The notes beneath the pieces were generated by a model. It saw only the letters and a program-made list of their open reading frames with translations. It had not been told where the DNA came from and ran no database searches. The position numbers and the translations under genes are program-made. This document shows positions 1-40,076 of a stretch of 40,076 nt of DNA, in pieces. This stretch comes from a virus. The stretch is from IMG/VR virus record IMGVR_UViG_3300034104_006466, positions 1 through 40,076 of that record, one strand, 5' to 3'. Each line of letters begins with the position of its first letter. Position 1 is the first letter of the stretch.

Positions 1-294
1 TATGTGAATGGTAGACCAGACCATATGAAAGGACAACATGATGACCTTATTATGTCTTTGGCTATGGCGGTCTATGTTGCGGATTATTCATTTGCTCAGT
101 TACAAAAAGTTTCACAACAAGCAAAGGTTTTACTAGAATCATGGGAGGTTAAATCGTACGAACAACCAGCGACAACACATTTTAATCCCGCATTACCAAA
201 TACAAATTATAGAGAAAATCCTGCGTTTAGAAATCAACCTTCGTTAAACGATTATAAAGAATATTCATGGTTGTTTGGAAGTGGTAAGCGTTGA
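1..294 (+). CDS. 17: Terminase large subunit, C-terminal end (gp17-like), partial
   Basis: The reading frame is open from base 1 (TAT), so this is the 3' end of a gene that begins outside the window; the GTG at position 4 is probably internal. Terminase large subunits package phage DNA with an N-terminal ATPase and cut concatemers with a C-terminal RNase H-like nuclease. Near the start the protein reads KGQHDDLIMSLAMA, the HDD-hydrophobic segment expected around the last catalytic aspartate of the T4 gp17 nuclease domain. The final ~60 residues are a polar tail. The gene lies 29 nt before the portal gene. In T4, tail sheath (18) and tail tube (19) lie between 17 and 20; they are absent here. 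Confidence 0.85.
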   Translation, partial: YVNGRPDHMKGQHDDLIMSLAMAVYVADYSFAQLQKVSQQAKVLLESWEVKSYEQPATTHFNPALPNTNYRENPAFRNQPSLNDYKEYSWLFGSGKR

Positions 295-308
295 TTTAAT
301 TAGTCGAA

Positions 309-315
309 TATTTAT
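309..315 (+). promoter_or_regulatory. Putative late promoter motif TATTTAT before portal gene
   Basis: TATTTAT lies 8 nt upstream of the ATG at 324, in the short spacer after the terminase gene. The same heptamer in the same sense orientation precedes several other transcription-unit starts in this window. Assignment to the gp55-like sigma factor is inference. Confidence 0.35.
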
Positions 316-323
316 TGTTAATT

Positions 324-2168
324 ATGGAAAATAAAAATTTAACGATTTGGCAGAGATTATCTCAAAGTTTAGGGCCAAATTCTTTATTGGGTCAAGATTT
401 ACCAACATATACTTTTGATAAAAAAGAATTACTCAAGACCCAAAATAAAGACGAATATGAAAAACAAAAACTTCAAGCTCAACAAACATATTATCTTGTA
501 AGTCAATGGGCTAAAGTTGAAAATAATCTATACAATCAAGCGGTGTATTATGAACCAACAAGATTGGCTTCATATTATGATTTTGAAAGCATGGAATACA
601 CACCTGAAATTGCCTCAGCATTAGACACATACGCTGAAGAATCAACTACAGTTGATGAAAATGGATTTATGTTACAAATCTATTCGGACTCACCGAGGAT
701 TAAATCAATTTTAGCTGACTTGTTTAATAATGCTTTGGATATCAATACAAATTTACCTATGTGGACGCGTAATACCGCTAAGTATGGTGATAATTTTGTG
801 TTTTTGAAATTAGATCCTGAAAGAGGTGTTGTTGGGTGTCTACAGTTACCAAATATTGAGATAGAAAGGATCGAGGTTGGTATGAAAGGTAGAGCAACCT
901 CAGGTTTTGGGGCAGCACAATCATCAAGACCAGATGTGAAAAGTTTGACATTCACTTGGAAAAACAAACAACTTGATTTTAATAGTTGGGAAATCGCACA
1001 TTTTAGATTGTTGGGAGATGATCGTAAGTTACCATATGGTACATCGATGACTGAGAAGGCAAGAAGAATTTGGAAACAATTGGTGTTAGCTGAGGATGCG
1101 ATGTTAGTTTATAGGACCTCACGAGCACCTGAGAGAAGAGTTTTCAAAGTTTATGTCGGAAATATGGACGATGCTGATGTATATCCATATGTACAAAGAT
1201 TTGCACAACAATTCAAAAAAGACCAAATAGCTGACCCTAAAACGGGTAATGTCGATATGAGATTCAATCAAATGGCAGTTGACCAAGATTTCTTTATTCC
1301 TGTTAGAGACCCTGCAGCACCAACACCTATCGATACCTTAGCAGGGGCTCAAAATCTTTCTGAAATTGCTGATATCGAGTACATCCAGAAGAAACTTCTA
1401 ACTGCTTTAAGAATTCCTAAAGCATTTTTAGGATTTGAAGAACCCGTCGGAGATGGGAAAAATTTATCACTTCAAGATATTCGTTTTGCTAGAACGATCA
1501 ATCGTATTCAAAAATGTATGATTGCTGAACTAAATAAAATCGCAATAATTCATTTATTTCTTTTAGGGTTTGAGGATGAACTAGGTTCATTTCAATTGTC
1601 TTTGACCAATCCATCAAAACAAGCTGATTTACTTACTGTGGAAGTTTGGAAAGAAAAAATGTTATTGTATCGAGATGCCGTTACAAAAATTGAGGGAATT
1701 GCACCCGTGTCCACAGCTTGGGCTAAAAAACACATACTTGGTTTCTCTGACGATGAGATCAAATTGGATCTTAACCAACAAAGAATGGAGATCGCAGTTG
1801 CCGCTGAGTTAACAAATACTCCTAACGTTATTAATAGAACGGGTATATTCGATAATATTGATAAACTGTATAGTAAATCAATTTTAAGTGGTGATACCAC
1901 CACGAGTGGATCTGTTCCACCTGGTGGTGCAGAACCTTTACCATCTATGGGTGGTGAATTAGGCGGTATGGCACCTGGCCCTGGTGGTGAAACACTTCCT
2001 CCTCCTGAAGAACCGACATTGGCTCCTGAAAATACAAAGAAGTCCACAAATATTATTCTAGAAAGATTGGAAATCGAAGAAAAAAGTGAGATTGATTTTG
2101 ATAAAGGAGAAAAAATATTACAATCAATAAGTCAAGTGTTGGATAAATTGTCGGACGATAATATTTAA
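324..2168 (+). CDS. 20: Portal vertex protein (gp20-like)
   Basis: This is the T4-type portal, the dodecameric ring at one capsid vertex through which DNA is packaged and to which the tail attaches. The 614-residue product is longer than T4 gp20 (524). Most of the extra length is a Gly/Pro-rich segment around residues 530-575 (several GG and PPPEEP stretches) followed by an acidic C-terminal helix. Conserved portal-like stretches include EYTPEIASALDTYAEEST, WKQLVLAEDAMLVYRTSRAP and IEYIQKKLLTALRIPKAFLG. I chose ATG 324 over an in-frame TTG at 315 because it gives the normal N-terminus MENKNLTIWQRL. No Shine-Dalgarno is present upstream. It is followed 12 nt later by a helical protein gene, in the slot where T4 has the small core genes 67 and 68. 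Confidence 0.93.
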   Translation: MENKNLTIWQRLSQSLGPNSLLGQDLPTYTFDKKELLKTQNKDEYEKQKLQAQQTYYLVSQWAKVENNLYNQAVYYEPTRLASYYDFESMEYTPEIASALDTYAEESTTVDENGFMLQIYSDSPRIKSILADLFNNALDINTNLPMWTRNTAKYGDNFVFLKLDPERGVVGCLQLPNIEIERIEVGMKGRATSGFGAAQSSRPDVKSLTFTWKNKQLDFNSWEIAHFRLLGDDRKLPYGTSMTEKARRIWKQLVLAEDAMLVYRTSRAPERRVFKVYVGNMDDADVYPYVQRFAQQFKKDQIADPKTGNVDMRFNQMAVDQDFFIPVRDPAAPTPIDTLAGAQNLSEIADIEYIQKKLLTALRIPKAFLGFEEPVGDGKNLSLQDIRFARTINRIQKCMIAELNKIAIIHLFLLGFEDELGSFQLSLTNPSKQADLLTVEVWKEKMLLYRDAVTKIEGIAPVSTAWAKKHILGFSDDEIKLDLNQQRMEIAVAAELTNTPNVINRTGIFDNIDKLYSKSILSGDTTTSGSVPPGGAEPLPSMGGELGGMAPGPGGETLPPPEEPTLAPENTKKSTNIILERLEIEEKSEIDFDKGEKILQSISQVLDKLSDDNI

Positions 2169-2180
2169 TAAATAAACATT

Positions 2181-2882
2181 ATGAAATTCGGAGAACTTTT
2201 TTCATCAATAGAAGATCATCTAATCTCGTCATACCAAAATGGTATTTTCGAACAGGAGATTAAAAAATTCAAGAAATTGGTTCTTGAAAATAAAGATTTA
2301 ACTTCTGTATTTTATCACTATCAATCATTAAAAAACACAAGGTCTTTAGATAAGGACACTGCTGAAATTTTTATTCAAGAATCTGTAAAACAGATTGAAG
2401 AAAATAAAAAATCGGTGAAGAAAAAATTGGCAGAATTTTGGGTTAAAGAAATCAAAACTGATAACATATACGAGGATATTGATAATTTAATTTACCCTGA
2501 TTTCACAAATTTGGTGGAGTGTGCACACTCTAAAAAAAGGTTAATTAATCAACTTTCAGAAGATACAGAAAAGAAAGAAAATATCAATTTACCAATTAAT
2601 TCTATTCTGAAGATAGCAAATAGTACCGCATCTAATTATATTTCGAATTTAGATGAAAATACTCAAAAAGAGTTGATGAGTATTTTGACAGAGAGTGAAG
2701 AAACTCTTCAAAAAAAATATGACGAAGTCAAAACCAATACTATCAATAAATTACTAGACATCTCAAAAGAAAATACTGAAGACATTTCTTCAAAAATTCA
2801 AGAAACCATCAGTACCATTGAGAAAGAAACTTTTGATAGGATTAACTTTGTTAGGTTAAAAAACCTATACGAGAGCTTGTAA
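2181..2882 (+). CDS. Uncharacterised helical protein between portal and protease
   Basis: I do not recognise a family. The 233-residue product is strongly charged (Lys/Glu-rich), almost devoid of Gly and Pro, and looks helical throughout, with coiled-coil-like heptads from about residue 140 to the end. Its position between the gp20- and gp21-like genes matches that of the T4 prohead core genes 67 and 68, so a role in the prohead core is plausible by synteny only. The start ATG follows an A/T leader (ATAAATAAACATT) without a Shine-Dalgarno. The gene ends two bases before the stop of the convergent bS21 gene, with no hairpin terminator visible between them. Confidence 0.7.
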   Translation: MKFGELFSSIEDHLISSYQNGIFEQEIKKFKKLVLENKDLTSVFYHYQSLKNTRSLDKDTAEIFIQESVKQIEENKKSVKKKLAEFWVKEIKTDNIYEDIDNLIYPDFTNLVECAHSKKRLINQLSEDTEKKENINLPINSILKIANSTASNYISNLDENTQKELMSILTESEETLQKKYDEVKTNTINKLLDISKENTEDISSKIQETISTIEKETFDRINFVRLKNLYESL

Positions 2883-2884
2883 AT

Positions 2885-3076
2885 TTACCCCTCAGAACTA
2901 CGTTTTTTTTGTATAAACTGAGCTTTTAGAATTTCTTTCCTTCTTTTTTGAGATTTACTTTCATGAGATAATCTTGACAAAAGAATTTCATTCTGTTTGG
3001 TTCTGATTATTTTTCCTTTCAATAATTTGAGACTTTTGTCGAGATTCGACGTACCATTAATTTTTATTATTATCAT
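2885..3076 (-). CDS. rpsU: Phage-encoded ribosomal protein bS21
   Basis: The 63-residue basic protein has the length and layout of bS21, a small-subunit protein that sits on the platform near the 3' end of 16S rRNA and the anti-Shine-Dalgarno. The N-terminus (MIIIKINGTSNLDKSLKLLK) matches the bS21 opening strand, the 'x-(I/L)-(D/E)-(K/R)-A-L-K' helix and the following lysine-rich helix. The second half has the KRRKEILKAQFIQKKR pattern, close to the family's basic R-R/K-x-x-I-x-K-A-x-(Y/F) helix. Position 54 is Phe where, from memory, Bacteroidota proteins usually have Tyr. The gene is on the minus strand inside an otherwise plus-strand head module, convergent with the helical gene at 2181-2882 and divergent from 3174. 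No TATTTAT motif precedes it, so it may be expressed at another time. The family call is from memory. Confidence 0.8.
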   Translation of the reverse strand: MIIIKINGTSNLDKSLKLLKGKIIRTKQNEILLSRLSHESKSQKRRKEILKAQFIQKKRSSEG

Positions 3077-3173
3077 ATCAACTAATTATATTAATTATGG
3101 AAAAAATTTGATTTATATCAATATTATAACTATTTTTTTGAAAAAAAATAAACCATTGTTATTATGTTAATTA

Positions 3174-3623
3174 ATGAAAAAAGGCAAAACGTGTAAATTA
3201 AATGGATTTACAAGATTAAAAAGTACGTACGGTACAGTGGATTCAAGAACATTTAAATCATTGTATTTGAATATCCAAAGTTGGGTAACACCCAAAAAAA
3301 ATGTTGAAAATTGGTCGAGAGTCATAAACATATTAAATAGAGAAATCAAAGAAACCATAGGTGATTTTTTAGATCTTAATTTATTTCAATCTACATTCAT
3401 TTGTGATTTAGATCTTAGAACTAGTGGTCTTGTTATGGGTAAAAAAAGTTTTATGAATTTAGAAATAACTTTTTTCGTAAATAAAAATGTTGAGTTTAAA
3501 TCTCTGATCTTAAAAAAACATTTGCAAGATATAACTTCTTTTATAAATTCCCATAATTTTTCTCAAAATATTTATTTCGATTTTGAAAAAACAAAAAAAA
3601 CAAAAACAATCGAAACTACCTAA
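3174..3623 (+). CDS. Uncharacterised 149-residue protein
   Basis: No family recognised. The product is basic, begins MKKGKTCKLNGFTRLKSTYG and has a mixed alpha/beta pattern: an amphipathic central helix (about residues 40-65), two hydrophobic strands (TFICDLDLR, NLEITFFVN) and a Lys/Thr-rich tail. The gene lies upstream of the prohead protease with a 20-nt gap, and its 5' side is the 97-nt spacer shared with the divergent bS21 gene. That spacer is A/T-rich and holds no clear hairpin or TATTTAT. The start follows TTAATTA, with no Shine-Dalgarno. Antisense reading frames over this gene look like shadows. Confidence 0.6.
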   Translation: MKKGKTCKLNGFTRLKSTYGTVDSRTFKSLYLNIQSWVTPKKNVENWSRVINILNREIKETIGDFLDLNLFQSTFICDLDLRTSGLVMGKKSFMNLEITFFVNKNVEFKSLILKKHLQDITSFINSHNFSQNIYFDFEKTKKTKTIETT

Positions 3624-3630
3624 TATTTAT
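3624..3630 (+). promoter_or_regulatory. Putative late promoter motif TATTTAT before protease gene
   Basis: TATTTAT is followed directly by TATAAATTTTTT and the ATG at 3644 (13-nt spacing). It fills the 20-nt gap between two plus-strand genes. It is one of eight sense-oriented copies ahead of likely transcription-unit starts. Confidence 0.38.
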
Positions 3631-3643
3631 TTATAAATTTTTT

Positions 3644-4375
3644 ATGAAAATATTAGGACCAAACGAAGTGGGAAAAGGTATCTTGATTGAGATGGACGCA
3701 GGATTTGTGTCTGCCACAGATCACAGAAACATAAAAGTTTTGGAAGAACAAAAAACTCAATTAGATTATTCGAAACCTTTTGAATTTTATGCTGTATTAC
3801 AAAAATATAATACACCAAATAGAAATGGTAGAATTTATCCAGAACAAATTCTTAAAAGAGAAGCTGAGAACTACAAAAAATTAATTAAGAAAGGAGTTGC
3901 ACTATCTGAATTAAACCATCCAGAGTCTTCATTGATTGATTTAGACCGAGTATCTCACATAATTAGTGACTTATGGTGGGAAGGTCAAATGTTACTTGGA
4001 AAACTAAAACTTTTAACGTCACCTGGATTTCATGAGAGGGGGATAGTATCAACCAAGGGAGATCAAGCAGCAAATTTACTAAGACAAGGAGTAACTTTAG
4101 GAATATCATCTAGGGGTGTTGGGTCTCTGAAAAAAGTTGGAGAACAAAACGAAGTTCAAAAGGATTTTGAATTAATATGTTTCGACTTAGTTTCTTCACC
4201 TTCCACACCAGGAGCTTATTTGTTCTCAAACATTGACGATCGACATTCATTCGATGAAAATATCGAAGAAGAAAAAAAATTAAGACAGATATCGTCAGAA
4301 TCCACTGAAAACACAAATCCTATGAATCGGTCTATTGACTTGATGAATAAATTGAATAACTTTTTAAGAAAATAA
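3644..4375 (+). CDS. 21: Prohead core protease (gp21-like, S78 type)
   Basis: This serine protease matures the T4-type prohead by cutting scaffold and capsid proteins at (L/I)-x-E sites. The 243-residue product, similar in size to T4 gp21 (212), carries the expected motifs. There is a conserved N-terminal segment KYNTPNRNGRIYPE, the catalytic His in SELNHPES (His92), and the nucleophile Ser in LGISSRGVGS (Ser155/156). The window also contains a fitting substrate site in the capsid protein (LINE/A). The gene is followed 3 nt later by a DUF4494-like gene. Confidence 0.93.
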   Translation: MKILGPNEVGKGILIEMDAGFVSATDHRNIKVLEEQKTQLDYSKPFEFYAVLQKYNTPNRNGRIYPEQILKREAENYKKLIKKGVALSELNHPESSLIDLDRVSHIISDLWWEGQMLLGKLKLLTSPGFHERGIVSTKGDQAANLLRQGVTLGISSRGVGSLKKVGEQNEVQKDFELICFDLVSSPSTPGAYLFSNIDDRHSFDENIEEEKKLRQISSESTENTNPMNRSIDLMNKLNNFLRK

Positions 4376-4378
4376 TTT

Positions 4379-4591
4379 ATGGAAGATTCTAAATATTTTG
4401 TATGTAAAGTACAATACGATCTACCTGATGAAAATTCAGGTAAGATCAAAAAAATCACTGAAATGAAATTGGTACGAGCAATTTCAGTTACTGATGTCGA
4501 GGCAAAAGTAACTGGAAAGTATCAAGGCTTTCAACATGATTGGCGAATAACGTCAGTGATTGAAAGTAAAATCGATGAAGTGATCGAGTAA
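4379..4591 (+). CDS. Small DUF4494-like protein
   Basis: The 70-residue product opens with a pattern I associate with DUF4494, a small family of unknown function common in Bacteroidota and their phages: a short Y/F-x-C-K-V-x-Y strand (FVCKVQYD), a basic turn (GKIKKITEMKLV) and an A-x-S-x-x-(D/E)-x-E-A helix entry (AISVTDVEAKV). The C-terminus WRITSVIESKIDEVIE fits an 'x-I-x-S-I-x-x-(S/T)-(K/R)-I' ending. It lies 3 nt after the protease gene and is directly followed by a strong intrinsic terminator, so it closes that transcription unit. The family call is from memory; the gene itself is well supported by spacing and codon pattern. Confidence 0.6.
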   Translation: MEDSKYFVCKVQYDLPDENSGKIKKITEMKLVRAISVTDVEAKVTGKYQGFQHDWRITSVIESKIDEVIE

Positions 4592-4596
4592 AAATG

Positions 4597-4625
4597 AACC
4601 CCACCAAAGAGTGGGGTTTTTTTTT
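4597..4625 (+). terminator. Rho-independent terminator after the protease/DUF4494-like unit
   Basis: A perfect 8-bp stem, AACCCCAC (4597-4604) with GTGGGGTT (4611-4618), encloses a 6-nt loop and runs into a 9-nt T tract (4617-4625). It separates the protease unit from the scaffold/capsid unit, which has its own upstream motif at 4682. Confidence 0.9.
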
Positions 4626-4681
4626 GTTTAATTTTTTTACAATAAAAATTGTAAAAATCAATATTTTTTGCGCTATGGATA

Positions 4682-4688
4682 TATTTAT
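4682..4688 (+). promoter_or_regulatory. Putative late promoter motif TATTTAT before scaffold/capsid genes
   Basis: TATTTAT (continuing TATTTATA) lies 20 nt before the scaffold ATG at 4709, just downstream of the intrinsic terminator at 4597-4625. A new start is needed here if the terminator is efficient, which makes this the best supported copy of the motif. Confidence 0.45.
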
Positions 4689-4708
4689 ATGGAAAAATTT
4701 AATATTTT

Positions 4709-6295
4709 ATGGCAGACAAAAAGTCATTAGTAGAAGAAGCTCTTCTTCAGATGAAAAATCTAGAAGATGTTGTAACTGAAAACGCAAAAGGAATACTTGC
4801 TTCAACAATGAAGGAAGAAATCTCTGAGCTAGTAAAAGAGTCGTTAAAGACTAAAAATAAACTAAAAGAACAAGCTGAACCTGAAATAGATTCTGAAGAT
4901 GAAATGGATATGGATTCTGAAGATGAAATGGATATGGATTCTGAAGATGATATGGATATGGACTCTGAAGATGATATGGATATGGACTCTGAAGATGAAA
5001 TGGATATGGACTCTGAAGATGAAATGGATATGGACTCTGAAGATGAAATGGACATGGATTCTGACGAATTAGATATTGACATTGAAGATGAAGATGTTGT
5101 AGAAATCCCTGATGACGCATCGATGGAAGACGTATTAAGTGTTTTCAAAAAAATGGGTCCATCTGATAGAATTATCGTGAAAAAAGAAGGTGATAAAATT
5201 CACCTTGATGACGAAGAAGAAGATGTAGAATATATCATCTCAACAAACGAATCTATTACCGAAAAAATGTCCGATTCCCAAATGGACCAAATCATGAATG
5301 ATATTTTCTCAGAAGAAATGGATGAGGAAATGGATGAAGAAATGGATGAAGAAATGGATGAGGAAATGGATGAGGTTGTGTATGAAATTTCTATGGATGA
5401 GGAAGACACAGATGATGAAATCGATGAAGAAGATATGGAGGAATCTATGCATGAATCAAAAAGTGGTATGAAACCAATAATGTTTTCAAATTGGAAAGCA
5501 GGCAAACCATTAGGTTCAAAAGCCGAAACCAAAGAATCTACAACTACAAAACCAAAAGAAAAAGAAAAAGAAAAAGTTGAAACTGGTAAAGATAAAAAAC
5601 GCAGTCCTTTCCATAGACCAGGTGAAAAAACAGCCCCTAAAGCTAAAAAAACTGAAACAAAAGAGGGTATTGGAAAAATACAACCTACAGGAAAAGCTAA
5701 AGGTACTAGAATGAATCTTTCTCCCAAGAAATTTGAATATAAGGAAGGTAAGAAACATGACATTTCTGCTGTGGAAAACAGAATCGCCGGAGCTTTCTCA
5801 AAAGGTGAAACTAAAGAAGCTGCTAGAACACTAAGTAACGGAACTAGAAATTACGGACTGAGAAAAGGTTTACCAAAAGCTAAAGTAATCCCGAATTCGG
5901 CAGTGAGCGAAGAAGTTCAATCTCTAAGACAGAAGAATGTTGAGTATCAAAAAGCTTTGAATGTCTTCAGAGAAAAACTTAACGAGGTTGCTGTTTTCAA
6001 TTCCAATTTGGCTTATGCAACTAGATTGTTCACAGAACATCCTACTTCAAAACAAGAAAAAATTAACATTCTTAGAAGGTTTGATGATGTTGAATCAATC
6101 AAAGAATCCAAAAATCTTTACAATTCAATTAAAAACGAATTAACAAATTCCTCGAAAAATGTTGTGACTGAATATATGGAAAAAATCGAAAAAACACACA
6201 CCTCAGGTTCTTCACAAAATTTAATCGAATCAAAAACTTATGAAAATCCTCAGTTCTTGAGAATGAAGGATATCATGCAAAAAATAAACAAATAA
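4709..6295 (+). CDS. Prohead scaffold / core protein (gp22 position)
   Basis: The 528-residue acidic protein lies between protease and major capsid genes, the position of the T4 scaffold gene 22 (269 residues), so it probably forms the internal core on which the prohead shell assembles. Layout: an N-terminal helix (1-50); seven tandem 8-residue repeats of the type DSEDEMDM (about 61-116); an acidic segment with five EEMD repeats (about 202-221); a basic Lys/Thr/Pro-rich middle (about 250-400); and a C-terminal helical region with coiled-coil character (about 395-528). The last residues (MKDIMQKINK) are short, basic and helical. Little primary similarity to gp22 is visible, so the assignment rests on position and composition. 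It is co-transcribed with the capsid gene (20-nt gap). Confidence 0.8.
   Translation: MADKKSLVEEALLQMKNLEDVVTENAKGILASTMKEEISELVKESLKTKNKLKEQAEPEIDSEDEMDMDSEDEMDMDSEDDMDMDSEDDMDMDSEDEMDMDSEDEMDMDSEDEMDMDSDELDIDIEDEDVVEIPDDASMEDVLSVFKKMGPSDRIIVKKEGDKIHLDDEEEDVEYIISTNESITEKMSDSQMDQIMNDIFSEEMDEEMDEEMDEEMDEEMDEVVYEISMDEEDTDDEIDEEDMEESMHESKSGMKPIMFSNWKAGKPLGSKAETKESTTTKPKEKEKEKVETGKDKKRSPFHRPGEKTAPKAKKTETKEGIGKIQPTGKAKGTRMNLSPKKFEYKEGKKHDISAVENRIAGAFSKGETKEAARTLSNGTRNYGLRKGLPKAKVIPNSAVSEEVQSLRQKNVEYQKALNVFREKLNEVAVFNSNLAYATRLFTEHPTSKQEKINILRRFDDVESIKESKNLYNSIKNELTNSSKNVVTEYMEKIEKTHTSGSSQNLIESKTYENPQFLRMKDIMQKINK
4889..5056 (+). repeat. Seven tandem 24-bp repeats coding DSED(E/D)MDM
   Basis: Seven consecutive in-frame 24-bp units of the form GAYTCTGAAGATGAWATGGA (first 20 bases) encode an acidic octapeptide array. 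Units differ mostly at third codon positions, with two consecutive copies carrying Asp for Glu. In-frame copy number could change by slippage or recombination. Confidence 0.95.
5312..5371 (+). repeat. Five tandem 12-bp repeats coding EEMD
   Basis: Five in-frame copies of GARGAAATGGAT encode EEMD repeats, a second acidic array in the same scaffold gene with a unit length different from the first. Confidence 0.95.
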
Positions 6296-6315
6296 ACAAA
6301 ACTAAATAAAAAAAA

Positions 6316-8178
6316 ATGGGTGCATTATTAGAAAGCGGTCTTGTTGGTAACATTGGGTTAAAACACCTTAAAGTTATCAAAGAAGATACAATCAACAAGT
6401 GGGACAAACTTGGGTTCTTAGAAGGACTAAAAGGTCATATGAAAGAAAACGTTGCTCAGTTATATGAGAACCAAGCGTCATTCTTGATAAACGAAGCGTC
6501 ATCGACTTCTGACAGTGGTTCTTTTGAAACCGTTGTATTTCCTATCGTAAGAAGGGTTTTCTCAAAACTTTTAGCTAACGATATCGTATCGGTACAAGCA
6601 ATGAACTTACCTATCGGTAAATTGTTCTACTTTGTTCCAAAAATCCAAGGTTATTCGGGCGGAACATCACCGAATGATTTGGGATGGTTAGGTCAAAGTG
6701 GTGACCACTACGCTCCGATTGGATCACCTGGTAACTATCCAGGAAATCAAAATGCAGGTTATACTGCAGCGGATGGTACAGGTACTTATAACCCTTATTA
6801 CCAAAAAGATCTTTACGATTTATTTTATGAAGGTGATGAGGCAACATTAAACCCTCCAGGTCTTTTTGACTACTCTAAAGGTAAATGGACAGCAACAACT
6901 GCATCAACAATGACAGTTGCTTGGGATGCTAGTGGGTTTTTAGTACCTACAGGATACACATCATCCGATTATCGTAAAGTAATTTTAGCGATGAGTGGGT
7001 TCTCAAATGCAGGTGCTGGTCAATTGATCGGACCAAATGGTAATACCATGGATACAGAAGAATTCCTTTCAGGCTTGAACATTTTCGGTGCTTACGCTAA
7101 CCCAACAACTTCAAGTCAAGCTCCTGGTAATGGTAACCCTTACCTTTTCAGAGTGGTGACTCAAAAGTACGGTAAAGGTATCGTTCAATACGGTTCACAA
7201 ACCAACACTACTTGGCCGATTGGTAACAATTCGGGTGGTGCTTACAATAATGTTTGTGACGCGAATGGTATTATTTATTTGGAAGTTGATTTACAACAAC
7301 CTGTATGTATTTCTTGTGGACAAACAACACCTGATGGTTACACAGGATCAACATTTGCTTCAACAGCTACAACCAACAACGCCTTTATCGCGATTTACAG
7401 AGTTTATAAAGAACTTGAATTCGAAGATCAAATCGGTGAGGTTTCTTTCGATTTAGAATCAGTTACAGTATCTGTAACAGAACGTAAATTGAGAGCACAA
7501 TGGTCTCCTGAACTTGCTCAAGACGTTTCAGCGTTCCACAACATTGATGCAGAAGCTGAGCTTACAGCTCTTCTTTCTGAACAAGTTGCCGCTGAAATCG
7601 ACAGAGAAATTTTGAGAGATTTGAGAAAAGGTGCTGCTTGGAACTTGAGATGGGATTACAACGGTTGGAAGAGATTGGCTTCTACAGGAACTACTCCTTA
7701 TACTCAGAAAGATTGGAACCAAACCCTTATTACCGCTATCAACCAATTGTCGGCACAAATCCATAAGTCGACATTAAGAGGTGGTGCTAACTGGATCGTT
7801 TGTTCTTCTGAGATTTCAGCGATCTTTGATGATTTGGAATATTTCCACGTATCAAACGCTGCTCCTGAGCAAGATCAATACAACATGGGTATTGAGAGAA
7901 TTGGTACACTATCCGGTAGATATCAGGTTTACAGAGATCCATATTTCCCACCAAACCAACTTATCATCGGTCACAAAGGTACTTCATTGTTAGACACAGG
8001 TTACATTTACGCTCCGTATGTACCTCTACAATTGACACCTACTATGTACAATCCGTTCAACTTTACACCTATCAAAGGTATAATGACAAGATACGCTAAG
8101 AAAATGGTTAACAACCGTTTCTATGGTCGTGTGACTTGTGACGGTATCCGTACTTTCGATTTGAGAGAATTACGTTAA
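6316..8178 (+). CDS. 23: Major capsid protein precursor (gp23-like)
   Basis: This is the T4-type HK97-fold capsid protein that forms the head hexamers. The 620-residue product is about 100 residues longer than T4 gp23 (521). The extra length is probably in the Gly/Asn/Tyr-rich region at about residues 110-260. The N-terminal propeptide ends in SFLINE/ASSTSD, a good (L/I)-x-E site for the gp21-like protease, giving cleavage after Glu60 (T4: after Glu65). Conserved segments include LERAQWSPELAQD-type sequence (here LRAQWSPELAQD), AAEIDREILRDLRKGA and RGGANWIVCSS. The start follows an A-rich leader (TAAATAAAAAAAA) without Shine-Dalgarno. An intrinsic terminator lies 18 nt after the stop. Confidence 0.96.
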   Translation: MGALLESGLVGNIGLKHLKVIKEDTINKWDKLGFLEGLKGHMKENVAQLYENQASFLINEASSTSDSGSFETVVFPIVRRVFSKLLANDIVSVQAMNLPIGKLFYFVPKIQGYSGGTSPNDLGWLGQSGDHYAPIGSPGNYPGNQNAGYTAADGTGTYNPYYQKDLYDLFYEGDEATLNPPGLFDYSKGKWTATTASTMTVAWDASGFLVPTGYTSSDYRKVILAMSGFSNAGAGQLIGPNGNTMDTEEFLSGLNIFGAYANPTTSSQAPGNGNPYLFRVVTQKYGKGIVQYGSQTNTTWPIGNNSGGAYNNVCDANGIIYLEVDLQQPVCISCGQTTPDGYTGSTFASTATTNNAFIAIYRVYKELEFEDQIGEVSFDLESVTVSVTERKLRAQWSPELAQDVSAFHNIDAEAELTALLSEQVAAEIDREILRDLRKGAAWNLRWDYNGWKRLASTGTTPYTQKDWNQTLITAINQLSAQIHKSTLRGGANWIVCSSEISAIFDDLEYFHVSNAAPEQDQYNMGIERIGTLSGRYQVYRDPYFPPNQLIIGHKGTSLLDTGYIYAPYVPLQLTPTMYNPFNFTPIKGIMTRYAKKMVNNRFYGRVTCDGIRTFDLRELR

Positions 8179-8196
8179 TCTTCTCAATGGTAATTG

Positions 8197-8229
8197 AAAA
8201 GGGGACAAGAAATTGTCCCCTTTTTTTTT
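8197..8229 (+). terminator. Strong terminator after the capsid gene, partly bidirectional
   Basis: A perfect stem, AAAAGGGGACAA with TTGTCCCCTTTT, closes on a GAAA tetraloop (8209-8212) and is followed by nine T residues (8221-8229). The A run on the left gives a shorter T tract for the opposite strand, so it could also serve the convergent minus-strand gene ending at 8228. Confidence 0.92.
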
Positions 8230-8467
8230 AGGTTTCAGATTTTGGGGAGGATAGAATGAGAATTCTTAAAGATTTAGATATAACTTCACTTTCTTTTAGT
8301 GAAAATACTCCATTTATGTGAGCATAATTCAGGGCTTGTTGAATACAATAAGCCGCTTGGGCAGAATTAATTTCATCAATAAATTTTGACAAATTTTCTT
8401 CCGAGTCATAATTTATGGAACCAAATAAAGTTCCTAAAATTTTTGAATTTTGTTGTTCATTTTCCAT
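8228..8467 (-). CDS. Uncharacterised 79-residue protein
   Basis: No family recognised. From the ATG at 8467 (MENEQQNSKILG) the product has an acidic N-terminus, a helix with SAQAAYCIQQALNYAHINGV and a C-terminal helix ending in a Ser/Pro-rich tail. A longer version starting at 8494 would extend across the start region of the divergent gene at 8502 and is less likely. The stop lies inside the T tract of the capsid-gene terminator, so the two convergent units share that signal. Confidence 0.55.
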   Translation of the reverse strand: MENEQQNSKILGTLFGSINYDSEENLSKFIDEINSAQAAYCIQQALNYAHINGVFSLKESEVISKSLRILILSSPKSET

Positions 8468-8475
8468 ACGCAAGG

Positions 8476-8482
8476 TATTTAT
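8476..8482 (+). promoter_or_regulatory. Putative late promoter motif TATTTAT before the 8502 gene
   Basis: GTATTTAT lies 19 nt upstream of the ATG at 8502, in the 34-nt spacer between divergent genes, and is oriented for the plus-strand gene. Confidence 0.35.
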
Positions 8483-8501
8483 GGTAAGATACACAAAAAA
8501 A

Positions 8502-9080
8502 ATGAATAATCAACTCAGGGAGGATTTAGCTGTTTGGTTCGGAACCAAAAAGAAAAAAAAGGGAACCAAACAACCACAAGGACCTTGGGTTAATATTTGT
8601 AGAAAAAAAGAGGGTGGTGGACATCCACCATGTGGGAGAGGAGATACTGACAAAGGTGCGTATCCGAAATGTAGAGCTAAAGGAGTCGCATCAAGAATGA
8701 CTGACGCTCAAAAGAAAACCGCATGTCAACAAAAAAGAACTGCAGAAAAAAAAGACACACAATCAGGTAAAGGTCAAAAACCTGTATACACATCATATAA
8801 ACCCAAAAAAACTAAAAAAAATGAGGCTATGAGAGCCATGATTAAAAATCTTCTGCAGGAAACAATAAATAGAAAACAAATGCTTGAATTAGGGACTTTA
8901 GTAGAATTGGAACATACTAAAAATCCTACCAAGGCCAAAAACATAGCCAAAGATCACTTGGATCAAAATTCTAAATATTATTGTCTTATGTTTAGAATAG
9001 GACTAATTGATGAAAAAGACGCCAAAAAAATGGCCAAAGAAATATGTCCTACGATTCAAGAAAATGAAGAATACCTCTGA
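8502..9080 (+). CDS. Two-module protein: Cys/Lys-rich (DUF5872-like) plus DUF5661-like domain
   Basis: The 192-residue basic protein has two parts. Residues ~15-75 contain PWVNICRKKEGGGHPPCGRG, then YPKCRAKGVASRMTDAQKK, a Cys/Lys/Gly-rich pattern I associate with DUF5872-like proteins of algal viruses and phages. Residues ~125-192 contain LELGTLVELEHTKNPTKAK and DHLDQNSKYYCLMF, matching the 'ELEHT-x-(D/N)-P...IA-x-DHL-x-E...YY' pattern of DUF5661. Both are of unknown function, and both names are from memory. I chose the ATG at 8502 over 8415 because the upstream extension would overlap the divergent gene and has no conserved look. The 3' end overlaps the convergent gene at 9049-9453 by 32 nt. 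Co-expression with virion genes through the motif at 8476 is inference. Confidence 0.65.
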   Translation: MNNQLREDLAVWFGTKKKKKGTKQPQGPWVNICRKKEGGGHPPCGRGDTDKGAYPKCRAKGVASRMTDAQKKTACQQKRTAEKKDTQSGKGQKPVYTSYKPKKTKKNEAMRAMIKNLLQETINRKQMLELGTLVELEHTKNPTKAKNIAKDHLDQNSKYYCLMFRIGLIDEKDAKKMAKEICPTIQENEEYL

Positions 9081-9453
9081 GTGAGTATTTGATATTTTGG
9101 GTTATTTTTTTTTCCATCATAGATCTTTTTAATTCAATTTTTTCATTGAATCTGTCTACGAGTTTGCCGTGTAGAAATTCGTTCATAAATACTGTATAAG
9201 CACAATGGTCATTTACAATATTCACATTAACTGAATCAATAGTGACAAACAAATTTTTGGACTCGTTTTTGATGTACCTTTTATTTGTGATAGGTGTCAT
9301 TAAAAGTTCACTCGATTCATCGTCAATCAAATTCATACAAATTTTGAGAGCAATTATTTCGTAACGAGACTCCATTTTGGGCCTATAATACCTCAGACCT
9401 TGGATATAAATTTTTTTGAAGTACCTTTTGATTTTCAAGTATAATTTTTTCAT
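9049..9453 (-). CDS. Uncharacterised 134-residue protein
   Basis: No family recognised. From the ATG at 9453 the product has a basic N-terminus (MKKLYLKIKRYFKKIYIQG), a helix YEIIALKICMNLIDDESSELL, a strand pair around FVTIDSVNVNIVNDHCAYTVFM and a charged C-terminus. Longer versions of the frame reach into the C-terminal codons of the next gene upstream (9503-10135), so the later start is preferred. The stop overlaps the end of the convergent gene at 8502-9080 by 32 nt. Being last in the minus-strand run, it may be read from the same transcript as the virion genes. Confidence 0.55.
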   Translation of the reverse strand: MKKLYLKIKRYFKKIYIQGLRYYRPKMESRYEIIALKICMNLIDDESSELLMTPITNKRYIKNESKNLFVTIDSVNVNIVNDHCAYTVFMNEFLHGKLVDRFNEKIELKRSMMEKKITQNIKYSLRGILHFLES

Positions 9454-9502
9454 GGTTTGGTTTAGTCCCACAAATATAATAGACTTGACTGAATAATCCA
9501 AA

Positions 9503-10135
9503 TCAACAATAGGGTGGTGAACATCTTTTTTTTCCATCCAAACCTTTAACTTTTCCTTTACATACTTGCACCGCATAGCCGTTAGCGTAGGCACTTGGAT
9601 ATACATCAAATTTTGCTTTTGCTGCCGATTTACCTCTTGCACATAATTTTGTTCCTGTTTTTTTTCGACCTTCTTGAACCTGTAGTTGTTTACTATCTGA
9701 TCTCTCCTCTAAATATTTTATGTACATTTCCAAATCATTCATACCAAAATAATCAATATTATTTTCATTGAACCATTGTAATACTTCTTGCCAACTTATG
9801 TCTTTCTTGATACTTTTAAGACACTCTATTGAACTTTTCATATTGTTAGTCAACATTGGTTGTTCCTGTATCATATTAGTTTCATTGTTGAAATTATTTT
9901 TCATAAAATCATACACTTGGTCAATCGATTCTGTTGATGACGCAACATGATCCTGAGCCCAGTCGTGACCATCATCCAATAGTTGTTCTACCTTATTTCT
10001 ATCATATTTTAACAATTCATTTGCTTGATCCCTAATTTGTTCTAAATTAGAAAAAAACATATATCTGTCTTCTTGTTCTGATACTAATTTTTCTAATAAT
10101 TTATACTGACTTTGGTTTAAAATAATTTTTTTCAT
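9503..10135 (-). CDS. Uncharacterised protein with C-terminal Cys/Lys/Tyr-rich module
   Basis: The 210-residue product starts MKKIILNQSQYKLLEKLVSEQ, an N-terminal motif that I recall from many phage virion-associated or internal proteins. It continues with a long acidic helical region (about 25-150) and ends in a compact basic module of ~45 residues: GTKLCARGKSAAKAKF, then YPSAYANGYAVQVCKGK and a final KKRCSPPYC. The Cys, Lys and Tyr spacing suggests a small metal- or DNA-binding unit, but no function is established. It overlaps the upstream gene by 4 nt (10132-10135), so it is translationally coupled to a virion-type protein. Its module resembles in style, not in sequence, the Cys/Lys-rich part of the protein at 8502-9080. 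Confidence 0.65.
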   Translation of the reverse strand: MKKIILNQSQYKLLEKLVSEQEDRYMFFSNLEQIRDQANELLKYDRNKVEQLLDDGHDWAQDHVASSTESIDQVYDFMKNNFNNETNMIQEQPMLTNNMKSSIECLKSIKKDISWQEVLQWFNENNIDYFGMNDLEMYIKYLEERSDSKQLQVQEGRKKTGTKLCARGKSAAKAKFDVYPSAYANGYAVQVCKGKVKGLDGKKRCSPPYC

Positions 10136-11613
10136 TTTTGGTTTACTATTTGAAAAGTTAATTGTCTTTTATAAGTATCTTTTTGTCCAGAAGTATTCAC
10201 TTTGATGTCAACGTAATATTCATTGGGTATTTTATCTCTTGTGTCGAAAATAAAATAATACTCGTTAGGTGTTCGGTTTATAGGTGTCCACCCTTGAACT
10301 TCTACTTCTGTTTGTCCTTCTCTTACATATACTCGGTACTGAGCTTCTATGTTTTGTAAAACATATGCACTTGAATATGCTTGTTTTATTACCACCATCA
10401 CTTTTCGTATATCGGTATTTACAATTTTTTCATTTTGTTTGATACCACTAAAATCAAACCCATACAATAATGGGTCTTTAGACACACTACCAATCTGATA
10501 AAATGCCGAGGAGGATTGTAAAACAAATTGGTTTTCAACATCATCAAGATTATTACCTTGCGCGATAATATTTGTCCATTTATCTGTAAATTGACAAGGA
10601 GTATTGTAACCCGATAAAGGTGGAATTACAACCTCATAAACACCTTTGGTGACCAAACAAGTAGTCAAACCTGTATAACCTGCTATGGGTTCATCATCAG
10701 GGTCCAAAATGTCTACAATTGGATTTTGATTTAAATTTAGATAATCACCATTCGCAAAAATATACAAGTACAATTTATTTGTTCTACCTTGTACAAAGGT
10801 GACTCGATTGTCTTCAATCAAATCATCAAATGTGGTTTGTAAGAATGGTTGATAGAATGTTTGTGTATGTCTTGTAAAAAACCCCACAGAATACGTTACG
10901 GTGAGTCCTGTGATGTTTTCTATTTGAGGGACGTATGCAATCCCCCAACCCGTAGAACCTGTCGTAGAACCCGTTATAATCGAATTTATTTCGTGGGTCA
11001 TATCAAAATTGATATCTTCGTTTCCAAATTCAAAGTGTTGAGTATCAACAATAGTCAAAGCAGAATAATTTAATCCTGTATTACCCGTACTAGTATTGTC
11101 GTTACTGTAAATGCCAGGCAAAGACCAATTTGTAATTGTGGTTGTTTGATACCAATTTGATGGTCTTGTAGAAAAATTCTTATTGTAACCCCAACTATCT
11201 AATGCGGGCGTATCCACATAATCGTATCCAACACCTTCATCCCAAGTTTGTGTGTTCCCTGTTGACCCAGAAGATTTTGGTATTCTGAAAAGAATTAAGT
11301 CAAATGAAGTTGCTCTTATCGATTGATCGGAAGCTTCTGTATTAAGAAGATCGATATCAAAACTTGAAGTGTTGGTCATCTTCAAGGTGTGGGTCATAGC
11401 GGATGTACAACCTGTGGATATAACACCTGAAGCTATGTTTTCTAATAATGGATCAAGATCTAAATCAAAGATAAACCTTGTAAAACCATTTGGGGCTGTT
11501 GTTTGAAGACTCGTACCATAAAATAATTGCATTACGGGGTTTCTACCCGTATTTACAAAACTAGTCTTTTGTATGGTATTATTTTTTGAAAAATAGGAAC
11601 GGAAAATTGACAT
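10132..11613 (-). CDS. Beta-rich virion-type structural protein, unassigned
   Basis: The 493-residue product is rich in Thr, Asn, Gly and aromatic residues, with few Lys, and looks like consecutive beta-sandwich domains. Residues ~45-285 resemble DNRLRE-type adhesion or structural modules: an aspartate/serine-rich strand run (SFDLILFRIPKSSG), then WDEGVGYDY and a final FFTRHTQTFYQPFLQTTFDD. Residues ~290-493 look like immunoglobulin-like domains with alternating hydrophobics (YRVYVREGQTEVEVQGW). A baseplate, tail-fibre or neck role is likely from its place beside the gp5-like gene but is not proven. A TATTTAT motif lies 14 nt upstream, in a 21-nt spacer. Confidence 0.6.
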   Translation of the reverse strand: MSIFRSYFSKNNTIQKTSFVNTGRNPVMQLFYGTSLQTTAPNGFTRFIFDLDLDPLLENIASGVISTGCTSAMTHTLKMTNTSSFDIDLLNTEASDQSIRATSFDLILFRIPKSSGSTGNTQTWDEGVGYDYVDTPALDSWGYNKNFSTRPSNWYQTTTITNWSLPGIYSNDNTSTGNTGLNYSALTIVDTQHFEFGNEDINFDMTHEINSIITGSTTGSTGWGIAYVPQIENITGLTVTYSVGFFTRHTQTFYQPFLQTTFDDLIEDNRVTFVQGRTNKLYLYIFANGDYLNLNQNPIVDILDPDDEPIAGYTGLTTCLVTKGVYEVVIPPLSGYNTPCQFTDKWTNIIAQGNNLDDVENQFVLQSSSAFYQIGSVSKDPLLYGFDFSGIKQNEKIVNTDIRKVMVVIKQAYSSAYVLQNIEAQYRVYVREGQTEVEVQGWTPINRTPNEYYFIFDTRDKIPNEYYVDIKVNTSGQKDTYKRQLTFQIVNQK

Positions 11614-11627
11614 TCATAGATTTTATT

Positions 11628-11634
11628 ATAAATA
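11628..11634 (-). promoter_or_regulatory. Putative late promoter motif TATTTAT before the 11613 gene
   Basis: On the minus strand GATATTTATAAT fills most of the 21-nt gap between the stop at 11635 and the ATG at 11613, 14 nt from the start. Confidence 0.37.
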
Positions 11635-13128
11635 TCAATTTATTCGGATATTTTCATTAAGAGTTCTAAATCTCCATGGAAAAGAAAATAAATCTGATTT
11701 TTTGTCACCGGCCCAAGTGAGCGATGATGGTGGTAAATTAGCATGTGAATGTACGTGGTTTTGTAAAAAACTTGATATTTTTTCCAAATAATCAAATAAT
11801 ATATCACCTCTTACCATTGCATACGTGTTAGGTAAAACGTTTTCTTGTAACTGTTGTTGTGTAATCCCCATCATAGTATTTGGGTTAGGGGATAATTTTG
11901 GATCAAAAACTATGTTCCCCGTTCTGTGAGACATCATTACTAAGGTATCTGCCGCACTCATCATAAACGTACCAAAAGATGCCTCAACTGTTTTTGGGGT
12001 AATAGTTTCTACAGATATTTTAAATGGTTTACCGATGACACCTTTAGAACTGACAAGTGCAAACGAGTATCCTTTTGGACCTTGTCCTGGATTTAAAGTT
12101 ATACCACCAATAAATTTAGCCGCGTTAGAAAAAACCACAGGATCGTCAACATTCGAACCAGGTTTGAGTATTTCTCTTACCGTTGAACTTGGTCTGTATA
12201 CAAACGGAAATCTATCATTTCCAAGTGTAACTCCATTTGTAGTAGAGCCTTCATTTACTTGATTGATAAATGAATTAATTGATTGAATTACATTTTCTGA
12301 ACTTAGTCCAAAAAATTGTTGAGAATCTATAACGAATCTACTGTCATTTAGATCAGTTTCATAATTAATATTATCAGTTAATGTTTTTTGCGATGGTCTA
12401 AGTTTATACAAAATAATATCACCAGTGAACGCATTTTGTACATTGTCTAAATTATAAACATTCCACTCAATCAGATAGTTTGTTTGTTCATTGACAACAT
12501 TAGTTGTAATTAAATCTTGTGATTTTAACTCGACAAATTTTGTATCAAAACTAGATACTTGAATGTATGCTCGTTTTTCGTTTGCTAAAGGTCTAGTTTT
12601 GGGATTTAAATTTAAAGTTTTTCCAGCTCTTATAAGAACGCTATCTAGTTTTACAATAACATCAGATGTCCCTCTTCCTAAAATTGAAACATCACTCAGT
12701 TCAGGAAACACACCAAAAGTTTGTGTAGGTTTTATTATTTGTCCAGATTTATCTTTTAAAGCTAAATTAGTTTTGATTCTATACCCGAGTGATGTATTCT
12801 TAGCGGAAGCTTGCCCATTTTCAAACTTTAATGTCATAGGACTTGAATATGCTCCCTGTACGTAATACGCATCTTGAAACCTTCTTTCACTATTTTGTAA
12901 TATAACACTTATCCTTTCCCCAACAGCGGGAACCTGTGAAATAAACATAGGTAATAGTGGTAAAACCACGAAAGGATCCTTTTCAGTGAATTCATCCTTA
13001 CCTTCTTGAAAATTATATCCCTCTAATACAGATTCTACGTTTTGGTCAAATGGGTAGGCTCTAACCCTACCGAGCATCATAGGGTCCTGATTGTTAATAA
13101 CAGTCGCAGGATATAATACTTTACTCAT
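11635..13128 (-). CDS. 5: Baseplate hub / central spike protein (gp5-like OB fold)
   Basis: The 497-residue product has an N-terminal region (about 5-105) with the gp5/VgrG OB-fold pattern: YPATVINNQDPMMLGRVRAYP, then DPFVVLPLLPMFISQVPAVG and GERISVILQN. In T4, gp5 sits at the baseplate centre and pierces the outer membrane. The T4 protein also has a lysozyme domain and a triple beta-helix; neither is evident here. The middle (about 110-430) is beta-rich with asparagine-containing strands, and the C-terminus has LQNHVHSHANLPP. It follows the 73-residue gene with an 8-nt overlap (start at 13128, that stop at 13121). The assignment to gp5 is by the OB-type pattern and neighbourhood; confidence is moderate for the exact homologue. 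Confidence 0.7.
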   Translation of the reverse strand: MSKVLYPATVINNQDPMMLGRVRAYPFDQNVESVLEGYNFQEGKDEFTEKDPFVVLPLLPMFISQVPAVGERISVILQNSERRFQDAYYVQGAYSSPMTLKFENGQASAKNTSLGYRIKTNLALKDKSGQIIKPTQTFGVFPELSDVSILGRGTSDVIVKLDSVLIRAGKTLNLNPKTRPLANEKRAYIQVSSFDTKFVELKSQDLITTNVVNEQTNYLIEWNVYNLDNVQNAFTGDIILYKLRPSQKTLTDNINYETDLNDSRFVIDSQQFFGLSSENVIQSINSFINQVNEGSTTNGVTLGNDRFPFVYRPSSTVREILKPGSNVDDPVVFSNAAKFIGGITLNPGQGPKGYSFALVSSKGVIGKPFKISVETITPKTVEASFGTFMMSAADTLVMMSHRTGNIVFDPKLSPNPNTMMGITQQQLQENVLPNTYAMVRGDILFDYLEKISSFLQNHVHSHANLPPSSLTWAGDKKSDLFSFPWRFRTLNENIRIN

Positions 13129-13342
13129 AATTGTTTCTCAAATTATATTCGCTTAGTACTTTATTGTATAGATTTTCAACATTATCTAAATGTAAGGATA
13201 GATTTATAATCATTTGTTTTGTTTCTTCAAAATCTTCCGATAGAAAATCCATGGCTTGAATTAATTCACTATTACCACTAGATTTTATTTCTGTGATAAT
13301 ACTATTTAATTTATCAATATCTATTTTTGAGGAGTTAATCAT
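13121..13342 (-). CDS. Small coiled-coil protein
   Basis: The 73-residue acidic product is helical, with a long heptad-like run (IQAMDFLSEDFEETKQMI and the following segment to LYNKVLSEYN). No family recognised. It sits in tight series between the 694-residue protein (1-nt gap) and the gp5-like gene (8-nt overlap), which points to a chaperone-like or structural partner of one of them. Confidence 0.6.
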   Translation of the reverse strand: MINSSKIDIDKLNSIITEIKSSGNSELIQAMDFLSEDFEETKQMIINLSLHLDNVENLYNKVLSEYNLRNNYE

Positions 13343-13343
13343 A

Positions 13344-15428
13344 TTATAAATTTAAACCATAAGCAGTAAATGGTGGTTGTTGGTTGACGACAAGTCCTAC
13401 AGATGGTGGGGGTACTATGAATAGTTTGGTTTTAGAATTTAAAAAACGTTCGGTTTCCATACCTTGTTGTGAACTAAAAAATGATTGTACTGTCAAATTT
13501 GGTTGACCGTCTGGCATTGGACCAGTGGGTATACCTACTTTTTGAAATTCCTTTATGGTTTGTAATTGTGCTCTGACTTCCGAGTATCCGCTCCTAAATC
13601 TAGCTAGAGGCAATAAAATTGAAGGAATTTCTATACGTGAGCCTGTTAAGGCAATATCAAAAATGGATTGAATTTCATCAATAATACTTTGACATCGTTT
13701 GTAATCGCCAATCAATTTTGTAATTAATCCACCCACAGTTAGTAATTGAAGAATTATCGCATATTTTTTTGTTGCCGTGTTTTTTTGTAATTCCCTTACA
13801 ATCACTTTCAAAAGTAACACTAATTCTTTTTTTATTTCTTGTACCAATATTTTAATAAATTTTTCGATGACTCTAGTTAACAAGTTGATAAATAATTTAC
13901 TGAAAACTTCGGCGAAATCTACCAAGTTATTTACTTTATCAAAAACTTGTCGATAACCAGTAAAACTAGCGGCAAACATTACATAAAACCCAAATAATAT
14001 TTTTGGTGTGATAAGTGAGGAAAACATAGCTTTTGGGATTGCTTTGAGAAGTTCTGTATCAACCACTAATTTAAGTTGAATCTCAGGTATGGCTACATTA
14101 TTTTCCAAATTATTTACAAAAGTGTTTTCTACTTGTTCAAAAACTTGAAGAATTTCATCAGGAGTGGAAGCGTTGAGAATATTCAATATTTCGGAATTTA
14201 TTTGTTCATTATTAACAGGTAGTTTTACATTAGAACAATCCTGAAACTCCACAACTCCCTTTCTTAAATTATCAATCGTATAATCAATTTCTCTAAGATC
14301 AATATCTGAAAATTCAAAAAAAGATGAGTCCACATTTTGTGTCGGAGAAATTTTGGATATTCCTGATACGTCAATTTCTTCCCGATTATCAAAACACAAT
14401 CCTAAAACTCTTTCTATTAATAATTGCCACTTAGTTTTTGTTTCAAGTTGTTGAGATGATAAATTCGATTGTATACTCAGAGACCCACATAATACATCAA
14501 AAATTTGACCAAATAGATTTTGAAGATTCACAACTTCCAATGTACTGTAATAATCTGTCAGAAATTGGGATATAACATTTTTACCATTTAATCTGTTGAT
14601 TAAATCTACTTTATAAAAAGTACCTTGGTTACCTAGATTATCTATAGTTGTGTATTCAACATTGAATAAAGCTTGATTTGATAGTCCATTATAGAAATTT
14701 CCAGTAGTACTCAAATAGGATTGTCCTGGTGTCTGAGTGAGGGCATATAAATCTTTGTTGAATGGTTGTGTACCATTTATTTGAGTATTGAAAGTAGTTC
14801 CAGTTTCATAGTATATTTTACCTATCAAACTATTAGGGTCATTTTGTAAAATACCAAATAAATCTAAAGATTGTAAAGGAATATAGATAGATGTGGTGTT
14901 TGAACCCGTCTGATTTAAAATATTAGAAATGTCAATACCCAAAAAAGTTTGCTCTTGGGAACAACCGAGTTGTTTAATGACCTCATCTAACAAAAGTTCT
15001 GGCAATTCCGATATAGTTTTGTTAAATGAACGAACAAAAATCATTTTAATAGAATCTACTTTGGACTTTGGATTATCTACTTTATTTTTAGTTTTGTCTT
15101 CTTCATTTTCAAATCTATTTTTTTCAGGACTGACACCACCTTCAATACCGTTCCCTTTTTTTGTTGATTGGTTTACTACGTCTTTAATAGGAATGATTTT
15201 TAAAGTTCCGATAAGTTCTTCCAACTTATTTCTGACTTTTCTTTGGTATTGCTTTTTTTGATCTTGAATTTTCTTGACTTGTTCGACAATTTTTTTTTCG
15301 TCAATTTCTAAATTTACTTGTCGTTTTTTTACAAGTTCTTCTTGTTGATTTTGAACTTCGTTGTAACTAGCTACAGCTTCTATTTCATTTCGAAGTTCTT
15401 GCCATTGTTCGTCATAAACACCACCCAT
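13344..15428 (-). CDS. Large virion/baseplate-type protein with hydrophobic helices
   Basis: No firm family. The 694-residue product begins with an amphipathic helical coiled coil (about 1-75, Gln/Lys/Glu-rich), followed by a Lys/Asn-rich linker (about 85-125). A mixed region (about 125-450) carries Gly/Tyr/Gln-rich strands. Then come two hydrophobic stretches: residues ~465-490 (AIPKAMFSSLITPKILFGFY and on) and ~510-572 (long leucine/isoleucine-rich helices). The C-terminus ends PPFTAYGLNL. I recall comparable 'P-K-x-L/I-x-P-K-(I/V)-L' segments in structural proteins of T4-like marine phages, but no role is known to me. It is next to the gp5-like gene, so a baseplate or tail role is plausible. 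The start at 15428 precedes the stop of the upstream gene by one base. Confidence 0.65.
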   Translation of the reverse strand: MGGVYDEQWQELRNEIEAVASYNEVQNQQEELVKKRQVNLEIDEKKIVEQVKKIQDQKKQYQRKVRNKLEELIGTLKIIPIKDVVNQSTKKGNGIEGGVSPEKNRFENEEDKTKNKVDNPKSKVDSIKMIFVRSFNKTISELPELLLDEVIKQLGCSQEQTFLGIDISNILNQTGSNTTSIYIPLQSLDLFGILQNDPNSLIGKIYYETGTTFNTQINGTQPFNKDLYALTQTPGQSYLSTTGNFYNGLSNQALFNVEYTTIDNLGNQGTFYKVDLINRLNGKNVISQFLTDYYSTLEVVNLQNLFGQIFDVLCGSLSIQSNLSSQQLETKTKWQLLIERVLGLCFDNREEIDVSGISKISPTQNVDSSFFEFSDIDLREIDYTIDNLRKGVVEFQDCSNVKLPVNNEQINSEILNILNASTPDEILQVFEQVENTFVNNLENNVAIPEIQLKLVVDTELLKAIPKAMFSSLITPKILFGFYVMFAASFTGYRQVFDKVNNLVDFAEVFSKLFINLLTRVIEKFIKILVQEIKKELVLLLKVIVRELQKNTATKKYAIILQLLTVGGLITKLIGDYKRCQSIIDEIQSIFDIALTGSRIEIPSILLPLARFRSGYSEVRAQLQTIKEFQKVGIPTGPMPDGQPNLTVQSFFSSQQGMETERFLNSKTKLFIVPPPSVGLVVNQQPPFTAYGLNL

Positions 15429-15429
15429 T

Positions 15430-15801
15430 TCATTTGGTCATTTTATATTTGTCGTCTTCTAATGATTCAACATCTTTTAAAATAAGAGATTGTAACATTT
15501 CTTCGTCAATATCGGTTAATGACATATCAGACTGTTTATTTACTGATTTTTCCCAAATTGTTGATTGGAGTTTAGCTAAAGTAAGTTTTTTTTCAACAAC
15601 ATCATTTATGATTTTTTGTTGTTTTTCCAATACAGGTCCAATACTTTGCATATCCTCAGGGTCTTTCAAGAATGATAACATTTTATTCTGAACTCTGATT
15701 GCAGTAGTTCTTTGTTCAACAAGTTCATTGTAAATTTCTTGAAGAAGAGCAAGAACTGAGTCCTTGGATAAATTAATTTCTTTTTTTCTAGCTGTTGCCA
15801 T
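15430..15801 (-). CDS. Uncharacterised helical protein, 123 residues
   Basis: No family recognised. The product is helical and Lys/Glu/Gln-rich, with likely coiled-coil segments at about 10-45 and 60-100 and an acidic C-terminal third. It is the first gene of the run coding for baseplate-type proteins and lies 27 nt downstream of the late sigma factor gene. The spacer contains a TATTTAT motif 5 nt from the ATG at 15801. Its small size and coupling to the 694-residue protein (1-nt gap) suggest a partner or assembly factor. Confidence 0.6.
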   Translation of the reverse strand: MATARKKEINLSKDSVLALLQEIYNELVEQRTTAIRVQNKMLSFLKDPEDMQSIGPVLEKQQKIINDVVEKKLTLAKLQSTIWEKSVNKQSDMSLTDIDEEMLQSLILKDVESLEDDKYKMTK

Positions 15802-15806
15802 AACAA

Positions 15807-15813
15807 ATAAATA
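15807..15813 (-). promoter_or_regulatory. Putative late promoter motif TATTTAT before the baseplate unit
   Basis: On the minus strand ACTATTTATTTGTTATG places the motif only 5 nt before the start codon at 15801, in the 27-nt gap after the sigma factor gene. If the motif is a -10 element, the transcript would be nearly leaderless. Confidence 0.37.
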
Positions 15814-15828
15814 GTTTAAAAACGATTA

Positions 15829-16554
15829 TTAATCGATTAGTTTGTTCAAAACACTTAAATACAATTTTTTAAACTTTTTCATCGACGATCGTATTTCTTT
15901 TGTATTAAGATTTGTCATTTCTCTAATCGAGAGGAGTATGATGTTTTTATTGTATTTGTTATTTTCTGTACCCTCAAAGTTTGTTTTATAGTTTTCGAAT
16001 AGTTCTAAAAGTGATATCCCTAACTTTACTTCATTTTCTGATAAATTACCCGATTCCAAATATAATTTAAGATCTGTTATAAATACTTGTATGATGTCAT
16101 CGGCTTCTGTTTTTTCATTTTCCAAATAATAAATCATATCTGGTCTATTCTCTAAAGTAGGTGAAATATCTTCATAAGACACATTTCTATTGGTGTCTTT
16201 TTGGTCTTTTATGATTTGACCCATCAAATAATTTTTACATATTGTCCCAAAGTAAGAATATGCTTTTTTATTTTTAGCTGGTTTGAATTTCTCAACTTTA
16301 GTCATCAAAAAACCATGAGTATCATTATGGATTTCAATAAAATCCATATCTTTACGATACAATTTATACCTCCTAATAATGGAGGATATCATTTTATCTA
16401 GGGGACCCTTTAAATAGGTATTATAGATGATATTTCTTTCTTCAGCCGAATCTGTCTGAAGAAATTTAAGGACAGCATCTTCCTCCCTCTGATCAAAATA
16501 ATTTTCTTTTGAAACCTTTTTAAGTTTCTTATTTTCTATTTTCTCGATGGACAT
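15829..16554 (-). CDS. 55: Late-transcription sigma factor (gp55-like)
   Basis: T4 gp55 is a minimal sigma-70-family protein that directs host RNA polymerase to late promoters containing TATAAATA. The 241-residue product here, longer than T4 gp55 (185), has the sigma region 2 signature at about residues 55-118: IIRRYKLYRKDMDF, FKPAKNKKAYSYFGTICKNY and LMGQIIKDQKD. It has no full-length region 4 visible; the C-terminus (IREMTNLNTKEIRSSMKKFK) could act as a small DNA-binding helix pair. It overlaps the glycosyltransferase gene upstream by one base (TAATG) and so is the last gene of the 20-kb glycan run. The repeated TATTTAT motifs nearby are candidate targets. Confidence 0.85.
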   Translation of the reverse strand: MSIEKIENKKLKKVSKENYFDQREEDAVLKFLQTDSAEERNIIYNTYLKGPLDKMISSIIRRYKLYRKDMDFIEIHNDTHGFLMTKVEKFKPAKNKKAYSYFGTICKNYLMGQIIKDQKDTNRNVSYEDISPTLENRPDMIYYLENEKTEADDIIQVFITDLKLYLESGNLSENEVKLGISLLELFENYKTNFEGTENNKYNKNIILLSIREMTNLNTKEIRSSMKKFKKLYLSVLNKLID

Positions 16555-17357
16555 TAACCCATTTGTGTATCAAACTTTATGTTTCTGTCATCTTTGAAAT
16601 AAAATTCTTTTTTAGCCGCGGCAATCCAAAATTTGACTTCATCTTCTGTCATCGTAGTAGTACCATTTTTGTAGTTCCAAAAAATAGACCCTTCTCTCAT
16701 AGTGGTGTGCTTGTATCCTATTCTTGGAATTGTCATAATTTTCGCGGAATTATATGTCATTCTTAAAAGAAATTCATACACGAATGTCAATTTCATCGAG
16801 GGTTTAAATCCTCCAATTTCCAAATAATTAGATTTTTTAACTACACAACCCGATGTCTGAAAATTTTGATACTGTAGTAGTGTTTCATTGGATAAATACC
16901 CAATTTCTTGAGAAAAATTAGCAGCAAAAGTGGCTTCGTTAGTAAACCCTAAAAACACTCCTTTATCATCGACATCCACAACTATAGGTAGAAAAACATC
17001 CACCTCAGGATAGAATTTGATATACTTTTGGACATTTCTAAACCAAACATTAGAATACTCGTCATCAAATTCAAGAAAACTTACATATGTTGACTGAGCA
17101 TTTTCAATACCATAATTAAGTTGTGATTGAAAATTTGGAGTCTCAGTGTAAGGTAATAATTTAACATTCAAATTATCAAAATTATAATTTTTTAGTTTTT
17201 CTACTAAAGTTTCTTCTTCAGTATGAACAATTATTAACTCATTGAGTGAAACCTCTTGTATTTGTAGAGATTTAATCGCTTTGTCAAAGTATTCATCAAA
17301 ATCTCTAACCAATCCTGATTTTATAGGTAAAATAACACTTATATCTAAACTTTCCAT
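16554..17357 (-). CDS. Glycosyltransferase family 2
   Basis: The 267-residue product fits the GT2 GT-A fold. It starts SLDISVILPIKSG, followed by a nucleotide-binding half. A DxD-like acidic motif lies at about residues 96-100 (EFDDE), and a central segment SGCVVKKSNYLEIGGFKP is typical of GT2 acceptor-side sequence. It transfers a sugar from a nucleotide donor to an unknown acceptor in the cytoplasm. It couples to the gp55-like gene through TAATG and is preceded by a GT4-type gene with a 1-nt gap. Substrate cannot be deduced. Confidence 0.85.
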   Translation of the reverse strand: MESLDISVILPIKSGLVRDFDEYFDKAIKSLQIQEVSLNELIIVHTEEETLVEKLKNYNFDNLNVKLLPYTETPNFQSQLNYGIENAQSTYVSFLEFDDEYSNVWFRNVQKYIKFYPEVDVFLPIVVDVDDKGVFLGFTNEATFAANFSQEIGYLSNETLLQYQNFQTSGCVVKKSNYLEIGGFKPSMKLTFVYEFLLRMTYNSAKIMTIPRIGYKHTTMREGSIFWNYKNGTTTMTEDEVKFWIAAAKKEFYFKDDRNIKFDTQMG

Positions 17358-17358
17358 T

Positions 17359-18414
17359 TTATTTTTGATTTAGTTGGTTTAATTGTTGAAAGAAAAATTC
17401 TTTTCTTTTTATTTGAAATTCGTTAAATATTCTGACAACCTCAGTGTCGAAATCTTCAGTCATTCTGTAACTATTTGCTGTAGTTTCACCTTCACTATAC
17501 AATGTGGGTAAAACACTATCCTCTAACCATGTTTGTGCAAAATCAGCAATAACATCGACAATTTGTAATGTATTTTCAACCCATACACCATTTTTTTCAT
17601 TCATCCATTCAGGTTTCAAATTTGGAATTTTACCTATTACTGGAATTCCTGACGCCATACACTCTATAGGGAAGGTACCAAACGATGATGTTGAATCTAA
17701 CCATACTCCCAAAAACGCATCATTCATAGCATTTGCAAACTCTTCCTCACTTAAACCTCTAAGGTCTCTAAACGTGAAAAATCTAAATTGAGGATATTTG
17801 AGATAGAAACTTTTAATTAAATTAAGTCCTTCCCTCTGTTCTCTAGTATGAACTAAAATAATTGGTTTTGGTGGATGAGTCTGTTTCACAAAACAATCTG
17901 AAATTGTAGGTCTAATGATATCAAAAGAAACGTTTCTCATTATTTTCGATATTTCTTCCTTTTGAGTCTCAGAAGTAGCGATACATTTATAAAATCCGTA
18001 TTGTTGCCATGTTGCTCCTGGACTCAAAGTTTCTAAAACGTGATCATACGCCTGACAAAGAACAATCTTACCACAAGGTAAATTTTTAACTTGTTCCATA
18101 ACAAATCCGAAAATTTCAGGAATTACCAAAATATCTTCAGGAGCAATTTGTAAATTTGTACCTTCAATCACTTGAAACTCTAATCCTTCGTACTTCCTAA
18201 AAGACCAACTATCTATTGGCATATAATCAGGTTTTTCATACAACATAACAATTTTATATCCATCCTTACTTAAGGAACTAGCAATGTCATAAATGAATCT
18301 AATAGATGCTTTTGCATTTCCTTTAGTGTCTTGAACAAAGAAATATATTTTGTTCGATTTGGTATCTATGTTGTAAAGAGACCTCTGTAGATTTTGTTTT
18401 AAATCTTCACTCAT
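17359..18414 (-). CDS. Glycosyltransferase, GT4/GT1-type GT-B fold
   Basis: The 351-residue product has the two-domain GT-B layout. A first Rossmann half opens KIYFFVQDTKGNAKASIRF. The second half has the EX7E-like donor site SSFGTFPIECMASGIPVIGK at about residues 243-262 (Glu251), followed by NGVWVEN. It probably uses a nucleotide sugar donor in glycan assembly. A 4-nt gap separates it from the 90-residue gene upstream. Its C-terminus is Gln/Leu/Asn-rich (FFFQQLNQLNQK). Confidence 0.8.
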   Translation of the reverse strand: MSEDLKQNLQRSLYNIDTKSNKIYFFVQDTKGNAKASIRFIYDIASSLSKDGYKIVMLYEKPDYMPIDSWSFRKYEGLEFQVIEGTNLQIAPEDILVIPEIFGFVMEQVKNLPCGKIVLCQAYDHVLETLSPGATWQQYGFYKCIATSETQKEEISKIMRNVSFDIIRPTISDCFVKQTHPPKPIILVHTREQREGLNLIKSFYLKYPQFRFFTFRDLRGLSEEEFANAMNDAFLGVWLDSTSSFGTFPIECMASGIPVIGKIPNLKPEWMNEKNGVWVENTLQIVDVIADFAQTWLEDSVLPTLYSEGETTANSYRMTEDFDTEVVRIFNEFQIKRKEFFFQQLNQLNQK

Positions 18415-18418
18415 TTTG

Positions 18419-18691
18419 TTATAATTTTTGAATAAATTTATTAAATAACATAGTGTTCCATGCTAATCTGAAAGAAACACTTAAATCATTAGAATTTTTA
18501 CTTGCGATCATTTTTTCATCAACGGGTTGCATTTCTGAAAAAATTACATCTGTTAAAGTTTTTACTATTTCAAACTTAATTACGGAAATATGTTGATTTT
18601 CACCTGTTCCCGAAAAGTCTGGCCTATCTATAAAATTATCAATTGCGTTGATATTAAGATAGTATTGTTCTCCTAAAACGTCTAGCATCAT
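18419..18691 (-). CDS. Uncharacterised 90-residue protein
   Basis: No family recognised. The product has two hydrophobic-strand/helix blocks and the segment VSFRLAWNTMLFNKFIQKL at its C-terminus. The ATG at 18691 overlaps the stop of the HAD-like gene (ATGA), which supports this start over the next codon, also ATG. It lies inside the glycan run between a GT4 gene and a HAD-like gene, so it may be a small partner of either. Confidence 0.55.
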   Translation of the reverse strand: MMLDVLGEQYYLNINAIDNFIDRPDFSGTGENQHISVIKFEIVKTLTDVIFSEMQPVDEKMIASKNSNDLSVSFRLAWNTMLFNKFIQKL

Positions 18692-19284
18692 ATTAAATTT
18701 TTTACAAGTTCTGAAAGTTCTGTGATCGAACTTATAGAATATTTTATTTTTATATCAGAATTATAAGGTTTTTCGAATTTAATTAAAGTTTTATTTTTGT
18801 TAATTTGTAATAATTCGGGGTCTGTTGTTAATAAAATATCAAATTCTTTCCATATTTTGTTTTTGGTTTTGTTATTATAAAAAACAATTTTTTCAATTTC
18901 ACATCCGAATTTGGATACGAAGAACAAGGTTGCTGGTTTACTTTTACCTACTTGTTTTGAAATTAACAAAAACTCTACTTTACCAAAATACTCTTTATAA
19001 ATTTCATTTAAAATATGAAATGTGCCCATCTCAGTTGATGGGGCATGTCCAAAAATTTGCATAGTAAATTCGTTGAACATAAAGTTATAATATTCGTCGT
19101 CATTTTTAAAATTGAAATGATTTCGGTAATCATTAGTGTTATAAGGTTTATAGATTTCAAATTTGAAATCATCATCGACCAACTCTAATTCATCAATAAA
19201 GAACTTTTGATAAATTTGTTCTATTTTTTCGAATGTATCCCTTAAAACACCTTCTATATCAATTGCTATCCGAACTTTTGCCAT
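18688..19284 (-). CDS. HAD-like hydrolase with altered motif I
   Basis: The 198-residue product begins VRIAIDIEGVLRDTFEK, a HAD motif I in which the usual D-x-D is D9-x-E11. A second-half Lys (VGKSKPATLFFVSKFG) and a late DILLTTDPELL fit HAD motifs III and IV. HAD enzymes are usually phosphatases, often nucleotidase-like in phages. The D-to-E change at the acid/base position would weaken phosphatase activity, so it may be a phosphatase variant or a repurposed binding domain. It overlaps the GDP-mannose-epimerase gene by 26 nt at its 5' end and the 90-residue gene by 3 nt (ATGA). Confidence 0.65.
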   Translation of the reverse strand: MAKVRIAIDIEGVLRDTFEKIEQIYQKFFIDELELVDDDFKFEIYKPYNTNDYRNHFNFKNDDEYYNFMFNEFTMQIFGHAPSTEMGTFHILNEIYKEYFGKVEFLLISKQVGKSKPATLFFVSKFGCEIEKIVFYNNKTKNKIWKEFDILLTTDPELLQINKNKTLIKFEKPYNSDIKIKYSISSITELSELVKNLI

Positions 19285-20401
19285 ACTTTTTTTTGTTTAC
19301 CATTTCTTGAATCCAAGTGTAGGTTTTTTTCATACCATCTCTTAAAGTCATAGAACTTTCCCACCCCACTTTTTCTTTATAAAGTTTATTGTCTGAATTT
19401 CTACCTCTCACACCAGTTGGACACTTGAATCCGTATTTGTTTAAAAATTGATCACCATCAATGTTTGTTATTTTTATATCTTTACCTGAAATATCTATAG
19501 CGATCTGAGCTAATTCATTTATTGAGACCATTTCTTCCGATCCGATATTAACTGGACCTGTGAAATCACTTTTCATAAGTCGTAAAACGGCTTCTACACA
19601 TTCTTCAACATACAAGAAGGAACGTGTTTGTTTTCCATCCCCCCACACTTCAATTTCGTATTCAGGTCTCGTTTGACCTATTATTTTTGTAGCGTCATCT
19701 ATTTCTGCAACTTTCCTACACATGGCTGCTGGTGATTTTTCTTTACCACCAACCCATGTCCCTTGAGGACCAAATATATTGTGAAATCTAGCAATTCTAA
19801 CATTCAAACCATAATTTCGTGCAAATGCGAGAAATAATCTTTCAGAAAATAATTTTTCCCAACCATATTCTGAATCTGGATTTGCGGGATATGCGGATGA
19901 TTCTTCACAATTTGGATTGTCAGGGTCAAGTTGGTTATGTTCAGGATACATACAAGCAGAAGATGAATAAAATAATTTACCAACTTTTGTTTTTACACAT
20001 TCATGAGCAACATTAAGATTTATCATTGCCGAATTATGCATTACATCTGCGTCATGTTCTCCTGTAAAGATGTATCCAGCGCCCCCCATATCAGCGGCCA
20101 ATTGATATACTTCATCAAACCCTATTTCTTTGGAAAAAGGTTGTTTGAGATAGTGAAATGGTTGGGGATAGTTACCATTATTAACTTCTAATCTCATAAC
20201 GGCTTTTACATTGTGAGGATCCCTTAAATCATAAGTAAGAAATTCATCACAAATTTCATTTTCTTTGAAATACTCGTGTTTTTTCAAATCAACGACACGT
20301 ACATAATGTCCTTCTGATTTCAGTCGTTTAGCTAAATGTCCACCTATAAAACCACCACCACCAAGTATCAATATATTTTTATTTTTTCTCATTTTTTTCA
20401 A
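19259..20401 (-). CDS. GDP-mannose 3,5-epimerase
   Basis: GDP-mannose 3,5-epimerase converts GDP-D-mannose to GDP-L-galactose (and GDP-L-gulose). The 380-residue product matches the plant-type enzyme across its length. It has Rossmann GGGGFIG (about 14-20), LAADMGGAGYI, the catalytic pair region YSSSACMYPE (Cys150) with YGWEK (Tyr179, Lys183), RFHNIFGPQGTWVGGKEKSP (Lys222) and the C-terminal GVRGRNSDNKLYKEKVGW. This is a specific, strong family match. The start could be the ATG at 20401 or at 20392; both overlap the upstream gene. It provides an L-galactose-type donor or a precursor for further steps in the glycan cluster, which also contains fucosyltransferase-type enzymes that may accept GDP-L-sugars. 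Confidence 0.9.
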   Translation of the reverse strand: MKKMRKNKNILILGGGGFIGGHLAKRLKSEGHYVRVVDLKKHEYFKENEICDEFLTYDLRDPHNVKAVMRLEVNNGNYPQPFHYLKQPFSKEIGFDEVYQLAADMGGAGYIFTGEHDADVMHNSAMINLNVAHECVKTKVGKLFYSSSACMYPEHNQLDPDNPNCEESSAYPANPDSEYGWEKLFSERLFLAFARNYGLNVRIARFHNIFGPQGTWVGGKEKSPAAMCRKVAEIDDATKIIGQTRPEYEIEVWGDGKQTRSFLYVEECVEAVLRLMKSDFTGPVNIGSEEMVSINELAQIAIDISGKDIKITNIDGDQFLNKYGFKCPTGVRGRNSDNKLYKEKVGWESSMTLRDGMKKTYTWIQEMVNKKKYGKSSDSN

Positions 20402-21470
20402 TTTCTATTAAAACCATATCTTTAATTAAATTTATTAACTTAATTGTGATTCCAGGCCATTCGGGGTAATCTTTTTTAAATTTATTAAAATTTGTTACAT
20501 AGTAAATGTGGTCACCAATTCTATTTTCAGAAATTGTTTCATATTTATTCCACATTTTCCAACCTTCAACATTTTGAAAACAAATATCATTTATTAGTCT
20601 GATAGCTTCTATTATAGAAATAGAGTTTTCTATTCCACCGCCAGCATTATAAACTTCACCTGACTTTGGATTTTGATGAAAATACCAAAACATATTTACC
20701 AAGTCATAAGAATGTATATTGTCCCTCACTTGTTTTCCCTTATATCCATATATTTTATATTCCTTATCGTTAACAACGCACTTAATCAAGTAGGACAAAA
20801 ATCCGTGTAACTCAGTTCCCGCATGATTGGGACCTGTCAAACATCCACCTCTAAAACATACGGTATTCATTCCAAAATATTTTCCATACTCTTGTACTAA
20901 CAAATCGGCAGACAACTTCGAAACTCCAAAAAGTGAATGAAGACATGTATCTACAGACATTTTTTCATCAATAGAGTTTTTATAATTAGAATCATTGAGA
21001 ACAAATCTAAATTCAGTTTCTTTTATTTTTAGTTTATTTGGATTGTCCCCATAAACTTTATTTGTTGAAGTAAAAATAAAAGAAGATTTTGGACAATAAA
21101 TTCGTGTGAGTTCTAATAAATTTAGAGTACCTAAAGCATTAACTTCAAAATCTGTTAGAGGTTCTTTCGCGGCCCAATCATGAGATGGTTGAGCCGCTGT
21201 ATGGATTATAATTTCTATTTGTGAATTAAATTTTTCGAAAATTGATTGTAAATCTGAATAGTTTCTTATATCCAACTCGTAAAATTGAAATAAACTATCG
21301 TATGTTTTCTGTAACATACGAGTGGTTAACTCAGTTGATGCATCTTTACCGAAAAAATAGGATCTCATATGATTGTCTACCCCAATCACAACATAGCCTT
21401 TGTTGATAAAAAATTTTGTTGCTTCAGAACCTATAAGACCAGAAGAACCAGTAACAAGTGCAATTTTCAT
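20379..21470 (-). CDS. NAD-dependent epimerase, CDP-paratose/tyvelose 2-epimerase-like
   Basis: The 363-residue short-chain dehydrogenase/reductase-type protein has TGSSGLIG (about 7-14), HTAAQPSHDWAAKEP, STNKVYGDNP and LFGVSKLSADLLVQEYGKYF, then FRGGCLTGPNHAGTELHGFL and YGYKGKQVRDNIHSYDL. These blocks match proteins annotated as CDP-paratose 2-epimerase in cyanobacteria and others. The usual catalytic YxxxK is FGVSK here (Phe181, Lys185); from memory that substitution is common in this subfamily. It likely interconverts a nucleotide-linked sugar, possibly a dideoxy sugar; no dTDP or CDP pathway gene for the precursor is seen in the window. It overlaps the methyltransferase gene by 4 nt (ATGA). 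Confidence 0.82.
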   Translation of the reverse strand: MKIALVTGSSGLIGSEATKFFINKGYVVIGVDNHMRSYFFGKDASTELTTRMLQKTYDSLFQFYELDIRNYSDLQSIFEKFNSQIEIIIHTAAQPSHDWAAKEPLTDFEVNALGTLNLLELTRIYCPKSSFIFTSTNKVYGDNPNKLKIKETEFRFVLNDSNYKNSIDEKMSVDTCLHSLFGVSKLSADLLVQEYGKYFGMNTVCFRGGCLTGPNHAGTELHGFLSYLIKCVVNDKEYKIYGYKGKQVRDNIHSYDLVNMFWYFHQNPKSGEVYNAGGGIENSISIIEAIRLINDICFQNVEGWKMWNKYETISENRIGDHIYYVTNFNKFKKDYPEWPGITIKLINLIKDMVLIEIEKNEKK

Positions 21471-22075
21471 TTAGGATTTTTTTTGAAAAAATAATCAATT
21501 CCAACATTACTATGAAAATAATATCCTTTAGTTACTAAAAATTCCTCAAACTTGGATTCAAAAAAATTATTTTCAACACAAATTAAGTCTATATTATAAT
21601 TCTCGAAATCAATTTTTTGTAAAATTTGTAATTCAGAACCTTCAGTATCGATTGACATAAAATCAATATTTTTGTTTTGGACAATTGATTCAAATTTCAA
21701 AGCTTCGATTTCAATTAGGTCTGAAGTACCACCATCTCTTCGTAATTCGTGTTGAATTCTTTGATAATGTTTTGGGTCATATGATTCATAGATACCGCTC
21801 AACATCTCTGTTGGTCCTGTGAGAACTAAAAATTTAACTTTGGTATTTTCGTTCCATACCGCACAATTTACACTTTTACATTTACGATTTTGAATCAATC
21901 TTTGAAATACTTTTGGGTGAGGCTCGATACAAATTCCTTCCCACCCCAAACTTTCTAACATTTTGGTATTATTGATTGAAATTCCATCGTGTGCTCCTAC
22001 ATCGACGAAAAAACCTTTAGTTTTATGTCCGAAAATATCAAGTAACTTTTTTTCAACTTGTTCTAAATGTGTCAT
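21467..22075 (-). CDS. FkbM-type methyltransferase (first of three)
   Basis: FkbM-family enzymes are SAM-dependent O-methyltransferases that often decorate sugars. The 202-residue product has the N-terminal SAM loop FVDVGAHDGISINNT (about 23-37), IEPHPKVFQRL, NCAVWNENT and the family's acidic motif MSIDTEGSELQILQKIDF (about 140-157). These are the standard FkbM blocks. It sits between the epimerase and a GT10-type gene with a 6-nt gap. Confidence 0.85.
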   Translation of the reverse strand: MTHLEQVEKKLLDIFGHKTKGFFVDVGAHDGISINNTKMLESLGWEGICIEPHPKVFQRLIQNRKCKSVNCAVWNENTKVKFLVLTGPTEMLSGIYESYDPKHYQRIQHELRRDGGTSDLIEIEALKFESIVQNKNIDFMSIDTEGSELQILQKIDFENYNIDLICVENNFFESKFEEFLVTKGYYFHSNVGIDYFFKKNPK

Positions 22076-22081
22076 TTCTGT

Positions 22082-22915
22082 TTAATTTACAATTTTATTC
22101 AAAATTTCATTTACTCTGTCTGAATAAAAAGCATAGTTAGAATTAGTAATTTCATAATTTTCCTTAACAGCATCCAACCTTTTGTAATAATCATCAGGTG
22201 TCAAGTTATCGAGTATATGTTCTAATTCTTCTTTTGTTTCGAAAAAAATAATACCATCTTTGTTAAAATACTCGGATATATTTGGACAACCCCAATAAAT
22301 CGGGATGGTATATGACATGAAACAATCAACTACTTTTTCACTAATGTAGTTGATATTTTTTGTATTCTCGATGGCTATGTGGAACATTGCGTGTTCGAAT
22401 AACTCGTATTTTTTTTCCATTTCTATTGATGGTGGAAAAAAAACTTCTAAGCTCCTAGGTTTTCGGATTAATTCCGCAGTGTTGTGTCTTAGATTATGGC
22501 CTAGAAGATAATTTTTGTTGCTCATAACGTGACTCAACAGAAATCTTTTATTTGTGTCGAAAATATTATAGTATTCGTTTCTGTGATTTGCTCTTGTTTT
22601 ATCCTCTCGGGTTAAAATCCAACAAGACGCATACAAAAACAATTCTGAATTTTCACAACTAGATAAAACCTCAGGGTAAGAGGTTAATATTTTGTCGAAT
22701 TGTTTGTGATAATAAATTACTTCAGCAGTTATATTATTAATTTCTTTAGGTTCCATACCCTGTATCAAAATCAATAAATCGTAAAATTTTCTGTCATTAG
22801 GTAAAATATAAAAAAAGTACTGTGGATTAGGGTCGATAATTAATTTTATTTTTTTATCTGTATCACAGAAAAAAAAGTCGCCTGGACAACCGTGTGGGGA
22901 GTAAACTGGTAACAT
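22082..22915 (-). CDS. Glycosyltransferase family 10 (alpha-1,3-fucosyltransferase-like)
   Basis: GT10 enzymes move L-fucose from GDP-fucose to N-acetylglucosamine or glucose units. The C-terminal half carries the diagnostic block: FHIAIENTKNINYISEK, then VVDCFMSYTIPIYWGCPNIS and DGIIFF (about 180-232). The N-terminal half has the LIDPNPQYFFYILPND-like region seen here as IIDPNPQYFF. At 277 residues it is shorter than typical GT10 proteins (~350). A 3-nt gap separates it from the next gene. The donor is probably GDP-fucose or another GDP-L-sugar; no fucose-synthesis genes are in the window, so the donor may be made by the host. Confidence 0.83.
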   Translation of the reverse strand: MLPVYSPHGCPGDFFFCDTDKKIKLIIDPNPQYFFYILPNDRKFYDLLILIQGMEPKEINNITAEVIYYHKQFDKILTSYPEVLSSCENSELFLYASCWILTREDKTRANHRNEYYNIFDTNKRFLLSHVMSNKNYLLGHNLRHNTAELIRKPRSLEVFFPPSIEMEKKYELFEHAMFHIAIENTKNINYISEKVVDCFMSYTIPIYWGCPNISEYFNKDGIIFFETKEELEHILDNLTPDDYYKRLDAVKENYEITNSNYAFYSDRVNEILNKIVN

Positions 22916-22918
22916 AAT

Positions 22919-23632
22919 TCAAATTTTAAGGTTTTTCCATGTAGATAATGGTGGATGCCAAAAAGGTAAATAATAAACATGATTTTTGTTCAATAAAGCG
23001 GCAGTATAACTGAAAGAACCTTTTGACATGATGAAGTGGTTAGAAAAAACTAAATCTGAAAACGTATCTTCTATAGGTTCATTTAAATGGAACTCGATAA
23101 GTTGGTAATTAAACTTGGAGAAATTATCAATGTTCCCTTGAGAGTATATTTTGATTTTTTCTATATCTTTATATTCCTTGAGTACTAAATCGATACTTTT
23201 CAAGTAATAATCATCAGATTCGTATCCATAATCACCGATGTCGAATTGGTTAGCCCTTCTGATGTGTACGGACATTATGTTTTCATCCGATTTAGTTTTA
23301 TTATTGTAAAATAGTTCTGAGATTTTTTTAAATGAATCACTGTTCAAGAGTAAATCCAATCTTTGTTCTACTTCCCAATAAATTTTTTGTAATGGAACAT
23401 TTATTAGTTTTTTGGGGTTTATTTCCCTAACAGATTTATAATTATTTTTTATGTTTATAAATTTTTCTTTTTTTTCTAAGAATAATTCATCATTATCATA
23501 GTTGTGTGCGATAGAAGTAAATGGTGTATAAACAAATTCTAAATTATAAAGTCCTGCGTAAAGTATTGTGAATATAACAGTTTGATACTGAGCCCCAAAA
23601 CCATCATCTCTTAACGCGTTAGTAATATACAT
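22919..23632 (-). CDS. Fucosyltransferase-like protein (GT11-type motifs)
   Basis: The 237-residue product has the HxRR motif SVHIRRANQF (about 121-130), and a C-terminal FIMSKGSFSYTAALLN block equivalent to the 'S-x-F-S-x-x-A-A' motif of GT11 and related GT-B fucosyltransferases. The N-terminus GFGAQYQTVIFTILYAGLYN corresponds to the 'GRLGNQ-x-FQYA' block of GT11. It is more diverged than the GT11 protein at 30347-31222. It is 3-4 nt from both neighbours, so translation is coupled. Confidence 0.72.
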   Translation of the reverse strand: MYITNALRDDGFGAQYQTVIFTILYAGLYNLEFVYTPFTSIAHNYDNDELFLEKKEKFINIKNNYKSVREINPKKLINVPLQKIYWEVEQRLDLLLNSDSFKKISELFYNNKTKSDENIMSVHIRRANQFDIGDYGYESDDYYLKSIDLVLKEYKDIEKIKIYSQGNIDNFSKFNYQLIEFHLNEPIEDTFSDLVFSNHFIMSKGSFSYTAALLNKNHVYYLPFWHPPLSTWKNLKI

Positions 23633-23635
23633 GTA

Positions 23636-24358
23636 TTATTCTGGTAATATGATATGTTTAATTGAATTTTTTAAATTTAAAAAATTTCTGTTAAAAAATG
23701 TAGCCATTATACCCCATTTAATGCACTCGAACCCCTGACTCTCCAAGTATTTTTTAATATTTTGAGGCTTTTCATCATTAGAATATTGATTATAAGTTGA
23801 GGTTTCGACATCTATGTAAATTACTTTATCCTTGAGATAGTGTTCAGCACCGATCAAAATATTGAAATCTGATGATTGAGCATCTACTTTGAGATGCTCT
23901 ATGTAATCAAATCTATGCCAAGGAAAATAATCAAAAAAAGATTTTAAAGTAATTACAGGGATTTTAGTTATTTTTTTTATACCAAAATAATTTGGTTTAA
24001 ACAAACTAGAAGTTCCTGAATCACCATCTGTACAATAAAAATCTTCTTGGTCCGAAATGTAATTGGAAAGTGCACAATTCAAGTAAAAAAATGATTGTCC
24101 AATTCTGTTCGGGTCCAAATGATACTCCCAAACTTTATCCCCCCTATGTAAATGTTCTATATTGAAAATGTTCGGTTCAAATCCAAATACACAGACATCA
24201 TTATCTTCGTTAATCCAAACTTCAGAATTTGGAGCATTTATCGAAAGACCTACATCTATTTTAATTTTTTTTGTCCATTCAGGTACATAAATTAAACCGT
24301 CTTGTATTAATGGACTGAGAATATCCAATACTTTTTTTTCTATATGAGTATGTTCCAT
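23636..24358 (-). CDS. FkbM-type methyltransferase (second)
   Basis: The 240-residue product has the FkbM-type core in a diverged form: IKIDVGLSINAPNSEVWI (about 33-50), VFGFEPNIFNIEHL, YLNCALSNY and HLKVDAQSSDFNILIGA, the last equivalent to the acidic 'IKIDVEG-x-E' block with Asp-Ala-Gln. The substitution of Glu-Gly by Ala-Gln-Ser-Ser differs from the other two copies, so substrate or activity may differ. It overlaps the nucleotide-sugar dehydrogenase gene by 19 nt. Confidence 0.68.
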   Translation of the reverse strand: MEHTHIEKKVLDILSPLIQDGLIYVPEWTKKIKIDVGLSINAPNSEVWINEDNDVCVFGFEPNIFNIEHLHRGDKVWEYHLDPNRIGQSFFYLNCALSNYISDQEDFYCTDGDSGTSSLFKPNYFGIKKITKIPVITLKSFFDYFPWHRFDYIEHLKVDAQSSDFNILIGAEHYLKDKVIYIDVETSTYNQYSNDEKPQNIKKYLESQGFECIKWGIMATFFNRNFLNLKNSIKHIILPE

Positions 24359-25563
24359 GGGTCTATAATTATTTTTGATTTAAATAGTTCACTATACTTT
24401 TGAAATAAATTAACATTTGTATGAGCTAACACAACAACATCAGACCTATCCAAGAATATCTCAAATTCATTTGATTTGAAATCCGTTTCAACTAAATCAT
24501 CACAACCTAACACTTTATAATTATTATTTTTGAGATGTTCATATAAAATATATGAAGCGGATTCTGTAGTCACTGCTGTATTTGGTTTGAAAGAAAGTCC
24601 AAAAATTCCGATGACTTTATCAGAAAATTTACTCACATTTTCTATCAATTTTTTATTTTGGTTTTCATTTATTTTTTGAGTAGCAATAATATGTTCGGCT
24701 CTTAATCCTAATTTTTCTGACAAATTTATGAATGCCCAGGTATCTCTAGGAAAACACGTCCCGCCAAATGACAATCCACTTCTAAAGTAATATGGCGAAA
24801 TACGCTTATCAAAACCCAAAGCTTTAGTGATATTTTTGGTGTTACAATTCAATTTTTCGGAGATGTTTCCTAAAAAATTGGCAAAACTAATTTTCATTGT
24901 AATATAGGCATTGAGACTTACTTTGCAAATTTCAGATTCAATCAGAGACATTTTTACTATTGGGGCATTGTTTTTTAAAATTTTTCGATAAATAGATTCC
25001 CCTATGTCTCCGTATTTTTCATCTGATTGTCCCATAATCAATACATCAGGATTTTCAAAATCATAGATTACGTTCCCTAGAGCAACAAGATCTGGTATGT
25101 ATAATAGTCCAAATCCATGATTGAGTTTTCTAAATGAATTATGTTCAATAATCCTGACTATTTCTTTATGAGTTTCAGGCATAACAGTAGAACTTATTAT
25201 AAACAAAAAATCATCACTTTGACAATTTTGAAGAGATTTTGCAATTGTTTCTACGGATTGATATACATAGTCGTTAGAGAATGTGCCGTCGGAATTGGAG
25301 GGGGTATTAACTAAAATTATTGCAACATCTGTTTCAGAAACTAAACGAGAGGTATTAGTTTCTACCGTTATATTACTGATATATCTGTTATAATATTCTT
25401 CTAAATTAGGTTCATAAAACGGGACTTTATTTTGTTTTAACAGATTAATTTTATTTTCATCAATATCAAAACCAATAATTTTTTGTCCGTTTTTTGCAAA
25501 GGTTACAAGTAATGGTAAACCCAATTTACCAAGACCAACTATACTAATTTTTTCAGTTCTCAT
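24340..25563 (-). CDS. UDP-glucose/nucleotide-sugar 6-dehydrogenase
   Basis: The enzyme oxidises the C6 hydroxyl of a nucleotide sugar to the uronic acid with NAD (UDP-glucose to UDP-glucuronate, or related substrates). The 407-residue product has Rossmann VGLGKLG (about 9-15), the conserved FDIDENKI, the EPNL block, the Lys/Asn active-site segment SEICKVSLNAYITMKISFAN (Lys214, Asn218) and the catalytic cysteine motif GGTCFPRD (Cys270). The C-terminal Rossmann-like domain (about 315-407) has FGLSFKPNTAV. All key residues look intact. It overlaps the aminotransferase gene by 4 nt (ATGA), so an acid sugar is likely made for the same glycan. Substrate (glucose, GlcNAc or ManNAc type) cannot be fixed from sequence. 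Confidence 0.88.
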   Translation of the reverse strand: MRTEKISIVGLGKLGLPLLVTFAKNGQKIIGFDIDENKINLLKQNKVPFYEPNLEEYYNRYISNITVETNTSRLVSETDVAIILVNTPSNSDGTFSNDYVYQSVETIAKSLQNCQSDDFLFIISSTVMPETHKEIVRIIEHNSFRKLNHGFGLLYIPDLVALGNVIYDFENPDVLIMGQSDEKYGDIGESIYRKILKNNAPIVKMSLIESEICKVSLNAYITMKISFANFLGNISEKLNCNTKNITKALGFDKRISPYYFRSGLSFGGTCFPRDTWAFINLSEKLGLRAEHIIATQKINENQNKKLIENVSKFSDKVIGIFGLSFKPNTAVTTESASYILYEHLKNNNYKVLGCDDLVETDFKSNEFEIFLDRSDVVVLAHTNVNLFQKYSELFKSKIIIDPWNILI

Positions 25564-26666
25564 AATTTATCATTTATCTCCTTCAATGCTTTATAAACAG
25601 ATTCGTTGTCTTCTTCAGTACCACAAGCTATTCTTAAAAAAGAATCATCCAAATCTAGTTTATCATTTAAAATTCTAGTATAAATTTTTTTTTCAAATAA
25701 TAAATAAGAAAATACTTTATTGACATTTTCAAAACAATCAAGAATAAAAAAGTTAGCATAAGATTTATAAACTTTAAATTTCTCAAGTTTTAATAATTTT
25801 GTATAAAACTTTTCTCTATTGTCCAAATATTTTTCTCTTGCTTTCTGATAATTTTGTTTGAAAACAGAGTCATTCATCAATTCTAGGAATATTTGAGCAA
25901 GCCCATTTATGTTCCAACACAAACCATATTTCGAAAAAATTTTATTACTTATTTTAGGGTCACAAACTGAATATCCTAACCTTAAACCCGCAATTCCAAA
26001 ATCCTTTGATAAGCTTCGGATGACAATTAAATTTTTATTAGAATAAACTTCAGTCTCTACACTATGAGATTTATCAAAAAAATCTATAAAACTTTCATCA
26101 ACTACAATCGAAACTTTTTTTAATTCTTTAATAATATATTTGATGTCTTTTTTTTTCATAATTGTTCCAGTAGGATTATTTGGATTAACTATAATCAGGA
26201 CTTCAACATGATTATTAATACAAAAATCTACTAAACTTTTTTTATCTACTTGAAAATTACTTTCTTTGTGAGTCTTGAAAAAAACTATGTTTTCAATATC
26301 GTATTCATAATAAGTTGAAAAAGTGGGTGTTATAATACATTTTTTTTTACCCTCAAATTCTCTCATTATAAGTTCAATAAGTTGGATTGCCCCATTACCA
26401 ATTAACAAATATTCTGGATTTATATCAATATTTTTTGATAATAAATTCGATAAAATTTTGTTTTGGGGCGGATAATACTTGATGTAGTCGGTTAAATCTA
26501 TTTTTTTAAAATTATCCATAAAGAGTTCAAACGCATATGGATTACACAGAAAACATGCATCAACTGAAACATCTATTTTTAAATTTTTTTTTAACTCATA
26601 TACAGACGGGGAGTGTAAACCAGAATCTGATTTGAGTTTTAAAAACTTTTCATAACTATTGTTCAT
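25560..26666 (-). CDS. PLP-dependent aminotransferase, class I/II (HisC/CobD-like)
   Basis: The 368-residue product carries class I/II motifs: IIVNPNNPTGTIM (about 158-170), VVDESFIDF (about 188-196), and the PLP lysine in RSLSKDFGIAGLRLGYS (Lys221). Length and motifs resemble histidinol-phosphate aminotransferase or the threonine-phosphate decarboxylase group. In a phage glycan cluster it may transaminate a small keto compound or make an amine or amino acid used to modify the glycan. It overlaps the CapK-like ligase by 4 nt and the dehydrogenase by 4 nt, which groups these three genes. Confidence 0.83.
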   Translation of the reverse strand: MNNSYEKFLKLKSDSGLHSPSVYELKKNLKIDVSVDACFLCNPYAFELFMDNFKKIDLTDYIKYYPPQNKILSNLLSKNIDINPEYLLIGNGAIQLIELIMREFEGKKKCIITPTFSTYYEYDIENIVFFKTHKESNFQVDKKSLVDFCINNHVEVLIIVNPNNPTGTIMKKKDIKYIIKELKKVSIVVDESFIDFFDKSHSVETEVYSNKNLIVIRSLSKDFGIAGLRLGYSVCDPKISNKIFSKYGLCWNINGLAQIFLELMNDSVFKQNYQKAREKYLDNREKFYTKLLKLEKFKVYKSYANFFILDCFENVNKVFSYLLFEKKIYTRILNDKLDLDDSFLRIACGTEEDNESVYKALKEINDKL

Positions 26667-27997
26667 ATTAAAGAAACTGTTTTGAATTTATTTGAATTTT
26701 GATCTCTATCTAAATGATCTTTCTTATGGATAATGATATGTACATTACCTAACCTGTTTTTCATTTCTTCTATCAATTTATTTTCCAAATCCTCAGTATA
26801 ATTATAATTTGGAACTATGTAAAAATCTACATCTTTGGTTTCCCTTTTTTGAATTATTTGAAATAAGTCAACACAATCATATTTTGACATAAAGGAATAA
26901 AAATTGACGGCAGGAACAAGTGAGTCTTTTTCAGTAATTAACATATCTCCATTTCGACCTACTATAGTTTTGATTGTTTTTGGAAACGCCCCATCCAAAA
27001 TCGGGTTTTCTACTTTTTCAATTTTGTCGTTAGTTCGGTATCTAATTAAAGGCATAACTTTGTTATAAAAACTAGAACCTATTATTATATTATTTTCGTC
27101 ATATTCTGTGAATGAATATATTAAATTTTCCTTGTAATTGTCATCCTGATTATCTTGGTGAGAGAATGCAACTTTTTCTACTTGACCATAGTGCATTCTC
27201 AATTTTATTCCAAATGTGTCATATATTAGTTCTTGCCATTGTGGTAAACACATTTCAGACGCACCATGAATATACTTTAAATGAGGCACTTTCAAACTAT
27301 ATTTTCGACACAACAAAGCGAAATAATAAATGGTGGATGGGTATGAAACTAATATTTTCGACTTTTCTTTATTAAAATAATCAACATATGAAAAAATAGT
27401 TTTGTCATTTAAATGAAATGCTGACATATAACTACGATTCAGTTCATAATCTTTAAAAAAAATTGGGTCACCTTCATTTGGTGAATATCTTCTTATCCAT
27501 ATCGAATGATCCTGGTATAGTTTTGCTTGATGATCTAAATAGGCGTTTTCAATAATCGCACATTCTATTTTGAACAATTCATCTGAACCTAATACAACTA
27601 ATCTTTTACCTGTGGTTCCCGAAGTACTCATTTTATATTTTTTACCTTTATAATCTAAAGAAATTAAATCTTGATAATTTTGGATTATCAAATCTTTTGT
27701 AAGTTCAGGTAAATTTTTTAAATCATCAAAATCTTTAATGTTTGGGTTGAACCCATACTGTTGAAACATTTTTTGGTAATATGGAACGGATAGATTACAA
27801 TATTGCAACATAGTCCTCAACACATTTAGTTGATATATTTTAGTCTCGTCATATGACCACGTTTTTGATTTTTTGATTAAGGACCAAAAATCGTTATAAA
27901 CTCTACCATACCGATGTTTAAATGGTATTACTTTGTAAACTATTCGTTTAACCAAATCTGGTTGTTTGTCGATTAAAAATTTTAAAGTACTAGCCAT
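26663..27997 (-). CDS. CapK/PaaK-like adenylate-forming ligase
   Basis: The 444-residue product matches the phenylacetate-CoA-ligase-like (CapK) family often found in capsule loci. It has a long N-terminal helical region (about 1-110), the ATP/AMP loop YKMSTSGTTGKRLVV (about 121-135) and RRYSPNEGDP, then ISYPSTIYYFALLCRKYSL-type sequence and YIHGASEMCLP, and a small C-terminal lid from about 350. These enzymes activate a carboxylate with ATP. Combined with the aminotransferase and the uronate-forming dehydrogenase, an amide on a uronic acid is a reasonable inference. Confidence 0.8.
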   Translation of the reverse strand: MASTLKFLIDKQPDLVKRIVYKVIPFKHRYGRVYNDFWSLIKKSKTWSYDETKIYQLNVLRTMLQYCNLSVPYYQKMFQQYGFNPNIKDFDDLKNLPELTKDLIIQNYQDLISLDYKGKKYKMSTSGTTGKRLVVLGSDELFKIECAIIENAYLDHQAKLYQDHSIWIRRYSPNEGDPIFFKDYELNRSYMSAFHLNDKTIFSYVDYFNKEKSKILVSYPSTIYYFALLCRKYSLKVPHLKYIHGASEMCLPQWQELIYDTFGIKLRMHYGQVEKVAFSHQDNQDDNYKENLIYSFTEYDENNIIIGSSFYNKVMPLIRYRTNDKIEKVENPILDGAFPKTIKTIVGRNGDMLITEKDSLVPAVNFYSFMSKYDCVDLFQIIQKRETKDVDFYIVPNYNYTEDLENKLIEEMKNRLGNVHIIIHKKDHLDRDQNSNKFKTVSLI

Positions 27998-28637
27998 TTT
28001 TCTTTCTAAAAAAATAATTTTCGGTATCTAATATTAAAAAATTTTCGTAGTTGAGTTCGTTCATTAAATCGAAAATATTTTTTGATGTATAGCCCCTTGT
28101 CTCAAGAGCATGATTAACTTCCACACAAATGACGATATTGTTTTTCAACAACAGATCAAACCCACCCAAAAGAATTTCATAATCATAACCATCGGCATCT
28201 ATTTTAATAAAATTTGGTATAATTTTGTTTACACTTGAATACACATCCAAAGTTGTAAAATTGAAAACATCTTCGATTGGGGTTTCCTCCCAAATTTTGT
28301 ATATTTTTTCAATTAAAGACCCATGTTTATTACCAAATCCTAATTTTTCTGTTTTTACAGAAGTTATATTGTTTTTTTGTAGATTTGGTATTAAATATTT
28401 TTCATAGGTGTCTGTAGGTTCAAAAGAATAAACATACAAGGATTTTTGACTGAATAAAATACTATAGAGACCCACATGAGATCCAATATCAAAAATTATG
28501 TCATTTTTTTTTAAATTTTTAAGAAACCAATCTCTTGTTTGAGGTTCTACGTGTTTACCATTATCTGAATAGTAATATTCAAAAATAGGATAAAAATCCA
28601 AATGAAAAACCTTATTTTCAATTTGAAGTTGAATCAT
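27990..28637 (-). CDS. FkbM-type methyltransferase (third)
   Basis: The protein (215 residues from the ATG at 28637; a longer frame reaches 28670) has FDIGSHVGLYSILFS as SAM loop, YSFEPTDTYEKYL, FGNKHGSL and PNFIKIDADGYDYEILLGG, all FkbM blocks. The later start is preferred because it shortens the overlap with the next gene to 20 nt. Together with the copies at 21467 and 23636 it makes three FkbM-type genes in one cluster. Confidence 0.82.
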   Translation of the reverse strand: MIQLQIENKVFHLDFYPIFEYYYSDNGKHVEPQTRDWFLKNLKKNDIIFDIGSHVGLYSILFSQKSLYVYSFEPTDTYEKYLIPNLQKNNITSVKTEKLGFGNKHGSLIEKIYKIWEETPIEDVFNFTTLDVYSSVNKIIPNFIKIDADGYDYEILLGGFDLLLKNNIVICVEVNHALETRGYTSKNIFDLMNELNYENFLILDTENYFFRKKNG

Positions 28638-29205
28638 CTTCTGTTTGTTTTGGATAAATGAAAATAACACCTGAGTTCACACAATCAATTTCTTTGTTGT
28701 AATGAAATTCGTACGAACCATATATTTTTTTTAGTTTAGGTTCTATAAAATCTATACAAAGTTTTTGATCACCATATTGGTCATAACCAAATTTAGCGTT
28801 TCCGAACTCATCTGGTACAAAAAAATCGTGAATTATTATTACAGGTTTGATTCCTTTTTTCGAAATAGCATCTAACTCTTCCAAAAGCGGTAAAGGTTCT
28901 GGACTCCAATGAGAATCTATAAAAAACAAATAGTTTTCATTTTTTTTGATTTTCATAGAATTCAAGAAATCAATACTATTCGAATTGTGTAGTTTTAAAT
29001 TTTCATTGACGAGATTTTTTTTTGCGTGAATATAAAATTCTGAATTAACTTCGACTGATTCTACTGGTAGACCAAAAGTACAAATAATTTTTGTTGACCA
29101 TCCCAAATAAGTCCCCGTCTCTATAATTTTATTTATATTAAACCTTTGTATTATGTTAGAAAATTCTTCATATAATTTTTTGTCTTCCAAAGCCCCTTTT
29201 TCCAT
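28618..29205 (-). CDS. Class I SAM-dependent methyltransferase-like protein
   Basis: The 195-residue product has the early glycine-containing motif KIIETGTYLGWSTKIIC (about 25-41), an acidic strand end ESVEVNSEF, and FFIDSHWSPEPLPLLEEL (about 94-111), typical of class I methyltransferases of the type found beside sugar genes. The segment IDSHW suggests a metal-dependent sugar O-methyltransferase type, but I cannot name a family. It lies 3 nt after the HAD-glycosyltransferase gene. Confidence 0.65.
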   Translation of the reverse strand: MEKGALEDKKLYEEFSNIIQRFNINKIIETGTYLGWSTKIICTFGLPVESVEVNSEFYIHAKKNLVNENLKLHNSNSIDFLNSMKIKKNENYLFFIDSHWSPEPLPLLEELDAISKKGIKPVIIIHDFFVPDEFGNAKFGYDQYGDQKLCIDFIEPKLKKIYGSYEFHYNKEIDCVNSGVIFIYPKQTEDDSTSN

Positions 29206-29208
29206 TGT

Positions 29209-30354
29209 TTATAATAAATTTAAATATATTTCATCCCAATTTTGATATGGTGAAATACAATATTCACTCTCATTGTAATTTTGGAGTTGTTTATGGTCTA
29301 ATTCTACAACATCATCATGGAGTATCATTCGTCCTTCTTTACTTACAGCAATTTCTGGTTTTCTAACAAAATCATAATGGTAGATAAGGTATTTTTGAGC
29401 CCAATTGAATACACCTTTGTATTTTTTTTTCAGAACTAAAAACATAAAATTATCACATGTAGGCGCGCTCCCAACAGGAATTGTAAAAGGAAAATCATCT
29501 TCTGTTATTTTGATAGGTGTTTTAAAACACCAAGCATCAGCGAATTCACCTCGATTCCATGCTTTTTCATCTCTGAATTGTATAACATCATTAATGTATT
29601 CCGTCCTTGATAAAGCTAAACAAACTTTATTATCAACACGGTCAAAAAAATCTTGTTTAATTGTAACCCATTCGGGAATCGTAGGAATAAAAATATCTAA
29701 ATTCATAACTAGAACCACCTTATCTTCAGGTACCAATTTTTTTGTATATTTAATGAAATTATTAAATGTAAATCTATTGGAGTTTTCAAGTACTACTGAT
29801 ATTTTAGAAGAATTATCTAACTTACATTTTATAAAATCCTCAAAGTAATATAAATTATCATTATAGACTATCTCATTACAAACTAAAAATATTTTCTCAA
29901 CTGTTGGGTTAGTGATATTTTTTTTAATACAAAACAAATATTCTTCCAATCTTGATGGATTTTTTTCAACAAAAATTTCACAAAAAATTATAATTTTGTT
30001 ATTATCAATTACTTTGTATTTGTGATCATCTTTTTTTTTGAAGAAAATTTCGGAGTTAACACCTTTATCGTCTACAAATAAATCGCCATTGAATTTTACA
30101 CCAGTTCTCAATTCATGAAATTTCAGACCAAATGCAACTAGTTGATTATAGGTCACCTCATACCAATTTTTTTTGGAAACACAACCCCTTGCCGTTTCTA
30201 TTATAATATAATTACCACTTTCAAAAAGTTTATTAACGATTTCGATACGTTCTAGGATCGGTCGAGAATTTAAATAATCCCAATTCCCTTCTTCGTTTTT
30301 TTCAGTTAAACAAAGTGTGTTATCTAAATCAAAGACATATTTCATTTTATTCAT
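29209..30354 (-). CDS. Fusion: HAD-family phosphatase plus glycosyltransferase-like domain
   Basis: The N-terminal ~105 residues are a HAD phosphatase of the capsule-biosynthesis type: KYVFDLDNTLCLTEK (motif I, Asp9/Asp11), IIIETARGC (motif II), the basic KFNG segment and GDLFVDDKGVNSE (motif IV). Residues ~110-381 look like a glycosyltransferase GT-A-like domain with VVLVMNLDIFIPTIPEW as a likely DxD-type site and a C-terminal ISPYQNWDEIYLNLL. The two would act on phosphorylated sugar precursor and on transfer, respectively, but the second half is only a weak match. The gene overlaps the GT11 gene by 8 nt. Confidence 0.7.
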   Translation of the reverse strand: MNKMKYVFDLDNTLCLTEKNEEGNWDYLNSRPILERIEIVNKLFESGNYIIIETARGCVSKKNWYEVTYNQLVAFGLKFHELRTGVKFNGDLFVDDKGVNSEIFFKKKDDHKYKVIDNNKIIIFCEIFVEKNPSRLEEYLFCIKKNITNPTVEKIFLVCNEIVYNDNLYYFEDFIKCKLDNSSKISVVLENSNRFTFNNFIKYTKKLVPEDKVVLVMNLDIFIPTIPEWVTIKQDFFDRVDNKVCLALSRTEYINDVIQFRDEKAWNRGEFADAWCFKTPIKITEDDFPFTIPVGSAPTCDNFMFLVLKKKYKGVFNWAQKYLIYHYDFVRKPEIAVSKEGRMILHDDVVELDHKQLQNYNESEYCISPYQNWDEIYLNLL

Positions 30355-31222
30355 TTTTGTACCTTATCCAATTTTCATATCTATAAACCTCTTCACTATT
30401 GTTCTGTAATGACCAACCCCACCACTTATCTGGCATAAAAATTTTCTTTTCTTTATTCAAAGGATTAATCCATGCGGCCCACCAGGAAAAAGTACTAACA
30501 CCCATTATATTCGTATCACAAACCGACATCAAAGAAAAATCTTTAAGATGGGACAGGTTTGAGTTTCTGTTGTCGACAAAAATAACATTCTGGGCGTCAA
30601 ATTGACTTTTACACCAATCAATATCGTCAGAAAAAATTAAAATCATATCATCAACATTTGTATTTTCTTTTAGAATTAATTTATAGTATGTATCAATTGA
30701 TAAACCGGCATTGAATGCGTGATTATCCATTGTTAAATCCCCTCTTCTTATATGGACTGAAATTATTTTATCATAATTTTTTTTTAGTGTCTCCAAAAAA
30801 TTACTTGCATAATCGAAATACTCATCATTTAATTTTAATTCGTTTTGAAGTTCGACTTTAAATACGTCAACATATTCTTTTGCTTGAAAATATCCATGCA
30901 AACAAGTCCCATCTGACAACTCCCAAAACTCAGGATAATATTTTATTTCAGGTGCTTCATAGTGATAAGTTTTGATTTTACTTCTGATTAAATCTGATGG
31001 TTTTTTTTCACCAAACTTTAGATTAAACAATTTAAAAAGATCGTTGTTGTAAATATCCACTTTACCTATTGTTGGATTATATCTTCCGTGTTGACAGGTT
31101 TCTGTTTCTGAAGGAATCCAAAGTTCAGTATTTAATTTTTTTGCAAGACTGAAAGCTGCGGCATATTGGAAAATTTGATTCCCCAATCGTCCATATTTCC
31201 CAATCGTCATATTAGTAATCAT
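30347..31222 (-). CDS. Alpha-1,2-fucosyltransferase (GT11)
   Basis: GT11 enzymes transfer L-fucose (or, in some, other GDP-L-sugars) in alpha-1,2 linkage. The 291-residue product has all diagnostic blocks: YGRLGNQIFQYAAAFSLAKK (about 10-29), SVHIRRGDL (about 155-163) with the HxRRGD core, LIFSDDIDWCK and NIMGVSTFSWWAAWI (about 238-252). Length is normal for the family. It is coupled to neighbours by a 4-nt (ATGA) overlap upstream and an 8-nt overlap downstream. Together with the GT10 and GT11-like genes at 22-23.6 kb, it points to a highly fucosylated product. Confidence 0.93.
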   Translation of the reverse strand: MITNMTIGKYGRLGNQIFQYAAAFSLAKKLNTELWIPSETETCQHGRYNPTIGKVDIYNNDLFKLFNLKFGEKKPSDLIRSKIKTYHYEAPEIKYYPEFWELSDGTCLHGYFQAKEYVDVFKVELQNELKLNDEYFDYASNFLETLKKNYDKIISVHIRRGDLTMDNHAFNAGLSIDTYYKLILKENTNVDDMILIFSDDIDWCKSQFDAQNVIFVDNRNSNLSHLKDFSLMSVCDTNIMGVSTFSWWAAWINPLNKEKKIFMPDKWWGWSLQNNSEEVYRYENWIRYKNE

Positions 31223-31944
31223 ATATCAATTGATGTCAATTTTGGTTTATTTCTTATTTCATCAGCAGATTTCCATTGTACATCGATTCCTCCTGCAGCA
31301 CTTTGGGTTTTATGGTCGTTATAAGGTGATGTTTCATTATAAACATATAACACTTTATTTATAAATTTGTAGTGTTTCTTACCACAAAGTTCTAATAATG
31401 GAAAACAATAAGCCACATCCGCCGCTGATTTATAATAATTACCATTATTATCCAAAAAATTTTCTTTTGGAATGTTTTTCCATAAAAAAGATTTCCAAGT
31501 CCGTAAATGAGAAAATCTAAAAACATCAGTCCTGATTGTATCAGGACTACATTCTTGCGAAAACCCCATAGTACCATCACTAAACATAAAAGAACCATTG
31601 GTTAACCAAGTGTTACCATCTGAATAAATTTTATTTATTAAACTTAAAACATCATCACCTAACAAAAAATCGTCAGCGTCGACTTCTACTACGATATCCT
31701 CATCATCAAAATTAGAAATTAATTCATCTAAATTTCTTAGTTTAAATTTTTTTTCAGTATTTTCTATTAGTTTAAACCGGTCGTCGTTATGTATTAATTC
31801 TTTTAATAATTCTGAGCCGTTATCTTCTGACATATCGTCAATTAAAAAAACTTGAAAATCTTTATAATTTTGAATTTTTAAACTATCAATATAAGTTTTC
31901 AAATAATTTTTTGCATTCCAAAAACAAGAAACAACTTTAATCAT
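31219..31944 (-). CDS. Glycosyltransferase family 2
   Basis: The 241-residue product is a GT2 with KVVSCFWNAKNYLKTYIDSL, QVFLIDDMSEDNGSELL (first acidic motif) and VVEVDADDFLLGDDVL (DxD, about 85-100). An SPDTIRTDVFRFSHLRTW segment follows. GT-A fold, cytoplasmic. It overlaps the GT11 gene by 4 nt; the fusion glycosyltransferase upstream ends one base before it starts. Confidence 0.88.
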   Translation of the reverse strand: MIKVVSCFWNAKNYLKTYIDSLKIQNYKDFQVFLIDDMSEDNGSELLKELIHNDDRFKLIENTEKKFKLRNLDELISNFDDEDIVVEVDADDFLLGDDVLSLINKIYSDGNTWLTNGSFMFSDGTMGFSQECSPDTIRTDVFRFSHLRTWKSFLWKNIPKENFLDNNGNYYKSAADVAYCFPLLELCGKKHYKFINKVLYVYNETSPYNDHKTQSAAGGIDVQWKSADEIRNKPKLTSIDI

Positions 31945-31945
31945 A

Positions 31946-33589
31946 CTATATTTGGTAATTAATTAATTTATAATATTTATCCTCAATTAATTCAACAACA
32001 ACATTACTGTCAAACTTATTTAATTCCTCATTCGATGGTGGAATAATTAAATTTTTATCTAGAATATTACCTGAAGAATCTACTTTATAAATCCAAGCGG
32101 GTTTTCCACAAAACCAACTTTCAATGGTAGTACGACCTAATAAAATTCCCGCAGTCTCACTAGCTCTTTTAATGAAGTCTTCAGTTTTCCATGTCGAGTT
32201 AAAATATTTAACATGTGTATTTTTCAATATATCCTGTAAATAGTTTGATTTATTATCACCGACTAGCCATAATTCTTTACCATTTTCTTTGGTGTAAGAA
32301 ATTAAATCTTTAATTGTATTTTCTCTTAAATAATCAATACTACCGACAAACAAGACTGCGTTTTCTACATTTGTGTTTTTATTTGAGAACCGATTCTTAT
32401 CTACAGGATTATAAATAACCGAAGTTTTATCTTTAGGTATTTCGTAAACATCAATTATGTGTTGTTGAATTTCAGGTCGTATACAAATGTACTCTCTAAT
32501 CGTATCATTGATAACTGGTTTTTCTAAACTTATTACTTCTGAATGTATTGTAGAAATTTTTGGTATATTGGGATAAAGTTGACAAATAAAATTTGTTGTA
32601 GGTTCATGTTGAACATGAATAATGTCGAAGTTTACTTCAGAAACTTTGTACATTGTATTTGGAGTCGAAACGACCATACCTTGTGGAGTATTTAAACTCC
32701 ATTTACCATCACCTAACTTGAATCCTGGAGGTTCTTGCAATGAATATGTTTTAATACCAAGTCTCTTGGCCATATCCTCAAGAGGTTTTCCAACATCCGA
32801 AAGCACGGTAACATCATGACCTAACCCAACCAATGTTCGTGCTAACTCATAGACATAAACTTCAGATCCTGTAAATGTTTTAAAAAAAAGACAAGAAAGG
32901 AGAATCTTAAGTTTTTCGGTCTTTTTTTTGGGTACGATTTTGGGTAATTCATTAGAATATCTTTCACTAAATTGTATTCTATTTCTTTCCCATTTTTCAT
33001 TGGTCATACCAATCGATTTATGAGTTACTCTGATATCGAACATAACTCCAATTTGTACTCCTTCCAAAAAATTTTGGAATGAAAAATTTACATCATAAAA
33101 ATGAAAACCTTCTACAGTTTCATCAAATCTTTTTTTAATCCTAGACTTACTCAAACAAATAAATAATCCATCGACGACAACTACGTCTTTTAATTTATCA
33201 CCTAGACTTGAACTGTACTTTGATTCCCACTTTTTACCTTCACTTTCATGGTTGACTATTCCATACATTTTACTCCTATCTTCCCACCACATTCCACTTT
33301 TTGGCATATGACTAGTACCTGCTAGACCTATTATACCATGTGGATTTTTTTCGAAATGTCTGACTAATTTTTTGACCCAATTTTTAGTGTCGAAATAAAT
33401 GTCATCGTGACACAATACTACAATATCGTTTGTAGATTCTTCGAGTATTTCATTATAGACTTCTGTTAATGAACGTCCATCGGGATTTACTTTTTCAATA
33501 ATCTCGATTTTAGGATGTCCACTTGATTTACGAAGTAATTCTTTGAAATCCTCGGAAGATTTTCTTGTACTATATCCTACTGTTATCAT
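31946..33589 (-). CDS. Fused glycosyltransferase: GT2-like plus GT4-like domain
   Basis: The 547-residue product joins two enzymes. Residues ~1-215 are GT2-like with ITVGYSTRKSSEDF and NDIVVLCHDDIYFD (acidic site about 61-67), and VDGLFICLSKSRIKKRF. Residues ~228-547 are GT4-type GT-B, beginning KILLSCLFFKTFTGSEVYVY and containing IIHVQHEPTT, LFVGSIDYLRENTIKDL and the donor-site-like GILLGRTTIESWFCGKPAWI. A bifunctional enzyme adding two sugars in turn is plausible. The next gene (dUTPase) ends 2 nt before its start. Confidence 0.85.
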   Translation of the reverse strand: MITVGYSTRKSSEDFKELLRKSSGHPKIEIIEKVNPDGRSLTEVYNEILEESTNDIVVLCHDDIYFDTKNWVKKLVRHFEKNPHGIIGLAGTSHMPKSGMWWEDRSKMYGIVNHESEGKKWESKYSSSLGDKLKDVVVVDGLFICLSKSRIKKRFDETVEGFHFYDVNFSFQNFLEGVQIGVMFDIRVTHKSIGMTNEKWERNRIQFSERYSNELPKIVPKKKTEKLKILLSCLFFKTFTGSEVYVYELARTLVGLGHDVTVLSDVGKPLEDMAKRLGIKTYSLQEPPGFKLGDGKWSLNTPQGMVVSTPNTMYKVSEVNFDIIHVQHEPTTNFICQLYPNIPKISTIHSEVISLEKPVINDTIREYICIRPEIQQHIIDVYEIPKDKTSVIYNPVDKNRFSNKNTNVENAVLFVGSIDYLRENTIKDLISYTKENGKELWLVGDNKSNYLQDILKNTHVKYFNSTWKTEDFIKRASETAGILLGRTTIESWFCGKPAWIYKVDSSGNILDKNLIIPPSNEELNKFDSNVVVELIEDKYYKLINYQI

Positions 33590-33591
33590 AA

Positions 33592-34287
33592 TTAAATTCC
33601 TGTTGAACCGAAACCATTTTCGCCCCTATCTTTAGTCTCCAAACTTGTTTTTTGTTCTAACTTAACTACTGATCCTGAATAAATCGGACACAAACAACAT
33701 TGTGCAATTTTTTGACCTTTTTTAATTAATATTTCTTCAGAACTTGTATTGTACAAGATAACTTTAACTTCACCAATATAACCCGAGTCAATAGTTCCAG
33801 GGCTGTTTAAGACAATTAATCCTTGGTTAATTGCTAATCCACTTTTAGTTCGTACTTGAAGTTCCGTGTAATCTGGAATATCAAAATTAAGACCTGTCGG
33901 AACTAATCCTCTTTGGTTTGGTTTTAATTTTGTTTCAATGACTGAGTATAAGTCAAAACAAGAATCGCCTGAATAATTATAAAACGGGTCGATTGCATCT
34001 TCATGTGTTTTAGTGTAAGAAAGATTCAGAACTGGTTTTGTAGTAATTTCGTTTTCAGGCGGAGTATTAAAAAGAAGATTATTTTCATCAGATACTAGAT
34101 TAGTTAAAAACTTTTCAATATCCACACCTAATTTTTCGGAAAGACCACCCCAGTCATCATTATCTGTACTACTCGACATTTCAGAAGAAATAGCCTTAAG
34201 TTGTTTATGAAGCTCTTTCAGGGACTGATCAATTTCTAAATCTAAATTATCCTCTGATGGTTTTGAATTATCTAAATCTTGCATCAT
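33592..34287 (-). CDS. dut: dUTPase with acidic N-terminal extension
   Basis: dUTPase hydrolyses dUTP to dUMP and PPi, keeping uracil out of DNA and feeding dTMP synthesis. The C-terminal ~145 residues hold the motifs in order: SGDSCFDLYS (motif I), QVRTKSGLAINQGLIVLNS (motifs II/III region), GTIDSGYIGEVKVILYN (motif III), KKGQKIAQC (motif IV) and RGENGFGSTG (motif V). The N-terminal ~85 residues are acidic and Ser/Leu-rich and not part of the usual ~150-residue trimer subunit. The start could be either of two adjacent ATGs. The gene overlaps the exonuclease gene by 4 nt, so two DNA-metabolism genes sit inside the glycan operon. Confidence 0.93.
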   Translation of the reverse strand: MMQDLDNSKPSEDNLDLEIDQSLKELHKQLKAISSEMSSSTDNDDWGGLSEKLGVDIEKFLTNLVSDENNLLFNTPPENEITTKPVLNLSYTKTHEDAIDPFYNYSGDSCFDLYSVIETKLKPNQRGLVPTGLNFDIPDYTELQVRTKSGLAINQGLIVLNSPGTIDSGYIGEVKVILYNTSSEEILIKKGQKIAQCCLCPIYSGSVVKLEQKTSLETKDRGENGFGSTGI

Positions 34288-34985
34288 TTTAATTCTTTAA
34301 GTTTCTTTATTAAATCTACTAAAACCAATACATCACGTTCACAATACTCAACAATCAAATTCAATTGATTGTATTCCCAATATGCTTCATGTACTCGATT
34401 TCCAGTGATCTCACCTTCCTTGGAGGAAGGTACCCCCATAGCAGCACACATCAATTCCAAAGAAGATAAACCAAAGGGATTGCCAAATTTCCAAACATCC
34501 ATTGTGTCAATTGCTCTAATTTCCCAAGGTTTTGTTTCATAACTAGGTAAGAGTGTCGAGGGTTTTATTCCGTTAATTACCATTCTTTTAAGAAGGTGTG
34601 GTATATCAAAATTTTTTACATTATGTCCACACAACCAAAAATCAGATTTTTGAACTTTATTAAACAATTGATTTATTTCTAACAATACTTGTTTTTCATC
34701 ATCACCTGAAATGGTCTGTTTGTGTACTTTACCATCAGGTGTGACAAATGCAAAACTTGCACAAACGATTTTCGAAAATTCTGGTACAAGTGCCGCTCTG
34801 TTGATAAAAACTTGTTCTTTAGGTAATTCTCTGTCTTCAGGAAATCTTTTTAAAAACCAGTCGAAATAGTTATGAAATTGTTTTAATAACATCTCATTAT
34901 TCTTCTCTAGTTCTTCGTAGTTCCTGAATAAACCTACGGTTTCAATGTCAAAAAAAAGGATTTTATTTATTTGTTGTGTTATCAT
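34284..34985 (-). CDS. DEDDy 3'-5' exonuclease (PolB-like)
   Basis: The 233-residue product has the three exonuclease motifs of the RNase H-like DnaQ superfamily: ILFFDIETVGLF (Exo I, Asp13/Glu15), WLCGHNVKNFDIPHLL (Exo II, Asp127) and VEYCERDVLVL (Exo III, Tyr214/Asp218, the DEDDy type). It probably degrades single-stranded DNA ends or acts in proofreading or recombination. It is not fused to a polymerase. It overlaps the GT4 gene upstream and dUTPase downstream by 4 nt each. Confidence 0.85.
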   Translation of the reverse strand: MITQQINKILFFDIETVGLFRNYEELEKNNEMLLKQFHNYFDWFLKRFPEDRELPKEQVFINRAALVPEFSKIVCASFAFVTPDGKVHKQTISGDDEKQVLLEINQLFNKVQKSDFWLCGHNVKNFDIPHLLKRMVINGIKPSTLLPSYETKPWEIRAIDTMDVWKFGNPFGLSSLELMCAAMGVPSSKEGEITGNRVHEAYWEYNQLNLIVEYCERDVLVLVDLIKKLKELK

Positions 34986-36199
34986 AGTATGGATTTGTAA
35001 AATTCTGCTCTATCTTTTGTAACTTTTTCTAAGCTATATTTTTCGTGTACTGTCTCATATAATCTTTCACCCAAGTCTTTTGCAAAATTTGGATTTTGGA
35101 TAAGTTTTTTAGTAAATTTGAACCAATCACTATGATTTCTGTTTTCATCAACTAAAAGGGCGTTTCCGTTTGTAAATATACCATTGTCTAGGGCGTGAGT
35201 CAAATCTATAGTGTATGGCCCCAAATTCGACGCAATTAACGCTTTTTTATAAAAACCAGCCTCAATTACTTTCAATTGAGATTTCATCCTATTGAATATA
35301 TGATTTTTAATTGGAGCTAACGATACGTCAAACTTTGTATAATTTTTTGCATACTGTTGAATAGGTCTTGTCCAAACCCTTTTATAAAATTCGTGAGAAA
35401 ATTGTCTATCATCTTCTTCTTTGAATCTCATAAGAAAATTATGATATTCGGGTGAAATTAATTTGTAATTATCTGTAAAAACTTGCTCGTATTTGTACCA
35501 CACAGTTTCATGGGGTTTGATATCCCTTTTTTTCTGTTCACCTGTTTGTTGATTAATTTCGGTAACACTACCTCTAATATCAAAACCACAAAGATATACT
35601 TCAGTAGTGTCTTTGAATTCGTGCATACGAGAGAAAATTGATTCAAGTATAGTAATATCATGTAAGTGTGATGATCCTCCCAACCATCCGAATCTTAATT
35701 TATCTGACGGTTCTGTAACAGCATTAAACTGTGTTTCTGTTTTACTAATTGCATTTGGAAATACGACCACATTTTTGTTGTGTTTCGACATTTCTTGAGC
35801 GAAAAGACTCGTTGTTGTCGTAACATAATCACTAACTTTAAGGTTTTCTATTATTTTTTCATGAATTTTATTTGACACGACTAAATCGTGAATGGGATGG
35901 TCTTTTGTTGGGAGCCAATAATCGTCCAAATCCATTATTGTTTTTATTCCCAATTGACCAACCATTTTAATAAGGTTGGCAGAAACATCGTAGTTTTGAC
36001 CAATGGTTCGATGGAAATGTACTATTTGGTATTTTTTCCAAAAATTTATGTCATTGAGTTGAGGTTGATAATCAATGTCAATATGAAATTCATCACCGTA
36101 CATATTTTGTAACATTATGTGCGGATCTAATGACCTAAATTTACCAACTCCTGTAGTATCTGAAGGTAATACTAAAATATTAATCTTTGATTTTTGCAT
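34982..36199 (-). CDS. Glycosyltransferase family 4-like, first gene of the glycan run
   Basis: The 405-residue product is GT-B: an N-terminal half starting INILVLPSDTTGVGKFRSLD with QIVHFHRTIG and IMDLDDYWLP, then a C-terminal half with VVVFPNAI, RFGWLGGSSHLHDI, and a donor-site region KSQLKVIEAGFYKKALIASN (EX7E-like). The start follows a 51-nt spacer with an inverted repeat (36205-36229), the longest gap in the glycan run, so this may be where its transcription starts or is controlled. Confidence 0.83.
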   Translation of the reverse strand: MQKSKINILVLPSDTTGVGKFRSLDPHIMLQNMYGDEFHIDIDYQPQLNDINFWKKYQIVHFHRTIGQNYDVSANLIKMVGQLGIKTIMDLDDYWLPTKDHPIHDLVVSNKIHEKIIENLKVSDYVTTTTSLFAQEMSKHNKNVVVFPNAISKTETQFNAVTEPSDKLRFGWLGGSSHLHDITILESIFSRMHEFKDTTEVYLCGFDIRGSVTEINQQTGEQKKRDIKPHETVWYKYEQVFTDNYKLISPEYHNFLMRFKEEDDRQFSHEFYKRVWTRPIQQYAKNYTKFDVSLAPIKNHIFNRMKSQLKVIEAGFYKKALIASNLGPYTIDLTHALDNGIFTNGNALLVDENRNHSDWFKFTKKLIQNPNFAKDLGERLYETVHEKYSLEKVTKDRAEFYKSIL

Positions 36200-36204
36200 A
36201 GTTA

Positions 36205-36229
36205 TTTCTTAGACTAAAAAACTAAGAAA
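36205..36229 (-). promoter_or_regulatory. Inverted repeat just upstream of the glycan-run start
   Basis: TTTCTTAG (36205-36212) and CTAAGAAA (36222-36229) form a perfect 8-bp inverted repeat around a 9-nt A/T loop. On the minus strand it ends 5 nt before the ATG at 36199. There is no T tract after it on either strand, so it is not a standard terminator; an operator or a translation-blocking hairpin is possible. Confidence 0.35.
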
Positions 36230-36250
36230 AACAATGAATAAAAAAAGTGT

Positions 36251-36805
36251 TTACTTAACCTTTTTAATTTTTGTTACAACACCTTCAAAAACATGGCTCC
36301 CAACCCTAAACGTTAACCCTTGTTTGGTTGAAGAACTTTCCTCGTATAAAAGTCCTTTTTCAGTCAGAACCTCTTCAATCGTTTCTTTCAACATAGATTT
36401 TAACGTACTATAATCAAAATTAGATTGAATTTTTTTTGGTTCACCTTTTATGTTACCAGCAGCATCGGTTTTCATTAACCTAGTTGCCGCTTCCACTACT
36501 TCATTCGATAATACAGGTTGTGTTTGTGGTTGTTCGATTGGGTGTTCCAACATCAGTCTTTTGATCTCATCTGGTAATTTAGAATTTTGAATTTTTTGTG
36601 ACATGGGAACGTTCGAGTTTTGTTGTGGTACTTGTTTTTGTTCCTGTAAAAATTCTTGTGGAATGTTATAACTTGCGTTAATAGGTTCAAAACTTTGAAC
36701 ACTAGGTGACGAAATACTCATAGGTGAATTACCTCGTGGCATTTCGTTTTGTTTATCCATAATTTTTTTAGCGACTGCTAACTTCTGAAATAGATCTTGA
36801 TTCAT
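36251..36805 (-). CDS. Uncharacterised Gln/Pro-rich phage protein
   Basis: The 184-residue product (ATG at 36805) has a short helix (MNQDLFQKLAVAKKIMDK), a low-complexity Ser/Gln/Pro/Asn-rich middle (about 18-80), the block KLPDEIKRLMLEHPIEQP, a helix with NEVVEAATRLM and a C-terminal small beta-type region (LTFRVGSHVFEGVVTKI). I recall similar proteins with the 'LP-x-x-(I/V)-K-x-L-M-x-x-(H/N)-P-I' block in T4-like marine phages, function unknown. The start at 36805 leaves a 1-nt gap to the upstream stop; a longer start at 36835 would overlap that gene by 29 nt. Confidence 0.6.
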   Translation of the reverse strand: MNQDLFQKLAVAKKIMDKQNEMPRGNSPMSISSPSVQSFEPINASYNIPQEFLQEQKQVPQQNSNVPMSQKIQNSKLPDEIKRLMLEHPIEQPQTQPVLSNEVVEAATRLMKTDAAGNIKGEPKKIQSNFDYSTLKSMLKETIEEVLTEKGLLYEESSSTKQGLTFRVGSHVFEGVVTKIKKVK

Positions 36806-36806
36806 A

Positions 36807-37202
36807 TTAAACTGTTTGTGTGTTAAACTTTGCATTAATAATAATCCTACTCATACTTTTGTCACCATTAAAATTGTAATTTGGTCTAGGTTGATTAAAA
36901 TTTGTTCGCAAAGGTTTATACATCGTGATTTTATCGACTCTAAATAATCTCCATCCTGGTAAAGGTTGAGATCCTAAATATCCTGTATGTGAAGCACCTG
37001 TTTTGTCCCACGCTCTTAAAACTAAATTGTTTGCCTTAGAATAACCCAAACATAAAGGTTCAATTTCTCTTAAACCTCTACCACCAGGTTCATCTCCTGT
37101 GTAATAGATTGTACACACTTGTTTTTTTTCTATAGACTGTCTTATATCGTTAATAGACGCAGCCTCTAAAATTAGATGATATAGAGATTCAATAAGTTTC
37201 AT
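36807..37202 (-). CDS. WYL-like domain protein
   Basis: The 131-residue product has the core of a WYL-type fold: IRQSIEKKQVCTIYYTGDEP, then REIEPLCLGYSKANNLVLRA (about 45-64) and PGWRLFRVDKITMYKP. WYL domains bind ligands or nucleic acid and often regulate transcription in bacteria; small stand-alone versions occur in T4-like phages. No helix-turn-helix is visible, so a ligand- or nucleic-acid-sensing role is more likely than direct DNA binding alone. It shares one base with the upstream gene (stop/start at 37202). Confidence 0.65.
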   Translation of the reverse strand: MKLIESLYHLILEAASINDIRQSIEKKQVCTIYYTGDEPGGRGLREIEPLCLGYSKANNLVLRAWDKTGASHTGYLGSQPLPGWRLFRVDKITMYKPLRTNFNQPRPNYNFNGDKSMSRIIINAKFNTQTV

Positions 37203-37492
37203 TACTGTTCAACTCTGTATGGTTTGTTTGGTTGATATAAATTGAATTTAATGTTTAACTTACGTTCTAAAATGTCAACAGAGGTACCTGCTTGTTCGTT
37301 GTACACGTCCAAGTAAGATCCCGTACCTCTACCGATTTCATCACCATCCCCAACTGCCGCAGGGTTTGTTGATGAATATTCGTTTCCTTGTTGTTTAAAA
37401 TCATTTTTTACAATGTTCTTTTTTCTCTCAACATCGGCAATTGTTGTAAGTCTATTTTCTGGTTGAGAAAAATCAAGTGGTTCTAGTGCCAT
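37202..37492 (-). CDS. Uncharacterised 96-residue protein
   Basis: No family recognised. The product starts MALEPLDFSQPENRLTTIAD, has a Lys/Asn/Gln-rich helix, a Gly-rich centre (VGDGDEIGRGTGSYLDVYNE) and a C-terminal strand pattern ending YQPNKPYRVEQ. The short spacers (5 nt upstream, shared base downstream) show it belongs to the same operon as the WYL-like gene. Confidence 0.5.
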   Translation of the reverse strand: MALEPLDFSQPENRLTTIADVERKKNIVKNDFKQQGNEYSSTNPAAVGDGDEIGRGTGSYLDVYNEQAGTSVDILERKLNIKFNLYQPNKPYRVEQ

Positions 37493-37497
37493 AGTTT

Positions 37498-37965
37498 TTA
37501 AATTTTACTAAAAATTTCGTTTATTCTTTTAAGATTTTCTGTCACTTTCAAATCGTATTGTTGTATGTTTGTTTTTTTTGGTGTTGTTTTGGCTATGTTA
37601 AGGTTGATATCTGCAGTTGGTACTTGAATGAACTCGTTATCCATTCCTGTATCCCTTTTAATTTTTTCAGACCCCTGTATACTTTGTCTAGCATTTGATA
37701 AACAAGTGTTAACAAAATCTTTCATTTTGTTTTCGCCATTCAAAATAAAAGGAGCATCTACATTACGACCTTGAAAGGTATCAAAAAAATTTTTAATTCT
37801 TTTTAACTCAGGATATGATACTTGTTGAGTGTTTTGTAATCGTAAGTTTCGATTATACCCTTCCGTATTTTGATCTGCGTTTTTCACTTTAGTAAAACAA
37901 ATTTTCATATGATTTCTCATATCTTCGGGAAAATTCCATTTTCTATCATACAATTGACTATTCAT
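37498..37965 (-). CDS. Uncharacterised 155-residue protein
   Basis: No family recognised. The product is basic and Asn-rich, with helices at about 10-30 and 50-90 (SYPELKRIKNFFDTFQGRN) and a C-terminal helix (NLKRINEIFSKI). It overlaps the upstream gene by 8 nt and leaves a 5-nt gap to the downstream one. The segment FQGRNVDAPFILNGENKM could form a small loop-strand unit; no catalytic motif is visible. Confidence 0.5.
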   Translation of the reverse strand: MNSQLYDRKWNFPEDMRNHMKICFTKVKNADQNTEGYNRNLRLQNTQQVSYPELKRIKNFFDTFQGRNVDAPFILNGENKMKDFVNTCLSNARQSIQGSEKIKRDTGMDNEFIQVPTADINLNIAKTTPKKTNIQQYDLKVTENLKRINEIFSKI

Positions 37966-38773
37966 TATCTGAATTTTTTACCATTTTTATAATGTCAGAC
38001 ATTTCTAATCCTTCTTTTTTTGCCATACTAATTAATGATTTTAGGTTCTTTTTCAAGACTGCGGATACTTCAACTTCTTTATTTTTGATATCTCCACTAG
38101 AATGTCTTTTAGCTAGAATGTCTTCTACAACATCTTTCATTTTATTTTTTCTTTCCTTAACAATCATACGAATATCAGAACCTGGTAACTTCTTATTTCT
38201 ATTTACTTTGATGACTTTACCAAACTCTTCAGCCCTTTCTTCAGGATTTTCAACTCCCATATCTTTTAAAGTAGCTATGGTTTTTTCGGGAGATAGGTCT
38301 TTTGTTTCTTCCCATCCAAATGCTTTGGACATATCTTCTTCTCTTTGAACACTTTCACCCCAATAAACTCGGTATCCTCTCATAACGGGATTTCCTGGTT
38401 GAGCCACTGCGTATACTGTTTGGTCCATAGTTTTCCTTGGAGACATTTTCGGATCATGTATTGGAATTTTCGAATTACTCAAACTACCATCAAAATCCAC
38501 CAATTCATCTATTTCACCATTTTTACTAGGTTTAATCTTTGATAAAATCTTTTGAATTTGTTTCTTAGAAAATCTTTTTTTGGATTTTTGAATTTTTTCA
38601 AAAATGAACTTTAAATTTTTTTCTGAAGTATGTGGGAAAGACATAATTTCCTCGTCACGTCTAGATTCGGATAAATTTTTCCCGTTCGAATAATAAACAT
38701 CGATAGTGTCGATGTTTTTCTTCATAAAGAAATACATATTGTTAAAAAAATATTCCTCTCCGTATTGAATCAT
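37958..38773 (-). CDS. Uncharacterised 271-residue protein
   Basis: No family recognised. The N-terminal ~90 residues are basic and helical, a middle region has QTVYAVAQPGNPVMRGYRVY and GESVQREEDMSKAFGWEETK, and the C-terminal third is Lys/Glu-rich with long helices (NKKLPGSDIRMIVKERKNKM onward). The mixed basic composition suggests nucleic-acid or internal-virion contact, which is inference. It is the first gene of the minus-strand run and is preceded by a TATTTAT motif 13 nt upstream, back-to-back with another for the plus-strand gene at 38816. Confidence 0.5.
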   Translation of the reverse strand: MIQYGEEYFFNNMYFFMKKNIDTIDVYYSNGKNLSESRRDEEIMSFPHTSEKNLKFIFEKIQKSKKRFSKKQIQKILSKIKPSKNGEIDELVDFDGSLSNSKIPIHDPKMSPRKTMDQTVYAVAQPGNPVMRGYRVYWGESVQREEDMSKAFGWEETKDLSPEKTIATLKDMGVENPEERAEEFGKVIKVNRNKKLPGSDIRMIVKERKNKMKDVVEDILAKRHSSGDIKNKEVEVSAVLKKNLKSLISMAKKEGLEMSDIIKMVKNSDNE

Positions 38774-38786
38774 AATTTTTTTTAAT

Positions 38787-38793
38787 ATAAATA
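38787..38793 (-). promoter_or_regulatory. Putative late promoter motif TATTTAT, minus-strand side of divergent pair
   Basis: On the minus strand AAGTATTTATATTAAAAAAA places the motif 13 nt before the ATG at 38773. It lies in the 42-nt gap between divergent genes, next to an equivalent motif for the other strand. Confidence 0.42.
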
Positions 38794-38804
38794 CTTTCTA
38801 ATTG

Positions 38805-38811
38805 TATTTAT
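38805..38811 (+). promoter_or_regulatory. Putative late promoter motif TATTTAT, plus-strand side of divergent pair
   Basis: GTATTTATTCATATGGC places the motif only 4 nt upstream of the ATG at 38816. Two sense-oriented copies in one 42-nt divergent spacer make chance less likely. Confidence 0.42.
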
Positions 38812-38815
38812 TCAT

Positions 38816-40076
38816 ATGGCTTATCAAAACATTAACCAATATGTCAAATCAAAGTTGTATTTACAACCTGTATTACAAATTTCGGATATCTCTTTAGCCA
38901 ATGATGAACGACAATACAATGAAGAAGTTGTTTTTTCGCCATTAATTATTGGTGCTAATGATGGTGATGTATTACCTGTAAAAATTGATTTAAATTTTTC
39001 AGGATCATCTCAGAAAATAGATTTACCATTTGGTGAGTATAAAAGGGAAAACGTAATAGTTTCTGAAAACTATTATAATCCTTATGATTATATTTTGGAT
39101 TGTTTTTCAGGAAAAAGTATTTGTGATATAGGTTTGACAGGTACTGACAATGGATTAGTTACAGGAATGACAGGTCAAAGTATCTCATATACTGAAGGGT
39201 TATTGGACGATAGTGAAAAGTTCGATCGATTAAAATTTGATAGAAGATTAAAATTATTTCAAGTAACTGGATATACGAACCATCCAAATCATAGATTTTC
39301 GGGAATTACCGCAGAAACTGCCTATGAAATGGTATCGTATACAGCTAATACAGTTGGAGTTTACAATGAACTTTACGGAGGATTTTATCAAGGTTTTTAT
39401 GAACTTTTCGGGTATAATTATAAAATACTACCTGAAAGATATACCAAAGGTTGGACAGTTGAAATGACACTGAAACCAAGGATATACAATCAGTATTCAA
39501 CGCCATCAGGTAAAACAACTCTAAACCAATATTACCCAAACAATTCGGGTATTTTTTTCTACTTAGGTACTCGTGCCGAAAACAAATATTGGCATTTTGC
39601 ACAAGGAAAAAATCCCACAGATCCTGATTATGATCGGGTAACTAAAAGATTAAAAGATTTAACAACTTGTGATTGTACAACACTAAATCCAGGATACTCA
39701 ACTAACTCCACATCTCATTTTGACTTGAGTGTTTCAGGTGCGACAATTCAAGTTGGCCAGGATTTGTTATGGACTTCAGGGGATACTTGTGTTGTATATC
39801 ATAACGAACTTGCTTTTTTAACAGGTAATGTTATTGGGTATTCAGCTGAAACAAGTTCTTTGCAATTTGTTACAACCTATCGTGTTGGAAAAGGAGATTT
39901 TCAATATTGGATTGTTGATAAATTAAATTTTTTAGAATACAATAATTCCGATTGTTATTTTGTGTATCCACCTACTGGGGTTACAGATTATCACTACACG
40001 GAAAGTCCTTGTTGTCCTGATGAACCACAAGTCCCTGTAGCAGAACAAGATGCAGCCTATAACGGGATGTCCAACG
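38816..40076 (+). CDS. Structural-type protein, 3' end outside the window
   Basis: An uninterrupted frame of 420 codons starts with ATG at 38816 (MAYQNINQYVKSKLYLQPVL) and is still open at the last base. The product is rich in Tyr, Asn, Gly and Thr, with few Lys in the second half, typical of virion surface proteins. A striking segment is GFYQGFYELFGYNYKILPER followed by YTKGWTVEMTLKPR and later GIFFYLGTRAENKYWHF, which look like beta-sandwich strands. A Cys-containing loop (TTCDCTTLN) and SPCCPDE near the end are notable. I recall similar 'GFYQGF...LP-x-R...GWT' blocks in uncharacterised structural proteins of T4-like environmental phages. A neck, tail-fibre or decoration role is possible but unproven. 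Confidence 0.65.
   Translation, partial: MAYQNINQYVKSKLYLQPVLQISDISLANDERQYNEEVVFSPLIIGANDGDVLPVKIDLNFSGSSQKIDLPFGEYKRENVIVSENYYNPYDYILDCFSGKSICDIGLTGTDNGLVTGMTGQSISYTEGLLDDSEKFDRLKFDRRLKLFQVTGYTNHPNHRFSGITAETAYEMVSYTANTVGVYNELYGGFYQGFYELFGYNYKILPERYTKGWTVEMTLKPRIYNQYSTPSGKTTLNQYYPNNSGIFFYLGTRAENKYWHFAQGKNPTDPDYDRVTKRLKDLTTCDCTTLNPGYSTNSTSHFDLSVSGATIQVGQDLLWTSGDTCVVYHNELAFLTGNVIGYSAETSSLQFVTTYRVGKGDFQYWIVDKLNFLEYNNSDCYFVYPPTGVTDYHYTESPCCPDEPQVPVAEQDAAYNGMSN

Follow-up and report, generated by a model that had tools for sequence, protein, structure and literature searches.

What would a T4-like phage make with a nucleotide-sugar dehydrogenase, a PLP enzyme and an ATP-using ligase encoded in one run? 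The question is raised by the virus record IMGVR_UViG_3300034104_006466, of which the whole 40,076 nt (hereafter the window) were analyzed. Its plus strand carries genes for a gp20-type portal, a gp21-type protease and a gp23-type capsid protein, and its minus strand a long series of genes for glycosyltransferases (GT10/GT11-like enzymes among them), FkbM methyltransferases and sugar-nucleotide enzymes. An earlier note on this DNA had proposed that the three enzymes form a module for an amide-linked uronic acid. The features on which the argument depends are the following:

24340-25563, minus strand: nucleotide-sugar 6-dehydrogenase, 407 aa (TIGR03026, 300 bits)
25560-26666, minus strand: PLP enzyme, type 1, 368 aa; proposed L-serine-phosphate decarboxylase yielding ethanolamine phosphate
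26663-27997, minus strand: PaaK-type (ANL) ligase, 444 aa; proposed uronate-ethanolamine phosphate amide ligase
30031-30354, minus strand: HAD phosphatase domain, the N-terminal part of ORF 29209-30354
19259-20401, minus strand: GDP-mannose 3,5-epimerase homologue (2c59, 4.2e-91)
20404-34234, no strand assigned: exchangeable glycan cassette, replaced en bloc in the near-identical phage L011

The three ORFs of the run are intact, and both junctions between them are ATGA, in agreement with the 4-nt overlaps described before. The tight unit proposed for them holds as regards these junctions, but transcription proceeds from the ligase through the PLP enzyme to the dehydrogenase, which thus comes last and not first. 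The trio is not isolated either, as it continues gaplessly into the flanking glycan genes, which it overlaps by 8 nt upstream and by 19 nt downstream. The trio itself is real; what the three-enzyme module had missed is a fourth part, the small HAD phosphatase encoded upstream. Elsewhere among the glycan genes, a GT2-like and a GT4-like glycosyltransferase part share the single ORF 31946-33589.

The ligase belongs to the PaaK type

By sequence, motifs and fold, the ligase is a member of the ANL superfamily, of the PaaK type. The STSGTTGK motif (residues 124-131) is present as motif A3 at 27605-27628, the A10 lysine is K437 (codon 26687-26689), and motifs A3, A5, A7, A8 and the A10 lysine are kept, with small variations, in 16 aligned phage ligases. 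The NCBIfam models FlxY (2.7e-18) and PaaK (1.1e-11) were matched, as was PaaK in the PDB (1.7e-7; by profile 5.9e-16), and the deep structural search suggested earlier, run with Foldseek on an AF2 model of moderate confidence (pLDDT 67.9), led to PaaK1 (1.6e-16). The former label "CapK-like" therefore stands as far as the PaaK/ANL type goes, but the protein scores far below the phenylacetate-CoA ligase model (PaaK equivalog TIGR02155, 43.9 bits against a cut-off of 646.3).

Direct amide formation has a precedent within the PaaK-type structural family, because ClxA joins an acid and an amine to an amide via an adenylate, without CoA (PMC12519233). The direct amide ligases NatL2, AjiA1 and ClxA share the PaaK-type fold and the adenylation motifs with the phage ligase; they act, however, on aromatic acids and are 13-16% identical to it in structural alignment, and the phage ligase, unlike them, has sugar enzymes as neighbors.

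A viral scan with the ligase as a single sequence gave no match, whereas an alignment-based scan found matches, and a scan of 398 genomes from the phylum of G003 returned three (E values of 5e-43 to 8e-40). No close relatives of the queried ligases were found in 50,697 annotated phage records, where the best matches were 22-27% identical. Together with a limited literature search, these records agree with the earlier remark that nothing of this kind was known to have been described for phages.

The PLP enzyme groups with serine-phosphate decarboxylases

The PLP enzyme belongs to the family Aminotran_1_2 (6.7e-37), and its PLP lysine is indeed Lys221, within SLSKDFG (codon 26004-26006). The best solved relative is 6oux (6.5e-67, the next one reaching 3.4e-27), which we take to be SMUL_1544 and whose sequence agrees with a Sulfurospirillum protein annotated as the serine-O-phosphate decarboxylase of norcobamide biosynthesis; the window enzyme is 35-36% identical to it and 36-40% to Campylobacter enzymes. 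In a maximum-likelihood tree, the window enzyme and three close phage relatives (type 1) group with 6oux, Bacteroidota and Cj1436-like enzymes (100/96), with CobD and a thinly sampled HisC falling outside this clade, and other phage enzymes (type 2; loci L008, L009, L011 and L012) group with a Bacteroidota enzyme and Cj1437-like enzymes (98/94). The window enzyme stays below the equivalog cut-offs of both CobD (TIGR01140, 186 of 290.6 bits) and HisC (TIGR01141, 183 of 276.6 bits); across NCBIfam, type 1 tends narrowly toward CobD and type 2 toward HisC, neither passing the cut-off.

Judged from these sequence comparisons, the window PLP enzyme is most likely an L-serine-phosphate decarboxylase that makes ethanolamine phosphate, and the tree and the grouping with 6oux favor this function over the aminotransferase assumed in the earlier note. 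According to that note the enzyme would produce another amine or an amino acid, for instance by transamination, for coupling to the uronic acid; bacterial polysaccharides offer a precedent, in which uronic acids bear amino acids in amide linkage. Membership of the fold type I aminotransferase family and the nearly equal HisC and CobD scores fit this alternative, but we consider it unlikely in view of the clear placement within the serine-phosphate decarboxylase clade and of the phosphatase of the module, which would be needless for an amino acid.

Two further roles were rejected. Canonical HisC was ruled out for the window enzyme by the tree and the scores, a HisC-like role being retained for the type 2 enzymes of L008-L012, and cobamide synthesis was ruled out since the window lacks cobamide genes. 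The likeness to the norcobamide enzyme consists in the common PLP clade, and the gene for 6oux, in contrast to that of the window enzyme, belongs to a cobamide operon. Genome searches with the PLP alignment gave no match at first but did so when repeated. In a polysaccharide locus of Fusobacterium vincentii (L014, 5206-7038), a single ORF combines a nucleotidyltransferase-like domain with a CobD-like PLP domain.

The dehydrogenase and its possible sugar donors

The dehydrogenase belongs to UDPG_MGDP_dh_N (4.8e-38), and its TIGR03026 score exceeds the curated cut-off of 189.8 bits. Cys270 lies in GGTCFPRD as previously placed (codon 24754-24756); C270, K214, N218 and D274 are invariant, and the catalytic Thr, Lys, Asn, Cys and Asp are all retained. 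The protein falls below the cut-offs of the UDP-glucose 6-dehydrogenase equivalogs AglM (216 of 670 bits) and TuaD (182 of 700 bits), the usual glutamates of UDP-glucose dehydrogenases are absent, and PDLVALG stands where Campylobacter dehydrogenases show PEFLREG. Because of this replacement, and because the GDP-mannose 3,5-epimerase homologue is steadily nearby (most loci from the dehydrogenase scan described below have it close to the module), the choice of donor is wide: UDP-glucose and GDP-mannose are candidates, as are other sugar nucleotides. Cyanophage relatives of the epimerase homologue carry the label UDP-glucose 4-epimerase or a similar one, so that GDP-L-galactose-type sugars may be common, under wrong names, in marine T4-like phages.

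A small HAD phosphatase completes the module

The HAD domain of the window is 71-77% identical to free-standing HAD proteins of about 105 residues, whose genes lie immediately before the ligase gene in L008-L012; two small genes separate HAD and ligase in the window, whereas they adjoin directly in those five loci. The motifs DxDxT, the conserved Thr and DD are retained in 11 sequences. The nearest solved relative, both by profile (7.2e-12) and by AF2 with Foldseek, is 9iqw, a phage-encoded D-arabinose 1,5-diphosphate phosphatase (AfhF) that acts on a sugar diphosphate; a search for literature on AfhF found none. A sugar phosphate could thus still be the substrate of the HAD domain. We favor an amide phosphate because bacteria hold other phosphatases (a HAD protein of PF12710, a PHP protein) beside the ligase.

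The module recurs in other phages

Searches of viral contigs for the PLP enzyme and for the ligase yielded eight more phage contigs with the trio in the same order (the L010 contig stops inside the PLP gene) and with ligase identities down to 45%, so that the arrangement is not a chance one. With the dehydrogenase as query, 80 loci were obtained, and in 17 of them its counterpart is 38% or more identical to the window protein; three of these begin within the module, leaving 14 complete loci. HAD and ligase lie close to the related dehydrogenase in 13 of the 14, six of the 13 being contigs already recovered by the ligase or PLP scans, and occur together in none of the 63 loci with less similar dehydrogenases, a difference for which Fisher values overstate the evidence since the loci share a common descent. 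Eleven of the 13 loci also possess a PLP gene, either type 1 or type 2; in L153 (6364-9197) and L155 (6284-9302) it is absent while HAD, ligase and dehydrogenase are present, and the amine may be supplied there by the host or by another part of the phage genome. HAD, ligase and dehydrogenase thus make up the core, and the PLP gene is exchangeable. No TupA-type ATP-grasp ligase (PF14305) was found in the 80 phage loci.

Related ligases in Bacteroidota

The five closest Bacteroidota ligases score more than 240 bits with the phage profile. Each has a phosphatase as a neighbor, and four have a PLP gene there as well (type 1 in L124, L230 and L231, type 2 in L123); the fifth locus, L122, is at a contig end. 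With ligases below 210 bits, in contrast, neither a phosphatase nor a type 1 or type 2 PLP gene accompanies the ligase in any of 11 loci, some of them on short contigs. As the five loci show just two layouts, they do not count as five independent cases. Their gene neighborhoods nevertheless support, from a separate group of organisms, an amine phosphate as the probable substrate of the ligase.

Three of these loci hold a free-standing cassette of three genes, for PaaK-type ligase, Cj1436-like PLP enzyme and HAD phosphatase (L124, 7093-10210; L230, 4333-7503; L231, 790-3916), and an asparagine-synthetase-like gene lies near it in L124 and L230. The cassettes have no adjoining dehydrogenase, and the acid partner may therefore differ there. 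This fits the alternative that the phage ligase, too, activates a different acid (acyl or hydroxy, for instance) and attaches it to an amine or sugar, or makes a CoA thioester, as PaaK-type ligases mostly do, with the dehydrogenase acting for another sugar within the glycan. The company of ligase and this dehydrogenase clade in all but one of the complete phage loci speaks against it, and we hold it to be improbable.

A parallel to the capsule of Campylobacter jejuni

The amide chemistry of the C. jejuni HS:2 capsule offers a model for the phage module. According to two reports (PMC11800397, PMC12409886), Cj1441 oxidizes UDP-glucose; Cj1438 amidates glucuronate in an ATP-dependent reaction with serinol phosphate or ethanolamine phosphate; Cj1437 makes serinol phosphate by transamination of dihydroxyacetone phosphate; Cj1436 makes ethanolamine phosphate by decarboxylation of serine phosphate; and Cj1435 dephosphorylates the amide. 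In the locus L015, from a Campylobacter sp. MAG, genes follow one another for a dehydrogenase, a UDP-galactopyranose mutase-like protein, a fusion of GT2 with a TupA-type ATP-grasp part (PF14305, 7.5e-35), two PLP enzymes (the first HisC-like, the second 6oux-like) and a HAD phosphatase. This row fits Cj1441, Cj1438, Cj1437, Cj1436 and Cj1435 in their numbering and published functions, the Cj names being given to these and other Campylobacter genes by gene order and family and not from NCTC 11168 sequences.

The phage loci resemble the HS:2/HS:19 pathway in that a dehydrogenase, Cj1436/Cj1437-like PLP enzymes, an ATP-dependent ligase and a HAD phosphatase are encoded together. They differ in the ligase, which is PaaK/ANL in the phage and a non-homologous TupA-type ATP-grasp enzyme (Cj1438C) in C. 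jejuni; in the HAD protein, which is of a different, smaller type; in the altered dehydrogenase motif; and in holding one PLP type per locus in these lytic-type phages, where C. jejuni HS:2/HS:19 has both.

From gene content, families, motifs, phylogeny and conserved neighborhood we infer the substrates, the product and the order of the steps, and consider it probable that the cassette makes a uronic acid capped with an ethanolamide, by way of ethanolamine phosphate, the PaaK-type ligase and HAD dephosphorylation. The dehydrogenase would oxidize an NDP-hexose to an NDP-uronic acid, and the PLP enzyme would decarboxylate L-serine phosphate to ethanolamine phosphate. The ligase would adenylate the carboxylate of the uronic acid, probably once this is on the glycan, and couple ethanolamine phosphate to it, after which the HAD domain would strip the phosphate from the phospho-amide. 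The chemistry would be that of the HS:2 capsule with a PaaK-type ligase in place of the TupA-type ATP-grasp enzyme, and in sister phages a HisC-like aminotransferase in the PLP slot would give serinol phosphate and hence a serinol amide. The amide-linked uronic acid of the earlier note has thus gained strong comparative support, with ethanolamine phosphate as the proposed amine and the HAD phosphatase as an addition.

Cassette exchange and the carrier of the glycan

The DNA of L011 is 97.8% identical to the window over 16150-20403 and 96.4% over 34235-36219; between these flanks it is diverged (65-74%) or absent, the region corresponding to L011 1989-13044. The L011 cassette encodes HAD, ligase, dehydrogenase and a type 2 PLP enzyme. 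If the assignments hold, the window would specify an ethanolamide and L011 a serinol amide. We tentatively propose, with somewhat more doubt than confidence, that in this exchangeable glycan cassette the PLP swap is a serotype-like switch between the two amides in phages that are nearly the same otherwise, carried out with a ligase family for which sugar amidation is not known. The swapped region also includes a dUTPase gene (33592-34287) that is extended N-terminally by about 95 residues and is only 59% identical in L011.

A hydropathy scan of the window found no membrane segments in the glycan genes and two borderline ones in ORFs 11635-13128 and 13344-15428, so that the window shows no sign of a flippase, polymerase or exporter encoded by the phage itself. 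Our first guess for the carrier of the glycan, itself inferred, is virion proteins. Modification of the host surface through host export is possible by analogy with pelagimyophages, for which it has been proposed (PMC7029224). The accessible text of that report describes a variable host-recognition/glycan region with glycosyltransferases and a UDP-glucose 6-dehydrogenase; the likeness lies in a variable glycan region in a T4-like phage, and the amide module, unlike in the window, is unmentioned in that text.

Modification of the phage DNA, instead of protein or a cell-surface glycan, is less likely and, to our mind, very improbable. The T4-like nature of the phage, the nearest HAD structure being a phage-encoded D-arabinose 1,5-diphosphate phosphatase, and glycan genes without a predicted membrane protein would suit it, but the glycosyltransferases, FkbM and GT10/GT11-like enzymes and the GDP-mannose epimerase resemble oligosaccharide assembly, and a simple motif scan of the loci, most of them partial, revealed no nucleotide hydroxymethylase.

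Should the ethanolamide reading prove true, uronic acid amides, known as decorations of bacterial (Campylobacter) capsules, would be made by phages as well. A PaaK-type ligase family, present in Bacteroidota as well, would then acquire a function and be newly tied to sugar amides, providing a free-standing alternative to Cj1438C for chemoenzymatic use, and the window and L011 would form a clean natural comparison for the role of variable phage glycans.
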